From Gammaproteobacteria bacterium (GTDB lineage: Bacteria; Pseudomonadota; Gammaproteobacteria; Pseudomonadales; IMCC2047): a stretch of 64,000 bases of DNA. The stretch lies in contig JAJFKB010000002.1 of NCBI GenBank assembly GCA_021773395.1, positions 248,001 to 312,000 on the forward strand. Reading direction: 5' to 3'. Position numbers and translations under genes: made by a program. Position 1 is the stretch's first letter; every line of letters starts with the position of its first letter. Under the pieces are notes generated by a model that saw only the letters and a program-made list of their open reading frames with translations, ran no database searches and was not told where the DNA came from. Shown piece by piece: positions 1 to 64,000 of the stretch.

Positions 1-1031
1 TTATTTCTCATCCGATCCTGCACGTACTCTTTGGGTTGGTCCGGAAGACGCGAAAACACCAGTTGCTTTTCGATAAACTCACTGTTCAGTTTCTTCAACG
101 GTCCAAAATAGGGAAGTTCTCCCGGTGTCCTGGCACCGAAATAGAGTTTCAATTTTCCAGAGGCCTTGTACATATGCCGGCGTCGATATTCCGTCATCGC
201 CCTGAAAGGAGCCGCACCGGTTCCCGTACACACCATAATAATGTTGGCCGTGGCGTGATTCGGCATCAGGAAAGTCGCGCCAAAGGGACCGGTCACTTTG
301 ACCTCATCATCCTTTTTCAGGTCACAGACATAATTGGACGCAACGCCATGTTGGGTTTCGCCGCTTTCTTCATAAACCACGCGTTTAACCGTCAGCGATG
401 CATTATTATGCCCGGGACGCTCACCATCTCTCGGGCTCGCAATTGAGTAAAGTCGCATGAGGTGCGGCTTACCCTTTTCATCAACGCCCGGTGGGATTAT
501 CCCGATACTCTGCCCTTCCAAAACCGGAAATGTCTTGGAATCAAAATCGAGTACAATATGGTGGATATCGGACTCCACATCATCGTCGGTGATACGGTAG
601 TTGCCCGCCACGCGTGCAATAAGCGGACGCTCACGATTGTAGATATTGATATAAGGGTGCGCTGCAGAAAAGGGAGGTATAACCTTACCACTTTCCCCTG
701 TATGAGCCACTTCCAGAATTGCATTGGCTTCATCCTCACTCGCCTCTTGGACGGTGTCCTCCACCTCGTCTTCATCAATACCTAGCTCCTCTGGAAGCTC
801 TTCCCAGGAGAACTGCTCCTCCAGCGTATAGGGCTTATGTACAATCCGCCAATTATCTATCGCCCCGGTAGGACAGGGCGTTATGCAATCCAGACAAGCC
901 TTACAGATTTCAACATCAACCACGTAGTTTTCGCTATCGTGGGTAATGGCATCAATAGGGCAGGTTTCTTCACAGGTATTACAGCGAATGCATATTTCCG
1001 GATCGATAAGATGCTGACGTATTGCGCTCAT
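1..1031 (-). CDS. boxA: Benzoyl-CoA 2,3-epoxidase reductase component BoxA (3' end cut by window edge)
   Basis: This is the electron-transfer component that passes NADPH electrons through FAD and two iron-sulfur clusters to the oxygenase BoxB. Translating the minus strand from the ATG at 1031 gives an N-terminal 2x[4Fe-4S] ferredoxin domain with the motifs [12 protein letters not shown] and [12 protein letters not shown] within the first 60 residues. A ferredoxin-NADP reductase domain follows, with a flavin motif RLYSIASPR and a nucleotide motif GTGAAPFRA. The reading frame is still open at base 1, so the C-terminus lies outside the window. It is last in the visible boxC-boxB-boxA order and is separated from boxB by 146 bases containing an inverted repeat. 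The ribosome-binding site is weak. The family assignment is firm because of the fused ferredoxin-FNR layout and the boxB and boxC neighbours. Confidence 0.95.
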
Positions 1032-1089
1032 AAAAATTCTTCACTTTTGTTTTATTAAACCTTTTTAATACTGCTTTCCCGGTTGGGTA

Positions 1090-1134
1090 ACTCTCTGGAG
1101 CAGATTCATTCAAACTCATGCTACCCCAGAGAGT
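1090..1134. repeat. Intercistronic inverted repeat between boxB and boxA
   Basis: ACTCTCTGG at 1090-1098 is matched exactly by its reverse complement CCAGAGAGT at 1126-1134, with a 27-base loop. It lies in the 146-base gap between boxB and boxA. No T-run follows on the coding (minus) strand, so it looks more like an mRNA processing or stabilising hairpin, or a partial attenuator, than a full terminator. Its function is inferred. Confidence 0.5.
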
Positions 1135-1177
1135 GTACCAAATTGGCTAAGCTAACCAATAGCCAGAACCATTAGAT

Positions 1178-2641
1178 TTAGTTAATTTTGACATACTCAA
1201 ATTCACCCGTCTGGTTGTTAATCCCAATTCTGGGCTCAGCAATCCAGCCAGCATATTTTCCAACTTCTGTACAGGGCTCCATCAAAGACTGAATATAATC
1301 TCCATCGGCGTCAGAACAGAGCCACTCTTCCTTTTTGGAATTCCATTCATCTTCACTGACGATTTCACCGTCAATGGTGACATATACCGATTCAAACTCA
1401 CCAATTTTCCGGTTAAAAGCCTTATGCGGCTGAGTAATCTCGAAATCAATACCCGCTTTGCTAATCGTTTTATTCCAGCGATTGATGCCACCCTGACAAT
1501 CCTTAATATAATCATCCAGCAGACGTGCATTAATGGCGCTTAAGGCAGGCACATCCTCTTCAACAAATTTTCCATCAGCTACACGTGTTACCGTATAGGT
1601 ATCATTGAGCAACTGGTGGTCATCGTCGATTTTGGTTTCAGCGAAACGCCCTTTTATGCCCGCATTAAAGGAGTTTGCAGCATTAGTGGAGACTTCCGCA
1701 CCAAAAAGATCCCGTGTCACAGAAGTGTGAAAATTCACTTTTTTCTGCAACGTCGGCAGATCAATGACACCCAGTGCGCGCACCGCTTCTATCTCATAAG
1801 GATCAGTGATATTCGCCTCATTCATTGCATCGCAGGTACGTTGAATTACTCGACCAACGCCGGTCTCACCGACAAACATATGATGCGCTTCTTCGGTCAG
1901 CATAAATCGGCAGCTGCGTGACAGTGGGTCGAAACCTGATTGTGCCAGAGACTCCAACTGCATCTTACCATCGCGATCCGTAAAATATGTAAACATGAAG
2001 AAGGACAGCCAATCGGGCGTTTCCTCGTTAAAAGCACCCAGAATCCTTGGCTTATCTTCATCGGCAGAACGTCTTTCCAATAATCCTTCAGCCTCTTCAC
2101 GACCATCGCGGCCAAAATATTTCACCAGCAGATAAACCATAGCCCACAAATGACGACCTTCCTCGACATTCACCTGGAACAGGTTACGCATATCATAAAG
2201 CGAAGGCGCTGTTTTACTCAGGTAACGTTGCTGCTCAACTGAGGCAGGCTCAGTATCTCCCTGCACCACAATCAGGCGACGCAACAGAGCTCGGTATTCA
2301 CCGGGCACTTCCTGCCAGGCCGGTTCACCCTTGTGCTTGCCAAAAGGAATGGTGCGCCCTTCTTCCTTGGGTGCCAAGAGAATACCCCAGCGGTATTCAG
2401 GCATTTTTACGTGGCCAAACTTCGCCCAGCCTTTGGGATCAACACCCACCGCTGTCCGCAGATACACTTCATAATTTTGCGTATGATCCGGGCCTGCTTC
2501 GTTCCACCAATCCAGATATTTCGGCTGCCAGCTTTCCAGTGCTTTCTTAAGCCGTGCATCACTAGCCAGATCCACGTTATTTGGAATCAGCTCGTCGTAG
2601 TTCACTTCAACAATTGCATCATTACTTGTCTGTTCAGTCAT
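1178..2641 (-). CDS. boxB: Benzoyl-CoA 2,3-epoxidase oxygenase component BoxB
   Basis: This is the di-iron oxygenase that converts benzoyl-CoA, O2 and electrons from BoxA into 2,3-epoxybenzoyl-CoA in the cytoplasm. The 487-residue product has the length expected of BoxB. A ferritin-like iron-binding segment is visible around residues 245-265 (LTEEAHHMFVGETGVGRVIQ), with the Glu-x-x-His pattern of carboxylate-bridged di-iron enzymes. The ATG at 2641 follows GAGGGGATTTG on the minus strand, a good ribosome-binding site. The boxC stop is only 17 bases upstream, which supports one transcript for boxC-boxB-boxA. The assignment is strong from sequence character and operon context. Confidence 0.96.
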   Translation of the reverse strand: MTEQTSNDAIVEVNYDELIPNNVDLASDARLKKALESWQPKYLDWWNEAGPDHTQNYEVYLRTAVGVDPKGWAKFGHVKMPEYRWGILLAPKEEGRTIPFGKHKGEPAWQEVPGEYRALLRRLIVVQGDTEPASVEQQRYLSKTAPSLYDMRNLFQVNVEEGRHLWAMVYLLVKYFGRDGREEAEGLLERRSADEDKPRILGAFNEETPDWLSFFMFTYFTDRDGKMQLESLAQSGFDPLSRSCRFMLTEEAHHMFVGETGVGRVIQRTCDAMNEANITDPYEIEAVRALGVIDLPTLQKKVNFHTSVTRDLFGAEVSTNAANSFNAGIKGRFAETKIDDDHQLLNDTYTVTRVADGKFVEEDVPALSAINARLLDDYIKDCQGGINRWNKTISKAGIDFEITQPHKAFNRKIGEFESVYVTIDGEIVSEDEWNSKKEEWLCSDADGDYIQSLMEPCTEVGKYAGWIAEPRIGINNQTGEFEYVKIN

Positions 2642-2658
2642 TTTTCAAATCCCCTCTG

Positions 2659-4308
2659 TTAAACTCGTTTCAAATCATATTCAGGACGGCCACCCGTACC
2701 ATACAGTTGCAGCGCACCGGTCTGCCCTACTGCATTGGGTCGCTGGAAGATCCAGTTTTGCCACGCGGTTAATCGCCCAAAAATCTTGGTTTCCATCGTT
2801 TCCGGACCGGCAAAGCGAAGGTTGGCCTCCATCCCGGTCAAACAATCTGGCGAAAAGCTGGCTCGCTCCTCGATCATCATTCGGGTTTCTTCATCCCAAT
2901 CAATGAAATCCAGGCTGTAGGTCAACAAGCCCAATTCATAAGCCGCATCAGCATCCAGTTCTTGATCAAGGCTTTCTTTTGCTACGCCTACAGAGTCAGG
3001 CTCCCCGAGAAAACGTGTTTCCAACCGAGTGATACCATTTGACATCGGGTATGGTCCAAAGTTGGACTGGGTCAATCGAATGGTGGGTGCCGGACGATCA
3101 TCATTCTCAAATTGGCCTTCGAGCATGTAGCTGCGATCTACTGCAAACAACAGCTCAGCCAATACGCCCACAAAACAGCTTCCTGGTTCGACAAAGGCCA
3201 GCAACGTACGTGATGTAACATCAATACGTTTTAGTGTGCGACGCCAGTAGAGTGATATTTCCCGCATTAACCAGTTATCCTGATGTTCCGCTAGAAACGC
3301 ATCATAGCTGGCTACCAGATCAGAATCCCCTTCCGTTTTGAATACCAGGGTACCGATTTCCAGTTCATTTAATCGCAGATGCAGTATCGCCGCATCCAGC
3401 TCACGGCAAAGTGCCAACGACCAAAACTCCGTACCTTGCGCTGTAGCTTCATCCAATGACCCAGGAACGGGTGCGTCAGGACCACGCAGCGTTATTGTCG
3501 CCAGACGATTGGCGCGATCAAATGCCACGCTCACATGCTTATAGATTAGCGCATCATCGGTGATCTCAACTTGTATGGGCGTTAATTCTACGCCCTTGGC
3601 ATTCTCGGGACGGTCCGATTTTGCGGCTATCTCAAGCGCTCTATCCTGCACCGCCTGCTTAAACTTGGAGCCTGGCAGCACTTCGTCAACCAAACGCCAC
3701 TCAACCGCGCGCTTGCCTCGCACACCCTCCTCTACTGTGCAAAACACGTCAGCCAAATCACGACGAACTTTGCGCTTATCTACCAATCGTGTCAGCCCGC
3801 CAGTTCCCGGCAAAACTGCCAGCAAAGGAACCTCAGGTAGTGAAACAGCCGAGTAGCCATCATCGGCCATCATAATGTAGTCGGTCGCCAGCGCCAGTTC
3901 GTAACCACCCCCGGCGGCTGTACCACTCACAGCACAGATATAACGCTGCTGGGAATTTTCACTGGCATCTTCAATCGAATTACGTGTTTCATTGGTAAAT
4001 TTACAGAAATTCACTTTATGAGCATGAGCCGCGCCGCCAAGCATACGAATGTTGGCGCCCGCACAGAATACCTTTTCCTTAGCTGAGTCCATCACCACTG
4101 AGCGCACTTCCGGATGCTCAAACCGCAATCGTTGAATGGCATCATAGAGCTCAATATCTACCCCTAGATCATAAGAGTTCAACTTCAACTCATATCCGTC
4201 AAACAGGGTCTGTGAAGCATCTACATCCATAGTCAGGTGTGCAACTGGGCCGTCAAAAGTCAGCTTCCAATGCTTGTACTGCTCAGGACTGGTTTGAAAA
4301 TTGATCAT
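2659..4308 (-). CDS. boxC: 2,3-epoxybenzoyl-CoA dihydrolase BoxC
   Basis: BoxC opens the ring of 2,3-epoxybenzoyl-CoA with two waters, giving 3,4-dehydroadipyl-CoA semialdehyde and formate. The protein has a crotonase (enoyl-CoA hydratase) domain in the first half, with the oxyanion-hole segments VFCAGANIRML and VSGTAAGGGYELALATDY. A BoxC-specific C-terminal half of similar size follows. I chose the ATG at 4308 (MINFQTSPEQY, 549 residues) because AAGGGG stands about 9 bases upstream. A 10-residue longer reading from 4338 would run through that ribosome-binding site. It is the first gene of boxCBA and diverges from the DUF4863 and boxR pair across a gap holding candidate operators. Confidence 0.96.
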   Translation of the reverse strand: MINFQTSPEQYKHWKLTFDGPVAHLTMDVDASQTLFDGYELKLNSYDLGVDIELYDAIQRLRFEHPEVRSVVMDSAKEKVFCAGANIRMLGGAAHAHKVNFCKFTNETRNSIEDASENSQQRYICAVSGTAAGGGYELALATDYIMMADDGYSAVSLPEVPLLAVLPGTGGLTRLVDKRKVRRDLADVFCTVEEGVRGKRAVEWRLVDEVLPGSKFKQAVQDRALEIAAKSDRPENAKGVELTPIQVEITDDALIYKHVSVAFDRANRLATITLRGPDAPVPGSLDEATAQGTEFWSLALCRELDAAILHLRLNELEIGTLVFKTEGDSDLVASYDAFLAEHQDNWLMREISLYWRRTLKRIDVTSRTLLAFVEPGSCFVGVLAELLFAVDRSYMLEGQFENDDRPAPTIRLTQSNFGPYPMSNGITRLETRFLGEPDSVGVAKESLDQELDADAAYELGLLTYSLDFIDWDEETRMMIEERASFSPDCLTGMEANLRFAGPETMETKIFGRLTAWQNWIFQRPNAVGQTGALQLYGTGGRPEYDLKRV

Positions 4309-4386
4309 ACTGTAAATCCCCTTAGTCTGTGGCGACACTCAATTTATTCCGCCGTTTGTATCAATGAGTAGGTTATTCTACGAAAC

Positions 4387-4431
4387 TGCATAATACTGCA
4401 CTTACAAATCAATTAACGCATTATATTACAT
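4387..4431. promoter_or_regulatory. Candidate BoxR operator cluster upstream of boxC
   Basis: TGCATAATACTGCA (4387-4400) is a near-palindrome with TGCA half-sites. GCATTATATTACAT (4418-4431) recurs exactly at 4882-4895. The cluster lies 79-123 bases upstream of the boxC start. BzdR/BoxR-type regulators are reported to recognise TGCA-containing operators, so BoxR binding is a reasonable inference and is not shown by the sequence alone. Confidence 0.45.
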
Positions 4432-4568
4432 TATTGATCCATGTCAAGTGCCACGCATTCTGTTTATGGTAGCTTTATCACTTTTTTTATTCTTGGGAGA
4501 TACTTGATCGCTTGTCTGCTCCCCTTAACATTAATCAAGTCCAGTTCAGCCAAAAATCGCCCGGCTAA

Positions 4569-4604
4569 AATCAACCCCGCAATCAACCCCGCAATCAACC
4601 CCGC
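4569..4604. repeat. Three exact 12-bp tandem repeats (AATCAACCCCGC)
   Basis: Three consecutive exact copies of AATCAACCCCGC lie in the middle of the boxC/DUF4863 divergent region. The exactness suggests recent slippage. No function is evident; it could set the spacing between the two promoter regions. Confidence 0.85.
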
Positions 4605-4881
4605 TGAGCGCTAACGGTGTGATATTCTAACAACGTGATATTAGAGTATCGACGCTAATCCACTCCAGTCTACGCCTGTCAAACAGCTATTCCAAACCTG
4701 TATTGCTACGTGTAAATCCCTCGCAATGAATGTAACCGTCAATCAGCCCGACAAACGATCCGTAAATTGCTCTTCCCCGCTTCTCTAATCCGTATTAAAG
4801 ACATTTAACCTTCAGGCCAGGACACCTGCCAATTCGCTATCCGGTTTTAAATTGAAGGCAGATTGTAGTCTATTTAAAAAT

Positions 4882-4895
4882 GCATTATATTACAT
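4882..4895. promoter_or_regulatory. Second copy of GCATTATATTACAT, near the DUF4863 gene
   Basis: This exact 14-base match to 4418-4431, in the same orientation, lies about 130 bases upstream of the DUF4863 start. Presence at both ends of the divergent region is what a shared operator for BoxR would look like. Binding is inferred. Confidence 0.45.
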
Positions 4896-5026
4896 CGAAA
4901 ATAAGAACGATGCTCCGTCGCCCAATTGCCAGACGGCTGTATACGAAATGCCCCGGACAATCTGAGGTGGACGTTGAGTACAATGACACACCCCATTTAC
5001 AGTAACAGGAAAGAGGTTTCGCCAAC

Positions 5027-5506
5027 GTGAATGATTTCTCTATATCTGAATTTCAAACACTCGTACAAAAAGTCACAGCGCTCATTAAAGATAAGCCACT
5101 CGACAACAGCCTGGAAAATGAACTAAACAGCACTTTCCCTGCAGACAGCGAACTGTTTAAAGCCATAGAAACAGCTTGTCACGAGGGTATCCGCGCAGGC
5201 GAAATGTGTCAGTTTGAAGGTGGCGGCATCAAATACGGGCGTGTTATTAAGCCCACACCCGAACTACAGGGTTGCAGCATCGACCTGGTAGAGATGACCG
5301 ATATTAAAGGCCCTCACCACCGACATCCCATGGGTGAAATCGATATGATCATGCCCCAGGATGCTGACGCAAAATTCGACAATAGAGGCGCCGGCTGGCT
5401 GGTTTATGGTCCTGACAGCTCTCATAGCCCCACCGTAACACATGGAAAAGCACTGGTTTTATATCTGTTGCCAGAAGGAGCAATTGAATTTACCAGGCGC
5501 AGCTAG
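5027..5506 (+). CDS. DUF4863 family protein of the box cluster
   Basis: The 159-residue product matches my recollection of the DUF4863 family, whose characterised relative is 4-hydroxylaminobenzoate lyase. The C-terminal half looks cupin-like, with a His-rich segment GPHHRHPMGEIDMIMP and a conserved GAGWLVYGPDSSHSPTV, which could bind a metal. I chose the GTG at 5027 because AGGAAAGAGG stands about 8 bases upstream. It precedes boxR by 48 bases and probably shares its transcript. Proteins of this family recur beside box genes, so a role in aerobic benzoyl-CoA metabolism is likely. The reaction here is unknown; lyase activity on a hydroxylaminobenzoate is only one option. Confidence 0.8.
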   Translation: MNDFSISEFQTLVQKVTALIKDKPLDNSLENELNSTFPADSELFKAIETACHEGIRAGEMCQFEGGGIKYGRVIKPTPELQGCSIDLVEMTDIKGPHHRHPMGEIDMIMPQDADAKFDNRGAGWLVYGPDSSHSPTVTHGKALVLYLLPEGAIEFTRRS

Positions 5507-5554
5507 CAGTCATGTATTCAACCATTATAAAAAAATAAACTGGCATTCTGTGCA

Positions 5555-6439
5555 ATGGATACAAATCAGCAGTTTCTTCAGCGCGTCGGGGATAAGGTAA
5601 GAAGCTACCGCGCGCGCAGAGGCATGACCAGAAAAATACTGGCGCACGACTCATTGGTCTCCGAACGCTATCTGGCGGACCTCGAGCAGGGAAAAGGCAA
5701 TATTTCAATCAGCCTGTTACGCCAGGTCGCCAATTCGCTGGGCGCAGATGTATCAGAACTGGTCAGCACTAAACCCGAACAAAGCCCTGAATTATCGCTA
5801 ATTATGCAGTTCTTGAGTGAGCTAACCAACGATGAACAGCAAAAAGCACTGGGAATGCTCTATAACCAGTTCTCTCGACAAGGCAACATACACCGAAGAA
5901 TTGCCCTGATCGGATTACGTGGCGCGGGAAAAACCTCGCTGGGAACTCTTTTAGAGAAGAATTTTGACCTTCCGTTTATCCGGCTGGCGGATCAAATTGA
6001 GAAACTTGCTGGCATGAGTATTTCGGAAGTATTTTCCCTGTCCGGACAGTCCGGGTACCAGCGACTAGAAGAAAAAGCACTCATGTCTTCGCTTAATGAA
6101 TATCAGCGTTGTTGTCTTGAAACCGGCGGCAGTATTGTTTCCGAACCCAAAACACTTAATCTGCTATTAACCAACTGCTTCGTTATCTGGGTAAAAGCAA
6201 CCCCGGAAGAACACATGCAGCGCGTCATTGATCAGGGTGATCTTAGGCCCATGGCAGATAATAAGGAAGCAATGCATGATCTACAGCAGATTCTGATCGA
6301 ACGCAGCCCTTTTTATGAAAAGGCTGATGCGGTACTCGACACCTCCGGTAAAAGCGTTGACGAATCTTTTCAGGAACTGACACAATTACTTCGAGAAAGC
6401 ACTTCAATACTACAAAGTAATCGTTCCGTTGAACCATAG
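5555..6439 (+). CDS. boxR: BoxR-type transcriptional regulator (HTH plus shikimate-kinase-like domain)
   Basis: This regulator of benzoyl-CoA pathway genes has the BzdR/BoxR layout. An XRE-type helix-turn-helix lies at about residues 10-70 (RGMTRKILAHDSLVSERYLADLEQG), followed by a linker and a shikimate-kinase-like domain from about residue 110 with an intact P-loop GLRGAGKTSLG. In the family the kinase-like domain senses benzoyl-CoA rather than phosphorylating shikimate. The 294-residue length is typical. No strong ribosome-binding site precedes the ATG at 5555, which would fit translation at a lower level than its upstream neighbour. It is likely to control the divergent boxCBA operon through sites in 4309-5026. 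Confidence 0.92.
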   Translation: MDTNQQFLQRVGDKVRSYRARRGMTRKILAHDSLVSERYLADLEQGKGNISISLLRQVANSLGADVSELVSTKPEQSPELSLIMQFLSELTNDEQQKALGMLYNQFSRQGNIHRRIALIGLRGAGKTSLGTLLEKNFDLPFIRLADQIEKLAGMSISEVFSLSGQSGYQRLEEKALMSSLNEYQRCCLETGGSIVSEPKTLNLLLTNCFVIWVKATPEEHMQRVIDQGDLRPMADNKEAMHDLQQILIERSPFYEKADAVLDTSGKSVDESFQELTQLLRESTSILQSNRSVEP

Positions 6440-6485
6440 TGATTTTTACTAAAATTTACGGAAAACACTGCGGGCGAACTTAATA

Positions 6486-7151
6486 ATGTGCGGACGCTAC
6501 AACTTAACTGATAGCCCGATGGTTCAGGCCTTGCTGGATATACTGGGCATAGACATAGGCCCCTTACCTGCTCGCTTCAATATTTGCCCTACGGAGCACT
6601 CTCCGGTCATTTGTCGCCAACTAGGCCAGACATTAATGCTGAATATGCGCTGGTGGCTTGTGCCCAGCTGGTCAAGCGGGCCAACCAATGACTATGCCAT
6701 GTTTAACGCTCGCGCCGAAAGCCTGCTCCAAAGCAAAGCCTATGCTCTTCCTTTTAAAAAACAGCGCTGCATTATTCCTGCCACTTCATTTATTGAGTGG
6801 CAAAAAACCGATGAGGGAAAATTACCACGCCTGATTCAACCCAAAAAAGGAGTATTTGCGTTTGCCGGTATTTGGGATTACTGGAAACCAGATTCCATAT
6901 ACTCTTTCAGCATTATCACCACAGAAGCAACCTCCGAATTCAGACACATTCACTCTCGGATGCCCGTCATGCTAAAAGAATCGGAATTAGCAGCTTGGTT
7001 AAACCTGGAAACGGATATTTATAAACTGCTCCCCTGCCTTGAACCACGATTGACCGCGCCCATAGATATTTTCCCTATCGAAAAATCAATCAATAACGTC
7101 AATTATAAAGAGACGCCCAGAGTGATAGGGCAAGGGAAAATAATTCCTTGA
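6486..7151 (+). CDS. SRAP domain protein (SOS response-associated, YedK/HMCES family)
   Basis: Members of this family form a thiazolidine crosslink with abasic sites in single-stranded DNA through the Cys exposed after removal of Met1. The product begins MCGRYN, giving the catalytic Cys2. It also has the NARAES motif (about residue 76), the FIEWQ glutamate (about 111) and the HSRMPVM histidine (about 163). At 221 residues it has the family's normal length. It follows boxR by 46 bases on the same strand, but a link with aromatic catabolism is not expected. It converges with the TonB receptor downstream. Confidence 0.93.
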   Translation: MCGRYNLTDSPMVQALLDILGIDIGPLPARFNICPTEHSPVICRQLGQTLMLNMRWWLVPSWSSGPTNDYAMFNARAESLLQSKAYALPFKKQRCIIPATSFIEWQKTDEGKLPRLIQPKKGVFAFAGIWDYWKPDSIYSFSIITTEATSEFRHIHSRMPVMLKESELAAWLNLETDIYKLLPCLEPRLTAPIDIFPIEKSINNVNYKETPRVIGQGKIIP

Positions 7152-7182
7152 ACTCATATCCCTCTCAGCTCAATCAGCAGAC

Positions 7183-7197
7183 GGCGGGATTGCCGCC
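7183..7197. terminator. Possible stem-loop between convergent genes
   Basis: GGCGG (7183-7187) and CCGCC (7193-7197) enclose a 5-base loop, with a further GCAG/CTGC pairing across a bulge. It lies between the ends of the SRAP gene and the TonB receptor gene. There is no clear T-run, so it is at best a weak terminator. Confidence 0.35.
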
Positions 7198-7218
7198 TGC
7201 CGGCTTGGCTAATTTCCG

Positions 7219-9567
7219 TTAGAATTGATAAGAAAGCGAAAGCCCCCACTCTCTAGGTCTACCGAAAACGGCATTTCGGACACCAAAGGCGGGGATTGAT
7301 TCCGCACTGGTGAAATACTCTTTATCAGTCAGGTTTGTAACGAAGAGGGAGGACTGCCATGCCTCACTTGGGCTAACCCAACTAATTCGGGCGTTAATAA
7401 TACTGTAGCCTGCCTGAACAATTTCCGCGGTATTCTGCGGATCATTATAGGTCTTACCTCGATAGCTAATGTCACCTCTAACCGCCAGGGCTCCTAGCTC
7501 CTCACCAAGTTCAAACCGATACTGCGCCCCGCCGTTGATCGTCCAGCGTGGAGCCTGAGGAAGGCTGTTATTTTCTGAATAACCCGTGTTTATGGCTAGA
7601 GACTGATATTCATTCTCCAGATAGCCAACACTGAAATTCAGGTCAAGATTTGCGTTAGGTCTGGCAACTATTTCCATCTCAAACCCATGAAGATCCACAT
7701 CACCGGCATTATCTACTGTCAGCAAAAGAGCACCATTCGCCGGATTGATGGTGTTGGCAAATAGTTGCAAATCTTCATACTCACTATAAAATGCGGCGAT
7801 GTTAAAGGTCATACGACCATCGAGCAAGGTTGATTTTAAACCTACTTCATAAGCGGTCAATTCTTCTTGATCATAGCGTTTGAACTCCGCGGGCTGCAAA
7901 GGTCGGGGGTTCCAGCCACCACTTTTTTGTCCTTGGGTTATAGACGCATAAATCATCATTTCATTATTAATCTGATAATCAAACCCAATCTTCGGCGTAA
8001 ACTTGGACCAGTCCTGCGTATCTTTAGTCGGCGGGCTGGCAATGTTTCCTGAGTTAGGGAATATTGAGTCTATAAAATACTCTTTCTCCTCATAAGAATA
8101 GCGTCCCCCGAGGGTAATACTGAACTGATCCGTCAGCGCGTAAGTTAGATGCGCAAAGGTCGCCCAGCTGGTTGTATCAAGAGCCGTATAGGGTCTAACA
8201 TCCAGATCAAACAGGGTATTTAGCGGATTACCCGCCCCACCCGCACAGGGCGCAGGGGGCGCAGCCGGACACATCACTCCCGGAACCAGTGGTATCAGGG
8301 CTGCTGGCAAAACATTAAGGGTATCGAAAATACCTGACGCCAATAACGTTGTATTGAGATCGGTAATATCCTCACTCAGATAATACGCTCCAACCAACCA
8401 GTTTAGCCGGCCTTCAAGAGATTCACCACTTAACTGAAATTCCTGGCTGAACTGCTCCTGATCCTGTTCTTCGTCAGTGTGTATGATGGGAAAGGGTGAG
8501 TAATCAATATCGGTACGAATCTTAGCTTCCATTTCGCGATAAGCCGTAATGGACTTAAATCGCATATTGCCACCGAGATCCCAATCAAGAGTAGCGGTCA
8601 CACCCCAAGTATCATTTTCATCCTCTGTCGGACCCGTACCCTGCGACTTCTCGTGATCGCCGGTTACCCAGCGATCATCAAACAAGCTACCCGGAGGCAG
8701 CCCTAACTGAAAACCTACAAAAGGCGCCGCAAGCGCATTATAAAGACCGTAAAGTCCGCCGGGAGCATCAAAGGTCTCCAGCAGCGTTCCTGGGGCGCCG
8801 TTTTGGCGGATACGGGAAGCGTCAGCACTTAAATACAGGGTAATATCATCCGAAGCTATCCAGTTTAATCCAACACGCACTGCGTCGACATTGGTATCTC
8901 CCAGATCAAGATCACTGCCCACACGCTCACTGTACCCATCCTGGTTTTTACTGACCAACGCAAGCTTTCCGTATAAAGACTCTGCAACCAAAGGCATACT
9001 GACCTGGGCTTCAAAGTCTTGGCGATCACGCTCACCGAGCGTCACTTTCATCCGCCCAGTGGTTTCATTCGAAGGACGTGTTGTCACAACATTAATCGCT
9101 CCACCGATGGTATTTTTCCCATAAAGAGTCCCCTGTGGCCCCCTTAAAACTTCGATTCGTTCTACATCTGATAAATCCAGCATGCCACCGATGCTGCGAG
9201 CGATGTAAACTCCATCGACATATATCCCCACTCCCGGATCAGTAGGGAAAATAAAATCATTTTGTCCCACTCCACGAATGAACACCGCTGCATTAGTGCT
9301 GCCCCCGTCACCCTTGCCATGGTTAATATCCAGATTCGGCGTATATGAGGACAAATTTGCCAGATTAAACATTGAGCGCGACTCCAGGTTCTTCGCCGTA
9401 AACGCCGTCACTGAAACTGGTACATCCTGCAGTTTTTCCTGTCTTTTTTGTGCGGTAACCACAATTTCCTCAAGTATTGCTGATTGCGCATACCCCTGCT
9501 CTGCAACCAACAAAAAGGCCGTTCCAAAGGTGAAAGCCCCGAACGATTTAAATCGATCATTAAACAT
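7219..9567 (-). CDS. TonB-dependent outer-membrane receptor
   Basis: This is a TonB-dependent receptor of about 782 residues. A signal peptide ends near GYAQS, and a TonB-box-like EEIVVTAQKRQEK is followed by the plug domain (DVPVSVTAFTAKNL through IEVLRGPQGTLYGKNTIGGAINV, about residues 45-165). A beta-barrel ends in the aromatic C-terminus LSLSYQF. The ATG at 9567 is preceded by GGGAGGA, while a TTG two codons earlier lies inside that spacing. It lies 143 bases downstream of the thiolase gene on the same strand, so it may be cotranscribed and import a substrate of the ketone pathway. The substrate cannot be read from sequence. The type resembles receptors common in marine and sphingomonad degraders of hydrophobic compounds. 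Confidence 0.92.
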   Translation of the reverse strand: MFNDRFKSFGAFTFGTAFLLVAEQGYAQSAILEEIVVTAQKRQEKLQDVPVSVTAFTAKNLESRSMFNLANLSSYTPNLDINHGKGDGGSTNAAVFIRGVGQNDFIFPTDPGVGIYVDGVYIARSIGGMLDLSDVERIEVLRGPQGTLYGKNTIGGAINVVTTRPSNETTGRMKVTLGERDRQDFEAQVSMPLVAESLYGKLALVSKNQDGYSERVGSDLDLGDTNVDAVRVGLNWIASDDITLYLSADASRIRQNGAPGTLLETFDAPGGLYGLYNALAAPFVGFQLGLPPGSLFDDRWVTGDHEKSQGTGPTEDENDTWGVTATLDWDLGGNMRFKSITAYREMEAKIRTDIDYSPFPIIHTDEEQDQEQFSQEFQLSGESLEGRLNWLVGAYYLSEDITDLNTTLLASGIFDTLNVLPAALIPLVPGVMCPAAPPAPCAGGAGNPLNTLFDLDVRPYTALDTTSWATFAHLTYALTDQFSITLGGRYSYEEKEYFIDSIFPNSGNIASPPTKDTQDWSKFTPKIGFDYQINNEMMIYASITQGQKSGGWNPRPLQPAEFKRYDQEELTAYEVGLKSTLLDGRMTFNIAAFYSEYEDLQLFANTINPANGALLLTVDNAGDVDLHGFEMEIVARPNANLDLNFSVGYLENEYQSLAINTGYSENNSLPQAPRWTINGGAQYRFELGEELGALAVRGDISYRGKTYNDPQNTAEIVQAGYSIINARISWVSPSEAWQSSLFVTNLTDKEYFTSAESIPAFGVRNAVFGRPREWGLSLSYQF

Positions 9568-9710
9568 TGTCAATTCCTCCCACTAACAAATTAATTTTTC
9601 CCGGGTTTAACTCTCGTCCCGGAATACCCCTTACCTCGTTACCAAACCTCTTATCACTAAAACCACATCCTTGTTTCCAGCCCTTTCCATACTCTCTATT
9701 TAAAAATTTA

Positions 9711-10850
9711 TTAACGAGCCAATACAGACACCGTGCATGCTTTGGTATCACCTGCCTTATCACCACCCATGCAATGCGCCAGCGCCAGCTGACACCCTTC
9801 CACCTGACGCTTTCCTGCCTCATGCCGGAGCTGAGTAACCAGTTCTACAATTTGAGCGACACCAGTCGCCGCAATGGGATGGCCCCGGCTCAGTAGTCCA
9901 CCGGAAACATTGACCGGGATACGCCCACCCAAAGTCGTCGCTCCGGATTCCACCAGAGCACCACCCTGGCCCTTATCGCACAGACCCAGCGCTTCGTAGT
10001 GGATAATTTCAGCGATGGTAAAGGCATCATGGCACTCGACTAAATCCAAATCTTCGGGCCCTATTCCGGCTTTCTCATATGCTAATTGGACAGTGCGATA
10101 ATCGGTATCCCAATGGGTAAGGTCACATGGTTCTTCAAAGCTACCGGAAGCTAGAACAGAGGACCTTACCTGTACAGAGCGCTCAAAATGGGTAGCCACT
10201 TCATCGCTCGCTAAAATCAAAGCCGCTGCACCATCGGCAATAGGACAGCATTGGGACCGGGTAAGCGGGTCGGCAATTACTGGTCCACTGAGAACCTGCT
10301 CCAGACTTTCTAGCTGACGGAATTGTGCGAAGGGATTTAATGCTGCATGCTGACGGCTTTTAACCGTGACCTGAGCCATCTGTTCTACTGTAGTACCGTA
10401 CTCATACATATGACGTTGCGCCCTTAGGGCAAACCCTGCCGGTACCACCATGCCTAATTGGGTGTCTAACTCAGTTGCTCCTGAATTAAGCAATCCAAAA
10501 TCCGGCACACACATTTTTTCTGCGCCAACCACCAGTGCTATTTCACAATCCCCAGCCAGAATGGCATTACGTGCAAGATGGAAAGCGCTGGATCCAGAGG
10601 CACAGGCATTCTCAACATTCACTACGGATATTTTGTTCAATCCGGCCGCTGCAGTAAGGTTCTGACCAATAGTGGTATCACTGAATAACAGGGGACCAAG
10701 AGTATTGGCAAAGTAACAGGCACCAATTCGTTCCTTGGCTAATCCTGTGTCTTTCAAGGCCAGTGCGGTAGCCTCCAACGCGAGCGATACGATCGTTCGT
10801 TCTAGATGACGACCAAAATGAGTGATGCCTGCTCCAATAATTGAAACCAT
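9711..10850 (-). CDS. Thiolase family protein (SCP-x-like acetyl-CoA acyltransferase)
   Basis: This 379-residue thiolase-fold enzyme probably cleaves a 3-oxoacyl-CoA with free CoA. The nucleophile Cys is in VENACASGSSAF (about residue 83). ECHDAFTIAEI takes the place of the usual NEAF loop and is typical of SCP-x/sterol-carrier-type thiolases. GGLLSRGHPIAATG and LAHCMGGD provide the other catalytic His and Cys. It is the last of eight tightly packed genes and lies 9 bases after a DUF35 protein, the usual partner of this thiolase class. In this operon the expected reaction is cleavage of an aroylacetyl-CoA to aroyl-CoA and acetyl-CoA. That substrate is inferred from context. Confidence 0.9.
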   Translation of the reverse strand: MVSIIGAGITHFGRHLERTIVSLALEATALALKDTGLAKERIGACYFANTLGPLLFSDTTIGQNLTAAAGLNKISVVNVENACASGSSAFHLARNAILAGDCEIALVVGAEKMCVPDFGLLNSGATELDTQLGMVVPAGFALRAQRHMYEYGTTVEQMAQVTVKSRQHAALNPFAQFRQLESLEQVLSGPVIADPLTRSQCCPIADGAAALILASDEVATHFERSVQVRSSVLASGSFEEPCDLTHWDTDYRTVQLAYEKAGIGPEDLDLVECHDAFTIAEIIHYEALGLCDKGQGGALVESGATTLGGRIPVNVSGGLLSRGHPIAATGVAQIVELVTQLRHEAGKRQVEGCQLALAHCMGGDKAGDTKACTVSVLAR

Positions 10851-10859
10851 AGTTATTCC

Positions 10860-11270
10860 TTAGGTATTAGCCGCAATAAAATAGGGCCGCAGGCAGGGTG
10901 TATTTTCTGAGTTAAGCCCCAAACGAGCAACCTCCAGTTGCACCGTTTGGCCGATCACAAGGTTATGCTCTTCTACCGGATCCAGCAGAGCGAAGACACG
11001 CAAAGGAACCTGTTGCAGATCGACATAACCCACCCTGTATGGTTTGGGTAATCCGAGCGGTGGTTTGGTACGGATTGTAGTGATACTGTAAAGAGTTCCC
11101 TTACCTCCCAAACTAACCAGCTCAACTTCACCCAGACATCCTGAACAGACCTCCGGCGCTGGGAAATGATAAATTTCGCAGGCAGCACAATAGCCGCCAA
11201 GTAGGTAAGGGCTCTCCCCGGAAGTAAAAATATTCTCTTGCACAGGAGGATATTCGGCCATGGATGTCAT
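10860..11270 (-). CDS. DUF35 zinc-ribbon/OB-fold protein (thiolase partner)
   Basis: This 136-residue protein has an N-terminal rubredoxin-like zinc ribbon (CAACEIYHFPAPEVCSGC, two CxxC pairs at about residues 30-48) and an OB-fold that follows (GTLYSITTIRTKPP onward). Members of this family bind SCP-x-like thiolases and related enzymes and are needed for their activity or CoA channelling. The start overlaps the ligase stop by four bases (ATGA), and the thiolase follows nine bases later. Translational coupling with both neighbours is therefore likely. Confidence 0.9.
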   Translation of the reverse strand: MTSMAEYPPVQENIFTSGESPYLLGGYCAACEIYHFPAPEVCSGCLGEVELVSLGGKGTLYSITTIRTKPPLGLPKPYRVGYVDLQQVPLRVFALLDPVEEHNLVIGQTVQLEVARLGLNSENTPCLRPYFIAANT

Positions 11271-12865
11271 GATGCGCCCTCCTGTATTGGCGAATTTTCC
11301 CTATCATAGGTATCGTCGGTTACACCTTGCTCCCGTAACAGATATTTTTGCACCCGCTCGGTTGGTGTTTTGGGCAAGGTGTCCATAAAGCGGATAAATC
11401 GCGGCACCATAAAATAGGCCATGCACTCACCACAATGCGCAATCAGTTCCTGTGCCGATAATTTTTGGTCAGGCTTTAACGTGACACAAACCATCACCTC
11501 ATCCTCACCCAGTTCCGACTTGACCGCGACGGCGGCGGACTGAAATACAGCAGGGTGCGAGTTCACCCCCTGCTCCACTTCAAAGGAGGAAATATTTTCT
11601 CCACGACGACGCAGCGCGTCCTTTTTACGATCCACAAAATAGTAATAACCATTTGCGTCGTACTGCAGATAATCGCCCGTGTGAAACCAGAGATCCTGCC
11701 AGGCTTCTATGGTTTTCTCCGGCATCTGGTAATACTCCAGCATCATTGCATAGGGTAGGAGCGGTCTAATAAGCAGTTCACCCGGCGTATCCGGGCCGAC
11801 CTCTTTACGTTCATCGTTGACCAGCTTGATCTGATAGCCTGAGTTCAATTTTCCACAACTGCCCGGTACTCGATCACTCAGACTGTTGCTCAGGGGAGCG
11901 CCAATTTCACTCATGCCATAGCTCTCGACCAGCTTGACATTAAAACGCCGCTCAAAGCTTTCAAAGGTTTCCCGGTTCGCACCAGCCCCAACCATTAAAC
12001 GTAAAGGATTATCGGCATCATCGGGCTGTGGATCAGCTTTAAGCAATATCGGCAAGATACTGCCAATATAGTTGAATTCCGTACAGCGGTGACGACGAAC
12101 ATCCGGCCAAAATCCGCTCGCAGAAAAACGTTTCGCTAACACCATACGCGCGCCACTCATCAATGCAGGCATGGTAGATAAGGTCTGTGCGTTGCCATGA
12201 AACAGTGGTAATGCGTTATACAGGCAATCCTGCTCTGTATATTCCGCCATACCAATAATTATTTCCGCCAAGGCTAACTGGTAGTTCTGGGGCACCACCG
12301 CACCCTTGGAAGGACCGGTAGTACCAGAGGTAAACATAATGGCGACGGGGTCCGAGTGGAGAACTTCAGCCGCTTGATAGTCCCCGCTATTATCCGACAG
12401 GGTCCGATAGCTTATCTCGTCATCGCCTGGCGATACGCTAAGTGCTTCATTTTCGCTCGCCAATACAATGATATGTTTCAGTTTTTCCAGGTTTGGCAAT
12501 ACCGCTCGCAGCTGCTCGATAAATTCAGCCTCTATGATCAGGGCGACACAGTCAGCCTTATCCAACATATAGAAAAGCAGCTCGCCACGATGGGCGGTAT
12601 TGACCGGCACTTCAACCGCACCCAGCTTTGACAGACCAAACCAGCTGAATAAAAACTCTGGTCGGTTACTCATCATAACGGCAACCTTGTCGTTAGCGGC
12701 TATGCCCAGTTGTTGCAGGCCGCAGGCCATTTGATTGGCCGACTCATTAATAGCGCGATAGCTGTACTCCAGATCCTGATAGTAGAGAAATATATCACCG
12801 CCACGGGTATCGGCTAGCTGTTCAACCACTCCGTGTACCGTTCTATTGTTAAATTCAATCGACAT
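11267..12865 (-). CDS. Class I adenylate-forming acyl-CoA ligase (probable aroylacetate-CoA ligase)
   Basis: The ligase activates a carboxylic acid to its CoA thioester with ATP, releasing AMP and PPi. The 532 residues show the P-loop-like AMP motif IMFTSGTTGPSKGAV (about 178), the A5 motif ESYGMSEIG, the A7/A8 region WFHTGDYLQYDANGYYYFVDRKKDALRRRG (cited in parts) and a C-terminal PKTPTERVQKYLL with the expected Lys. It resembles the CaiC branch. In Aromatoleum aromaticum the acetophenone carboxylase operon is followed by benzoylacetate-CoA ligase. The same position here, followed by a thiolase, makes a beta-keto aromatic acid the best substrate guess. The exact ring substituents are unknown. 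Confidence 0.85.
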   Translation of the reverse strand: MSIEFNNRTVHGVVEQLADTRGGDIFLYYQDLEYSYRAINESANQMACGLQQLGIAANDKVAVMMSNRPEFLFSWFGLSKLGAVEVPVNTAHRGELLFYMLDKADCVALIIEAEFIEQLRAVLPNLEKLKHIIVLASENEALSVSPGDDEISYRTLSDNSGDYQAAEVLHSDPVAIMFTSGTTGPSKGAVVPQNYQLALAEIIIGMAEYTEQDCLYNALPLFHGNAQTLSTMPALMSGARMVLAKRFSASGFWPDVRRHRCTEFNYIGSILPILLKADPQPDDADNPLRLMVGAGANRETFESFERRFNVKLVESYGMSEIGAPLSNSLSDRVPGSCGKLNSGYQIKLVNDERKEVGPDTPGELLIRPLLPYAMMLEYYQMPEKTIEAWQDLWFHTGDYLQYDANGYYYFVDRKKDALRRRGENISSFEVEQGVNSHPAVFQSAAVAVKSELGEDEVMVCVTLKPDQKLSAQELIAHCGECMAYFMVPRFIRFMDTLPKTPTERVQKYLLREQGVTDDTYDRENSPIQEGAS

Positions 12866-12875
12866 CTTTTTTCTC

Positions 12876-14948
12876 TTACCCGTTGACTGCTAGTGGTTGT
12901 ACCTGCTGCTCTGACACTTCCGGATTTGGGTATTGCCCGTAATAAGCCAAAACCTTTTCGGGAGGGTGCTGTTTCTCCCACTCGCCGACAAACTCATCAT
13001 AGGTCTTGCCGCTTGTTTTGCGCTGTTCACGCACCGCTTTTCGCGCCTGCTCAGTGGCTTCAAAATCCACACGCAGACTCTCCTCGTCATACACCAGGTG
13101 ATAGATGTTTTTCGCCGCCCAGTGCGTCACCAGGTTATCCTCCAGATCGCGCTGAATACTTTGCGGATCACGCTCGAGCGCATCTCCATAGCCTGCGCCA
13201 CCACCGGAATAGGCATAGAGGGTGTCGCCATCCTGCGCCGGCTGGACTACCAACGAAATATTGTTGTATTGCTCTTCGCCCTGCTCTGGATTATCCGGGC
13301 TGTAGACTTGATCCAAACTATGCGGGAGATTCTGGTTACTCTCTGCCATTAACTGTTTATAGTTGCCCTTCTTCACCATTTTCACAAACAGCGCCGGTAA
13401 TCCATAACCACCAAACAGTCCTTGGGTAGTCGGGAACTTAGAGCCGCCACCATGCGAACCCAGCATTAACTGATTAGTGTCATGAACAGAAATGCCATAG
13501 CCCACCCCTGCACCGCCACGCTGTTTACCATGACCGTAGGAGTTGTTATAGAAATTGCGGAAGGTGTACATCACCGGTCGGTCTTCCTCTGTCGCTTCAG
13601 CGTCAGAACAATCAGCCATGGTCGCAAAAAAGGCGCCGGCAGCATTGACGCCGTCCATATCATAACGGCCGCCGCAACCCGTGGCGTTGATCTCAGGTGT
13701 AATATCAGCGACCGGATCACCATGCTGGTTAATCCCGGCAAACATCGGAATGGAGAAACCGCAGAACCAGGATGCCACGGAGCGAGAAGGATCAACGCTA
13801 TAGGTCATCCGCGCACCGCATTGGAACATACCGTGGGTAAAGCAGACCTGCACCAATGGCGCAATTGAAGTCGCGACATCGCCCTTGGCGTTGACCAGGG
13901 AATCCTCTGGAAAATCCCAATCCATGCATTCCAAAAGGCCATTATTCGAGGGCAGGTCATGGAACAGCCAGCCACACAGATAAACCATCGACAGCCCGAT
14001 GATACCCTGAAAATAACTGTTGGCCGGACGATCCACCAGCATTGGTGAACTGTTATTCAGGTCTAGCGTTATACGATCGCCCTTTTTGATAACTTTGACG
14101 TCAATCTTCACCAAACCGTTATCTTCACCCAGGGTGTCGAGAAAACGAGGTTGACGATAAATACCGTCCGGAAGTTGCGAGATTTTCTTTTTGGCGGCTT
14201 CACCTGTCAGGGTAAGCACACGCCGCAATGCACCCAGGAAAAAGTCTACGCCCTTCTCCTCAACCACTTCCAAAATCCGGCGTTGAGCAATCCTGGCCGC
14301 CGCTAAACGCGCCTTAATATCCAGAATCATGGTGCGCGGATCGCGATTCATGGCAGCAAACATATTAAGCAGATCTTCCTTGAGCTGGTAGTTCTCGCCT
14401 ATCTTAATCGGCGGACAAAGCAAACCCTCGTCATATTTGCTGCGCGCAGCCGTCACCGTTCCGCCGGGCTCGGAGCCACCGGATTCTCCGGTATGCACCG
14501 CCGCACCGACGAAGCACAATAACTGTCCTTCGTGGAATACCGGAATAGATAGGCCCATATCAGCATTATGGACACCGCCGTAGAAAGGATCGTTATAGAA
14601 AAAACTGTCGCCGTCCCGGCATCCTACTGAGGGTTCGTTAACCCAGTGTTTCACAACATATTTAAGCGGCAACTGCCCCAGTACTGCGTGGTGATAAATA
14701 CCGGTGGCACAGATAGACAGGTCACCCTGCGCAGTAAAAATACCAAAAGCCACATCACCCCAACGCATCGCTGTGGAGGCACCGAGCTTCATGGTGGTCT
14801 CTTTGCCCTCCAGCGCTATCATGTGCATCTTGTGTTTAAATATCTCAAATTCGGTGTCGTCAATCACCGTCTGCGCTGCCGCTTCCTTTTCCGTCATCGG
14901 TTCTGGGCGCAGGCGCTGCACCACTTCATGGTCGCGTTCGTAAGCCAT
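12876..14948 (-). CDS. HyuB-like carboxylase subunit (acetophenone/acetone carboxylase type)
   Basis: This hydantoinase B/oxoprolinase-family subunit corresponds to the large catalytic subunit in acetone and acetophenone carboxylases. The sequence has the family's FFYNDPFYGGVHNADMGL metal/active-site region, AAVHTGESGGSEPGG and the C-terminal SGGGAGYGDALERDP. I chose the ATG at 14948 (MAYERDHEVV, 690 residues), 7 bases from AGGAG. The adjacent ATG at 14951 overlaps the previous stop as TGATG. A longer reading from 15008 would run back into the upstream gene. Tight coupling to a HyuA-like gene supports a stoichiometric complex. It lacks signs of hydantoinase or oxoprolinase context. Confidence 0.88.
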   Translation of the reverse strand: MAYERDHEVVQRLRPEPMTEKEAAAQTVIDDTEFEIFKHKMHMIALEGKETTMKLGASTAMRWGDVAFGIFTAQGDLSICATGIYHHAVLGQLPLKYVVKHWVNEPSVGCRDGDSFFYNDPFYGGVHNADMGLSIPVFHEGQLLCFVGAAVHTGESGGSEPGGTVTAARSKYDEGLLCPPIKIGENYQLKEDLLNMFAAMNRDPRTMILDIKARLAAARIAQRRILEVVEEKGVDFFLGALRRVLTLTGEAAKKKISQLPDGIYRQPRFLDTLGEDNGLVKIDVKVIKKGDRITLDLNNSSPMLVDRPANSYFQGIIGLSMVYLCGWLFHDLPSNNGLLECMDWDFPEDSLVNAKGDVATSIAPLVQVCFTHGMFQCGARMTYSVDPSRSVASWFCGFSIPMFAGINQHGDPVADITPEINATGCGGRYDMDGVNAAGAFFATMADCSDAEATEEDRPVMYTFRNFYNNSYGHGKQRGGAGVGYGISVHDTNQLMLGSHGGGSKFPTTQGLFGGYGLPALFVKMVKKGNYKQLMAESNQNLPHSLDQVYSPDNPEQGEEQYNNISLVVQPAQDGDTLYAYSGGGAGYGDALERDPQSIQRDLEDNLVTHWAAKNIYHLVYDEESLRVDFEATEQARKAVREQRKTSGKTYDEFVGEWEKQHPPEKVLAYYGQYPNPEVSEQQVQPLAVNG

Positions 14949-14950
14949 CA

Positions 14951-17104
14951 TCAGTCTCCTGTCTGTTCCATAATGCCGTTGCCAAATCCATCCAGGGTAA
15001 ATAGCCAACCCGGTGCCACTACATAGGTGGTCTCGATGGACTCAATGATGGCGGGCCCTGAAATTTGGTTACCCGGCAATAGCTGTGAATAGTTGTAAAC
15101 CGGTGTATCGACAAAGCCACTTTCCGGATCCCAATACACCGGTCGTTCTCCAGTCAGAGCATTTTCCTCAGGCTCAGCATCGGCCAATTCAAGCGCGCTG
15201 GGCAATTGCTCTTTGATACGCACAGCAGCCGTCAGCGAGAAACTTTCAACGTTAATGCCTCCCGACGGAAAGGTCGCTTCCGGCGAATAGATCTTCGCAT
15301 ACTGACGGGTAAATCTATCGCAGAGTGCCTCAGCGTCAGCGACGCTAGACAGTTCCAGCGCACTGCTCTTCACCTTGGTCATGTTGTATTGGCTGCCATA
15401 GCGCATGTTCAATTCAAGGGTAAAATCGATCTGCCCTTCGTCGTAACCCTCCAGTTGCAGATCACGCAGTGCCAGGTCCTTCAGTTCCCGCGTCACGGAG
15501 TTAAAGGATTCCAGGTCCTGCAGATAGGATTGGCTACCATAATTAAAAAGTTTTAGAGAACGGGATCTATCCCAGACTTCCTTAATCTGCATTAATGAAG
15601 CGCCATAGGCCCCAAACACCGAGGACTGCCTTGGCGCGATAATCTTTTTCGAGCCTATAAAGGGCGCAATGCCGCAAGCGTGGGCGCCACCCGCACCACC
15701 ACAGGCGAGCACCACAAAGGTACGGGGATCATGCCCTTTTAGCGCCACCTCATTAAATACTTCCTGCCCCATGCGGGCGTCCACCAGACGACGAATGCGG
15801 TAAGCCGCTTCCATCACATCGATTCCAAGCGGCTTCGCTATTTTCTGTTCGATCGCCTCCCGCGCCATCTCCTCGTCCAGTAGCATCTCACCACCGAGAT
15901 AGTTTTCAGGGTTATAGAAACCTAAAACCAGATCGGCGTCTGAAACGGTTGGCTCCTGACCACCCTGGTCGTAACAAACCGGCCCTGGCATGGAACCGGC
16001 GGATTGCGGACCCACTTCCAAGGCATTACCCATCAGGTCATTGACCCAGGCGATAGAGCCGCCACCGGCTCCGATAGATTTCACTTCAATGGCGGGAATA
16101 TTGGTACGCCAGCGATCAATCACCGGTATAAAATCGTGGGCCTTGATTTCGCCCCCTTCGATTAACCCGATGTCGAAGGAGGTACCACCCATATCGGTAA
16201 AAACGATATTTTCATCACCGGTTAATTTGCCGAGAAAAGCAGAACCATGCAGCCCGGCAACGGGTCCGGCATTGTGCGTCAACACTGCTCGGGTGCGGGA
16301 AGCCTTTTTGGTACCACCTGTGTTATGTACCAGAGTCAGCGGTTTTTTGTAGCCCTTGTCGCGCAGCTCATTGCCCAACTTGTTCATCTCATCCGCCATG
16401 ATGCCGTGAATGTAGGAGTTCACTATGCTGGTCATGGTGCGCGTGTATTCCCCGGACTTAGGTGATATATCGGAAGAGAGAATCACCGGCATGGAACCCA
16501 GATAATCCTCAGGATATTCCTCTTCGATAATCTGTTTGATCATCTGCTCATGCTCAGGGTTAACAAAGGACCAGAGCAGGGACACCACGAAACCCTGGGC
16601 GCCCTTATCCACCAGCCCCTGAAGCTTTGCCAGCACCTCCGCCTTTTGTAGTGGGCTGACCACCTTACCGGCATAGTCGATACGTTCGCGCACACCCACC
16701 ACCATGTTCGGTGTGATTAGCGGTTCCGGTTTCTGGATACGGGCTTGATCACGACCCTCCTGCCAACCCAGACCATCAGCCCAGCTGCGTGCCCGCCCGA
16801 TAAAAATATTATCCTCAAAACCGGCTGTCGTAATCAGCCCCAGCTTAGGACCGGTTCTTTCGATTAAGGCGTTAGTGCCCACCGTAGTGGAATAACGAAT
16901 CGAGCCGACCTGCTTCAAAAAATCCGGGACCGGCAGTTGGTTATGGCGCGCCAACATGTCGATACCCCGCATAAAACCGATGGAGAGGTCATAGTGGGTC
17001 GTTGGCGTTTTGCAGGTTTGCGAATCACTGGCATCGTCGGAGCAGTAAAAATCGGTAAAAGTGCCACCGACATCGATCCCTACACTGAAATTAGATGTGG
17101 TCAT
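14951..17104 (-). CDS. HyuA-like carboxylase subunit, second copy (717 aa)
   Basis: This is an ATP-dependent subunit of the hydantoinase A/oxoprolinase family, expected to phosphorylate enol and bicarbonate intermediates. It begins with the ASKHA nucleotide motif GIDVGGTFTDFYCSD and continues with STTVGTNALIERTG, DMGGTSFDIGLI and VLACGGAGGAHACGIAPF. A HyuA C-terminal domain follows. It is about 26 residues longer than the other HyuA-like subunit in this operon and clearly diverged from it. The start follows AGGAATTAATA. Two distinct HyuA-like subunits in one operon match the alpha/alpha-prime arrangement of acetophenone carboxylase rather than acetone carboxylase, which has one. Confidence 0.88.
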   Translation of the reverse strand: MTTSNFSVGIDVGGTFTDFYCSDDASDSQTCKTPTTHYDLSIGFMRGIDMLARHNQLPVPDFLKQVGSIRYSTTVGTNALIERTGPKLGLITTAGFEDNIFIGRARSWADGLGWQEGRDQARIQKPEPLITPNMVVGVRERIDYAGKVVSPLQKAEVLAKLQGLVDKGAQGFVVSLLWSFVNPEHEQMIKQIIEEEYPEDYLGSMPVILSSDISPKSGEYTRTMTSIVNSYIHGIMADEMNKLGNELRDKGYKKPLTLVHNTGGTKKASRTRAVLTHNAGPVAGLHGSAFLGKLTGDENIVFTDMGGTSFDIGLIEGGEIKAHDFIPVIDRWRTNIPAIEVKSIGAGGGSIAWVNDLMGNALEVGPQSAGSMPGPVCYDQGGQEPTVSDADLVLGFYNPENYLGGEMLLDEEMAREAIEQKIAKPLGIDVMEAAYRIRRLVDARMGQEVFNEVALKGHDPRTFVVLACGGAGGAHACGIAPFIGSKKIIAPRQSSVFGAYGASLMQIKEVWDRSRSLKLFNYGSQSYLQDLESFNSVTRELKDLALRDLQLEGYDEGQIDFTLELNMRYGSQYNMTKVKSSALELSSVADAEALCDRFTRQYAKIYSPEATFPSGGINVESFSLTAAVRIKEQLPSALELADAEPEENALTGERPVYWDPESGFVDTPVYNYSQLLPGNQISGPAIIESIETTYVVAPGWLFTLDGFGNGIMEQTGD

Positions 17105-17113
17105 TATTAATTC

Positions 17114-18040
17114 CTAAATTCCTATTATTTCTTTAATTTGCCGAGCCTTCTCCAGATCCGTATCTCTGGGAAGCTCATGCATGCTGGTATAGAGGTAATT
17201 TACCCCTTCGAGCTGTTCCCGATAGCCATCTGCTAACTCAGCTGCCCGCTCAATGTCGTCAAAGGGCAGCGGCACGCCAATACCTTCTATACCTGAAGCC
17301 AACTCGCGCACAACTCCAATTTCGGGTGCTCGCCCCTCTTTATCGGCTCCCAGCAAAACAAAAGGCACCTTCAGTTTCGCCAGATCCGGCAGCACGACGG
17401 AATCATAATCTTCAAGATAGATAGCAATCGGCACATTGAAATAACCTGCCATATTCTTCAAAGTGTTAAAGGCTTTACGATGTTGCATGCCGATAGCGGC
17501 ATTGCCAAGCGCAGCACCTTCCCTAAACAACAGCATGTCCGGGCGTAGCTTACAAAAGCTCTCCGCCAGCTCCACCAGACTTTGTTTCAGCTCAGCCATG
17601 CGCGATCCGTCATTGTCTGCGAACAGCATTTGCGCTAACTCAGCCGGACCGGCCATACCGGCGACACAGCCATAATGAGGTCTTTGCGTTTGCACTAGTC
17701 GATCCAGCGCATCCAGGGCACAACCCAAACGTCCGCCGGTGGCAGGCTGTGACAGAATCTCCTGCCCCGCATTGAGAACTGTGGGCAGATCATTTTCCCA
17801 CTCCAGCGTCAGACCATAAGCTTCAGCGACCAGGGTGGCATCCAAACCCAGGATCAATCCGCTAAGCTCCAGCAGGCGGCCGGTTTTTGCCAGATTAGCG
17901 CTCCAGTTGGCGGGATCTGACATCATATTTTTGAGATCCATGCTACCCACCCGCGCAGCCAATGGCTCCACTGCAGGTAGCAAAGCCTTTTCCGGCACCG
18001 TGTGGCCAGCCAAAAAAGCATCAAAAGCAGTTCGCGCCAT
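17114..18040 (-). CDS. URO-D-like protein, candidate epsilon subunit of the carboxylase
   Basis: The 308-residue protein (about 33 kDa) resembles the uroporphyrinogen decarboxylase/corrinoid methyltransferase TIM-barrel superfamily. It has an N-terminal MARTAFDAFLAGHTVPEKAL, a central LLFREGAALGNAAIGMQHRK and a strand-rich C-terminus. I do not recognise a catalytic motif that would allow a reaction to be named. It sits between the small zinc subunit and the second HyuA-like subunit, with gaps of 4 and 9 bases. Acetophenone carboxylase of A. aromaticum has a fifth, loosely attached subunit of about 34 kDa. Size and position suggest this gene is its counterpart, which is an inference. Confidence 0.7.
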   Translation of the reverse strand: MARTAFDAFLAGHTVPEKALLPAVEPLAARVGSMDLKNMMSDPANWSANLAKTGRLLELSGLILGLDATLVAEAYGLTLEWENDLPTVLNAGQEILSQPATGGRLGCALDALDRLVQTQRPHYGCVAGMAGPAELAQMLFADNDGSRMAELKQSLVELAESFCKLRPDMLLFREGAALGNAAIGMQHRKAFNTLKNMAGYFNVPIAIYLEDYDSVVLPDLAKLKVPFVLLGADKEGRAPEIGVVRELASGIEGIGVPLPFDDIERAAELADGYREQLEGVNYLYTSMHELPRDTDLEKARQIKEIIGI

Positions 18041-18044
18041 ATTG

Positions 18045-18395
18045 CTAAGCCCCCTGCTCCGCGTTCTGACCCTGTTTCACCTTTAGCGCATCAATATCAA
18101 GCTCTATCTCATGGGTGATGGGATGTCCGGGCGGCAAATATTCATTCTCCAGCATGGTACCGCAGTTGGGACAATAGAATTCCAGCAAGCGGCAGTAATC
18201 GCTGTCAGGTGTAAAGCTATAGGCAGCACCGTCGACCATAGGTGGATGCACCTCCGCCATATCCCGCTCGGCGATCAAACATCCCTTTTTATAGTTATCA
18301 CGCGCATCATAGATATCCTGTCCACAGCGGTTGCAGCACCAGCGTTCGTTATCCAGATCTATATCGAGGTATTCCGTAATACGTAATCGGCTCAT
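18045..18395 (-). CDS. Small zinc-binding carboxylase subunit (acetone/acetophenone carboxylase gamma-like)
   Basis: The 116-residue product has two Cys pairs, CCNRCGQDI near residue 20 and CPNCG near residue 76. This is the pattern of the gamma subunit of acetone and acetophenone carboxylases, which binds zinc and bridges the larger subunits. Its ATG overlaps the stop of the upstream HyuA-like gene by four bases (ATGA), implying coupled translation. The tail after about residue 100 is polar and probably flexible. The presence of this subunit separates the operon from hydantoinases and 5-oxoprolinases, which lack it. Confidence 0.85.
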   Translation of the reverse strand: MSRLRITEYLDIDLDNERWCCNRCGQDIYDARDNYKKGCLIAERDMAEVHPPMVDGAAYSFTPDSDYCRLLEFYCPNCGTMLENEYLPPGHPITHEIELDIDALKVKQGQNAEQGA

Positions 18396-20464
18396 GCCTG
18401 CACCTCCTCAAGAATACAGTTGTCATACTGATCAATAACCAGCTCCCAGTTTTCCGGCACCAGAATAGTAGTCTGATCAGACTCCACCAGCGCGGGACCT
18501 TTAAGTTCCGCCCCGTAACCTAATTTGGTGCGGTCATAGATTGGGGCATCCACATAGCCCTGTGCCGAAGCCACATAGAGTGGCCGAGTTGATTTAATCG
18601 CTTCAGACTCATTGACCTCGCTCTTAGATAACTCCGTCTGCACGAAGTGTGGAACGGGAGCACGTACCATTAGCGCAACAGTCACTAACTGCACTCCCTG
18701 CTGGGGATCTTCGCCTGCCAACTCCAAAGCCTCTTTAGCCTGCGCGATCAGTCGATCAAAGCTTTCCCGCTGTTGATAGAAATCGGTGGGCGCATGTAAC
18801 AGCAATTCCTGGCCGCCCGGTTTTGCTTGAGCGCCCTGTTTTGTTTGAATACTCTTTTTTGCTTGAATGAAGAGCTGTAATTCAGATGACAACATATCTG
18901 CGGTAAAACCTTCGCCGCGCATATCCCTCACCGCTTCCTGCATCATGTCGTTAACCGATTGCTGCAACGAAGTGCTATCCATATCATCAGTGAATGTCTG
19001 GTTGATCCGCTGGTAATAGAGATGCCCCACATCCAGCAGCGAAGATGAAAACGCTGAGGAGACCGCAGAAAAAGGTGTCATGATTATTTTTTTGACCGGC
19101 GAAGCGCTGGCAATATCACAGGCATGCAAACCACCGGCACCGCCATAGGCAACCACCACTGGATCAGCATCTGCGGGTAGCTTATCCGCCACCCCACTCA
19201 CCGCGGCGCCCATCTGTGCATCCACTACTAACTTGATTTGCCAGGCGGCCTCTGGCACAGAAAGTCCCATGGGGTCGGCAATATCACGTTTTATCACTTC
19301 CTGCGCCTTCTCCACATCCAGTTGCATACTGCCGCCCAGGAAGAAGTCTGGATCCAGCACCCCCAATACCAGATTGGCATCGGTCACCGTCGGCTGGGTA
19401 CCACCCAGATTAAAACAGGCCGGACCAGGCAATGCGCCGGCCGATTGTGGTCCGACTCTCAGTTCACCGTTTTCCAGGTGCGCGATGGAACCGCCACCAG
19501 TTCCCAACGCCAGAATAGACATCATGGGTAAGTTACAAGGAAAGCCTTCCACATCAGGCTCTAATGCATAACTTGCCTGGCCATTGCGGACATACCCAAT
19601 ATCAAAGGATGTGCCGCCCATATCTGTGGATATCAGGTTCTCAATTCCGTATAGCTGTCCGATCTCACGTGCTCCCAGCAGTCCTGCCGCAGGCCCAGAG
19701 TTATAAGTATTGATAGCCCGGGTTTTGGCAACGCGCGCCACCGAAGCATTGTTATGACCTATAAAGAGTGTATTGCGATATTGACGCTGACGCAGGTCTT
19801 CGCCGGCCTTGTAGAGCAAACGCGCCAGCTTGGGATGAATATAGGCATTCAGTACGGCGCTATTAAGACGTTCCGCCAGCCCGGAGCGGGGTGAAATATC
19901 GGAAGATAAAAAAACCGAGACCGAACCCAAATAATCACGTGGATATTCACGTTTGATAATTTGTCGCACCCGACGTTCACTTGCCGGATTATGTTCCGAG
20001 TTGGCAAAGCAAACCACCAAGCCTCTGGCACCGCGATCTATTAGAGTTTGCGCTGCCTGTAGCACCTGCTTCCCGCTCGGCTCAGTAATTACCGTGCCGC
20101 GCTCATCCACCTGTTCCGCAAGGGTCATCACCATATCGGGTTCAACCAACGATGCTTTACCCTCTTTGGCAATAGGAGCCAAGCCTTCCATCCCCTCAGA
20201 AAGCAGCAAACCAATTTTGGCTCCATTGCGCTCAATAATTGTATTAGTGCCAATGGTGTTGGAAAAGCGGATAATTTCGGTATCGAACAGAAAATCTTCG
20301 GCACTGACACCAAAGGCTTTAGCGCCTGCGGCAATGCACTCCAAAAAACAGAGGGTCAAATCATGCGGTGTAGTGGCGACCTTAACCGTCCTGACCTTTG
20401 AACCACAAACCACAAATCCGTCAGTAAAAGTTCCACCAGTATCAATATCTATCGTATAACCCAT
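18392..20464 (-). CDS. HyuA-like carboxylase subunit, first copy (690 aa)
   Basis: This is the first structural gene of the carboxylase operon. The nucleotide-binding segment IDIDTGGTFTDGFV opens the protein. SNTIGTNTIIERNG, DMGGTSFDIGYV and YGGAGGLHACDIASA follow the HyuA pattern. The ATG at 20464 follows GGGAGATTTG; the TTG one codon upstream is less likely. Residues near 560 contain a short Lys/Gln-rich imperfect repeat (AKKSIQTKQGAQAKPGGQ) absent from the second HyuA copy, probably a surface loop. The TetR gene starts upstream on the same strand, with its stop 48 bases before this start, so the regulator and the operon may be cotranscribed. Confidence 0.88.
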   Translation of the reverse strand: MGYTIDIDTGGTFTDGFVVCGSKVRTVKVATTPHDLTLCFLECIAAGAKAFGVSAEDFLFDTEIIRFSNTIGTNTIIERNGAKIGLLLSEGMEGLAPIAKEGKASLVEPDMVMTLAEQVDERGTVITEPSGKQVLQAAQTLIDRGARGLVVCFANSEHNPASERRVRQIIKREYPRDYLGSVSVFLSSDISPRSGLAERLNSAVLNAYIHPKLARLLYKAGEDLRQRQYRNTLFIGHNNASVARVAKTRAINTYNSGPAAGLLGAREIGQLYGIENLISTDMGGTSFDIGYVRNGQASYALEPDVEGFPCNLPMMSILALGTGGGSIAHLENGELRVGPQSAGALPGPACFNLGGTQPTVTDANLVLGVLDPDFFLGGSMQLDVEKAQEVIKRDIADPMGLSVPEAAWQIKLVVDAQMGAAVSGVADKLPADADPVVVAYGGAGGLHACDIASASPVKKIIMTPFSAVSSAFSSSLLDVGHLYYQRINQTFTDDMDSTSLQQSVNDMMQEAVRDMRGEGFTADMLSSELQLFIQAKKSIQTKQGAQAKPGGQELLLHAPTDFYQQRESFDRLIAQAKEALELAGEDPQQGVQLVTVALMVRAPVPHFVQTELSKSEVNESEAIKSTRPLYVASAQGYVDAPIYDRTKLGYGAELKGPALVESDQTTILVPENWELVIDQYDNCILEEVQA

Positions 20465-20512
20465 CAAATCTCCCTCATCGGACCACCTTCGCTCCCACTT
20501 CTATGGTAGGCA

Positions 20513-21109
20513 TCAGGTGTCGTTGCTACTGTCAGATCCGCACATGCCGTAAAGCACGAACGCAATAATTTCTTCATGGACTTCCTCTTCGCTCATACCA
20601 CCGCGGGCATGGTACCAACGCAGATACCAGTTAATGGTGCCGAGCATGTTAAAGGCCAGCACCTTAATATTTTTGGTCTTAACCAACCCATGCGACTGCA
20701 ATATCCTTAGCTGTTCTACGTAGATATCCAGTATCTCCTTTTGGATACGCCGGTTTATCTCTTTCCCCTTTGGCGATAGTCTTTCTTCATCAATGAAGAA
20801 AATCTTGGATTCGCGCTGGTGCAATACCGATGCTTCCAGATGGGCCTTCAGCAAGCGCCGAAATCTATCCAAAGGTTCGCCGTCTCCGTGGGCGACGTTC
20901 CTCAACTTATCTGGCAACCCTTTGACGGAATACTCCAGAATTGCCAACCACAGGTCTTCCTTGTTTTCAAAATAGTGGTAAACATTGGATACACTGCGAT
21001 TAATCGCTTTTGCGATATCTCTGATCGAAGTACCCGCATAACCCCTTTGCGAAAAAAGGTCGATAGCGGTTTCCAGCACTTCATCTCTTCGATTGCTATT
21101 CTCAGCCAT
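20513..21109 (-). CDS. TetR/AcrR family transcriptional regulator
   Basis: The 198-residue protein has an N-terminal TetR helix-turn-helix (GYAGTSIRDIAKAINRSVSNVYHYFENKE, cited in part, residues 20-50) and a helical ligand-binding C-terminus ending in a Ser/Asp-rich tail. It reads on the same strand as the carboxylase operon 48 bases downstream. It diverges from the alpha/beta hydrolase operon across a gap with three related palindromes of the form TAGAAC-N4-GTTCTA. Repression of both operons with release by an aromatic acid or acyl-CoA is the simplest model. The ligand is unknown. Confidence 0.92.
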   Translation of the reverse strand: MAENSNRRDEVLETAIDLFSQRGYAGTSIRDIAKAINRSVSNVYHYFENKEDLWLAILEYSVKGLPDKLRNVAHGDGEPLDRFRRLLKAHLEASVLHQRESKIFFIDEERLSPKGKEINRRIQKEILDIYVEQLRILQSHGLVKTKNIKVLAFNMLGTINWYLRWYHARGGMSEEEVHEEIIAFVLYGMCGSDSSNDT

Positions 21110-21182
21110 ATTCTTCCCATACTCTGCTTACTTTGATTTGAGTCGCTAATTCTACGCCCTATCAGCGCTGCAGGTAAAAATT

Positions 21183-21272
21183 TCGAACGTTCGATACAAG
21201 ATAGATCGATCGTTCTAGCATTAAACAACACACAAAAAAGCTTGTCAACTAAAATGTAGAACGATCGATCTA
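21183..21272. promoter_or_regulatory. TetR operator pair and palindrome upstream of the regulator gene
   Basis: TCGAACGTTCGA (21183-21194) is a perfect palindrome. TAGATCGATCGTTCTA (21202-21217) recurs as its exact reverse complement TAGAACGATCGATCTA at 21257-21272, so two 16-base operator-like sites face each other 39 bases apart. With the site at 21369 they share the form TAGAWC-N4-GWTCTA, typical in size for TetR dimers. They lie 73-163 bases upstream of the TetR start. Confidence 0.75.
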
Positions 21273-21368
21273 ATGTTATTTATGCTTATATTCCAGTAAG
21301 TTAAAAATATAATTCGGCAGTTTTGTTGAGAAATAGTAATTTCAATGGTAGCATTCTGAAAAATTTAA

Positions 21369-21384
21369 TAGAACATTCGTTCTA
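21369..21384. promoter_or_regulatory. TetR operator upstream of the alpha/beta hydrolase operon
   Basis: TAGAACATTCGTTCTA has perfect 6-base half-sites TAGAAC and GTTCTA around a 4-base centre. It lies 39 bases before the start of the plus-strand operon. It matches the two sites at 21202 and 21257, which suggests one repressor for both directions. Confidence 0.72.
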
Positions 21385-21422
21385 GTTTGATTTAGTTTTT
21401 GAACTATGAATCAGGAGCAATT

Positions 21423-22271
21423 ATGAATCCATCCAGGTCCCGGTTTTTAACGTGCCAGAACCGTAAAATTCACCTTGTCGAATGGGGTGAATCACATAAA
21501 GAAAAAGTTATTATCTGGCACGGAATAACCGGAACCTGCCACGACCATGAGCAGTTAGCCAAACATCTGGCACAGGACTATCACGTCATATGCCCTGACG
21601 CTATTGGTTGCGGGTTATCGGACTGGGTCAGAGATGATTTCGTAGACCCAAGCCTCAGTTTTTCCGCAGACATCACGTGCGACCTAATGCGCCAACTGGA
21701 AGCACCCAGCGTACGTTGGGTAGGTTCATCCAAGGGAGGTAGTTTGGGGATGATTTTGGCGGCTCATATGCAAGAAGAGATGCAAGAGTGCCCCGTTACC
21801 CATTTAGTACTAAACGATGTCGGTCCCTCTCTACCCGAAAAGTTTCGTCTTGCGGTTAAGAAAAAACTCAGTAATCCGGCGAGATTCGACGACTTCACCT
21901 CCTTTGAAAACCATGTTTGTAAGTTCCTATCGAATATGGGTCTGACTCTTGAGGAACAACAATGGCGTCAACTGGCACAACGCTGGGCCCGTCGCAATGA
22001 AAATGGTTCCTTTTCCTTTCATTATGATCCCGCCATTGCCAATCAATTTAGTGACCACCCGGAAGATTTTAATTTGTGGAATTACTACGACCGAATCACT
22101 GCTAAGACGTTGTTAATCAGGGGGCGGGAATCGATAGTATCCCAAGAGCAAACTGAACAGATGCAAGAGCGCGGTCCCAAATGTTCTTTATTCCCCCGCC
22201 TGGGCGGCCACGTAACGCTTCTGGATTCCGATCAAGAGAAATCCGTGATCTGCGAATTTCTCAAAAGCTAA
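21423..22271 (+). CDS. Alpha/beta hydrolase fold protein
   Basis: The ATG at 21423 follows CAGGAG by 5 bases and gives 282 residues; a TTG at 21399 lies before that ribosome-binding site and is rejected. The nucleophile elbow is GSSKGG with Ser near residue 103. The oxyanion region is WHGITGTCHDHEQL, and the catalytic His is in GGHVTLLD near residue 263. It heads a three-gene operon with an acyl-CoA synthetase and an SDR, under a TetR-type operator. It could hydrolyse an ester, a C-C bond of a diketone or an acyl-CoA thioester. Sequence does not decide between these. Confidence 0.85.
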   Translation: MNPSRSRFLTCQNRKIHLVEWGESHKEKVIIWHGITGTCHDHEQLAKHLAQDYHVICPDAIGCGLSDWVRDDFVDPSLSFSADITCDLMRQLEAPSVRWVGSSKGGSLGMILAAHMQEEMQECPVTHLVLNDVGPSLPEKFRLAVKKKLSNPARFDDFTSFENHVCKFLSNMGLTLEEQQWRQLAQRWARRNENGSFSFHYDPAIANQFSDHPEDFNLWNYYDRITAKTLLIRGRESIVSQEQTEQMQERGPKCSLFPRLGGHVTLLDSDQEKSVICEFLKS

Positions 22272-22302
22272 CAAGCGAATTTTCTAGCGCGGTGCCACAG
22301 CC

Positions 22303-24741
22303 ATGCAGAAATCAATATCCGAGTATTTCTCAATGATCGATTTTACATTTATTACAGGATTGCTTGATCAAAGTGCACCCTCTAATCGTCAAACGCTTCT
22401 TGAGCACGAAGTCTATAGGCTGCTTGATGCCACCGGCGTCATAACAGCGCCAAAGACAAACTTTATTCCGGCGTCTCACAGCCTGGCTGACCATCCACTG
22501 GAGCATTTTTCCGGGGACAAGGTGGTTTTAAAAATTGTCTCCCCATCCATTATTCACAAAACAGAAGCTGGTGGCGTTAAAGTAGTCGCCAATAAATCCG
22601 GTATCATAAGGGCTGCTGCTTCGGAAATGCTGAATTCTGTACCGGCTTTGTTCCAACGTTATCTTGAGGAGGATGCTGATCATGAACGACCAGATGTTTA
22701 TCAAAAACTGCAGGGAGAGCAACTTCTTAGGGCAATAGAACGTGATATTCTGGGTGTCCTTGTTGTACAGTTTATCCCCACCGAATCGAAAGCCTTCGGT
22801 AGCGAAGTTTTAATCGGGTTACGCAACACCCGCGAGTTTGGGATGACCATCAGCGCAGGGTTGGGCGGCACAGATACCGAGCTCTTTGCAAAGGGGTTTC
22901 AAAAAGGCTTGGCGGTGGTTTCTGCATCCACTGAGATTACAGATGGTAAAGCTTTCTTTAAGCAGTTTCAGTCAACTTTGGCTTACAAGGTCCTCGCCGG
23001 TCAAACCCGTGGCCGGGAGCGCACAATCTCAGATGAGCAACTGGTACAGTGTTTTAGCATGTTCATCGAACTCGGCAACTATTATTCCGTAACTAATTCG
23101 AGCACACCCTATACGATTGAGGAGCTGGAAATAAACCCCTTTGCCATTTCAGGTAACGGCATGACGCCACTTGACGGTATGTGTCGCTTTGATATCCCAA
23201 AGGCGTTACCGCTTCCAAGACCTATTAAAAAACTCGATAACCTGTTCCACCCCTCTGCTATTGGCATCATTGGTGTATCCGCCGAAAAAATGAACTTTGG
23301 TCGCATCATTTTAAACAATCTAGTGACCAGCGGTTATGACAAATCAAAAATCACCATAATTCGTCCAGGCACAGCAGAGATAGATGGTATTAAGTGTGCG
23401 GAGAGTCTCGCTAAACTGGAATACAAGCTGGATCTGCTAATTGTCGCTGTCGCCGCAGAAGCTGTATTTGATCTGGTCGACGACCTGATTAAAACAGATG
23501 CCGCTGAGTCGGTAATGCTGATTCCAGGAGGACTGGGCGAAACCGAAGCCAGCCGGGAACGAACGGCTGCGATGAAAGAAAAAATTAACGCCTCTCACGC
23601 CAAAACAGGTGGCGGCCCAATATTCCTCGGTGGCAACTGCCTCGGTGTTGTCTCGCATCCGGGAGAATACGATTCCTGGTTTATTCCCAAAGAAAAACTC
23701 CCTTTGATTTCCAAAAAGAGCAAGCGTAACTCTGCTCTCATTAGTCAAAGCGGCGCCTTTATGGTCACTCGCGTGAGTCAAAACCCTTGGTTCGACCCAG
23801 CCTATATGAGCGCATTGGGGAACCAAAACGATATCACTCATGGCGATATGCTCGCTTATTTTGCCGACAATCCAGATGTAGATGTGATTGGCGTTTACGT
23901 CGAAGGCTTCAATGATATGGATGGATTGGCTTTTGCCAAGGCGGTTCGCCGGGCGATTTGTAACGGCAAGCAGATTATTTTTTATAAAGCCGGTCAATCC
24001 AGCGCAGGGCAGGATGCAACCATGGGGCACACCGCCTCGATCGCTGGTGATTACAGTATCTGTGAGACAATTGTCCGTCAGGCCGGGGCGATAGTCGCAA
24101 AGAATCTAAGCGAATTTAACGATATTTTTTATATCTCTGGTCTAATGCATACCAAGGCAATTGGTGGCAATCGACTCGGCGCAATTAGCGGCGCTGGATT
24201 TGAAACAGTAGCGATGGCCGATAGTATTCAAGGTGATGAATTTTCCATGCAGATGGCTGCTCCACAACCTGCAACCAAAGCTCGCTTGCAAACGATTTTA
24301 GCCTCAAAAAAGCTAGACGCTCTAATGGAGGTTCGAAACCCTTTTGATATCAACCCTGGCGCGGATGATGACGCACATATTCAATGCTGCGAAGCATTCT
24401 GTGAGGATCCCGGCGTTGACGCCATTGTCATCGGTCTGGACCCCATGTCGCCTATGATGCGAACCCTGGAAACCAGCTCAAAACCCGACTTTGATATCCA
24501 TAGCCCTTTAAGTATTGCCAAGCAGCTACCTCAATTGGTTAATTCTCAAAGTAAACCAATCCTGGGCGTCATCGACGGAGGTGAGCTTTATACCCCCCTC
24601 GTTGAGAAACTCAAGGACCAAGGAGTGGTTGTATTTCGCTCCTGCGATCGAGCCGTACAGGCACTGACAAAGTATGTAGAAGGTCGCTTGAGAGCCAAAC
24701 AGGTAATCACACAATTTTTAACTAATCAGGAGAGAATCTAA
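22303..24741 (+). CDS. NDP-forming acyl-CoA synthetase (fused, ATP-grasp first)
   Basis: This fused acyl-CoA synthetase of the ADP-forming type interconverts acid + CoA + ATP with acyl-CoA + ADP + Pi through a phospho-histidine. An ATP-grasp domain occupies about residues 30-290, with KIVSPSIIHKTEAGGVKV. A CoA-binding Rossmann domain follows from about 305 (HPSAIGIIGVSAEKMNFG), then the succinyl-CoA-ligase-like domain with the His in MGHTASIAGD near residue 576. The order (ATP-grasp before CoA-binding) is the reverse of many fused homologues. The start is uncertain: the Met at 22333 is also possible and neither has a strong ribosome-binding site. Its stop overlaps the SDR start by one base (TAATG). 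The acyl substrate is unknown. Confidence 0.85.
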   Translation: MQKSISEYFSMIDFTFITGLLDQSAPSNRQTLLEHEVYRLLDATGVITAPKTNFIPASHSLADHPLEHFSGDKVVLKIVSPSIIHKTEAGGVKVVANKSGIIRAAASEMLNSVPALFQRYLEEDADHERPDVYQKLQGEQLLRAIERDILGVLVVQFIPTESKAFGSEVLIGLRNTREFGMTISAGLGGTDTELFAKGFQKGLAVVSASTEITDGKAFFKQFQSTLAYKVLAGQTRGRERTISDEQLVQCFSMFIELGNYYSVTNSSTPYTIEELEINPFAISGNGMTPLDGMCRFDIPKALPLPRPIKKLDNLFHPSAIGIIGVSAEKMNFGRIILNNLVTSGYDKSKITIIRPGTAEIDGIKCAESLAKLEYKLDLLIVAVAAEAVFDLVDDLIKTDAAESVMLIPGGLGETEASRERTAAMKEKINASHAKTGGGPIFLGGNCLGVVSHPGEYDSWFIPKEKLPLISKKSKRNSALISQSGAFMVTRVSQNPWFDPAYMSALGNQNDITHGDMLAYFADNPDVDVIGVYVEGFNDMDGLAFAKAVRRAICNGKQIIFYKAGQSSAGQDATMGHTASIAGDYSICETIVRQAGAIVAKNLSEFNDIFYISGLMHTKAIGGNRLGAISGAGFETVAMADSIQGDEFSMQMAAPQPATKARLQTILASKKLDALMEVRNPFDINPGADDDAHIQCCEAFCEDPGVDAIVIGLDPMSPMMRTLETSSKPDFDIHSPLSIAKQLPQLVNSQSKPILGVIDGGELYTPLVEKLKDQGVVVFRSCDRAVQALTKYVEGRLRAKQVITQFLTNQERI

Positions 24742-25517
24742 TGGGACGTATCGACGGCAAAATTTGTTTAATTACCGGAGCATCCAGCGGTCTGGGAGAA
24801 GCGGCAGCTCGTCTGCTGGCAGCGGAAGGGGGACACATGATTCTCACCGACATCAATACTGAAAAGGGCGAGGCTCTGGCGGAAGAACTTAACCAGCAAG
24901 GACTGGAAGCAGTTTTTTTATCGCATAATGTAATCTCTGAGGAAGACTGGCACCGTGTATTCGATACATTGCTGGCCAAGCACGGTCGGTTAGACGTTTT
25001 GGTTAACAATGCCGGGGGCGGAACCTACAATGATCTCGAAACTCTTTCTCTTAGTGAGTGGAGGAAAATAATTTCGCTGAATCTCGACAGTACCTTTATC
25101 GGGACACAGTTAGCGGTTAAGACCATGAAAGAGAATGGCGGAGGTTCGATTATCAATATGTCTTCAGTCGGTGGCCTGGTTGGTTCACCAAATCTGGTGG
25201 CGTATTCAGCAGCCAAGGCTGGCGTCAAGCTGTTCAGCAAGAGCGCTGCCATTCACTGCGGGCAGCAGGGGTATAATATTCGCATCAATACCATTCACCC
25301 GGGATTAATCAAAACCGAATCGGGTATGGAGATGGCCAGCAAAGCGACCGGTATGAGTGCAGAAGACGCTGAAGCCGCATTTAGCGCCATGCATCCCATT
25401 GGTCGGATCGGTCAACCCGGTGAGATTGCTGCTATGGTTTTATTTCTTGCTTCTGATGAATCAAGTTTCGCTACAGGAGGAGAGTTTGTAATTGACGGCG
25501 GCTACACCGCGCAATAG
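24741..25517 (+). CDS. Short-chain dehydrogenase/reductase
   Basis: This is a classical SDR of 258 residues. It has the NAD(P)-binding TGASSGLGEAAA at residues 11-22, an Asp after the second strand (LTDIN) that favours NAD, NNAGGG, and the catalytic Ser-Tyr-Lys in NMSSVGG and YSAAK. The C-terminus GGEFVIDGGYTAQ is typical. It ends an operon with an alpha/beta hydrolase and an acyl-CoA synthetase and starts at the TAATG overlap. It could oxidise a secondary alcohol such as a 1-arylethanol to the ketone. A separate zinc alcohol dehydrogenase nearby could do the same. Confidence 0.92.
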   Translation: MGRIDGKICLITGASSGLGEAAARLLAAEGGHMILTDINTEKGEALAEELNQQGLEAVFLSHNVISEEDWHRVFDTLLAKHGRLDVLVNNAGGGTYNDLETLSLSEWRKIISLNLDSTFIGTQLAVKTMKENGGGSIINMSSVGGLVGSPNLVAYSAAKAGVKLFSKSAAIHCGQQGYNIRINTIHPGLIKTESGMEMASKATGMSAEDAEAAFSAMHPIGRIGQPGEIAAMVLFLASDESSFATGGEFVIDGGYTAQ

Positions 25518-25554
25518 GCTTGTACTGCGACCGATCACCCTGTTAGTCATGATA

Positions 25555-25584
25555 GTCCGCAAGCTCTGCCAGGGGCTTGCGGAC
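25555..25584. terminator. Stem-loop between convergent operons
   Basis: GTCCGCAAGC (25555-25564) pairs perfectly with GCTTGCGGAC (25575-25584) across a 10-base loop. It lies between the convergent ends of the SDR and aldehyde dehydrogenase genes. There is no T-run, so termination may depend on context, but the perfect 10-bp stem suits a bidirectional barrier. Confidence 0.55.
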
Positions 25585-25611
25585 ACATCGCTAATCCACA
25601 AATACTAAATC

Positions 25612-27054
25612 TCAAAAGGGATACTGCTGCTGCCCCTGCTGGATGGTCACCCACTTCACTTCCGTGACCTCCTCCATCGCATAGCGCCCACCTTCGCGAC
25701 CCATACCTGAATTTTTTATACCTCCAAAAGGTACTACAGCCTCATCGCGCACTGTCGGTCCATTAATATGACACATTCCAGCCTCTATTCCCCTGGAAAT
25801 AGCCATCGCTTTTTGCAGATCATTGGTGATTACCGCTGAACTCAGGCCGTACTCGCAGTCATTGGCAATTTCCAGCGCATTTTCATAATCCGTGGCCTTA
25901 ATCACAGCGGCCACAGGGCCGAAGCACTCCGTCCTGAATATGCTCATTTGTTGCGTCACATCTGCAACTACTGTGGGATGGAAAAAGCTATCGACAAAGG
26001 TGCCACCGGTCAATAATCTTGCTCCTTCCGCAACCGCCTGATCCAGTTGATCCTTAATAAATTGCGGTTGAGTGGGACGAATTAACGGCCCGATAATGAC
26101 CTCTGGATCACGGGGATTGCCGACCTTTAACTGGCACACTTTAGCCGCAAATTTTTCGCAAAACTGGTCATAAATTCCCTGCTCAACAATCACCCTGGAA
26201 CCGGTCATGCATATCTGACCCTGATGAAAATAGTTACTGAACGCGGCCGTATCGACGGCGTAATCAATATCGGCATCGTCTAACACAATCAACGGGTTTT
26301 TGCCGCCCAGCTCCAATCCACAGCGAGTGTGATTTTTAGCTGCTTCCGCCGCAATAAGCGCACCGACTTTAGTGGAACCGGTAAAGGTGACCAGCTTGAC
26401 ACGCTTGTCCGCGATGAGAGTATCGCCCAAATCACCACCCGTAGAGGGAATGACATTTAGCACACCGGGGGGTAAACCGGCCTCATGAAATATTTCTGCC
26501 AGTTTTAAGCCGACCACTGGCGTCACTTCTGAGGGCTTCAGTATCACTGCATTTCCAGCTGCCAGCGCCCAGCCAATTTTCCTGATCGCCAACAACAACG
26601 GAAAGTTAAAGGGTGAAATCGCCAGCACAACGCCCAAAGGTTTACGAATCGAATAGGAAAATACACCCGGCAAATTGGATTCAAAGGTTTCCCCGATCAC
26701 CCGCCGCGCTTCTCCGGCCATTGCACGTACAAAGTCAGGGGTATGACTCGCTTCGAAGCCAGCTTTAAGCATGGTACAACCGGCTTCATCGATCAGCACG
26801 TCCATCATCTCCTGCTGCCGTGCCGCCATCACATCGGCTGCCTTCAACATCACCGCCTCTCGTGCCGCCGCGGGCATCTGACTCCATACTTGAAAACCTG
26901 CCTGGGCCGCATCGAGCGCTTTTTTGGCATCCACCACACCCGCCTGATGCACACTGGCGTAGACCTCTCCGGTTGCAGGATTCAGGCTATCAGCCATCTT
27001 TCCCGATTCAGCAGGCTTATATTCGCCATCGATAAACAGTTGATATTCGTTCAT
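25612..27054 (-). CDS. NAD(P)-dependent aldehyde dehydrogenase
   Basis: This is an aldehyde dehydrogenase of 480 residues. The general base Glu is in LELGGKNPLIVL (about 250) and the nucleophile Cys in FHQGQICMTGSR (about 284). The nucleotide loop is FTGSTKVG, and AISPFNFPLLL is near residue 145. It resembles aromatic aldehyde (benzaldehyde, vanillin, 4-hydroxybenzaldehyde) dehydrogenases. It is last after the alcohol dehydrogenase and a membrane protein on the minus strand. In Pseudomonas p-cresol clusters an aldehyde dehydrogenase (PchA) accompanies PchC, PchX and PchF, and this gene may play that part. GAGG precedes the ATG. Confidence 0.9.
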   Translation of the reverse strand: MNEYQLFIDGEYKPAESGKMADSLNPATGEVYASVHQAGVVDAKKALDAAQAGFQVWSQMPAAAREAVMLKAADVMAARQQEMMDVLIDEAGCTMLKAGFEASHTPDFVRAMAGEARRVIGETFESNLPGVFSYSIRKPLGVVLAISPFNFPLLLAIRKIGWALAAGNAVILKPSEVTPVVGLKLAEIFHEAGLPPGVLNVIPSTGGDLGDTLIADKRVKLVTFTGSTKVGALIAAEAAKNHTRCGLELGGKNPLIVLDDADIDYAVDTAAFSNYFHQGQICMTGSRVIVEQGIYDQFCEKFAAKVCQLKVGNPRDPEVIIGPLIRPTQPQFIKDQLDQAVAEGARLLTGGTFVDSFFHPTVVADVTQQMSIFRTECFGPVAAVIKATDYENALEIANDCEYGLSSAVITNDLQKAMAISRGIEAGMCHINGPTVRDEAVVPFGGIKNSGMGREGGRYAMEEVTEVKWVTIQQGQQQYPF

Positions 27055-27127
27055 TTTCTACCTCGCTTTGCTTTTTCTAACCTTCCATGCACCGCCAAAC
27101 GGCCACAGTGAAATGTTAGGAATACGT

Positions 27128-28222
27128 TTAGATGCCCTCTGTGGAGGCCACGGCGGATTCTTCTTTACTTGCCCTTTGTATGGGCCAAAACTCAAATGCC
27201 CCCGATACAATATTAATGACCGGAAAGGTAATACCCAGCATTGCCGTCCCGATCCAGGCCTCTTTGGCATACCCTGTTGCAGGCCCGGCGGGTAAGGTAC
27301 TGCCGACAAACAATGGCAGCGCCCATTCATACAGACGATACATAACCAGGGCTCCAATGAGACAGACAACTGATTTTGCAACCCCCCGAAGTGGTTGTTG
27401 CAGATTGGCGAATAGTTGAAACTGCATCATGTTATCGACGAGAAACGCACCAAAAATAATACACACCGGACCCTGCACCATAAAATCCATGGGCTCCATG
27501 CCGATAATGTCCACAAAAATATAATAAACCACGGCAGAAAACATCAATACCCAGGCCGTTCCAACCAACCCGAACTGCGGCTGCGCGCCACCCTTGACAA
27601 TTTTCGGTACCGGCCACATCTCAAACATAATCAGCACCATCACCAGGGCAACCGCCGTCACGGCAAAGGTCAAGGCGGTAATGCCATTGAACAAACCTCC
27701 AGGATTCAATGCTTCGGTATAAAATGGCGCACCGGCGAAAAAACTGTAGTCATAGAATAGTTTGAATAATATGAAATTCAGGATATAGCAATAAACCAGT
27801 GTACCGAGGCCAAGCAACACTTTGTTATCGGTTAGTTTATTGACCGGCCAACAGCCAAAGACAATGATCACCAGCAGACTTACACCCACCGATTGTATGG
27901 CATAGTGAATCAGTATTGGTGTCATTTGACCCTGCCCTACCGTAAACAGCAGGATTGCCATGACCACCGCTCCCGCCACTACAAACATGCCGGTTAGCAC
28001 AAAGCCCTTCAACGGCTGTGCCAGGTTGCCTACAGCTGCGGGAACCTGGTGTCCCCAAACAACTGCTAACATGATCTGAAAGGGGGTTCCACACAGGAAA
28101 AAAGTGCCCACCCAGTTTAAGAAAAAATCTGTATCGACCGCACTGGTAAAGCCCGCGATCAATGCCGCAGAAAGCGCTAATACCAGAAGAATACCTAAAA
28201 CACCTGTTATTATAATATTCAC
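27128..28222 (-). CDS. Multi-pass inner-membrane protein of unknown function
   Basis: I do not recognise this family. The GTG at 28222 (product begins MNIIITGVLG, 364 residues) follows GAGGG by 8 bases; a reading from 28324 would add 34 residues of unlikely sequence that include the ribosome-binding site. About ten hydrophobic segments can be counted, spread evenly, with short polar loops and a repeated W-P motif at segment ends (FGCWPVNK, FEMWPVPK, FEFWPIQR). The recurring pattern suggests internal duplication. It lies between aldehyde and alcohol dehydrogenase genes, so transport of an aromatic substrate or product is plausible but unproven. It has no obvious MFS, ABC or RND signature. Confidence 0.75.
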   Translation of the reverse strand: MNIIITGVLGILLVLALSAALIAGFTSAVDTDFFLNWVGTFFLCGTPFQIMLAVVWGHQVPAAVGNLAQPLKGFVLTGMFVVAGAVVMAILLFTVGQGQMTPILIHYAIQSVGVSLLVIIVFGCWPVNKLTDNKVLLGLGTLVYCYILNFILFKLFYDYSFFAGAPFYTEALNPGGLFNGITALTFAVTAVALVMVLIMFEMWPVPKIVKGGAQPQFGLVGTAWVLMFSAVVYYIFVDIIGMEPMDFMVQGPVCIIFGAFLVDNMMQFQLFANLQQPLRGVAKSVVCLIGALVMYRLYEWALPLFVGSTLPAGPATGYAKEAWIGTAMLGITFPVINIVSGAFEFWPIQRASKEESAVASTEGI

Positions 28223-28414
28223 CGTTAAACCCTCTAAATTAAAGAAATTCTCCGATGCCAGAAAACTCTCGGCCAGTAACAAAATTCGGAGGTGCGGCAG
28301 TCTGTCGGGTTGCCCGAACAACAATTAACAATGGGTCTCGCGCCACATCGGCACCTGGCAACGCCTTACCAGCATCAGCTCGCCAGCCCAGGTTGCATAC
28401 AACCGAGCCTGGAA

Positions 28415-29533
28415 TTACTCCGGACTGATACGCAGTACAGGCTTAACAACAGTCCCCTTTTCTGTCGCTTCGATCGCTTCATTGATATTGTCAAAATCAA
28501 AGTAACCAATCAGTTTATCGTAAGGAAATCGGCCCTCCAGATGATAGCCTATCAGTTCAGGAATAAAGTTAACCAGGTCGCTGTCACCGCCAAGAATACC
28601 CTTAACAGTGCGACCCTGTGACATAAATTCGAGCTCGTTAAACTGCATAACTTCCTCGGGACCGCACGCGCCAACGATACCCAGCATCCCTTGGAACGCC
28701 AACAAGCCAAATGCATCCTGAATAATAGATTTAAAGCCGGTCGTATCGAATGCATAGCCCAAACCATTCGGGCAAAGCTCACGAATTTTAGCGATAGCGT
28801 CGTCCTTACCATTAAAGGCGTGCGTAGCGCCAAGTTCTTTGGCAAGCGCAAGCCGTTCGTCATTGATATCAACCGCTATGATCGGATTTGCACCGGCAAT
28901 CTTTGCGGCCATAATAGCAGCCATACCGACGGTACCCGTGCCAAAAATAGCAATGGGCATGTTGGCCCGCACTTTCATACTACGCAGCACGGCTCCTGCA
29001 CCGGTCATTAGTCCACAGCCCATTGGAGCGATTCGTTCGAGTGGAATCTCTGCCGCGCTATCGGGCACTCTGACAACATTCCGCTCGTTCGCAATCGCCT
29101 GAGTGGCAAAACTGGATTGCCCAAAAAAACTGGCGTTCACTGGGTGGTTGTTTTTGAACATAGTAGGAGAGCCGTCTGGCCGAGCACCCGCCCAGTTAAA
29201 AGGAAAGAATTCATAACAATAGGTGGGCGCTTCAGAGGAACAACTCGGGCATTCGCCACAACTATTAAAACTCATCACTACCCGATCTCCAGGCTTCGCT
29301 ACCGTGACCGCACTTCCGATCTCCTCAACAATTCCGGCACCCTCGTGACCCAACACTCCGGGCAACGGGACGGGCAAATGTCCATCACGCACAGCAAGAT
29401 CAGTATGGCAAATTCCGCAGGCCACGATGCGAACCCTCAACTCGTTGGGTTGCAGGTCATCGATAACTACGTCTTCGATAGCAAAAGGATGTTGACTTCC
29501 ACGACAGATGGCGGCACGTGCATTAGTTGGCAT
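28415..29533 (-). CDS. Zinc-dependent alcohol dehydrogenase (aryl-alcohol type)
   Basis: This is a medium-chain dehydrogenase of 372 residues. The catalytic zinc ligands are in CGICHTD and LGHEGAG, and the structural zinc loop is CGECPSCSSEAPTYC. The Rossmann motif is FGTGTVGMAAIMAAKIAG, with Asp in IAVDIN indicating NAD. It resembles benzyl and aryl alcohol dehydrogenases. Placed between a PchF-type flavoprotein and an aldehyde dehydrogenase, it may oxidise the alcohol made by the flavocytochrome, either a benzylic primary alcohol or a 1-arylethanol. The 284-base gap upstream of its ATG is large enough for its own promoter. Confidence 0.9.
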   Translation of the reverse strand: MPTNARAAICRGSQHPFAIEDVVIDDLQPNELRVRIVACGICHTDLAVRDGHLPVPLPGVLGHEGAGIVEEIGSAVTVAKPGDRVVMSFNSCGECPSCSSEAPTYCYEFFPFNWAGARPDGSPTMFKNNHPVNASFFGQSSFATQAIANERNVVRVPDSAAEIPLERIAPMGCGLMTGAGAVLRSMKVRANMPIAIFGTGTVGMAAIMAAKIAGANPIIAVDINDERLALAKELGATHAFNGKDDAIAKIRELCPNGLGYAFDTTGFKSIIQDAFGLLAFQGMLGIVGACGPEEVMQFNELEFMSQGRTVKGILGGDSDLVNFIPELIGYHLEGRFPYDKLIGYFDFDNINEAIEATEKGTVVKPVLRISPE

Positions 29534-29817
29534 ATTGATTCTCCTGTGTTCAGCACGAAATGCTGATTACAAAATAAATTGAAAAATTATCTAAATAGCC
29601 ATCCAGAAAATTTCAAGCATCTGGCTGACTGGAACAACCTCATCGATTAATAGCTAAACCCGAATATAAGACTCCACTCCCATGGACGATTGCAGGTACT
29701 GTCCAATAGCTACAACTTATGAAGAAATTTCAATTTCCGCCCTACAGCAGGACTCTCCCTGTCCCGATAAGCTGTTATATTCAGAGCCCAATTACAAGCT
29801 AACCAATTCACCCATCG

Positions 29818-31356
29818 CTAGTTGTAAATCCCCGATTTTCCCGGTGCTATAATTCCGTTCGGATCAAGCGCGCGCTTGATCTTCTGGTTTATATCTTTCT
29901 TAACCGGGCCATAGGAGTCTGCCACCTTATCCATAAATGCTGTATTGGTGCGATAAGAACCCCAGCCGCGCGCCGTAAATTCGGTGAGCAGCTCATCAAA
30001 ACACTGATTCGCTCGCTTTGTTTCCTCAGGGTCAGTCTTGTCATAAAGCAGATCGATAATATGGTGCATATCACGCCAGCCAACTATGAATTCAGCGACG
30101 TAGTCAAAGCCATACTTACCCAATATCCGCTTGCCCAAGTCCATCTGTTCGAGGGTATCATCACCCTTGGCCTGAGCCACAGGTGCGAACCAGGCAGAAC
30201 CGCCACCACCACGCCAGTTATAGAGACCAAACTCGTGCAGCGTCATTTCACCACGCATCAGTTTCGCGCGGTATTCGAAGGTCTCATTACCCTTCATCTC
30301 TTCCTCTTCCTGAACCAAACCACCCGTGGCCTCGAAGGCACCTTTCACGATCTTCCAGTTAAGCTCATTTTGCTCGGGCGATCCGTATAGACCTGCGTAA
30401 ATATTCCAGGCACCGATTCCATTATCAGCCTTCATTCTATCGACAGCCTCATCCGGTATGGCTCCCTCGCCCTGATAATAATCCTTGCGGTTCAGATAGG
30501 ACCCACCCTCCCAAAGCGCGTGGGAGATAACAACAGCGTTTGGAATAATATTGGATATTCGCAAAGGCCGAATGGTTTCCACTAACATCTCAATATCGGT
30601 GTCCTTGGGATAACGCACCACGAAAGGCTTAAAAGCGGGCGGTTGGGGCATCAACCAGAGACCTAATTTAGTCACAATGCCATAGTTAGACTGGGTAAAG
30701 ATACCGTCCAGATAAGGGCCATATCCCCATTTGAAGACCTGCCATGATTTAGAGTTTTCCATCGATCCCATACCAGTGCGCAGAACCTGGCTGTCAGCCA
30801 GAACCACCTCCATCCCACAGGAGAACAAAAAGTGCTCACCGTACGGCGTATATCCCACACCACGATCAATCGTATTACCCAACGGACTAACGATAGCCGA
30901 GGGTGCAGGGCACGATAGCCAAAGCGGAATATTGTTTTCGACCAGATAGTTTTTCAGTTGCTGATAGGTTACACCTGGCTCAACCAGCGCGGTACCCAGG
31001 TCGGCATCAACTTCAATAATTTTATTCATGCGGCGCAGGTCCAGAATCATCTGCCCTTTGGTTGCAGCTGACGCGGAGCCGTAACCAAAGTTTTTACCAG
31101 TGGATACAGGCCACACAGCAATTTTATATTTATTACAAACCCGAAGAATTTCCTGGACCTCCTCGACTGAGCCTGGAGCCAGAGCCCCTGCCGGAGCATA
31201 CTCACTGGCCTCTACGGGAATCATGATTTTTTGGTAGGACCCTAAACTATCCGAGGAAACATGTACGTTTTCAGGACCGACAATTGCGCTATATTCTTTT
31301 AGAGCTTTCTCAAAATTCTTACCGGAAACTCCAGGGGGCAAAACGTTAATAGACAT
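29818..31356 (-). CDS. 4-alkylphenol (p-cresol) methylhydroxylase-type flavoprotein subunit
   Basis: This is a VAO/PCMH-family FAD oxidoreductase of 512 residues. It oxidises the benzylic carbon of a para-alkylphenol to a quinone methide that water converts to the alcohol, with electrons going to a cytochrome c. The FAD domain shows VWPVSTGKNFGYG and PLGNTIDRGVGYTPYG. The motif LYNWRGGGG holds a Tyr near residue 379 that lines up, by memory, with the Tyr of PchF carrying covalent FAD. The C-terminus AEFIVGWRDMHHII, YRTNTAF and APGKSGIYN is characteristic. Cytochrome and PchX-like genes lie just upstream. The family includes p-cresol, 4-ethylphenol and eugenol hydroxylases, and alkyl-chain length cannot be read here. 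Confidence 0.88.
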   Translation of the reverse strand: MSINVLPPGVSGKNFEKALKEYSAIVGPENVHVSSDSLGSYQKIMIPVEASEYAPAGALAPGSVEEVQEILRVCNKYKIAVWPVSTGKNFGYGSASAATKGQMILDLRRMNKIIEVDADLGTALVEPGVTYQQLKNYLVENNIPLWLSCPAPSAIVSPLGNTIDRGVGYTPYGEHFLFSCGMEVVLADSQVLRTGMGSMENSKSWQVFKWGYGPYLDGIFTQSNYGIVTKLGLWLMPQPPAFKPFVVRYPKDTDIEMLVETIRPLRISNIIPNAVVISHALWEGGSYLNRKDYYQGEGAIPDEAVDRMKADNGIGAWNIYAGLYGSPEQNELNWKIVKGAFEATGGLVQEEEEMKGNETFEYRAKLMRGEMTLHEFGLYNWRGGGGSAWFAPVAQAKGDDTLEQMDLGKRILGKYGFDYVAEFIVGWRDMHHIIDLLYDKTDPEETKRANQCFDELLTEFTARGWGSYRTNTAFMDKVADSYGPVKKDINQKIKRALDPNGIIAPGKSGIYN

Positions 31357-31437
31357 AATAACGAAACCTCTTCTCTTAATTTCTTGGTTTGTCAGACTGT
31401 GACATCGATGAAAATCATCCGTAAACCAGTCGATAGA

Positions 31438-31923
31438 TTATGAAATGTAGCCGTAAAAACTGATCAGCGATCCATTCCCGATAACGGCTTTACCGACCGC
31501 AGCCGCTGCTCGCTTATCTGATAAAGCGGCATTGATTGTCATCGCACCTAGTGCAGCCAGTTCTCGCCCGCCCAAATCACTACTGACCCTGGCAATTTCG
31601 TGAACCACTCCTCGGCGATCATTGATAAACGACTCAATCAAAACTTTTTGAGCATCGTTGACCAGGCCAACGATCAGATCTCCGCTGGACATATCTGACA
31701 ATGCACTTAACGCATTCAGCTGGCTGGCAGTATTTGGTAACAGAACCGGGTGAGCCCTCTGTGCCACGCCCTCTGTAAATCGCTGACAATCTTCTTCACT
31801 GGCCGCAATCACCAGCGCCCGAGTCCTCTGGCCCGCTTGAAGTATCTGCACTGGAGCCAGGCTAAGCGCCCCTCCAGCCACTAATAACTTCAGACAACCG
31901 CGCCTCGAAATACCAGTTATCAT
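31438..31923 (-). CDS. PchX-like Tat-exported protein of the flavocytochrome operon
   Basis: This 161-residue protein begins MITGISRRGCLKLLVAGG, a twin-arginine signal (SRRxxLK) with a hydrophobic stretch. The mature part is alpha/beta-rich with no recognised active site. It overlaps the cytochrome gene by four bases (ATGA) and precedes the flavoprotein by 81 bases. In Pseudomonas the p-cresol operon has a gene of unknown function, pchX, between the same two genes, so this is probably its counterpart. A role in folding, FAD insertion or export of the flavoprotein, which lacks its own signal peptide, is an attractive inference. Confidence 0.7.
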   Translation of the reverse strand: MITGISRRGCLKLLVAGGALSLAPVQILQAGQRTRALVIAASEEDCQRFTEGVAQRAHPVLLPNTASQLNALSALSDMSSGDLIVGLVNDAQKVLIESFINDRRGVVHEIARVSSDLGGRELAALGAMTINAALSDKRAAAAVGKAVIGNGSLISFYGYIS

Positions 31924-32228
31924 TTTCCTGTTACTCCTTTGCTGACCAGATACGCTGAAATTTTATCCAGATCTTTATCTGAGAGCTCTGTAGGCCTGAA
32001 TGCCGGCATCCCGGCACGACCATTACGGGCCATCGTTTTGAAATAATCTGCGGGAAGATCTCTACCCGAAAGCTTCGGACCAACACCAGCTTCATGACAA
32101 TGGCCACAGATATTCTTATAGATTTGATTACCGGACTGCCACTCATTAGCAGACTCTGCAATAGTATTGGTTGTTATCGAAAAAAAAGCGACGAGTGCGC
32201 ACAGCTGAGCATACCAAAGTACTTTCAT
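31920..32228 (-). CDS. Cytochrome c subunit of alkylphenol hydroxylase (PchC-like)
   Basis: This is a 102-residue c-type cytochrome. A Sec signal peptide runs to about residue 24 (NTIAES). The haem site CGHCH is near residue 41, and the axial Met is in RAGMPAF near residue 74. Size and position, first in the operon before the PchX-like and flavoprotein genes, match the small cytochrome subunit of p-cresol methylhydroxylase. It would take electrons from the flavin and pass them to the respiratory chain in the periplasm. Confidence 0.87.
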   Translation of the reverse strand: MKVLWYAQLCALVAFFSITTNTIAESANEWQSGNQIYKNICGHCHEAGVGPKLSGRDLPADYFKTMARNGRAGMPAFRPTELSDKDLDKISAYLVSKGVTGK

Positions 32229-32309
32229 AATTTTCCTTCCATTAATGGCATGAGTTGTCTATTTCGCGACATTTTTTGATCAGAAAATACACACTCAAAT
32301 TGAAAACGC

Positions 32310-32332
32310 TTTTGGCCTATAAAATGCCAAAA
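32310..32332. promoter_or_regulatory. Inverted repeat upstream of the cytochrome gene
   Basis: TTTTGGC (32310-32316) and GCCAAAA (32326-32332) are perfect inverted arms around a 9-base AT-rich spacer. It is 82-104 bases upstream of the cytochrome start. A regulatory site is likely by position; AraC-family proteins usually prefer direct repeats, so the binder is uncertain. Confidence 0.45.
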
Positions 32333-32460
32333 ACACACTGCCTATCAATTTTCATTAATTGTATTGTTTTATTGGTATTATTTTTTTAAGACCACTTAGA
32401 TACTCTTTGCGTGATTAGTCAATCGTCGCAAAGATAGTTCTATTTTTTATTTTAGATATT

Positions 32461-32486
32461 GCTCGTTCCAGTACATGTACCAGAGC
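32461..32486. promoter_or_regulatory. GTACATGTAC palindrome inside a longer imperfect inverted repeat
   Basis: GTACATGTAC (32471-32480) is a perfect 10-base palindrome, flanked by GCTC and GAGC at 32461 and 32483. It lies about 45 bases after the AraC stop on the minus strand. It could be an operator or part of a weak terminator; no T-run follows. Confidence 0.35.
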
Positions 32487-32532
32487 GTCTTAAGCTATGT
32501 CTGACAGTGAACAGTGGTTTTGGAAGGGAAAT

Positions 32533-33510
32533 TCAAGCGCCAAAGCACTTTCGGTATTCACCTGGACTCACGATAAATTTCTTTTTAAAAGTATGACCGA
32601 AATGTGCAGAATCCTTGAACCCCCACATATGAGCAATATCTGTAATGCTATAGCTGGCATACTGTCGGCTTCTGAGTGCTTTCTCGCACTCCTCAAGACG
32701 GCGATTTAGCATATATTGAGAGACGGTAAATGGCTCTACTTTAAAAAGCTTGTGCAAATACCGAGGCGTAATCGCATTCGCCGCGCTGATCATCGCAATG
32801 GAGAGTTCGGGGTCAGTCAACCGGTTATTAATGAATTGTTTGACCTGCAATAAGTGTCCCGCCTGAACGGTTGAACCAGATAATTGCTGGGGCATATATT
32901 CATTCAATGAAAGTGCTATAAAATCCAGTAGTTTATCCGCAACCTGCGTTTCAAAATTACCGGTAAGCTCATCCCGGTGCTTCCAGGCATTCAGAATTAA
33001 ATTGGATAAAATCGCACTGATACCGGTACTCCCATCCATTTTAATTCCCGCTAACGCTCGAGCGCCCGGAGCCAGCGTTATTAAATGGGGAGCGGGAATT
33101 TTAACCACGATCATTTCATGCTGATTGGCAGATTCCGGCACCAGATTCAATTGCGAAGGTCGGGTAGCATCGTATAAGGCCATATCACCCTGCTGCAGGA
33201 AAACATCCTGATTCGATTGCCGCAATTGCGATTGCCCCCGAGCCTGTAGATAAAGCAGGAAAATATCTTCAGTACTATGTGAAATATTAGCCCGAGTGCG
33301 ATCGACGCGGCTTCGTTCGGCGCTAGCCGAAGAGATAGAGATCTGCCCCAGATCTTTAACGTCCATTTTACCTGCAAAGCCATTGCTAACCGATTCCACA
33401 CCCGTTCTGTGAACAGTCATCCCGGTATAGGTTCGACAAACCACATCCACCCAAAAATCAAGCTGCTGCCGAACGTTTATATTGCTGGTATCAAGTAAAT
33501 AGTTACTCAC
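32533..33510 (-). CDS. AraC-family transcriptional activator (FeaR-like)
   Basis: This is a 325-residue AraC/XylS-type regulator. The N-terminal ligand domain (about residues 10-190) matches the AraC-binding-like domain of FeaR and NahR-independent aromatic activators. The C-terminal double helix-turn-helix (about 225-325) shows LSIAMISAANAITPRYLHKLF and SITDIAHMWGFKDSAHFGHTFKKKFIVSPGEYRK, the second cited as the family signature. It lies upstream of and codirectional with the flavocytochrome operon, so activation of that operon by an alkylphenol is the natural model. The effector is not known. Confidence 0.9.
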   Translation of the reverse strand: MSNYLLDTSNINVRQQLDFWVDVVCRTYTGMTVHRTGVESVSNGFAGKMDVKDLGQISISSASAERSRVDRTRANISHSTEDIFLLYLQARGQSQLRQSNQDVFLQQGDMALYDATRPSQLNLVPESANQHEMIVVKIPAPHLITLAPGARALAGIKMDGSTGISAILSNLILNAWKHRDELTGNFETQVADKLLDFIALSLNEYMPQQLSGSTVQAGHLLQVKQFINNRLTDPELSIAMISAANAITPRYLHKLFKVEPFTVSQYMLNRRLEECEKALRSRQYASYSITDIAHMWGFKDSAHFGHTFKKKFIVSPGEYRKCFGA

Positions 33511-33942
33511 ATTAATTCACCACAACAAAGTCACTTGAAGAAACCCGGTGCACAATTCAATTATTATATTTTTGAGCGCTGCATTGCTAACTAAGTCACC
33601 AACTGACATTAAGCCCCTACTGTTTGTATGAATATACTCCAACCATTGCGAACAGGTCAATGCTACTCAATTTCAAAAACGGAATTGTGAAGTGTATGAA
33701 AAAAAAGACTTTTCCCTGGTATCAGCAGGAAATCCGAGATGCAGCATTACCTTTTTATGCTCATCTTTATATGAAATAATGACGCAAATCAGGGCAAAGC
33801 CATCATGCGACCCTGTATCAACAACCTCATAACAACCGCTAAGAAGAAGGTTACATGTGCACAATAAAACATATTTCGTACGGCATTAGCCTAAAGACCT
33901 GGAGACCGGGTCGTTCATCGCCAGACCATAAACTCTAATTAT
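33511..33942. other. Divergent gap between the AraC regulator and the histidine kinase
   Basis: This 432-base AT-rich stretch separates the aromatic island from the two-component/export locus. A 63-codon minus-strand frame at 33673-33864 has no clear ribosome-binding site and no family resemblance, so I do not call it. I saw no strong palindrome or repeat. Confidence 0.6.
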
Positions 33943-35820
33943 ATGCACAGCAAAAAACCTGTCATGCTGAAGAAGCCTTTTTGGATCGGGTCGCAATTCG
34001 CAGCCAGCTTTCTTACGTTTTTCTTTCTGCTTATCTCCTTACCAACATCCAGCGAAGAACTCGCTCAAAAACAAAAAACAGAATATTACGTTTTCGAGGA
34101 CAGCAGCCAAGTACTGTCACTCAATCAAGCAAAGGCTTTGAAAAGTGAACAGCGTTTTCTACCCGTATCAGCAAACCGGTTTAGCGCAGACAGTTCGGGT
34201 TCCGTATTGTGGTTAAACTTCTACATACCTAAAGCTGAAAAACAGTCCGCCAAGCGCTACCTTGTCATCGGCCCAGGTTACCTGGATCAGGTAATGCTCT
34301 ATCGTGATGCAAGTTCTGAAACAGGTGAAGAACCCTGGTTAATATCGGGTGACTCGGTACCATTTTCGGACAAACCAGTGAACCACCCGTTGCATGTATT
34401 CCCTCTTGATGCAGAAGCCCGCGAATACTATGTACGCAGCACATCGGAAGGTATTTTGCGGCTCAATTGGTCGATTCAGAGTCAAGATGAATTTGCCGCT
34501 GCCAATCAGCTGAGCACATTTTGGTATGCCATTTTGCTGGGCGTTTTAGCGAGCATGATTTTGTATAATTTATGCCTGTATATCAGCATACGCGATACCG
34601 CTTATCTTTTTTATGTTCTTTATCATTTCAGCGCTGCCCTGCTGATTTACTCCCTTTCTGGTTATGCTGGACAACTTCTGTGGCCTGGCTTTGCAAACAG
34701 CACGAACAGCGTTGTACCCATAGCGCTGACTATAATGAACATCTCCGGACCGCTCTTTGTCTATAATTTCCTCGAACTACCTCGTTATTTACCCGAAAAA
34801 GCAAAGCAATTTAAACCGATATTAATACTGGTTAGTCTGCTCGCACTGCCCGGATTAGCGCTCCCCTACAGCCTGGGTTCAAGTATCTTATACACCTGCA
34901 GTCTTATCGTCATTGTAATGATCGGCTATTGGGTGATCAGTGCGTGGAGAGCAAAAGTTGCTGCCGCCAAATTTCTGGTGATTAATTTCTTCTGCATCGT
35001 TTTTCCGGGCGCCCTGGGATCCTTTGGCTTCGAGTTTGGCTGGTTACCAGATCATTTTATTTTTAGTCATATGCTGGAACTCGCGACAGCCGCAGAAACC
35101 CTGCTCCTTTCGCTGTTTCTTGCCAGCCGCATCAAACTGCTTGAAACGGAAAAGAATATCGCGCAGAAGAAAAATCTGCAGCTACAATCCAGTTTTAGCC
35201 AAAAAATGGTGGCCAAGCTGGAGGAGGATCGAAGCCATATCGCCAGAGAACTCCACGACTCAATTGGCCAAACACTTTCGCTGGTGCATATCAACCTGCG
35301 ATCCCAGGCCGACGCATCCGAAACATCACTCTCTCCGATGATGGATCAACAGCAAACCCTGGCATTATTAAAGCAAACCATCAGTGAAGTCCGCCTGCTA
35401 TCACACCGGCTTCACCCGAGCCAGCTGGGACGCCTGGGCTTGATAACAGCGCTGGACTCTCTCGTGAAACAGTGCCGTATTGAAGGTACCCCACTTTTCA
35501 AAGTTGATGTTTCCATCCAGGAAGAAGCCATTCCTGAATCGAAGAAAATTCATCTTTACCGTATTGTGCAGGAAGCCGTTAATAATATACTTACTCATGC
35601 ACAGGCGAGTCTCTGTCGCATATCGTTGCATAGGGAAAACAACCTTATTTTTATGTCGATTCAGGACAACGGCTGTGGATTCAGCAATATCTTAAAAGAA
35701 AATTCCGGTCTTGGGATGACTTCCATGCAGGATCGTGCAAACATCATCGATGCCAGCCTTAACATTGAATCTACCCCAGGCGAAGGCACTTCGGTCACCG
35801 TCAGTTTTAATGCAGCATAA
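33943..35820 (+). CDS. 7TM-DISM sensor histidine kinase
   Basis: This is a membrane sensor kinase of 625 residues. A signal or first membrane segment at 10-35 is followed by a periplasmic 7TMR-DISM extracellular domain (about 45-180). A seven-helix membrane block covers about 190-400, then a coiled linker. The NarL-type HisKA_3 dimerisation domain has the phospho-acceptor His in RELHDSIGQTLS near residue 436. The ATPase domain has the N-box RIVQEAVNNILTHAQAS and the G-box DNGCGF. The response-regulator gene starts 4 bases after its stop. Sensors of this architecture often respond to carbohydrates or envelope signals; the ligand is unknown. The start is not supported by a good ribosome-binding site. 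Confidence 0.9.
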   Translation: MHSKKPVMLKKPFWIGSQFAASFLTFFFLLISLPTSSEELAQKQKTEYYVFEDSSQVLSLNQAKALKSEQRFLPVSANRFSADSSGSVLWLNFYIPKAEKQSAKRYLVIGPGYLDQVMLYRDASSETGEEPWLISGDSVPFSDKPVNHPLHVFPLDAEAREYYVRSTSEGILRLNWSIQSQDEFAAANQLSTFWYAILLGVLASMILYNLCLYISIRDTAYLFYVLYHFSAALLIYSLSGYAGQLLWPGFANSTNSVVPIALTIMNISGPLFVYNFLELPRYLPEKAKQFKPILILVSLLALPGLALPYSLGSSILYTCSLIVIVMIGYWVISAWRAKVAAAKFLVINFFCIVFPGALGSFGFEFGWLPDHFIFSHMLELATAAETLLLSLFLASRIKLLETEKNIAQKKNLQLQSSFSQKMVAKLEEDRSHIARELHDSIGQTLSLVHINLRSQADASETSLSPMMDQQQTLALLKQTISEVRLLSHRLHPSQLGRLGLITALDSLVKQCRIEGTPLFKVDVSIQEEAIPESKKIHLYRIVQEAVNNILTHAQASLCRISLHRENNLIFMSIQDNGCGFSNILKENSGLGMTSMQDRANIIDASLNIESTPGEGTSVTVSFNAA

Positions 35821-35824
35821 AAAT

Positions 35825-36487
35825 ATGAATAAAACTAACATTCTAATTGCTGACGACCACCCTATTTTTCGCCAGGGGGTGAGAAACCTGGTGGAGCAAT
35901 ACGAAGGCATGTCGGTAGTCGCTGAAGCAAACGATGGGCAGTCGGCAATTCGGCTCATTAACTTCCACAAACCTGAAATCGTAATCGTGGATCTGTTTAT
36001 GCCCAACACCGATGGACTCGGCGTGGTGCAATGGACACGGGAAAACTGCCCGGAAACAGCCTGCATTATTTTAACCATGCTAACGGATGAAGCCTTTATC
36101 GATAAAGCCATTTCGATGGGCGCAAAAGGTTATTTATTCAAGGAAGATGCCTATGACCAGCTTCACAACTGTCTGAAATCAGTACGTGAGGGAAACACCT
36201 ACGTCAGCCCCTCCCTGGCCTCCCCGGCTATCCTTCAATCTCCCGTGGATAGCGCTATTATTGCTAAATTAAATCAGCTGACCAACACGCAAATCACACT
36301 GCTACAACTTTTAAGCGATTTTAAGACCAGCCGTGAAATAGCTGATCTAATGCATATCAGTCACCGAACCGTACAGAATCATCGCTTAAATATATGCTCT
36401 ATTCTTGGTGTCCAGGGGTCGGGAAAACTGCTTGAATTTGCAGTAAGACATGAAGTGGAAATCAGGCATTTAAATAGCCACCAATAA
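35825..36487 (+). CDS. NarL/FixJ-type response regulator
   Basis: This is a 220-residue two-component response regulator paired with the preceding kinase. The receiver domain has the acidic pair IADDHP, the phosphorylated Asp in IVIVDLFMPNTDG near residue 56 and the Lys in GAKGYLFKE. The LuxR-type helix-turn-helix is at about 155-215, with TSREIADLMHISHRTVQNHR. I start at the ATG at 35825, right after the kinase stop; a longer frame from 35735 would overlap the kinase and has no family match. It stands directly upstream of the exported-protein operon and probably controls it. Confidence 0.93.
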   Translation: MNKTNILIADDHPIFRQGVRNLVEQYEGMSVVAEANDGQSAIRLINFHKPEIVIVDLFMPNTDGLGVVQWTRENCPETACIILTMLTDEAFIDKAISMGAKGYLFKEDAYDQLHNCLKSVREGNTYVSPSLASPAILQSPVDSAIIAKLNQLTNTQITLLQLLSDFKTSREIADLMHISHRTVQNHRLNICSILGVQGSGKLLEFAVRHEVEIRHLNSHQ

Positions 36488-36556
36488 GCATCATTATAAC
36501 CTCACCGGAATACTTTGATCCGAATTTTCGCCGCCAGCGGGAGATTCTCTAGCTGC

Positions 36557-36573
36557 TTGTGAGTAACTCACAA
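36557..36573. promoter_or_regulatory. Perfect palindrome upstream of the exported-protein operon
   Basis: TTGTGAG-TAA-CTCACAA has perfect 7-base arms and lies 170 bases upstream of the first operon gene and 70 bases after the response regulator. Its dimeric form and position fit a site for the adjacent LuxR-type regulator. Binding is inferred. Confidence 0.5.
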
Positions 36574-36742
36574 ATATTCAAGCATTACTGCTCTTCTACC
36601 ATTTTTTGGGCTCTTGTATTGTAGACAGTTCTGATTTTCCAGATGTCTTAACTTGCGAACACCAAATTCCAACCCATGCCTTACCAACTGCGTTTGGGTC
36701 AGTTCGCAAGCAGACTTATAAATCAAAAATAAGGAGGTAAGT

Positions 36743-38038
36743 ATGGAAATCAAAAGTGCTTTTTCCCTTGGGAAGGCATTATCAGCATTGGTGTTCATGG
36801 TGACTGCAGGATTAGCACAGTCTGCAGCAGACTTTGATCATAATGCCATTGATAAAGCTCGGTCAGGACAAAGAATCTCAGTCGCTACCGGCATTCAATC
36901 TCCGGCCAGTGATGGCATCAGTCAGGTACGCACCTATTTTCGTGCGGACAATGACGGACGCTGGCATTTCGTGCCAATGCGTGCCACGGGCGCCGACTAT
37001 CAAGGACTGCTGCCAGCACCGGATATTCATACCGAATTTGTGCGTTATCAGCTTTTAGCTGTAACCGACAACCGCGAACTGATCAAATCCGAAATATACA
37101 ATATCGAAATTGTTAAGGATGAGGAAGCGCTGGCCAGGCTTAATAAAAAGCCACCCACAGACGTAAAAATTGATGCCTCGAAGCTACAGGATGCCCAGGA
37201 TATTTACGAAAAGCTCCCGTCTCGTGAGCGGGTCACTCAAGCCGACCAACAAAACATCGCCCGCAGCGCCTCAGAAGCGACCCCAGAATCCAGAGTGGAT
37301 GCTGGATCAGAGTATGACCCGCTAAACGATGCGATACCCGGCTTTAGCGATTATATCAACCTGGCATACATGTCTAGTGCAGAGAGCTTCGGTGTCGCCG
37401 CTGGCATTGTAAGCAAGTCTGCCGCCGCAGGTGAAGCACCTGCTGTAAAATCTGCAACTAAAGCAGCAGCAACAGGGGGCTCCAAAGCAGGCTGGGTGCT
37501 GGGTGGTGTAGCTGTAGCAGGTGGCTTAGCAGCCGCTGGTGGAGGTGGCGGTGGCGGTGGCGGCAGTTCTACTCCAGCACCTGCTCCCACACCGGATCCG
37601 ACTCCAGATCCCACACCGGACCCAACGCCTGATCCCACACCGGACCCGACTCCAGATCCCACGCCCGATCCAACTCCGGATCCTACGCCCGACCCGACTC
37701 CAGATCCTACTCCTGATCCCACGCCTGACCCGGTCACAAATTTTGACGGCCGCTGGACAGGAGCTCAGATCTGCGCCGCAACCGGAGATGCAGCATTTCG
37801 CTGGGTAGTCGACCTGAACCAAACGGATGACCAGGTATCCGGGATTATCGCCTTCCATAAGTGCCCCGATGAAGGGAGAGCCACATACAATGTCACAGGT
37901 ACTGCGACTTCTGCCAGCTCAATTCAGTTAAACGGCACTTTAGCCAGCAGCCAGGGACCGCTTGGTGGAACTGCACCCGCTAACCAGGTGTTTACGGTGA
38001 GCGTCGGTCAGCCACCCAGCCCCAACTTTGCTCCCTGA
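36743..38038 (+). CDS. Exported protein with Gly hinge, 12-unit TPDP stalk and shared C-terminal domain
   Basis: The 431-residue protein is the first gene of a nine-gene cluster. A perfect TAAGGAGGT stands before the ATG. A signal peptide ends near AQSAAD (about residue 29). A compact N-terminal domain follows (30-135), then a polar linker and a hydrophobic segment GWVLGGVAVAGGLAAA (about 251-266). Next come nine glycines and twelve TPDP units (283-330). The last 98 residues form a domain with RWTG, two Cys and a PPSPNFAP end, repeated at the C-terminus of the giant protein encoded at 40517-44857. The layout suggests a surface or periplasm-spanning protein on a rigid proline stalk. I know no named family for the whole protein. 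Confidence 0.88.
   Translation: MEIKSAFSLGKALSALVFMVTAGLAQSAADFDHNAIDKARSGQRISVATGIQSPASDGISQVRTYFRADNDGRWHFVPMRATGADYQGLLPAPDIHTEFVRYQLLAVTDNRELIKSEIYNIEIVKDEEALARLNKKPPTDVKIDASKLQDAQDIYEKLPSRERVTQADQQNIARSASEATPESRVDAGSEYDPLNDAIPGFSDYINLAYMSSAESFGVAAGIVSKSAAAGEAPAVKSATKAAATGGSKAGWVLGGVAVAGGLAAAGGGGGGGGGSSTPAPAPTPDPTPDPTPDPTPDPTPDPTPDPTPDPTPDPTPDPTPDPTPDPTPDPVTNFDGRWTGAQICAATGDAAFRWVVDLNQTDDQVSGIIAFHKCPDEGRATYNVTGTATSASSIQLNGTLASSQGPLGGTAPANQVFTVSVGQPPSPNFAP
37589..37732 (+). repeat. 12 x 12-bp coding repeat encoding TPDP
   Basis: Twelve consecutive 12-base units each encode Thr-Pro-Asp-Pro. Codons vary freely at third positions (ACA/ACT/ACG/, CCG/CCA/CCC/CCT, GAT/GAC), so the amino-acid pattern is kept while the DNA has drifted. 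This points to selection for a stiff Pro stalk rather than recent slippage alone. Confidence 0.9.
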
Positions 38039-38057
38039 TAAAAAGGCCTGTTAACTC

Positions 38058-39056
38058 GTGAACAACTATTTTCGAATTAACATCCGCAGGTTTTCCCATC
38101 GCATTCTGTGCGGTGGGATCACCTTGCTGGTCCTGTCATTGTCAGCGACGGTCTTTAGCAAAGATTCCGCAAAAGACCATAATGAGCCACCTGTCGCTGA
38201 ACCATACTTCGGTCCTAAACAGGTGGTCGCGGTGCTACCCTTTGACAACCGGGTAAAGAACATTCCCCAGAACTGGTACTTGGGTGAGGGGTTGTCAGAG
38301 ATACTTATCACTGAACTGATAAAATCGGACCGTTTTTTACTGGTAGAGCGAGACGCCATTCAGGATATTGTTAAAGAGCAAGAGGCCGGTATGAGCGGTT
38401 TGGTGCGCCAGGAGACCGCCGTTAAAACCGGACAACTCAGTGGTGCCCAATTCATGATCAAGGGTGCAATTACTGAATTTAACGCTGAAGCCGCCGGTGG
38501 AGGGATAAGCCTTGCCTTTCGACAGGGCGAAGTAGGAGGTAAATCCAGAACCGCTTATGTGGGCATCGACGTACGTATCGTCGATAACACCACTGGGCAG
38601 ATTTACGCTTCTTATAACGCCAGCGGCACTGCTAAATCCAAGGGGGCCAGTCTGGCCGCGGCCTTTGGAGGTTCTGATAATGTGAAAATCGGCGCTTCCG
38701 CTTTCTACAGCACAGCATTGGGGCAGGCCACACGCGAAGCCGTTCAGCAAATTGTCAGTTTTATTCTGAAAGAAAGTGTCAATATTCCCTGGCAAGGTTC
38801 GGTCATCCAGACAAAAGGAAGTAGCGTTTTCGTTAACCGCGGAAAAACTGCCAATGTCAAAACCGGCGATACTTTTAAGGTGTACTCGAAAGGCGAACCC
38901 CTTATCGATCCGGAAACCGGCTTCAACCTGGGCAGCGTCGAGGAGTATCTGTGTGATATTAAAGTTACTCGTCTAATGCCGAAATTTTCCAGTGCCCGGA
39001 AAACACCGGACTGCAAAGGATTGGAGATAAGACGTGGCGATCTTGTGCGTTACTAA
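38058..39056 (+). CDS. CsgG-domain exported protein
   Basis: This 332-residue protein has a clear CsgG/HfaB-type domain: VVAVLPFDNR, YLGEGLSEILITELIKSDRFLLVERDAIQDIVKEQ (cited as the family signature) and SGAQFMIKGAITEF. CsgG proteins form outer-membrane export pores for curli or holdfast parts. Here the N-terminus (to about residue 35) has a signal peptide without a usual lipobox, so the protein may not be lipidated and may be periplasmic rather than a pore. A C-terminal extension (from about 250) contains SH3-like motifs VFVNRGKTANVKTGDTFKVY. It starts with GTG 19 bases after the TPDP gene. The exact role is unknown. Confidence 0.82.
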   Translation: MNNYFRINIRRFSHRILCGGITLLVLSLSATVFSKDSAKDHNEPPVAEPYFGPKQVVAVLPFDNRVKNIPQNWYLGEGLSEILITELIKSDRFLLVERDAIQDIVKEQEAGMSGLVRQETAVKTGQLSGAQFMIKGAITEFNAEAAGGGISLAFRQGEVGGKSRTAYVGIDVRIVDNTTGQIYASYNASGTAKSKGASLAAAFGGSDNVKIGASAFYSTALGQATREAVQQIVSFILKESVNIPWQGSVIQTKGSSVFVNRGKTANVKTGDTFKVYSKGEPLIDPETGFNLGSVEEYLCDIKVTRLMPKFSSARKTPDCKGLEIRRGDLVRY

Positions 39057-39534
39057 AACTGAGCATTCACAAATGGACTTTTGGACGATTTTAAAGATGA
39101 AATCCAAAATTTTATTTTCTTCGTCACTCTGTCTATCTGGACTGTTTCTATCTGGACTGTTTCTATCTGGACTCTGGCTGTCGGGATTTGGGCTGGCGGC
39201 AAATGCCGATAACACGGATGCGATTAGCCGACCATTACCATCACCCTCGGAGCAACAGGTAGAACGAGCTTTGCAGCTGGGTAACCAATTTCAGGATATG
39301 GCCTACCAGCAAAATCGACCTCGCACGGGAGCACCATTTCCATTAAGTTATATCTATCGACCGGAATACTATCCTCATTACTATTCCGCGTGGCCCTACT
39401 CGCTGCGTCAAAGTAGTGACTACTACCCGCAGTATTCTCCTCACCTGACACCCCGCTACCCGCGGATAGGGCGCTCCTATATCGAACGGCCGCTGTTTAA
39501 TCACTTTCCCAAACGCCACCAGCATAACGATTAA
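39034..39534 (+). CDS. Small exported Tyr/Pro-rich protein
   Basis: I recognise no family. The coding frame overlaps the end of the CsgG-domain gene by 23 bases if the GTG at 39034 (with GGAG 7 bases upstream) is used. A start at the ATG at 39097 would leave a classical signal peptide whose core consists of repeated LFLSG units and ends near LAANA. The mature part of about 110 residues is rich in Tyr, Pro, Arg and His (YRPEYYPHYYSAWPYS and similar), like cell-wall or matrix proteins. Its place in the operon suggests a secreted or surface-associated accessory. Confidence 0.65.
   Translation: MAILCVTKTEHSQMDFWTILKMKSKILFSSSLCLSGLFLSGLFLSGLWLSGFGLAANADNTDAISRPLPSPSEQQVERALQLGNQFQDMAYQQNRPRTGAPFPLSYIYRPEYYPHYYSAWPYSLRQSSDYYPQYSPHLTPRYPRIGRSYIERPLFNHFPKRHQHND
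39133..39173 (+). repeat. 15-bp tandem repeat inside a signal-peptide core
   Basis: CTATCTGGACTGTTT occurs twice exactly (39133-39147, 39148-39162) and a third partial copy follows (39163-39173). It encodes the repeated Leu-Ser-Gly-Leu-Phe core of the signal peptide of the small exported protein. Copy-number change would alter hydrophobic-core length in frame. Confidence 0.8.
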
Positions 39535-39547
39535 GGGTCATATCAGT

Positions 39548-40438
39548 ATGAGAAACCTTGTTCAAAACACATTACTCCCCTTAATCCGCCTATTTGGTAT
39601 TTGTCTGGCGGTATTGTTTGTCTCGCTAACAAAGGGCGTAGTCGCCCAAGAAGCGCTATCGACCCAGAGCAAACCCACGGTCATGATCATATTGCAGGAA
39701 AAGGTCATGGGCGTATTCAACACCACTGGCTGGGAAGTGCCAACTCAAGCTGAAATAACGCTCATGAGTCGCCTTCAGGAACTGGGTTATCCGGTAGTAG
39801 ATCCACAAACGGTGCGTAGAAATGTTGTCCAAGCCAAAGGATTACGGATGCTGGAAGCAGACAACCGTGGCGCAGCCGCAGCAGGCCTGCAGCATGGCGC
39901 TCAGATTTCGATTATCGGTACCGCGATCAGCAAACCAGCCGGCGCCAAACTCTTTGAGACCCAAATGCAGTCTATCCAGGCAACCCTGACCGCCCGAGTT
40001 ATTCACAACGATACAGGACAGATAATCACCACGGGTTCCGCAACTTCCGCCATCGCACATATTGATGAAGTACAAGGCGGCACTCTGGCTCTGGAAAAGG
40101 CGGCACATGATCTGGCTGACTTGCTTATACCCAAAATTGTGACCGCTACTGACAAAGCCACGGGCGAAGCTCGGACCATCGCCCTCAATATCACCGGACT
40201 CAAATCTTATCGCCACCTGGATCACATCCTGTATTTTTTTGAAACCAAGGTAAAGGGTATCTCCGAAGTCTACCTTAGGGATTTCAGCAACAATATCGCC
40301 TCAGTCAACCTATCGTACAGCGATCAGTCGGCCGTGTTGGCGCGCAAAATTGCGACCAGTAAATTCAAAGGATTCAGGCTCGAACCCACACAGGTAACTG
40401 ACAACAGAATTGACTTGTCAGCGATAGCTAACAAATGA
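39548..40438 (+). CDS. Exported CsgG/FlgT-like protein
   Basis: This is a 296-residue protein with a Sec signal peptide (to about residue 34, VVAQE). The mature part has the alternating pattern of CsgG/FlgT-middle-like domains: IILQEKVMG, LQELGYPVVDPQ, LQHGAQISIIGTAIS, ARVIHNDTGQIITTGSATS and LADLLIPKI. The similarity is by fold-like pattern and not certain. A second domain from about residue 215 (ALNITGLKSYRHLDHILYFF) may bind peptidoglycan or partners. It follows the small Tyr-rich gene by 13 bases. With the gene at 38058 it gives the operon two related periplasmic proteins. Confidence 0.7.
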   Translation: MRNLVQNTLLPLIRLFGICLAVLFVSLTKGVVAQEALSTQSKPTVMIILQEKVMGVFNTTGWEVPTQAEITLMSRLQELGYPVVDPQTVRRNVVQAKGLRMLEADNRGAAAAGLQHGAQISIIGTAISKPAGAKLFETQMQSIQATLTARVIHNDTGQIITTGSATSAIAHIDEVQGGTLALEKAAHDLADLLIPKIVTATDKATGEARTIALNITGLKSYRHLDHILYFFETKVKGISEVYLRDFSNNIASVNLSYSDQSAVLARKIATSKFKGFRLEPTQVTDNRIDLSAIANK

Positions 40439-40516
40439 GCCAATTATTCATAGCGACGAAACGCAAGACAATGGACCGGTGGCAGATGCCATTGACAGCC
40501 ATTGAGGACAAATAAC

Positions 40517-43500
40517 ATGGGCATGATCAGACGCATCAAATCCAATTTAAAAGCACCGCTCATTGCACTGGGCCTGCTGATCAGTTTGATATTACTTCCG
40601 CTAACCGCTCACTCAGGCGCCTGGGATCAACTGTCGGAAGCGGAGCAGAAAATTGTTCGTGAACGATTAGTCGACGAACTGGGCAAAATGCTCAACGAAG
40701 GTAAGCTTAACGAGAATCTGCAGTTTACGGCAAAGCATATAGGCACTTGGGCAACGCACGCGGGTGAGATTGTCGAGGGTAATTTTGATAATGCTATAAA
40801 CGCGACGATGAAGTACTCAACAGATCAATTTCTGGCCTCCTTTGAAAAGGAGCTGGGTACAAAAATTGATAGCCTGGAAAATTCTGCCCTGTCGTTTGTC
40901 TATAAACAGGTCATTTCCCACAAAGGCGAATCAAAAAAAATCGCACGTTTAGCGCTCAACGGAGATTTTTCAACAGCCGGAAATATCGCGTGGGAAACCG
41001 CAAAAAAGGACGTTCAACAACAGATACAGACAAAAACCGAAGAAACACTTAAGTTCGCATTCAACTGGGCATTTGATGGCGCCAAAATCGGCAGCTACAC
41101 GCCGGTTGATATATTTCTGGAAATCATCCGCATTGAAAAGATTATTATTCCAGAGCTAAAAAACTATTTAACCAATACTCAACTCAGACAGATTCTACAG
41201 ATCTACAAGGACGAACTTGCCCAATCAGGCGGCAATCATAATGCAGCATGGATCATGATCAGGGACAGTCATATTCCAATCAAAGCCCACTCCGTATCCA
41301 GCCTCAATGAAGAAACATTAAGACAGGCTCTCGAGCAATGTGCGGGTAGTTACTCGAGCCTGGGGCAGTGTATTGGTGATGTGCAATCGAGCTTTAATCG
41401 TAAGCTGGCGCAGGAAAAGCAGCGTTCTGAAAACCTTTTGCGCAATATTGCTGAAGAGTCGAAAGAGAAGTCCAGGGAAGGCTACAAAGAAGTACAAAAA
41501 CTGATACAACGCATTATTGCTGAACATAGCAAAGACTATAAGGATGCGATTAGCGAAGCAAATTCCATTTTAAAGAAACTCCAAACACAGGCTCGTGGCA
41601 TAAAGGGTGACTGCGATGCCTTCGACGCAAAAAAAGAAGTGGTCGATCAGGCTCAGGAAAAAGTGAAACAGGCAAATATCGCGGCAGCGAAAATCAAAAA
41701 TTTTCTAAATACCGCAGACCAATGCAAACTGTTATCTGAAGCGCCTAAAGACCTGGATACGCTGCTACAGCAACTAAAAACGGTCAACAGCACGTTCGAA
41801 GGGCATATGCAATCGGTCACCGATCAGGCCAATAAGGTATGTCAGGTCACCGGCAATATTGGTGCTGCTTTTTCCAAAAGCGAAGGAAAAAAACTACTCG
41901 ACCAGGCCATCAACGAACAAAAAAAACTGAACCAAGCGGTTAGCGAAACTGACTCCAGTGCAGCTTTGGTCCGACGCACCGCGCAAGAGATAAAAACGGC
42001 AGCGACCAGCTTTAAAACAGAACTCTCTTCTATGGATAAGGACATAGGCTCCAGCAATTACCTCGATGAAGAGCAGCAAAAACTGAATGCCGCAAAAAAC
42101 GCGAAAAAGGGTTACGATGCTGCTGTTGCCGCTATGAAGAAAATTGCAGAGCGTCTAAAAGCACGTCAGAAAAACATGGATGAAGCCAACCCGGTTGAGT
42201 TGAGTGTCATGGAACAGGTCGATAAGGCAATGGCTGGCGGTATTAACAAAGAAGAAAAGGTCCGTACCGCTAAACTATTAAAAAAATATAAAGACTTTCC
42301 AAAGGTTAAGGAAATTCTCGCTAAGATCAAAGAAACCAATAGCCAGGCTGAGTGTGCTTACCGGGTGGCACGGCAGATGGGTTCACCAGATCAGGATTAT
42401 AAATGGAAAGATCCCAATTTCAGCGATGATTTACTCGCTAAATTCAAAGAGGCCAAGTCGGATTGCCAGTCTATGCCTGGCGCTGATGCGTTCGACAAAT
42501 ATGAACAGCAAGCTACCTCCATCGCCGCTGAAATGGAAGCCAAAGAGCTACCCTGGATTCCACAAAAGCAGGCGGAACGATGCATTGCCGATGGTCTGGT
42601 TGCTTATCAATCATTGGTCGACCCCGCCACCGCACTTTCCGGTAGCGTAGAGCAGCTCGAGAAAACATGTGGTAACGCGAAAACAATTGCAGATCGCGCC
42701 TCGCATACTGCAAATGCAGCGGTACAAGCGGGTGAAAGTCTCACGAATGCATTGGTCAAACAATCCTCTGGCCTGAATATCGATGATACGTTAGGTGCCT
42801 GTGCACGACTCGATGAAATAAAGGCTGGCGTACTGCAATCCGCAGCTTCTGCAAAAGCTGCCGCTGCAAGTGCCCAAAGTGCAGCAGCGAAAGGTTCTGC
42901 AACCGCTCAATCCTGTGTTTCAAAATCATCCCTTGGATCAATCGATGGGGATCTGGCTGCCATCAAAAAACATCAATACGACGCGGTCATTGCCTATGGT
43001 AAGGCTCAGGAAGGTGATGATCTTTTTGATCGTATCGTTGGTGCAGCTAATAAGGAAACGGCCAGAATACAGAAAACAAAAGAAGGATTCAGTCAATTAC
43101 TGATTTATCGGGCCGCCATCAAAGATCACATAAAAAATTCAAATTCCGATAAAGAAGCCGCGCTTGCCGGGTTCAAAAACTGTAAGGCCCAGCAGGCAGA
43201 TCTTAGCAGTAAAGCTGCCGCTATGGGCGGAAACCCCGATGACAAGGTACTGCCAGGATTGATTCAGCGGATCAATAGCGTCACTACCGAACCGGGGCCG
43301 GAATTAGCCTCCATTGATGGTCAATTGGAAAATGCCCGCGCTTCGCTAAAGCTTCTTGAATCAGCAGGCACAGAGATCGATACAGCTATCGCAAGAGTTA
43401 AAACCGAGTGTCTGGGGAAAACCACACCCTATGCTGAAGTGCTGGGTGCATCGCAGTCTATTTTAACCATAGAAGACTTGAAAACCCAGTTGATCCAAAA

Positions 43501-44857
43501 ACGCAACCAATGCCTCGCATCGCTTGATGCTAAATCCACCGACGCCAGCGCTAGCGCCGGCTCAGAAGATGATGATCGAGGCGGCTATGACTTTGATGAA
43601 GATGAGGGCAACGTTGACCCTGAGCGGGTGGCAGCAGGGGGCGGCGCATCCGGTTCGGTGGGTTCCGGCGGCCTGCCTGGTGCAAACCCTGAACAACAAA
43701 ACACATCGCGCACCGGCACGGGAATTGATCCCTCCTATGGTAGAGATCCGATAGCAGAAGCGCGTCGTGAAAGAGAACGTGCCGCAGATGCAGCGCGGGT
43801 AGCTGAGGCCGGCAATCCTTTTGGCGAAGGTTATGGCGACCAGGGCGGCGGAATGGATGAGTTTCAACAGCCTCCCGATCTGGACCGTATCCCTAATCCC
43901 GATGAAGATTCTGACCGAGACCGGGAACAGGGAAATTCAGAACCCCCAGCGGGATCAAAACCTCCCGAGCAAACACCACCCACTCAGCAGGAACCGGGGA
44001 AGATGCGCTGGTATGTCTACTGCGTTCAGGGTAAAGCGGTGGTCAGAGGCTTTATGTCAAACAATAGCAATTTTGGCGCAAATTCCTATGAAAGCGAAGC
44101 TGCCGCAAAAACCGCCGCAGCAAAAATGAAGTGTGATGGCACGACTAAACCGGAAACGAAACCAGAAACCAAGCCTGATCCTAAAGGTGACAAAGGTGGC
44201 GCACCCGCTAAACCGCCTACTGTTATCCCGCCACCGGTAAAACCACCTGCAGAGAATGCGGTTTGTAAACAACTGGTGAAAAAAATGCAGTCGATGGCCA
44301 GTGACTATACCAAATTGACCAATAACTATATGGCAGCTGCGCGAGCCAAAGATGAAGACGCGCTAAAGCTCTATGGCTGCAAAATATTGACGGAAGCGGA
44401 TCGCTTTTATGATCTGTTCAGCCAATATACCAGCGCAAAATGCCCTGTTGGCGGCGACGTGGGCCGGCTTCGTGATGCTTTCAGTCAGGGCCGAACCGCA
44501 GTGCAGCAATCGCTCAATCAAAATTGCGGTGGCAGCAGTGGAGCCAGCCAGCCAGCACAGTTTGCCGGGCGATGGACGGGAAAGCAATCCTGCAGCGCAG
44601 GCGGTGACGCGGCTTATCGCTGGGTAGTATCGCTGAACCAGAAAGGCAGCAAAGTAACGGGTAATATCAGTTTTCACCGATGTCCCGGTGGTGGCCGCGC
44701 ATCCTATGCCGTTAGCGGAACAGCCACTTCCGCAAAATCAGTCAAGTTGGATGGTGCGCTCAAAAGCAGCCGGGGCCCGCTAGGTAGTAGCGCAAAAAGC
44801 CGTCTATCCTTCACCATTACTAAAAATGCGCCACCAAGCCCTAACCTGGCGCCATGA
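40517..44857 (+). CDS. Giant exported coiled-coil protein with shared C-terminal domain
   Basis: I start at the ATG at 40517 (1446 residues), 8 bases from GAGGA; an upstream TTG at 40502 overlaps that site. The signal peptide ends near TAHSGA. An alpha-helical N-terminal domain is followed by a long coiled-coil rich in Ala, Lys, Glu and Gln (about residues 280-1010) with scattered Cys. An acidic, Gly- and Pro-rich low-complexity linker covers about 1020-1160. A small domain with MRWYVYCVQGKAVVRGFM follows, then a Lys/Pro linker and a helical Cys-rich domain. The last 98 residues match the C-terminus of the TPDP protein (RWTG, GDAA-RWVV, PPSPNLAP). No enzymatic motif is visible. A fibrous periplasmic or surface protein is likely. 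Confidence 0.85.
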   Translation: MGMIRRIKSNLKAPLIALGLLISLILLPLTAHSGAWDQLSEAEQKIVRERLVDELGKMLNEGKLNENLQFTAKHIGTWATHAGEIVEGNFDNAINATMKYSTDQFLASFEKELGTKIDSLENSALSFVYKQVISHKGESKKIARLALNGDFSTAGNIAWETAKKDVQQQIQTKTEETLKFAFNWAFDGAKIGSYTPVDIFLEIIRIEKIIIPELKNYLTNTQLRQILQIYKDELAQSGGNHNAAWIMIRDSHIPIKAHSVSSLNEETLRQALEQCAGSYSSLGQCIGDVQSSFNRKLAQEKQRSENLLRNIAEESKEKSREGYKEVQKLIQRIIAEHSKDYKDAISEANSILKKLQTQARGIKGDCDAFDAKKEVVDQAQEKVKQANIAAAKIKNFLNTADQCKLLSEAPKDLDTLLQQLKTVNSTFEGHMQSVTDQANKVCQVTGNIGAAFSKSEGKKLLDQAINEQKKLNQAVSETDSSAALVRRTAQEIKTAATSFKTELSSMDKDIGSSNYLDEEQQKLNAAKNAKKGYDAAVAAMKKIAERLKARQKNMDEANPVELSVMEQVDKAMAGGINKEEKVRTAKLLKKYKDFPKVKEILAKIKETNSQAECAYRVARQMGSPDQDYKWKDPNFSDDLLAKFKEAKSDCQSMPGADAFDKYEQQATSIAAEMEAKELPWIPQKQAERCIADGLVAYQSLVDPATALSGSVEQLEKTCGNAKTIADRASHTANAAVQAGESLTNALVKQSSGLNIDDTLGACARLDEIKAGVLQSAASAKAAAASAQSAAAKGSATAQSCVSKSSLGSIDGDLAAIKKHQYDAVIAYGKAQEGDDLFDRIVGAANKETARIQKTKEGFSQLLIYRAAIKDHIKNSNSDKEAALAGFKNCKAQQADLSSKAAAMGGNPDDKVLPGLIQRINSVTTEPGPELASIDGQLENARASLKLLESAGTEIDTAIARVKTECLGKTTPYAEVLGASQSILTIEDLKTQLIQKRNQCLASLDAKSTDASASAGSEDDDRGGYDFDEDEGNVDPERVAAGGGASGSVGSGGLPGANPEQQNTSRTGTGIDPSYGRDPIAEARRERERAADAARVAEAGNPFGEGYGDQGGGMDEFQQPPDLDRIPNPDEDSDRDREQGNSEPPAGSKPPEQTPPTQQEPGKMRWYVYCVQGKAVVRGFMSNNSNFGANSYESEAAAKTAAAKMKCDGTTKPETKPETKPDPKGDKGGAPAKPPTVIPPPVKPPAENAVCKQLVKKMQSMASDYTKLTNNYMAAARAKDEDALKLYGCKILTEADRFYDLFSQYTSAKCPVGGDVGRLRDAFSQGRTAVQQSLNQNCGGSSGASQPAQFAGRWTGKQSCSAGGDAAYRWVVSLNQKGSKVTGNISFHRCPGGGRASYAVSGTATSAKSVKLDGALKSSRGPLGSSAKSRLSFTITKNAPPSPNLAP

Positions 44858-44875
44858 AGATAGAGCGAGAAAGAT

Positions 44876-46309
44876 ATGCTGATATCCCATCTTCATAAAA
44901 AACGAAAGCGGCTGATGCGCGCGTCAGTTAGGCACAGTTTGCTGATACTCATGATGCTATATGCCAGCGCAGCCAGTGCGATGGAGTCCATCACTCTGGA
45001 TGACGCGATTAACAGAGCGCTAATTAACAACCCGTCGCTAAAGCAGCTTCGATTGCAGACCGGCTCGGCTGAACTTTCGGTCGGTGTAGCGCGCTCGGAT
45101 TTTGAACTTTCCCTGAAGCCCGAAGGTGGGGTGCGCCTGGACAAGGGTGGCGAGGAAACCGATTATTATGGTTTACGACTGTCTAAAAAAACCATCTACG
45201 GTAGCGAAATATCGGTCAGCGGTCTCAGTGAATCACTGATCGACACCGGTCGGCAAAACCGCTTTACACTGGAATTGTCTCAACCTTTGTTTCGTTTTGC
45301 TGGCGCGCTAATCAACGAAGAACCGATCATTCAAGCCAAGCAGTCTCGCAGAACCGCATTGCGCGACCTGGAGATCAGCCGTTCACGTACTGTGGTTGCT
45401 GTGGTAGAAGCGTTCGAGAAAGTAATACGTCTCAAACAGCAACTGGCAGCAGATGAACAAGCACTCATCAGAGCTGAATCACTCTACAAGCTGACGCTGG
45501 CCAAAGAGCGACTCGGTCGTACCTCACGCATCGACACCTTGAGGGTACAGCTGCAGCAGGGGCAAACACTTTCGCGCACTCAGAATACCAGAGAGCAGCT
45601 GGCCTCGGCGCAAAGAGTACTGGGTGAACTCATGGGTGCAGACAGCCGTCGCCTGCCAGAGTTAATACCTGCACCCTTTTTCCATGTGGAAATTGGTAAC
45701 CTGGAAGAGGCCGTTGCACTGGCTTTAACCAATCGTCTGGATTACGCACAGGCACAACAACAATACGAGGACCGTCGACGAGCCTCACGCATATCAAAAC
45801 GCTCCATGCTACCTAATTTAAAACTGGTAGCACGCTATGAACATGCCGACGATGACCTTTTCTACGACCAGAACCTGAACAGTTCAGAAAGTGCCTGGAC
45901 GATCAGCTTGGTCTCTGACACAGACTTCAACCAAAGTAGGGAAAAGCTGGAATATAGACAATCCCTGTTGCAACAGGATCAAGCCTTCGAACAGATCCGG
46001 GCCGTGCATCTGAGTATCAATCGCGAAGTTGAGCAACGCTTGCTCGCCTATCAGCGCTCGCAAAAAGAACTTGAAGTGCTGGAGGGTAATTTCCAACATG
46101 CCGGGGCCCGACTCAAACTGGCTCGCCAGTTATTTCGTATTGGTCGCACCGATGGCTTTTCCGTAACCGATGCGGAACAGTCCTATTTTACAGCGCAAAG
46201 TGCTTTGCTCAGCGGCAAATCTGAAGCATCGGTCAATGCCTATCGTTTATTAGACGCAATGGGCACGCTCGTCGAATCTCCCAGTCACCTAAAGCCGAGA
46301 CAGATATGA
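44876..46309 (+). CDS. TolC-family outer-membrane efflux protein
   Basis: This is a TolC-like protein of 477 residues. A signal peptide ends near ASAME, and the characteristic start ITLDDAINRALINNPSLKQL is visible. Two outer-membrane-factor repeats of long helices and short strands are separated near residue 270 (NLEEAVALALTNRLDYAQAQQQY). It starts 18 bases after the giant gene and overlaps the membrane-fusion gene by four bases (ATGA). Paired with the MFP, ATPase and permease it should complete an export channel across the envelope. Confidence 0.9.
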   Translation: MLISHLHKKRKRLMRASVRHSLLILMMLYASAASAMESITLDDAINRALINNPSLKQLRLQTGSAELSVGVARSDFELSLKPEGGVRLDKGGEETDYYGLRLSKKTIYGSEISVSGLSESLIDTGRQNRFTLELSQPLFRFAGALINEEPIIQAKQSRRTALRDLEISRSRTVVAVVEAFEKVIRLKQQLAADEQALIRAESLYKLTLAKERLGRTSRIDTLRVQLQQGQTLSRTQNTREQLASAQRVLGELMGADSRRLPELIPAPFFHVEIGNLEEAVALALTNRLDYAQAQQQYEDRRRASRISKRSMLPNLKLVARYEHADDDLFYDQNLNSSESAWTISLVSDTDFNQSREKLEYRQSLLQQDQAFEQIRAVHLSINREVEQRLLAYQRSQKELEVLEGNFQHAGARLKLARQLFRIGRTDGFSVTDAEQSYFTAQSALLSGKSEASVNAYRLLDAMGTLVESPSHLKPRQI

Positions 46310-47532
46310 AACACAAGAGTGTAAGAATAGGTATTTCAGCGGGCATCGCCGCTGTCTCTTTACTTTTTATACTAGGCAACACCGGTGATCCTGCGCAAAC
46401 CAGCTATAACCTGGCCAAAATAGAGCAGAATGCATTGGTGGTTCGCTCTATCTATACCGGTAAAATCGAGGCGCGTAATCAGGTTACTGTCATGTCGAAG
46501 TTCAAGGGTTTCGCCACGGTCGTCGAATTAACAAAAGAGGGCTCCCAGATACGTACCGGTGATCTGGTAGCACGTTTTGATTCAGCAGATCTGGAGCGAG
46601 AGTTGCTCAATCTGGAAAAAGAGTATGCCTTGGCTGAATCCGAGCGCAAAAGCCAGTTTAATGCCATCATTCCCCTGGAGGTGGAAGAACTGAAGATGGA
46701 TTTACAAAAAATCTCCGAAGCCGCAGCCGCCGAAAAACAGTATTTGAAAGACAGCATGGCTCTGGCACAAGAAAATGTCGTATCCATGATGGAGGTCGAG
46801 CAACAAAAAGCCAAGGTTGCACAGCTGGATGCGGAATATCGGGCGGTTAAAAATCGCCTTGCGCTAACCAGAAAATATTTACATCCCTCTATGCGCCAAC
46901 GTGCCAACGCCAAGCTGCACTCCGCCAAACAGGCCCTTGAACTGGCCCGTACCCAGCTGGCCAACACCAGCGTATATGCCCCGGCAGGCGGCCTGTTGGT
47001 GTACAAACCCTTGCACATTGGCGGGGAATACCGAACTCTGAGAATTGGTGACTCCTTGCATGCCAACCAACCCTTCATGCTGATACCGGATCTTGAGGAT
47101 ATGGTATTACACTCCATGATCCCCGAAAGCGAGCTCTCACAGGTAAAAGCAGGGCAAAAGGTAGTGATTTACCCACAGGCATTTCCAGACATGAGACTCG
47201 AAGGGATCGTCGAGCAGGTGGGTGTAATTGCCGAATCAGCCCCGGGACAACCCAAATGGCAGAATTACTTTAGTTTAACCATTGCCATCGACGATAAGGA
47301 CGAAAAACTACGCCCAGGTATGTCAGCCGTAGCTCATGTGATTTCGGCGCATCGTGAGGACGCTCTGCTGATACCACGGCGGGCTATCACCTGGGCCGAT
47401 GGTACGGCCTATGCTGAAGTGAAAACAGCATTACAAATTTCCTCCCGCAAGCTTTCTTTGGGGGCTGTTAACGAAACCCATTATGAAGTGCTGGCCGGGC
47501 TGAGTGCTGGGGAAACGGTGATTCTAAAATGA
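46306..47532 (+). CDS. Periplasmic membrane-fusion protein (HlyD/MacA-like)
   Basis: This 408-residue adaptor has an N-terminal membrane anchor (residues 5-24), a lipoyl half-motif (VVRSIYTGKIEARNQVTV) and a long alpha-helical hairpin (about 95-205). The returning lipoyl/barrel region follows (NTSVYAPAGGLLVYK, RPGMSAVAHV). It overlaps both neighbours by four bases. It would link the ABC permease to TolC. The hairpin length is similar to that of MacA-type adaptors. Confidence 0.9.
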   Translation: MKHKSVRIGISAGIAAVSLLFILGNTGDPAQTSYNLAKIEQNALVVRSIYTGKIEARNQVTVMSKFKGFATVVELTKEGSQIRTGDLVARFDSADLERELLNLEKEYALAESERKSQFNAIIPLEVEELKMDLQKISEAAAAEKQYLKDSMALAQENVVSMMEVEQQKAKVAQLDAEYRAVKNRLALTRKYLHPSMRQRANAKLHSAKQALELARTQLANTSVYAPAGGLLVYKPLHIGGEYRTLRIGDSLHANQPFMLIPDLEDMVLHSMIPESELSQVKAGQKVVIYPQAFPDMRLEGIVEQVGVIAESAPGQPKWQNYFSLTIAIDDKDEKLRPGMSAVAHVISAHREDALLIPRRAITWADGTAYAEVKTALQISSRKLSLGAVNETHYEVLAGLSAGETVILK

Positions 47533-48233
47533 TACCTGCCCCAAAAACGGCACCCATTCTGGAGTTCAAAAATGTTAGCAAAGCCTACAGCAACGGAGAC
47601 AGTACGCAAAAAGTATTACATGGCGTCAATCTAAGTGTCTATCCCGGTGATTTCTGTGCCATCACCGGGCCTTCAGGATCAGGTAAATCCACCTTTTTAA
47701 ATTTGTGCGCCCTGTTGGATGAACCTTCTGCCGGTGAAATATTTTTCAACGACCAGGCCACATCGGGACTTACCGAATCTGCATTATCAATGCTGCGAAA
47801 AAAGAATGTCGGCATGGTATTTCAACAGTACTGTTTACTGCCCTACCGTAGCGTTTTGGAAAACGTCCTGTTTCGCTTTCGTTACTTGGAGGTGGATAAA
47901 GCAGAGGCCCTGAGAATGGCTAAATACGCCCTAGCCAAGGTGGGCATGTCATCATTTCTGGATAAGCCAACCCATCTACTTTCTGGCGGAGAAATGCAGC
48001 GAGTCGGTATCGCTCGCGCAATCGCCTTAAAACCCAGGCTATTGGTTGCCGACGAACCTACCGGCAACTTGGACTCATCTGCCGCAAAACAGGTTATGCG
48101 CTGTCTGAACGATCTCGGACAGCAGGAGGATATCGCCATCCTGCTGGTAACCCATAACGAATCTCTTTTGGATTACGCTTCGCGTCATCTGCGCTGTAAA
48201 GATGGTAATCTGATTGAACATGAAACCGCTTAA
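47529..48233 (+). CDS. ABC transporter ATPase (MacB/LolD type)
   Basis: This 234-residue ATPase has Walker A GPSGSGKST (about residue 44), the Q-loop MVFQQYCLLPYRSV, the signature LLSGGEMQRVGIARA, Walker B LLVADEPTGNLDSS and the switch His in LVTHNE. It belongs to the LolD/MacB/FtsE group. It starts at an ATGA overlap with the fusion protein, and the permease begins inside its last codons. Confidence 0.95.
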   Translation: MIPAPKTAPILEFKNVSKAYSNGDSTQKVLHGVNLSVYPGDFCAITGPSGSGKSTFLNLCALLDEPSAGEIFFNDQATSGLTESALSMLRKKNVGMVFQQYCLLPYRSVLENVLFRFRYLEVDKAEALRMAKYALAKVGMSSFLDKPTHLLSGGEMQRVGIARAIALKPRLLVADEPTGNLDSSAAKQVMRCLNDLGQQEDIAILLVTHNESLLDYASRHLRCKDGNLIEHETA

Positions 48234-49422
48234 CATTTCACCGCTTTATCTGGATATCAGGGAAGGTATAAAAAGCAGACCCGGGCGGTTTGGCCTCTCA
48301 TTGTTTGCCATGACTATCGGAATGGCTGTTCTTACAGCACTGATCGCCCTTCTGTTAGGACTCGAGGCACGCTCACAGCAGCTAAGTGAAGAACTCGGCA
48401 CTAACGTCATCGCAATTTTGCCAAAGCCATCAAACCACAAACAACCACTGAAACCATCACACGCACATTTGCTACGTGCCAATTACCCCGGCGCACGAGT
48501 CAGTGCAGTGAGGCGAAGCCGAGCGCATACCCCGGGTACCGATCGAAGCCTGGTAGTGATCGCTTCTGAGAGTGAATTGGTTAATATTCGTCAATGGAAA
48601 ATGATAAAAGGCCGTTTTTTTGATGAACTGGATATCCAGCTCAGGAAGCGTCATGTAGTCGTAACCGAGGCTCTGCATAAGAGCTGGCGGTGGGATGTTG
48701 GCGCCACCATTTTACTAAGAAACACGCCTTTCCTGATTATCGGTGTGGTCTCATCTGACGACTCTGCTTTAGCAGGCGAATACGGTGATTCCCGACTTAC
48801 TACTGGAGAACAGGCGGTATTCGTACCCCTGACGGTTGAATCGCACTGGGATGATCAAGTGGTATCAGAAGCATCAATTGATGCGCTTTATATGAGACCT
48901 GCTAACAACATGGCGGCAGAAGAGATTCTTCCCGGGCTAAAAAATCTGTTATCGCAGCCGGGCATGGACCTACAAAATCTATCCTGGATTATCCCCGCCA
49001 CTTTGATTGAAAATGTTAAACAGATGCAAACCACCATCGGACTAACCGTCGGCGCAATTGCGATACTCTGTCTGATTTTGGGTGGCACGACCCTTACCAG
49101 CTTGCTGGTGGCTAACGTGCGTGATCGAATTTCAGAGATTGGTTTACGCCGTGCGCTGGGAGCAACAGAAATGGATATCGCAATCCTGTTTATCGCAGAA
49201 GGCTGCGTGGCAACAGTTGCAGCCGGAATACTAGGCCCACTGTTTGTACACCTGGTCCTTGTACAAAAAATAGGCATATTATCGCGATTACCCTTGGAAC
49301 TGGGTGCTCACACAGTCTTCCTGCCATTACTTTTCTCAGTGTTGCTAGGCATACTCTTCTCTTTTTGGCCGGCAATTTCTGCGGCACGTATCAGCCCCGC
49401 TGAAGCACTAAGGAGTGAGTAA
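48220..49422 (+). CDS. MacB-like ABC permease (FtsX fold)
   Basis: This 400-residue permease has the MacB layout: an N-terminal membrane segment (about 20-45, FGLSLFAMTIGMAVLTALIALLLG), a periplasmic MacB_PCD domain (about 50-260) and three C-terminal helices. The FtsX signature RDRISEIGLRRALGATEMDI precedes the second. The ATG at 48220 overlaps the ATPase gene by 14 bases; a TTG at 48214 is less likely. Unlike E. coli MacB, the ATPase is on a separate chain. Such exporters move substrates from the periplasm through TolC, which fits periplasmic proteins of this operon as cargo. Confidence 0.9.
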   Translation: MKPLNISPLYLDIREGIKSRPGRFGLSLFAMTIGMAVLTALIALLLGLEARSQQLSEELGTNVIAILPKPSNHKQPLKPSHAHLLRANYPGARVSAVRRSRAHTPGTDRSLVVIASESELVNIRQWKMIKGRFFDELDIQLRKRHVVVTEALHKSWRWDVGATILLRNTPFLIIGVVSSDDSALAGEYGDSRLTTGEQAVFVPLTVESHWDDQVVSEASIDALYMRPANNMAAEEILPGLKNLLSQPGMDLQNLSWIIPATLIENVKQMQTTIGLTVGAIAILCLILGGTTLTSLLVANVRDRISEIGLRRALGATEMDIAILFIAEGCVATVAAGILGPLFVHLVLVQKIGILSRLPLELGAHTVFLPLLFSVLLGILFSFWPAISAARISPAEALRSE

Positions 49423-49448
49423 AATAACTTCGATGCTAGCTTTCGCTG

Positions 49449-49871
49449 CTATGCTTGTGGCTGGCTATGCCACCAAATCTGGCATTGACGGCACAAGCCT
49501 TTCTCAAACTGTGCTTTCAGAACACCATCCAACACCATTCGCGGCAATGGGTCACCGGGCTTGCGTGATATCAGGTTAGTACCTGTGGATTTGGCCCAAA
49601 TCTGAAACAGCTCCTCTGACGCAACCTGGTAAGTGACATGCCAGTGTGCAACACCCTCCGATGACGTTTGCGACAATACCTCATACTGCACCTCAACCTC
49701 CTCCTGGAGTTTAACCCTGCGCCAGTAGGCCTTTAGCTGATCATGGCCACGCTGAACTGCAAACGGCGTATTGTGATATTCACCTTCTTCCGCAAACAGC
49801 GCCGCGAACATCTCCTCATCGCGATGCTCCCATGCAGCTTTGTAGCCCCGCATAAACGCTTCGATATCCAT
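49449..49871 (-). CDS. SnoaL/NTF2-like small protein
   Basis: This is a 140-residue NTF2-fold protein with MRGYKAAWEHRDEEMFAALFAEEGEYHN, typical of the SnoaL-like family, and a Cys-containing C-terminus. I start at the ATG at 49871, 7 bases from AGGGGGAG; a Met two codons earlier is only one base from that site. It converges on the export operon 26 bases away and shows no link with it. The function is unknown; the family includes isomerases, dehydratases and binding proteins. Confidence 0.8.
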   Translation of the reverse strand: MDIEAFMRGYKAAWEHRDEEMFAALFAEEGEYHNTPFAVQRGHDQLKAYWRRVKLQEEVEVQYEVLSQTSSEGVAHWHVTYQVASEELFQIWAKSTGTNLISRKPGDPLPRMVLDGVLKAQFEKGLCRQCQIWWHSQPQA

Positions 49872-50127
49872 AAACATACTCCCCCTACTGATGCGATCTT
49901 ATACCCTGACCCATTAGAGCATAAACTCCGTGGCTTCGTTAATAAAATGGACCAACCGGATCTTTATTTTTATCTTCCCACCTTGTTTGTAATGCCGCTT
50001 TACTTTCGTTAGAATGCACGCCCTTTCCACTCGTCGTTTCAAAAAATCCTGCCGATTGGTTTATTTGGACACCCGCTTTGCGTCGCAAGTCGGGCCGTCA
50101 TTTATTTTTGTATTTTGAGCCCATTAG

Positions 50128-51693
50128 ATGTTTGAGTTTCACCCCAGTAAAGTTGCCACCCTTAAAAATGATCTATTATCCGGTTTAACCGTCGCCCTCG
50201 CCCTTGTCCCTGAAGCCGTTGCTTTCGCCTTTGTTGCAGGTGTTGGTCCCTTGGTAGGGCTGTACGCTGCTTTCATGGTCGGTTTCATTACTGCCTGCAT
50301 TGGCGGTCGCCCTGGGATGATCTCCGGCGCCACTGGCGCTTTAGCGGTAGTAATGGTGGCCCTGGTTGCCGATCATGGCGTGGAATACCTTTTCGCAACG
50401 GTAGTGTTGATGGGAATCTTACAGATTTTTGCGGGGCTGCTTAAGCTCGGAAAATTTATCAGAATGGTACCTCACCCCGTGATGCTGGGTTTTGTTAACG
50501 GTTTGGCAATTGTGATTTTCCTCGCTCAGCTGAGTCAGTTTGGCGTGACCGGCGAGCCGGGTTGGTTAACTGGCACCTTTATGGAAGGCTCCATTATAGA
50601 CGTTGCCTGGTTAAAGGGTGAGCAACTATATCTGCTGCTTGGTCTGGTCTTTTTAACCATGGCAATCATTCATTTTTTGCCAAGGTTCACCACCGTCATA
50701 CCCTCCTCGTTAGCGGCCATTGTGGTAGTCAGTTTAATGGTTATTGGTCTTGATCTGGACACCCGGGTAGTGGGCGATATCGCTTCTATCAAAGGTGGCT
50801 TGCCAAGTTTCCATTTCCCCACGGTACCCTTCAATCTGGAGACCTTTTGGATCATTCTTCCTTATTCGATCATCCTAGCGGCCATTGGCTTAATTGAGTC
50901 TCTATTAACGTTGCGCTTGGTGGATGAAATCACCGAATCGCGCGGCCGTGGCAATAGAGAATGTATCGGACAGGGCGTTGCCAATACCATTACCGGTTTT
51001 TTCGGAGGCATGGGTGGTTGCGCTATGATTGGGCAAAGCATGATCAACGTAAACTCTGGTGGCCGTGGTCGCATGTCCGGCATTTCCGCTGCCCTGTTTC
51101 TGCTGCTGTTTATACTGGTAGCCTCTTCGCTGATAGAACAAATCCCTTTGGCGGCATTGATTGGAGTCATGTTCATTGTCGTGATTGGCACCTTTGAGTG
51201 GAGTAGCTTCCGTATTATCGGCAAAGTTCCACGCAGCGACTCTATGGTCTTGATTCTGGTCTCTGCAGTCACTGTGGCGACAGATTTAGCCGTCGCTGTT
51301 GTCGTTGGAGTGATTGTTTCAGCCATCGTATTTGCCTGGGAGCATGCCAAACACATACGTATCGAAGCCCGTGAAGATCATAAGGGATCAACGGTGTATG
51401 CAGTGACCGGCCCACTGTTCTTTGGCTCTGTGACCTCCTTTCTTGAACGCTTTGATCCACAGCAGGATAATGACGAAGTAGTAATCGACTTTGCCCGCTC
51501 ACGCGTGGCCGATCATTCTGGACTGGAAGCTATTGATACGCTAGCCGAACGGTATCTGAATGCTAACAAAAAGCTGCATCTGGTGCACCTGAGCGACGAG
51601 TGTCGCAAACTGCTGCGCAAAGCCGGAAATTTGGTAGAAGTGAATGTGATTGAAGATCCTAAGTATTTTGTGGCAGAAAACAGCCTGGGCTAA
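50128..51693 (+). CDS. SulP-family inorganic anion transporter with STAS domain
   Basis: This is a 521-residue member of the SulP family, which carries sulfate, bicarbonate or related anions. Transport-domain motifs include LVPEAVAFAFVAGVGPLVGLYAAF, GMISGATGALAVV, and GFFGGMGGCAMIGQSMINVNSGGRGRMSG (cited in part). The C-terminal STAS domain starts about residue 420 (VYAVTGPLFFGSVTSF). The Gly-Arg-rich loop and ESLLTLRLVDEITESRGRGNRE are more like bicarbonate/sulfate BicA-type members. The anion cannot be assigned from sequence. Confidence 0.92.
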   Translation: MFEFHPSKVATLKNDLLSGLTVALALVPEAVAFAFVAGVGPLVGLYAAFMVGFITACIGGRPGMISGATGALAVVMVALVADHGVEYLFATVVLMGILQIFAGLLKLGKFIRMVPHPVMLGFVNGLAIVIFLAQLSQFGVTGEPGWLTGTFMEGSIIDVAWLKGEQLYLLLGLVFLTMAIIHFLPRFTTVIPSSLAAIVVVSLMVIGLDLDTRVVGDIASIKGGLPSFHFPTVPFNLETFWIILPYSIILAAIGLIESLLTLRLVDEITESRGRGNRECIGQGVANTITGFFGGMGGCAMIGQSMINVNSGGRGRMSGISAALFLLLFILVASSLIEQIPLAALIGVMFIVVIGTFEWSSFRIIGKVPRSDSMVLILVSAVTVATDLAVAVVVGVIVSAIVFAWEHAKHIRIEAREDHKGSTVYAVTGPLFFGSVTSFLERFDPQQDNDEVVIDFARSRVADHSGLEAIDTLAERYLNANKKLHLVHLSDECRKLLRKAGNLVEVNVIEDPKYFVAENSLG

Positions 51694-52095
51694 TCCGTTA
51701 GTGAGCCGTTTCATAGAACTCGGATCGCCTCCGACGATTCCATTTATTTCCCAGGCTTGTTCGCTCTATAAACTCTTTGGCTATCCTTACCGCGCCAATT
51801 ATAAACACTACGGCAGTGGTCAGGACTCTTTGGTACCCATAGAACCAAACCAGTCAAACTAAGACAATCCATAAGAAATGAATCAGGGTGAGTTTCAAAC
51901 TGTTTTCTAAGACAGGGATACGCAGCGTAGCACAGGATATCCCATCTTTTCAGAAGGAGATACTCACTCAACCTTCAGAGTTTGAAGCAACAGGTTAGGT
52001 CTGCTTAACTTTACATTCTAGCTCAGTTGGGCTACTTTGTTTCTCTTCAATAATAACAAGTCTTTAGGCTAATTCCAGCGCAGGAAAATCAAATT
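51694..52095. other. Intergenic region, no gene called
   Basis: This is a 402-base gap between SulP and the MFS gene. Short frames at 51650-51862 (plus) and 51744-51971 (minus) have no ribosome-binding site or family resemblance. I see no repeat or strong stem-loop. The MFS promoter is presumably near 52000-52090. Confidence 0.55.
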
Positions 52096-53322
52096 ATGAT
52101 AAAACTGCTGTTAAGTGATGAACGCTCCACACTTGATGTTAATTCAACCAGATCCGTAGCCTCCATAATTTACTTGGCCGTCGTGGGAGTTTGCGTATTT
52201 ATAGTACAACCAGGTTTCGTCCAGGGCCTGGTTGAATCTCTGGGGTTGACCCCTGAGCAGGCCGGATATATAGCGTCGGCTGAAATGTGGGGGCTTGCGA
52301 CGACTACCATCGTACTTAATTTTTTCGCCTCTCGATTCAACTGGCAAAAAATGACCTTTTGGTTTTTGTTGGTGGCGGTGATTGGCAACCTGGCATCTAT
52401 TGGTCAGCAAGACCCGCTCACACTGGGCATCATACGCGCCATCACGGGACTCGGTCTGGGCGGCATGATCTCTTTACCCTTTGCCATGATGGGTCTTACC
52501 AAAAATCCAGACAGAAACTTTGGTTTTATTGTCACCTGGGTACTCATATACGGAGCACTAGGGTTGTTTGCAATGCCGATTGCTCTGGACACAGTTCATT
52601 TAAACGGCGTAATGGTATTCTTTGCTGCATTCTGTGCGACAGGGATGCTTTTGATTCGCTATCTGCCGAAATGCGCGGGGGACCATATTCAGAAAGATCT
52701 GCTTACTGACCATTTCCCCGGTTTTATAAAAGCATCAACACTTATCGCTATCTTTGTTTTTAATACCGCAATTGGCATTGTCTGGGCCTACCTGTTTTTG
52801 GTGGGAACCAACGCCTCTATATCGGAGCAAGGGGTCGCTAATGTACTCACAATTTCTCAATTTCTCGGTGTAGCCGGTGCGTTTTTGGCAGCCATACTCG
52901 CTGCTCGTATTGGTCGTTTTATTCCAGTTTCTATTGCCGTGCTGGGCTGCGGTGCTGGAATTGCCTTGCTGTTGGGCGACGTGAACTACTTCATCTATTC
53001 GACAGCCGTATATCTGTTTAATTTCCTATGGAACATCGCTCAACCTTACCTCTTGGCGGTGATGGCCAGTTTTGCCGATGGCGGAAAAATGATTGTGCGT
53101 GGTGTCGCTATACAGATGGTCGGGTTTGCTACCGGCCCCTATTTGGGTGCCACGTTGTTAGAAGAGTCCGGCCCTGCAATGTATGATCTGGTCAACCTGG
53201 CGGGTGCAAGCCTGTTTGCCTTGAGTTGGGTGTTCCTGATACCCGCCTTAAAAGCACAGAAAGAAGCCCCATCTCTTTCACCAGCCGTTGAAGAAAATGA
53301 AGGCCTGGCCAATCAGAATTAA
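52096..53322 (+). CDS. MFS transporter
   Basis: This is a 408-residue major-facilitator protein with twelve hydrophobic segments. The first is near residues 22-42; the MFS loop 2/3 signature is weak (NFFASRFNWQKMTFW), and a Gly-rich helix GLGLGGMISLPFAMMG is near 120. It lies upstream of a TetR gene with a 49-base gap and near amino-acid-type catabolic enzymes, so uptake or efflux of their substrate is plausible. The substrate is unknown. Confidence 0.87.
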   Translation: MIKLLLSDERSTLDVNSTRSVASIIYLAVVGVCVFIVQPGFVQGLVESLGLTPEQAGYIASAEMWGLATTTIVLNFFASRFNWQKMTFWFLLVAVIGNLASIGQQDPLTLGIIRAITGLGLGGMISLPFAMMGLTKNPDRNFGFIVTWVLIYGALGLFAMPIALDTVHLNGVMVFFAAFCATGMLLIRYLPKCAGDHIQKDLLTDHFPGFIKASTLIAIFVFNTAIGIVWAYLFLVGTNASISEQGVANVLTISQFLGVAGAFLAAILAARIGRFIPVSIAVLGCGAGIALLLGDVNYFIYSTAVYLFNFLWNIAQPYLLAVMASFADGGKMIVRGVAIQMVGFATGPYLGATLLEESGPAMYDLVNLAGASLFALSWVFLIPALKAQKEAPSLSPAVEENEGLANQN

Positions 53323-53371
53323 TTTCTACTCTTAACGAGCGTTTGATCGCACACTTCCCGGCGGAGCACTT

Positions 53372-54007
53372 ATGAGATCAGCACCCAAGGCCATCGCCTC
53401 TAGCAACGGTAAAGTTACCGGCAGCCAGCGGCGCAGTCAGTTGAGAATTGACGCTATTCTTGAGTCTGCGCAGGACATACTGATTAACGAGGGTTTCCAT
53501 AGTTTAAGCCTGCGCAAAATTGCGCAGCATATGGGCATCAGTAACGGTAATGTTACCTACTATTTCCCCAATAAGAAGGTGTTATTGCGCGCGCTCATTG
53601 AGGATATGCTGACCCACTATGATACTGAATTTGAAAATGAGGCGGCAAAATTTCCAGATGCACCACTAACGCGCATTAACGCCTATTTCAAATATTTGAT
53701 TAATGATGCCAGAAGTGCCAATTCCAGAAATTTCTTTTACCAATTGTGGGGGTTATCCACCCATGATCCGATCGCAGCCGAACTTCGAGAGGAAGTCTAT
53801 ACCCATTTTTACTCGCAGGTGCTGATTCAACTAAAAGCATTACGCCCGGATATCAGCGATATCGAATTGAAAAATAAGAGTTTTCTGCTGATGAGCCTGG
53901 TAGAAGGCATCAATGTCATTCTGGGTTCTGGTGATACCTTTATCCATCAGTTTGACAACATTGATACCTACCTTGAAAAGCAGATTATGGCCCTAGTTCA
54001 GGCCTAG
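53372..54007 (+). CDS. TetR/AcrR family regulator
   Basis: This is a 211-residue TetR protein with an N-terminal basic tail and helix-turn-helix SLSLRKIAQHMGISNGNVTYYFPNKK (cited in part, residues 48-73). The C-terminus is helical. GGAG precedes the ATG by 6 bases. It is codirectional with the MFS gene and converges with the aminotransferase. The adjacent aminotransferase and decarboxylase promoters share a region with an inverted repeat that may be its operator. Confidence 0.9.
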   Translation: MRSAPKAIASSNGKVTGSQRRSQLRIDAILESAQDILINEGFHSLSLRKIAQHMGISNGNVTYYFPNKKVLLRALIEDMLTHYDTEFENEAAKFPDAPLTRINAYFKYLINDARSANSRNFFYQLWGLSTHDPIAAELREEVYTHFYSQVLIQLKALRPDISDIELKNKSFLLMSLVEGINVILGSGDTFIHQFDNIDTYLEKQIMALVQA

Positions 54008-54060
54008 GAATCTGCCGGAGCTACCAACGCTCAAACCCGACAGACTCCTTGATTATTTAA

Positions 54061-55413
54061 TTAAACATCCACCTCATCAAAGGCCTTAGTCAGCGCAGCA
54101 ACCAACTCGTCCACATTCTCTCGAGAAAACGTTAACGGTGGCGAAATGATCAATTTTGGCCCAACAGCCCTAACCAATACACCCTCTTTTTGCGCAACAG
54201 CAGACAGACGACTGGAGAAGCCACTAAACGGATCAACCGATTCGCGAGTTTTCTTATCGACAACCAGGTCCACCGCCAACATCAATCCCTTACCCCTAAC
54301 CTCGCCAACCGACTTATAGCGTTCTTCGAAGGGCTTAAGCTGCTCCATCATATAATCTCCAACGATCTTCGCATTTTCGGGTAATGCTTCACTCTCCACG
54401 ATACCCAAAGATGCAATACCTGCAGCACATGCCACAGGATGGCCGGAATAAGTGAATCCATGCATAATCATTGCCTCCGGCGATTCCAGATCAAATGCCG
54501 ATGCTACCCTTTCATTCATTACCGTCGCACCTAGCGGAACATAAGCTGAACTGAGTCCTTTGGCAAAACACATAATGTCCGCCTTAACTCCCCAGCCCCT
54601 GGAACCAAACATATTGCCGGAGCGACCAAATCCGGTGACAACTTCATCGGCAATCAATAGAACGTCGTAGCGATCACAGACCTCGCGCACCAATGGCCAG
54701 AAATTAGTCGGTGGTACAATCACACCACCGGCGCCCTGAATAGGTTCCGCGATAAAGGCGGCTACCATATCTGGCCCCTGTGATTCAATTTCACGAGCCA
54801 GGATTCCGGTGCAAATGGCACCCAATTCCTCTGGATCTTCGGTCCAGGGATTACGGTATGGAAATGGGCTGTCAATTTGAAAACAGTTCGGCAACACCGG
54901 TTCAAATGCTCTTTTGTGCACACCTGTATCAGTAACTGAAGTACCGCCCATATGCACGCCATGATAGGCATTCTTCAGTGAGAAGAACTTGGTCTTTTCC
55001 GGCTGTCCTTTAAGCTTCCAATAATGTCGGCTCATCTTCAATGCCGTTTCAACAGAGTCTGAACCGCCGGAAGTGAACATTAATTTGCGCATGTTCTCTG
55101 GCTCTAACATGCTGATAATTTTTGCTGACAACTCAATCGCCGGAGGGTTAGAAAATTCCGTAAACGTTTGATAATATGGCAGAGTCGCTACCTGCTCCGA
55201 GACAGCTTTGATCATCTCAGGGCGATTGTAACCCACATTGACACACCACAAGCCACCTTGGGAATCCAGGAACTTATTACCGTCGATATCAAAAACATAG
55301 ACCCCATCCCCACGCGCGATGATCATAGGCTTATTTGCCTTGGTCATGAATGGCGCAGTCATTGGATGCAGCATTTGCTTTGCGTTATTCGCCTTTATTC
55401 CCTCTATTTCCAT
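54061..55413 (-). CDS. Class III PLP aminotransferase
   Basis: This is a 450-residue omega-amino or diamine-type aminotransferase. The substrate/PLP motifs are SGGSDSVETALKMSRHYW, FIAEPIQGAGGVIVPP and DEVVTGFGRSG. The Schiff-base Lys is in MCFAKGLSSAYVPLGA near residue 290. GAGGAAATCGCA precedes the ATG. It diverges from a PLP decarboxylase and ThDP enzyme. The likely acceptor is pyruvate or 2-oxoglutarate and the donor an omega-amine, but the specific amine is not clear from sequence. Confidence 0.9.
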   Translation of the reverse strand: MEIEGIKANNAKQMLHPMTAPFMTKANKPMIIARGDGVYVFDIDGNKFLDSQGGLWCVNVGYNRPEMIKAVSEQVATLPYYQTFTEFSNPPAIELSAKIISMLEPENMRKLMFTSGGSDSVETALKMSRHYWKLKGQPEKTKFFSLKNAYHGVHMGGTSVTDTGVHKRAFEPVLPNCFQIDSPFPYRNPWTEDPEELGAICTGILAREIESQGPDMVAAFIAEPIQGAGGVIVPPTNFWPLVREVCDRYDVLLIADEVVTGFGRSGNMFGSRGWGVKADIMCFAKGLSSAYVPLGATVMNERVASAFDLESPEAMIMHGFTYSGHPVACAAGIASLGIVESEALPENAKIVGDYMMEQLKPFEERYKSVGEVRGKGLMLAVDLVVDKKTRESVDPFSGFSSRLSAVAQKEGVLVRAVGPKLIISPPLTFSRENVDELVAALTKAFDEVDV

Positions 55414-55480
55414 TGCGATTTCCTCATTTTCATCAGTGGTTTAGACAACAATCGACTTGCGGTGCCAAATTGTTCAGGTT

Positions 55481-55517
55481 AAATTAGACGTAATTATTAG
55501 CTCGTTCGTCCTAATTT
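55481..55517. promoter_or_regulatory. Inverted repeat near the aminotransferase promoter
   Basis: AAATTAGACG (55481-55490) faces CGTCCTAATTT (55507-55517), inverted arms with a single inserted base, 16 bases apart. It lies 68-104 bases upstream of the aminotransferase start. It is a candidate site for the nearby TetR regulator; this is a weak inference. Confidence 0.35.
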
Positions 55518-55838
55518 GTCAACGTTCTTGGCTGAGACACGTTCCTGACTAGGAATCAAGAGAGGGGGTTGAGCGCATTAAGTCCATTTTAACAAGCGTT
55601 GCCCAGTCAGCTGAGGCTGTATCCCTTGGCATCAACTATTTACCCGCGAGGTAACAAACGGATAGAATGATTTAAAAAACAGCACCACGGGATTGATCAA
55701 CGCCGCACTATGGCTGCACTATGCGCCGTTAAAGTTTGAGTGGTTATCGCTCTCTGTTCTGCTGGATCTGATTTTGTTGAATTTATGTTTATCGGGGTAT
55801 TGTCTCTGACTGTTCAATTCCAACTGCAGGGTAACAGC

Positions 55839-55934
55839 CATTTATTAGGCTTTTTCGATTCAAGCAATTTTGCCCGAGCCTTTAAGCGCTGGACAAATCT
55901 ATCCACGGGAGAATACAGCAGGAAATTACGATAA
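55839..55934 (+). pseudogene. Remnant of an AraC-family regulator (C-terminal helix-turn-helix)
   Basis: The frame ending at the TAA 55932-55934 reads HLLGFFDSSNFARAFKRW then TNLSTGEYSRKLR. This is the second helix-turn-helix and C-terminus of AraC/OruR-type regulators (usually GFSDSSNFARAFKRWTG-SPSEYRR). Upstream bases in this frame and the others do not give the rest of such a protein, so only about 31 residues remain. It is probably a decayed regulator of the adjacent decarboxylase operon, since replaced by TetR control. Confidence 0.7.
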
Positions 55935-56065
55935 TGCAATTGGCGCAATTTGAATAAAATTTGGCGCTTTGTAACTGCCAATATCTTTTAGAACAAACTC
56001 GGATCATTAGCTTTTTTATTCACTACCTCTCTGGAATTACCAAAGATCGCCAACCAGGAATAACT

Positions 56066-57412
56066 ATGCTGTTAGAAACAAAAAGCCTCAAACTCGTGGA
56101 AGAGGCGCTACAAGTTCTCGACAAATCATTTGACGATATGCCCGCCTTTGAAAGCCATCCTGATATTTCAGCTATGCGAGATGTACTGTTAAAGGTAGCT
56201 GAGCGCATGCAGGATAATTTCCCCTACCCTCATCCACTGTACGCTGGCCAGATGCTTAAACCACCTCATCCAATGGCCAGGCTCGCCTACACCCTGGCGC
56301 TGTGGATTAATCCCAATAATCATGCGCTGGATGGCGGTCGTGCCAGCTCTGCGCTGGAAAAAGAAGCGGTAGCCAATATTGCGGCCATGTACGGCTGGGC
56401 GGATGGACATCTTGGACACCTGAGCAGTGCCGGCACCACTGCCAATATGGAGGCACTGTGGGTCGCAGGTAAACTCCGGCCTGGCAAAAAGATATTAGCC
56501 TCAAATCAGGCGCATTATACCCATTCACGCATATCGGAAGTTCTGGGGTTAAGTTTTGAGTCTATCGCCACTGATTGTCGCGCAAAGATGGATATGGATG
56601 CGTTAGAAACGGCGCTTAAAACAGGGAATGTCGGCACTGTTGTGGCAACTTTGGGTACTACCGGCGTTGGCGCTATTGACCCGCTAGCGGATATGCTTGA
56701 GTTACAGAAAAAATATGATTTCCGAATTCATGTTGACTCTGCCTATGGTGGCTACTTCCTGCTTGCTGACAATTTGGCGGAGGAAGCACGTCAAGCCTTT
56801 GACCTTATTCACCGGGTCGACTCCATCGTCGTCGATCCCCATAAGCACGGCTTGCAACCCTATGGCTGCGGTTGTGTGCTGTTCCGAGACCCATCTGTTG
56901 GCCAAATATATCAACACGACTCCCCTTACACGTATTTCAGTTCGGATGACCTGCATCTCGGGGAAATCAGCCTGGAGTGTTCACGTGCTGGAGCTTCAGC
57001 AGTTGCTCTGTGGGCAACCCAACAGCTGCTGCCAATGGAGCCAGGAGGCGAATTTGCGCAGGGTTTGAGTCAAGGTAGAGAAGCTGCACTAAAACTCTAT
57101 GGTTATCTGCAACAGGCCGATAACCAGCTAACGCTGTTCGAACCAGAGCTGGACATCGTAATCTGGGCGCCCAAGGCTACTTCAGCATCCGCTATCTCTG
57201 AAGCATCGACGCAATCATTTGATCAGGCTGCAAAACAGCATTTACATCTCGCGTTAATGTCTCTACCTTCGTTATTACTAAAAAATTACTGGCCGGAAAT
57301 TAAGTTTGATCAACCAACCGTAACCTGTATGCGCTCGTGCTTGATGAAACCCGAACATATCGACTGGGTTGACCGAATCTGGGATATTGTAAAAAAACTA
57401 CCTCAACGATAG
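56066..57412 (+). CDS. PLP-dependent group II-type decarboxylase
   Basis: The ATG at 56066 follows AGGA by 7 bases and gives 448 residues; a frame from 55961 would add an unlikely N-terminus. Glutamate/aspartate decarboxylase-type motifs are visible: HLGHLSSAGTTANMEALWVA, VVATLGTTGVGAIDPL, HVDSAYGGYFLL, and the Lys in VDPHKHGLQPYGCGC near residue 258. It is followed 54 bases later by a ThDP enzyme. The substrate amino acid is unknown; the cofactor residues look intact. Confidence 0.88.
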   Translation: MLLETKSLKLVEEALQVLDKSFDDMPAFESHPDISAMRDVLLKVAERMQDNFPYPHPLYAGQMLKPPHPMARLAYTLALWINPNNHALDGGRASSALEKEAVANIAAMYGWADGHLGHLSSAGTTANMEALWVAGKLRPGKKILASNQAHYTHSRISEVLGLSFESIATDCRAKMDMDALETALKTGNVGTVVATLGTTGVGAIDPLADMLELQKKYDFRIHVDSAYGGYFLLADNLAEEARQAFDLIHRVDSIVVDPHKHGLQPYGCGCVLFRDPSVGQIYQHDSPYTYFSSDDLHLGEISLECSRAGASAVALWATQQLLPMEPGGEFAQGLSQGREAALKLYGYLQQADNQLTLFEPELDIVIWAPKATSASAISEASTQSFDQAAKQHLHLALMSLPSLLLKNYWPEIKFDQPTVTCMRSCLMKPEHIDWVDRIWDIVKKLPQR

Positions 57413-57466
57413 CCAGCCAGCGACCTCTGTAGCACGGCTCGTATCGATGAGCGACAAGGGAAAACC

Positions 57467-59110
57467 ATGACTGAAATGAGTACTGCCCAGGCTATAATTA
57501 CGTCACTTGAAAACAAGGGTGTGGATACGCTGTTTGGTGTTCCCGGTGCACAAACCTATGATCTATTTGACGCCCTGGGAAAATCTGACATCAAATTGAT
57601 CGGTGCACGCCATGAGCAGGCCACAGCCTACATGGCATTTGGTTATGCCAAATCCACCGGTAAAGTTGGTGTATTTTCAGTGGTTCCCGGACCTGGTGTA
57701 CTCAACACCTCTACTGCGATCTGCTCCGCCTATGCTGCTAGTTCACCGATACTTTGTGTGACCGGTCAGGTACCTAGCGAATTTATAGGCTCTGGCAAAG
57801 GCGCGCTGCATGAATTACCCGACCAATTAGCCACGCTGCGTAGTATTACCAAGTGGGCACAACGTATTGTCCAGCCAGAGCAAGCTCCTATCTTAGTGAA
57901 CGAAGCGTTTGCTCAAATGCAAACGGGCCGACCGCGACCCGTTGCTCTGGAAGTACCCTGGGAAGTATTCGGCCAACGTGCAGAAATTGAACTGACAACG
58001 GTTACCCCTGCACCCCGAGAAACAGTGCTCTCCCCGGAGATAAAGGAGCTAGACTCAGCACTGGCTTTGATAAAAAATTCTTCCAAACCCATGCTTATGG
58101 TGGGCGGTGGCGCATTAGATGCTGCCAGCGATATTGTCCAGCTAGCCGAATGGCTGCAAGCACCAGTCGTGTCGTTTCGCAGTGGTAGAGGCATCGTCAG
58201 TGATGAAAATCCACTCGGCTTTAATTGCGCGCAGGGAAGCCGGGTCTGGCCGCAAACCGATCTTTTGATTGCCATTGGCACCCGTATGGAGCTGACTTGG
58301 GCAAGGTGGCTGGGCCCTGATCAGCCGAAAAACCTTAAAGTAATCAGACTGGAAATAGACCAGGATGAAATGGACCGTCATCCTGTGGACGTGGCCATAA
58401 AGGCTGACGCGAAAAGATCAGTATCGGCTCTGCTTGCGGCCGTGAAAACGGAAATAAAGCCTCAGCCATCCCGCGAACAAGAGTTCACTTCAATCAAAAA
58501 CGAACTGATTTCTGAAGTCAATGCAAAGGTGCAGCCTCAGTTAAGCTACCTACAGGTCATTCGAGAATTATTGCCAAGAGATGGTTTCCTGGTAGAAGAG
58601 ATTTCACAAATGGGATTTGCTTCTCAATTTGGATTTCCGATCTATCAACCCCGCACTTTCGTTACCTGTGGCTATCAGGGTACCTTGGGATTTGGTTTCC
58701 CAACCGCATTGGGTGTAAAAGTAGCCAACCCGGATAAAGCGGTCATTTCAATATGTGGCGATGGAGGATTTATGTTCGGGGTTCAGGAGCTGGCCACAGC
58801 CGTCCAGTATGGTATTAATCTGGTCACACTGGTCTTCAATAACAGTGCCTTTGAAAATGTCCGGCGCGACCAGCAAAGATTTTATGCTGGACAACTGCAA
58901 GGCTCACTACTGCATAATCCGGATTTTGTCCGCCTGGCAGAGTCTTTTGGTGTACGCGGATACCGTGCCGACTCCCCAGCTTCCCTGCGAAAAACGCTGG
59001 ACCAAGCGCTGCAACTGGACGCTCCCGCTCTAATTGAGGTCATGGTGGAACCCGGTTCTGAAGGCTCTCCCTGGCCCTATCTCATGCCAGGTACAGTTTA
59101 CGGCTCATGA
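57467..59110 (+). CDS. ThDP-dependent enzyme of the acetolactate-synthase/decarboxylase family
   Basis: This is a 547-residue enzyme with three domains: the Pyr domain (residues 1-170, with the catalytic Glu in GARHEQATAYMAFGYAKSTG), the central domain (about 190-330) and the PP domain with the ThDP motif GDGGFMFGVQELATAVQYGINLVTLVFNN (cited in part). It resembles IlvB/benzoylformate-decarboxylase-like members. It lacks a small regulatory subunit gene nearby, which argues against acetohydroxyacid synthase in branched-chain synthesis. With the aminotransferase and PLP decarboxylase it probably acts in catabolism; the 2-oxo acid substrate is unknown. Confidence 0.87.
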   Translation: MTEMSTAQAIITSLENKGVDTLFGVPGAQTYDLFDALGKSDIKLIGARHEQATAYMAFGYAKSTGKVGVFSVVPGPGVLNTSTAICSAYAASSPILCVTGQVPSEFIGSGKGALHELPDQLATLRSITKWAQRIVQPEQAPILVNEAFAQMQTGRPRPVALEVPWEVFGQRAEIELTTVTPAPRETVLSPEIKELDSALALIKNSSKPMLMVGGGALDAASDIVQLAEWLQAPVVSFRSGRGIVSDENPLGFNCAQGSRVWPQTDLLIAIGTRMELTWARWLGPDQPKNLKVIRLEIDQDEMDRHPVDVAIKADAKRSVSALLAAVKTEIKPQPSREQEFTSIKNELISEVNAKVQPQLSYLQVIRELLPRDGFLVEEISQMGFASQFGFPIYQPRTFVTCGYQGTLGFGFPTALGVKVANPDKAVISICGDGGFMFGVQELATAVQYGINLVTLVFNNSAFENVRRDQQRFYAGQLQGSLLHNPDFVRLAESFGVRGYRADSPASLRKTLDQALQLDAPALIEVMVEPGSEGSPWPYLMPGTVYGS

Positions 59111-59948
59111 ATCATAGCTACGTTTATAAGTCGCAGCTTCAAGTAATTAGTGTTATTTAATTAAGCAACGAGCGATTCCTCTCGTTGCTCCATAAATAGT
59201 TCGTCGGGTTAATCGGCCATCCTGTGTTTCTCCTGGACGGTGATAAAGACTGCTCATAACATGTTTGATATGCTCATCACATACTTCGTTATCACCAATA
59301 CTCTTGAAAAATACTGCCGTATCAGCCCATCATCGTAACGGATACGGTTCGACTTGTCCTGTCCACAAAACAACTCTGTGACCGAGACACCATTTACACC
59401 CTGCTTCACGATAGCCATAAACCAATGGCCGCTATATTTTGATTTTTTTGCCACACCCTTCGCCTGCGCAGATTATGAGAAAATTCTATTTTGACCTCAG
59501 TTATTTTTCGAGGGACTACTGGAGAGCCACCTTCCGACAGATACTCGCTTGCAGAATACCCGAACTCGGCTATCTTTAAATTGTGCCGCTAATGTAATTA
59601 CTAACTATTATCTATAGTTCAGTTCAGTTCAGCGCACCGCACCGCAGTCTCTCATGGAGGAATAGATTCAGACCATCATCAATGATAAGAAATGAAGAGT
59701 GCCGTTAAAATGAATAAAGTTCGAAGCGTCAACCATTTATTTCGAGTGTCAACAAGCTGCGCTCAGACTAAAATTCTGTTCACAAAAACCAGTTACCCAC
59801 GCCATCCATTGAATCATAGCCAAAGCGATTTGAGGAATAGTGTAAACCCAACCAAATTGTTGTAAAGGCAACTACCATTCGGTCAAAAGGAACTTCAGTT
59901 AATGTATTTCAACATTACTTTATACTCTTCGTGGGGGAGTAGCAAACG
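59111..59948. other. Long intergenic region, no gene called
   Basis: This 838-base gap precedes the chemoreceptor. It contains a stem-loop at 59164-59189, a short GTTCA triple repeat followed by GCACC units near 59617-59645, and a 66-codon minus-strand frame at 59254-59454 that begins with GTG too close to its GAAGG for a good start. I do not call that frame a gene. Confidence 0.55.
59164..59189. terminator. Stem-loop after the ThDP enzyme gene
   Basis: AGCAACGAG (59164-59172) pairs perfectly with CTCGTTGCT (59181-59189) across an 8-base loop, 54 bases after the stop. No T-run follows on the plus strand. A weak or factor-dependent terminator is likely. Confidence 0.5.
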
Positions 59949-62900
59949 ATGAAAAAACATCCACCAATGACTGGCAACCAGGTAACCTTTCAAGCAGACA
60001 CAATGCTGGTTTCACGCACTAATTTGGAGGGTATTACAACCTACGTTGATTCAGATTTTGTCGCTATAAGTGGCTACAGCGAAGAAGAGCTGGTTGGGCA
60101 AAAACACAATGTGATTCGCCATCCTGAAACCCCAAATGAGATTCACAAAGATCTGTGGGAAACGCTTAAGTCGGGATCGCCCTGGACTGGCATGATCAAG
60201 AATCTAAACAAGGATGGTGATTATTATTGGGTAAGTTCAAATATAACACCCATGGTCGAAAACGGGGAAGTCAAAGAGTATATGTCCGTCGGAAGGTCTC
60301 CAACGCCAGAGCAGATTGCCGGGGGAGAAGCGCTTTATGAGCAATTAAAGTCAGGCAACGTCTCACCAGGTAATTTATGGCACCATATCAATTTTCTCAA
60401 GCACTTCAAGGTATGGCAAAAATTGGCGTTCGCGGCAACTATACTGATTGCAGTCGCTATTAGCTCCATTATCAGCTCCATTATGCTTTCAAATAAGGAT
60501 ATTAATTTTACCGTAAAAGAACTACATGGCGTTGAGTACCTGAATAAAGTCCGTCCTATTACTCAAAATTTAGCAGAACATCGCGGGCTGTCTGTGGGAA
60601 TGCTCTCTGGAAAAACGGAGTTTGCTGCGCGTCTTAACGGCAAGCAGGCTGAAATTGATCAAAACATCGCATCCTTAAAACAAATTGACGCGATCTATGG
60701 CGAAGAACTAGGGACGTCATCCAATCTACAGAAGATCATGAATCGCTGGAACCAGATTAAGACAAAAAACCAGCAACTCTCAGCAGATGAAAGCTTGGCT
60801 CTACATTCATCACTGATGCAGGAAATTACGCAATTTATTATCGCTGTTGCTGATATATCCAACCTGACCCTGGATTCGGATCTCGATAGCTACTATTTAA
60901 TGGATATACTAGTTAACAGAATCCCCGTGTTAGCGAACAAAATGGGTTTGATGCGCGCGATAGGTACCGAAGTGATCAATCAGCAAACCATAACAGCTGA
61001 GCAAAAAAACACTCTCACCACCTTAAGGGTATACACCTCGATAGCTACACAGGGAATTGGTTATGCGTTAAAAAACAGCATCTCTTATAACCCAATGCTT
61101 AAGCCTCTATTAAGTGCAAAAGCGGACGCGGCCAGCCAGAAACTCGACGATTTTTCCCAGACCACCGACAAACTGTTTGACGCCGATATATCAATTCTCG
61201 ATTCAACCGCATATTTCGACAAGGCCACCAGCTCGATCAATGCCTCATTTGACCTTTTTGACGCGGTCTCTCCAGCACTGTCAAATCTTCTTGAGCAACG
61301 CATCAATCACTTGACCGGCAATCTCTATTGGCTAATAGCCATCTCCGGAGCAGGGTTGTTGTTAGCTTTATTTTCCGGAGTTTATATCATACGTGACCTG
61401 CTACGTGCGTTAAAAAGTACGTCCGAGGAGTGTGACCACCTCTCCAGTGGCAACTATAACCGTCAAATTAACTGCAAGGGTGAAGATGAGATTGGCGATC
61501 TAATGCGAGCCTTGAAAGTCATGCAAATCAAGTTGGGTTTTGAGGTGAATAGCGCTCAGCAACATGCCAACACCATGACCCGTATCAAAGTCGCCCTGGA
61601 TAACGTCAACAGTTGTGTCATGATGGCCGATAATCAGGGCAAAATCATCTATCTAAACCATGCAGTTAAAGCACTAATGGAGCGATCAGAACAGGAAATT
61701 CGCAAGGAGTTTCCCAGTTTTAGAGCTACCAAATTGCTCGGCGTTAGTATCAATCATTTATATAAGCAATCCGACCAGAGAAATCAGCCGGTCTCTTCAA
61801 TAGAGGAAACCTATTTTACGCGTGTTGAATTGGGCGAAAAAACCTTTGATCTTATCGCTTCCCCGGTGCGCAATGAACAAAAGGATCGTTTGGGAACTAC
61901 CGTTGAGTGGATCGACAAAACTGATGAAGCTGCGGTCGAGAAAGAGGTCGAGCAGATTATTATGTCAGCACGAGTTGGCCAACTGGACCAGCGAATTGTA
62001 GTGGATGGCAAATCAGGCTTTTTCAAGGAGCTGGCCGAGGGCGTCAACCAGCTGATCGAAGTGATTTCAGAGAGCTTCGAGGATGTTTCTGTTGTCATGG
62101 ATGCCGTAGCTAAGGGCGATCTCACCCAAAGTATCAGCAAGGACTACGCAGGCACCTATGGCCACGTAAAAGATAGTATTAATTCAACCATTGGCAAATT
62201 ACAGGAAGTAGTGGGTGAAATACGTGAGTCCAGTGAGTTCATTAGCAGTGCCAGCAAAGAAATTTCGGCAGGGAATAATAATCTATCGCAGCGCACTGAG
62301 CAGCAAGCGGCTACGCTTGAGGAAACTGCATCCAGTATGGAGGAGTTGACCAGTACCGTTAGGAACACTGCTGCAAATTCGCAACAGGCTAATCACTTAG
62401 CGACTGAGGCTTTGGATCTGGCTGTACTGGGTGGGGATGTGGTTAAGCGAGCAGTCGTCGCTATGAGTGAAATAACAAACTCAAGCAATAAAATACATCA
62501 GATTATCGGTGTGATCGACGAGATCGCATTTCAGACCAACCTGCTTGCGCTCAACGCCTCAGTCGAGGCTGCCCGCGCCGGAGAGTTAGGGCGTGGTTTT
62601 GCTGTCGTCGCTACTGAGGTACGCAATCTCGCCCAGCGAAGTGCTACCGCCGCCAAAGAAATTAAGGAGTTAATATCTGAAAGCGGGGCAAAAGTTGAGT
62701 CCGGAGGCAAGCTGGTCAATGAGTCAGGAGACACTCTGGCGAGTATCGTTGCCAGCGTTACACAGGTTGAGAGCATTGTCTCTGAAATTGCCGTCGCATC
62801 ACAGCAGCAGTCAGCTGGAATTGAGCAAGTAAGCAAAGCCATTATGCAAATGGATGAAATCACCCAGCAAAACTCAGCGTTGGCAGAACAGGCATGCGCA

Positions 62901-63107
62901 ACCAGTGAGGCATCTCTGAATAAAACTCAGGAAATGAGCACTCTGGTTGCCTTTTTTAAGATGATGCAACCTGGTGGTTCTGAGCCTGCCAGTGCACCAA
63001 GCAGCAGCCCCTCATCCAGTGGGGTATCATCCATGGCATCAGTGAGAGCCTTGCCTCAACGCAATCGTACGTCTTCGTCAGTTGCTGAGGACTGGGATGA
63101 GTTTTAA
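59949..63107 (+). CDS. PAS-containing methyl-accepting chemotaxis protein (Aer-like, two PAS domains)
   Basis: This is a large chemoreceptor of 1052 residues. An N-terminal Aer-type PAS (about 20-118, with [18 protein letters not shown] and [11 protein letters not shown]) has no signal peptide. It is followed by TM1 (157-181), a helical periplasmic region (182-455), TM2 (456-480), a HAMP (480-535) and a second PAS (about 545-650). The signalling domain has a hairpin tip [23 protein letters not shown] near residue 855. The C-terminus ends DWDEF, an xWxxF pentapeptide of the kind that tethers CheR/CheB. GGGGGAG precedes the ATG. Energy, redox or small-ligand sensing is plausible for a PAS-type receptor; the ligand is unknown. 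Confidence 0.93.
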
Positions 63108-63134
63108 CAGGAATTGCTTTTGACATCAGCAAAG

Positions 63135-63166
63135 AGCGCCGTCATAACTGGACGGCGCTTCTTTTT
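63135..63166 (+). terminator. Rho-independent terminator after the chemoreceptor
   Basis: AGCGCCGTC (63135-63143) pairs with GACGGCGCT (63151-63159) across a 7-base loop, followed by TCTTTTTT. This is a textbook intrinsic terminator, 28 bases after the chemoreceptor stop. Confidence 0.92.
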
Positions 63167-63232
63167 TAAGAAGCAAATAGTGCTGCAATTCAGAGATTAA
63201 AGCCTTTAAAAAATTTGCCTTTTCGTTGCGGC

Positions 63233-64000
63233 TTAATAATCAATTTTTACCGTTAACCCCGCGTAGAAATTCTGTTCTGGCGCAGGCTCGAAATATCTAC
63301 CACCAAACGCATTAATGCGGATATTGGACGCATAGTCTTCATCACCTAGATTATTCGCACCGACAAAGGGCGTCAGTTCTGCCCTGCCCAAACTCAACCT
63401 CCAACCCAAACGCAGGTTTGCCAGCGTATAGGCATCCGTTTTAACGGCATTCGCGTTGTCCGCGTAAAAACCATCTACATATGTCAATTCTGCTGCTACG
63501 AACATTCCCCGGTGATGGTAATAGGATAACGAACCATGAACCAGGTGCTCAGGTATTCCCGGGATCAAATTGCCGTTGTAACTTACTCCGTTTTCATTAT
63601 TAAACCGCTCAAATTGAAAATCTGAATAGGTGTAGGCAAGAGCGACCTTCAGGTTTTCTGTCAATCGTGCCGCCAGCGCCATTTCAATACCTTGACGGCT
63701 TGACTCCCCCGTATTCTCATAAAAAGTACGTCCGGGAGACTCTGCCAGTTCGAAGGGTGTCAGTTCATCCTCAAGATCTATCGAAAATAGTGCCAAATCA
63801 TAGCTCAACTGATAATTTTCCAGTACGCCCTTGATACCCAATTCGTAGCTGACCGCATCTTGGGGATCCAGCTTTTGATTGAAACCACCACCGGCCGGAT
63901 TTGCAAACTCGGTGGTGGTTGGAGTCTCAAAAGAACTGCCCACATTGACGTATAAATTTAACTGATCATTAACCTGCCAAAGCAGCCCAAGACTACCGCT
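63233..64000 (-). CDS. TonB-dependent receptor, C-terminal part (5' end beyond window)
   Basis: The minus-strand frame is open to the last base of the window. The visible 255 residues form the C-terminal part of a TonB-dependent receptor barrel: SSFETPTTTEFANPAGG, DPQDAVSYELGIKG, LTENLKVALAYTYSDFQF, LIPGIPEHLVHGSL and the C-terminal NFYAGLTVKIDY with its terminal aromatic residue. The motif NLGDEDYASNIRINAFGGRYFEPAPEQN is typical of siderophore or copper-type receptors of the OprC/FecA group. The start, plug and signal peptide lie outside the window, so substrate class is uncertain. Confidence 0.88.
   Translation of the reverse strand, partial: SGSLGLLWQVNDQLNLYVNVGSSFETPTTTEFANPAGGGFNQKLDPQDAVSYELGIKGVLENYQLSYDLALFSIDLEDELTPFELAESPGRTFYENTGESSRQGIEMALAARLTENLKVALAYTYSDFQFERFNNENGVSYNGNLIPGIPEHLVHGSLSYYHHRGMFVAAELTYVDGFYADNANAVKTDAYTLANLRLGWRLSLGRAELTPFVGANNLGDEDYASNIRINAFGGRYFEPAPEQNFYAGLTVKIDY

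Follow-up and report, generated by a model that had tools for sequence, protein, structure and literature searches.

Within a window of 64,000 nucleotides, by which we mean the whole stretch of DNA analysed, nine plus-strand open reading frames (ORFs) occupy positions 36743-49422, with successive gaps of 19, -23, 13, 63, 18, -4, -4 and -20 bases. A kinase-regulator pair at 33943-36487 precedes them, and pair and nine genes form one unit, 33943-49422. A sequence-only reading had described such a run of closely spaced or overlapping genes behind a two-component pair, with a TPDP-stalk protein among the products; all of this is borne out, the TPDP repeat array lying at ~37573-37728. The features are as follows.

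33943..35820, + strand: P0010, sensor histidine kinase with a 7TMR-DISM sensor domain (Pfam 7TMR-DISM_7TM 1.2e-30, DISMED2 3.8e-21, HisKA_3, HATPase_c)
35735..36487, + strand: P0011, LuxR-type response regulator (Response_reg 4.1e-25, GerE 7.6e-9)
36557..36573, + strand: candidate operator, perfect palindrome TTGTGAGTAACTCACAA (pattern TGTGA-N5-TCACA)
36743..38038, + strand: P0001, exported stalk protein with a conserved N-terminal domain, Gly/Ala-rich segment, TPDP stalk and C-terminal domain (CTD), from comparison across loci
38058..39056, + strand: P0002, CsgG-domain protein with a FlgT_C-like C-terminus (Pfam and predicted fold)
39034..39534, + strand: P0003, small exported Pro/Tyr-rich protein with relatives in loci L019, G300 and G601
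39548..40438, + strand: P0004, FlgO/FlgT-like periplasmic protein (predicted fold), the family marker, with relatives in 11 other loci
40502..44857, + strand: P0005, giant exported protein with a head (~40-680), Cys-rich neck (~681-1020), acidic/Pro-rich linker, 4-Cys segment and CTD
42542..43561, + strand: neck segment of P0005, common to an RHS protein, with invariant Cys 723, 767, 805, 894, 970 and 1004
44876..46309, + strand: P0006, TolC-type outer-membrane factor (Pfam OEP 8.1e-36)
46306..47532, + strand: P0007, periplasmic adaptor (Pfam HlyD_D23 4.3e-13; NCBIfam RND_mfp 8.2e-31, over cut-off)
47529..48233, + strand: P0008, ABC ATPase (ABC_tran 7.1e-31; Walker A/B, signature and H-loop present)
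48214..49422, + strand: P0009, MacB-type permease (MacB_PCD 2.4e-21, FtsX 2.8e-8) on its own branch

The true start of P0011 is probably internal to the called ORF, and P0003 likely starts at an internal ATG near 39097, judged by eye. No RNA family was found within the window, and a sigma-70 promoter scan gave no excess over shuffles. Eight proteins scanned with PADLOC as candidates for anti-phage defence gave only two marginal matches, the TolC protein and the permease, and this assignment was rejected.

Inheritance and putative regulation of the unit

The unit is co-inherited. Its gene order recurs in three further genomes, that of Pseudohalioglobus lutimaris and two others; it is the same at loci L019 and G300 and, up to the contig end and minus the small gene, at L041. 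None of the 31 ORFs flanking the unit in the window is in common with the L019 and G300 flanks, to which this comparison is confined, the L041 contig having no flank beyond the unit. A counterpart of the kinase holds the equal position in all three loci, and the regulator is 73% (L019), 72% (L041) and 43% (G300) identical. The TGTGA-N5-TCACA pattern occurs once in the window, against an expectation of 0.05. Of 76 loci compared, only L019 and L041 (with the overlapping copies L011, L028 and L075) have it, at the equivalent place; it is absent from the G300 locus. From this palindrome, upstream of P0001, the kinase-regulator pair may switch the operon on.

Relatives of P0004, ~40-74% identical, were found at 11 other loci, giving 12 with the window (G601 and L024 share one contig and count once; weak matches in G256, G271, G298, G381, G436 and G631 are excluded). 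A P0002 homologue was present in all eight P0004-bearing genomes searched, three of them weak at about 1e-5. Within the order, P0004 is carried by a single genome out of 245, but its distribution extends to Nitrospirota and Desulfobacterota. A rare operon that spread horizontally is the best explanation, as part of a model to which we give, taken whole, slightly less than even confidence. A plasmid collection held no match to P0004, leaving a plasmid location unsupported.

The exported proteins and their shared segments

As the sequence-only reading had noticed, the two large exported proteins, P0001 (431 aa) and P0005 (1451 aa), have a C-terminal domain in common: residues 334-431 and 1354-1451, respectively, are identical at 58/98 positions (59%, E=2e-36). 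Within the window's genome the CTD is found only on these two proteins; the search covered 366 further genomes and found it in none of them. It would let one machinery handle both stalk protein and giant, which would each reach the periplasm by a signal peptide. Across three loci the N-terminal part of P0001 is 42-66% identical; the CTD is 58-81% identical in L019 and L041 and replaced in G300, whose different domain also occurs on a 1179-residue G631 protein (45.4 bits versus at most 8.6 for shuffles, 991 of 1000 being reported). The N-terminal domain reads like an Ig-type sandwich, judged by eye only; no solved relative of it was found. The best PDB matches of the CTD (0.003-0.007, a phage tail fibre and an endoglucanase) are mutually unrelated and were discarded.

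By sequence comparison, P0005 is modular and homologous to giants of related loci. In the neck alignment six of nine invariant columns are cysteines, which may form disulfides, and the same neck follows differing N-terminal heads, one of them an RHS/YD head in G300, so that the G300 RHS protein ends in a neck common to other giants. Neck segments were picked from BLAST matches, and the neck and CTD models were built from genomes that they then find; because they recover their own sources, only negatives and leave-one-out tests carry weight. With the tested protein removed, the neck model scored 41.7 bits for the G300 RHS protein, 72.3 for L041 and 94.8 for G601A, and 42.3 for the window giant with L019 also left out; no shuffle exceeded 6.2. 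The shuffle sets for these tests and for the 4-Cys segment comprised 300 sequences each (100 for G601B and L020), with 18 to 249 of them reported by HMMER; in the other neck comparison 350 and 4 of 500 each were reported. The neck was not found in G601B or L020. A set of 163 ORFs of at least 250 aa, drawn from 15 further loci and with the Nitrospirota, Syntrophaceae and L020/L023 RHS ORFs among them, did not yield it either (best 3.2 bits). The 4-Cys segment gave no signal above shuffles in the G300 RHS or G601 giants. Among the same 163 ORFs, a 318-residue ORF of L016 gave one marginal match to it (12.8 bits, E=0.001). A PDB search with P0005 returned only a 0.52 match, and the label 'coiled-coil' given to it earlier rests on composition only.

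The heads raise the question of a weapon: like RHS/YD polymorphic toxins, they would be effectors directed at other cells, and the operon would launch them. Heads vary while neck or C-terminus is kept. Apart from the RHS head of G300, L020 and L023 have RHS genes and G601 has an RHS N-terminal fragment. In G300, G610 and G613 every PF05593 match is on the same contig as the P0004 locus. YD/RHS cocoons of this kind serve toxins as well as animal nerve receptors, and the G300 head belongs to the same repeat family as RHS/YD and teneurin-like proteins with signal peptides; yet its cocoon is followed by a Cys-rich neck, not a short variable toxin. PF05593 has no match in the window's genome, nor has the window giant an RHS part, and no Pfam toxin domain was found in the giants scanned. 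Classical polymorphic toxins vary at the C-terminus, these giants at the N-terminus, and only 18 bases separate the window giant from the TolC gene. We regard a weapon as distinctly unlikely. Giants of L022, L023 and L046 carry a motif that reads like a nucleotidyltransferase, which we do not claim: Pfam found nothing in their first 500 residues, the PDB profile gave only E=0.78, and their profiles could not be matched to those of the L041 and G601A heads.

Two putative ring proteins

The sequence-only reading also held that two exported proteins are CsgG/FlgT-like, which the analysis upholds by the Pfam CsgG domain of P0002 and the predicted fold of P0004. P0002 matches PF03783 at 6.5e-36 and the PDB CsgG profile at 1.3e-11; its FlgT_C-like C-terminal stretch falls just under the cut-off (25.3 versus 27 bits). 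Over its whole length the predicted fold is nearest to FlgT in the LPHT ring, with both the middle and the C domain of the FlgT fold. P0004 has only a weak Pfam match, to FlgO (E=0.017); by predicted structure its first half has the fold of TolB-N, FlgT and CsgG. These folds are shown here; that P0002 (CsgG/FlgT type) and P0004 (FlgO/FlgT type) build a ring within the outer membrane or beneath it, serving as exit and anchoring place, is our proposal.

Curli secretion (type VIII; CsgG with CsgE and CsgF) is one likeness, since P0002 has the CsgG domain and shares its operon with exported proteins. P0002 aligns to CsgG with little gap through the segments that we take to be the two amphipathic membrane hairpins from which CsgG forms its barrel; in P0002 these have alternation scores of 1.5-2.4 (other strands 0.45-3.4) and low pLDDT in the predicted model. 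CsgG is a lipoprotein, whereas the first 60 residues of P0002 hold no lipobox pattern and the protein has the extra FlgT_C-like domain. Unlike curli, the operon has the second, FlgO/FlgT-like protein and giant modular proteins in place of small amyloid subunits, and none of its nine proteins matches CsgE, CsgF or curlin in Pfam.

The other likeness, to the flagellar FlgO/FlgP/FlgT rings (H ring, LPHT ring), bears on a somewhat unlikely alternative, an envelope-spanning scaffold that secretes nothing. Much as accessory discs are held by flagellar motors, the giant would here be held in the periplasm by a FlgT/FlgO/FlgP-like ring under the outer membrane, the pump exporting an unrelated small compound. 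The architecture and whole-length fold of P0002, its lack of a lipobox and the match of its C-terminus to the type IV pilus machine protein TsaP all agree with this. FlgT_N has no Pfam match in P0002 or P0004, and is carried by the P0004 relatives of L021, L022, L023, L025 and L026; LPP20/FlgP-like genes adjoin those of L021, L023, L025 and L026, and pilus genes lie near those of L022 and L025. Type IV pilus genes are close to the P0004 gene in two Syntrophaceae loci, where it may therefore serve a pilus. Against a scaffold, the P0002 sequence is nearer CsgG (6.5e-36) than FlgT_M (0.028) and aligns through the presumed hairpins, and relatives at other loci carry RHS, HYR and PKD domains, which are typical of outside proteins. 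The loci further differ from flagellar systems in that no flagellar gene was noticed beside them (ORFs read by eye) and in their partners, which are giant exported proteins plus, within one branch, a MacB-type pump.

HfaB of the Caulobacter holdfast anchor HfaABD is a CsgG homologue that anchors surface material, and the giant and stalk protein could likewise be adhesive, with the pump exporting a lipid, peptide or polymer part of the matrix. A CsgG-type ring beside exported repeat proteins would suit such a role and the HfaB model matches P0002 at 0.0012, but with 18.1 bits against a cut-off of 300, and neither HfaA nor HfaD was matched among the ten proteins scanned. An adhesin or matrix system is, in our judgement, unlikely.

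The pump and the proposed route

MacB proper is a fused ATPase and permease, and Aat, the dispersin exporter, is a precedent for small-protein export. The MacAB-TolC set of the sequence-only reading stands in that TolC, adaptor, ATPase and permease are all present, but ATPase and permease are separate genes, and neither reaches the NCBIfam MacB cut-off of 966 bits (165 and 80). Among 369 genomes the permease has its best relative in the copy at the G300 locus (250.7 bits), and the runner-up reaches 102.7 bits. TolC follows the giant in all four loci with kinase, regulator and stalk protein, and the whole pump is present in the three without a contig break, so that transporter and exported proteins are conserved together there; the stretches examined at the other eight P0004 loci, two of them short, showed no such pump. 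The condition by which the sequence-only reading would have been refuted, transporter and exported proteins not conserved together in relatives, thus has a divided outcome. Because the pump was found at only 4 of 12 loci, ring and giant look like the older core and the pump like an addition in one branch, where, unlike MacAB-TolC, it is partnered with CsgG/FlgT-like proteins and giants.

That the pump may itself carry giant and stalk protein out of the periplasm was the weaker part of the earlier reading, and we think it very unlikely. The single operon and the permease branch specific to it speak for such a role, as do small periplasmic cargoes reported for MacB-family pumps in PMC8277102; the same paper gives those cargoes as about 0.5 to 10 kDa (dispersin about 10 kDa), against a giant of 1451 residues, and the eight loci where no pump was found include G601, whose giants share neck or head. 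Most likely the pump would move a small periplasmic component (peptide, lipid or P0003). P0003 as cargo is a guess: L041 has TolC with no P0003 relative found, and G601 has P0003 with no pump in the stretch examined.

Our preferred reading, held with nearly even confidence, is that the two-component-controlled operon serves to secrete giant modular proteins, or to display them, at the outer membrane, by passage through the CsgG/FlgT-type ring or attachment to it, with function, topology and cargo that we infer. The head, which varies by lineage (helical, RHS/YD or other), would be the working part outside. Against the ring as exit count the missing lipobox, the FlgT-like whole-length fold, the low confidence of the modelled hairpins, the lack of CsgE, CsgF or curlin matches, the absence of the neck from the 163 ORFs of 15 other loci, that of the 4-Cys segment from the G300 and G601 giants and the pilus genes near P0004 in the two Syntrophaceae loci; we know of no pore in FlgT, itself a ring protein.

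More tentatively, this may be a new outer-membrane secretion or display system, found from Gammaproteobacteria to Nitrospirota and Desulfobacterota, whose CsgG/FlgT-derived ring exports Sec-delivered giants with interchangeable N-terminal heads, RHS/YD cocoons included. How teneurin-like proteins are delivered remains to be elucidated, according to PMC13018210; the ring, if it works as proposed, would offer the missing route for signal-peptide-bearing RHS/YD proteins. Like the earlier reading, we know no described system of this composition: searches on CsgG, FlgT and outer membrane, or on CsgG, RHS repeat and secretion, found none in a literature where subscription papers are mostly not covered, and the gene combination was not among the matches listed. 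A CsgG/FlgT-type pair lies beside signal-peptide-bearing RHS/YD-type proteins in distant groups, relatives of FlgT, FlgO and FlgP occur here in a context without noticed flagellar genes, and the operon is testable in a named isolate, Pseudohalioglobus lutimaris HF004. In G381 a distant P0004/P0002 pair (26% and 31%) also lies side by side.

Gene set and the subtype with the pump

Nine closely packed genes (intergenic gaps, -23 to +63 bases) follow a two-component pair; together, from kinase to permease, they form a unit that is fixed in one subtype.

33943-36487, 7TMR-DISM histidine kinase (P0010), then LuxR-type response regulator (P0011)
36743-49422, plus strand, nine genes: stalk (P0001), CsgG-like (P0002), small (P0003), FlgO/FlgT-like marker (P0004), giant (P0005), TolC (P0006), adaptor (P0007), ATPase (P0008), permease (P0009)
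1178-6439 and 12876-20467, BoxB/BoxC benzoyl-CoA degradation genes, BoxR-like regulator and hydantoinase/oxoprolinase-type ORFs, read by eye as an aromatic catabolism region

Pfam assigns P0002 to CsgG (6.5e-36), P0006 to OEP, P0007 to HlyD_D23, P0008 to ABC_tran and P0009 to MacB_PCD and FtsX; P0001, P0003, P0004 (FlgO at E=0.017) and P0005 have no convincing match. A tandem DNA repeat encodes the TPDP stalk of P0001, whose last 98 residues, the C-terminal domain (CTD), recur in P0005 at 59% identity. Each of P0001-P0005 and P0007 has a hydrophobic N-terminus and no lipobox in its first 60 residues (start-codon assignment is uncertain for P0003, P0005 and P0011).

Gene order in the Pseudohalioglobus lutimaris locus (L019) is identical to that of the window, from kinase to permease, with 40-76% identity among the ten larger proteins. 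Locus L041, which lacks the small gene, otherwise agrees from the kinase as far as TolC, at which point its contig stops; genome G300 keeps every position, that of the giant being filled by a 1957-residue RHS/YD protein. The 31 window ORFs of at least 150 aa that flank the unit have no relatives in the compared stretches of L019, L041, G300 and G601. L019 and G300 therefore carry the unit at different sites (the L041 contig offers no flank to compare). Among 369 genomes the permease scores 866 bits in its own, 251 for the G300 locus copy and 103 in the best remaining genome, and it forms a branch of its own. The window, L019 and L041 each have a palindrome, TGTGA-N5-TCACA, some 150-170 bases before the stalk gene; it is single-copy in the 64 kb window, and across 76 loci only the L019/L041 site and overlapping copies were found. 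The G300 locus lacks it.

G300 also carries a second, more distant TolC/adaptor/ATPase/MacB-type permease set (L012:46-4451; permease 29-31%, adaptor 25%) directly upstream of the kinase-regulator pair. About 5 kb upstream of its kinase gene, an ORF without Pfam match (L017:10751-11572) shows by eye a stalk-like build of hydrophobic N-terminus, Gly-rich segment and compact C-terminal part.

Modular giants and RHS proteins

By BLAST, the window and L019 giants are 40% identical over most of their length, and their N-terminal head is common to the G601B giant (24-26%; E=2e-57 for the window). The L041 giant matches the window's mainly over its last 200 residues (43%), with a weak match in the Cys-rich neck; no head similarity was seen by BLAST among the L041, G300, G601A and window giants. 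A four-giant neck model scores the G300 RHS tail at 43.8 bits (shuffles ≤4.3). Leave-one-out models give 72.3 bits for L041, 94.8 for G601A and 41.7 for G300, and the window neck scores 42.3 with both window and L019 left out (shuffles ≤6.2 throughout). Six of the nine invariant columns in the five-sequence alignment are cysteines (P0005 positions 723, 767, 805, 894, 970 and 1004). Of 369 genomes of the class, three have the neck; these are the three with strong P0004, whose sequences also went into the model. The model finds no neck in 163 ORFs of 15 further loci.

The CTD was found in one of 367 genomes, twice there, in P0001 and P0005. The G300 stalk has a different C-terminal domain, which also ends a 1179-residue protein adjoining a FlgT-like gene in genome G631 (45.4 bits, shuffles ≤8.6). 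From these sharing patterns, stalk and giant seem to swap C-terminal domains, and giants seem to swap heads with one another.

RHS (PF05593) matches occur in 4 of the 12 genomes with P0004, and none in the window's genome. In G300, G610 and G613 every match shares its contig with the P0004 locus (L020 lies on contig C537 of G610), at ~9 kb downstream in G613. G743 has two RHS ORFs, both on contigs other than the P0004 contig (L068:3526-12042, 2839 residues; L069:5920-12027, 2036 residues), and also a neck-type locus. In G601, a DUF6531/RHS N-terminal fragment (L013:905-1816, minus strand) directly upstream of the giant with the window-type head resembles a remnant left when heads were exchanged.

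A 318-residue G601 ORF (L016:9046-9999, minus strand), ~19 kb from the P0004 relative, matches the giant's 4-Cys segment marginally (12.8 bits). Syntrophaceae exported giants (L022:10784, L023:3381, L046:1761-8324) open with a motif, GS then GGSSDFDMR, that resembles a nucleotidyltransferase signature. Such a signature would be unexpected in an exported protein; the libraries searched gave it no support and it is not claimed.

Spread and neighbours of the P0004 marker

Among 245 genomes searched for the order, P0004 turned up solely in that of the window; a search of 369 genomes of the class gave 8 with a match at E≤0.01 (own, G300 and G601 <1e-90; five weak). It occurs in 3 of 140 genomes of the P. 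lutimaris family (G609, which holds L019, and G743 strong; one weak), 1 of 8 of G300's family and 1 of 23 of G601's, the last two being G300 and G601 themselves. A three-sequence profile found at least nine loci among 70 candidate stretches of a species-genome collection, a lower bound since the scan depends on short conserved patterns. Eight of the nine are from MAGs; record titles name Gammaproteobacteria, Nitrospiraceae/Nitrospirae, Syntrophaceae/Syntrophus and Desulfocapsaceae. So few loci scattered over such distant groups suggest horizontal transfer. At G631 (L045:1284-10327) the 1179-residue protein and FlgT-like gene adjoin a phage-type integrase and a TraI_2 conjugation ORF, hinting that related loci may be mobile.

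Twelve P0004 loci were compared: window, L019, G743/L041, G300/L012, G601/L013/L024, L020, L021, L022, L023, L025, L026 and L027. Giants or long ORFs lie beside P0004 in ten (convergent in G601), all except L021 and L026. All 8 genomes of L019-L023 and L025-L027 have a P0002 relative (E 5e-154 to 3e-5), not always on the P0004 contig; G601 has two next to its P0004 locus. P0004 relatives carry FlgT_N in L021, L022, L023, L025 and L026, and LPP20/FlgP-like genes adjoin them in L021, L023, L025 and L026.

Type IV pilus genes (secretin with PilP; PilM, PilN) occur in Syntrophaceae at L022:1227-6373 and L025:766-5713, a few kb upstream of the P0004 relative on the other strand. They count against a single role for the P0004 family and, with the TsaP-like C-terminus of P0002, hint at a ring around the pilus secretin in Syntrophaceae.

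Proposed working and novelty

The component families are known; their assembly is undescribed in the literature searched. No paper there combined CsgG, FlgT and outer membrane, or CsgG, RHS repeat and secretion, and wider searches gave no such gene combination among the matches listed. The available portion of a polymorphic-toxin survey (PMC3482391) does not mention CsgG, curli, MacB, TolC or LPP20, and PMC13018210 describes delivery of teneurin-like proteins as still to be elucidated. The chance that the locus is a distinct secretion or display system is put at about one in three.

The co-occurrence of ring proteins (P0002 and P0004) with long exported proteins across groups makes it likely that the ring would serve as the giant's exit or anchor. 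Against P0002 as a pore stand its missing lipobox, a FlgT-like overall architecture and hairpins modelled at low confidence. The CTD common to stalk and giant suggests that both pass through one sorting or docking step.

The MacB-type pump belongs to one subtype: in the compared stretches of the other eight loci (short in L020, 5 kb, and L027, 8 kb) TolC, adaptor and MacB-type permease have no match. As PMC8277102 reports MacB-family cargoes of about 0.5-10 kDa, a small component would be the likelier pump cargo. The 28% ATPase match in L026 belongs to an HlyD/ABC-2 exporter, perhaps another pump that fills the same role. Its HlyD-type adaptor and ABC-2 transporter genes (L026:13145-16330, Nitrospirota MAG) lie just downstream of a CsgG-like gene.
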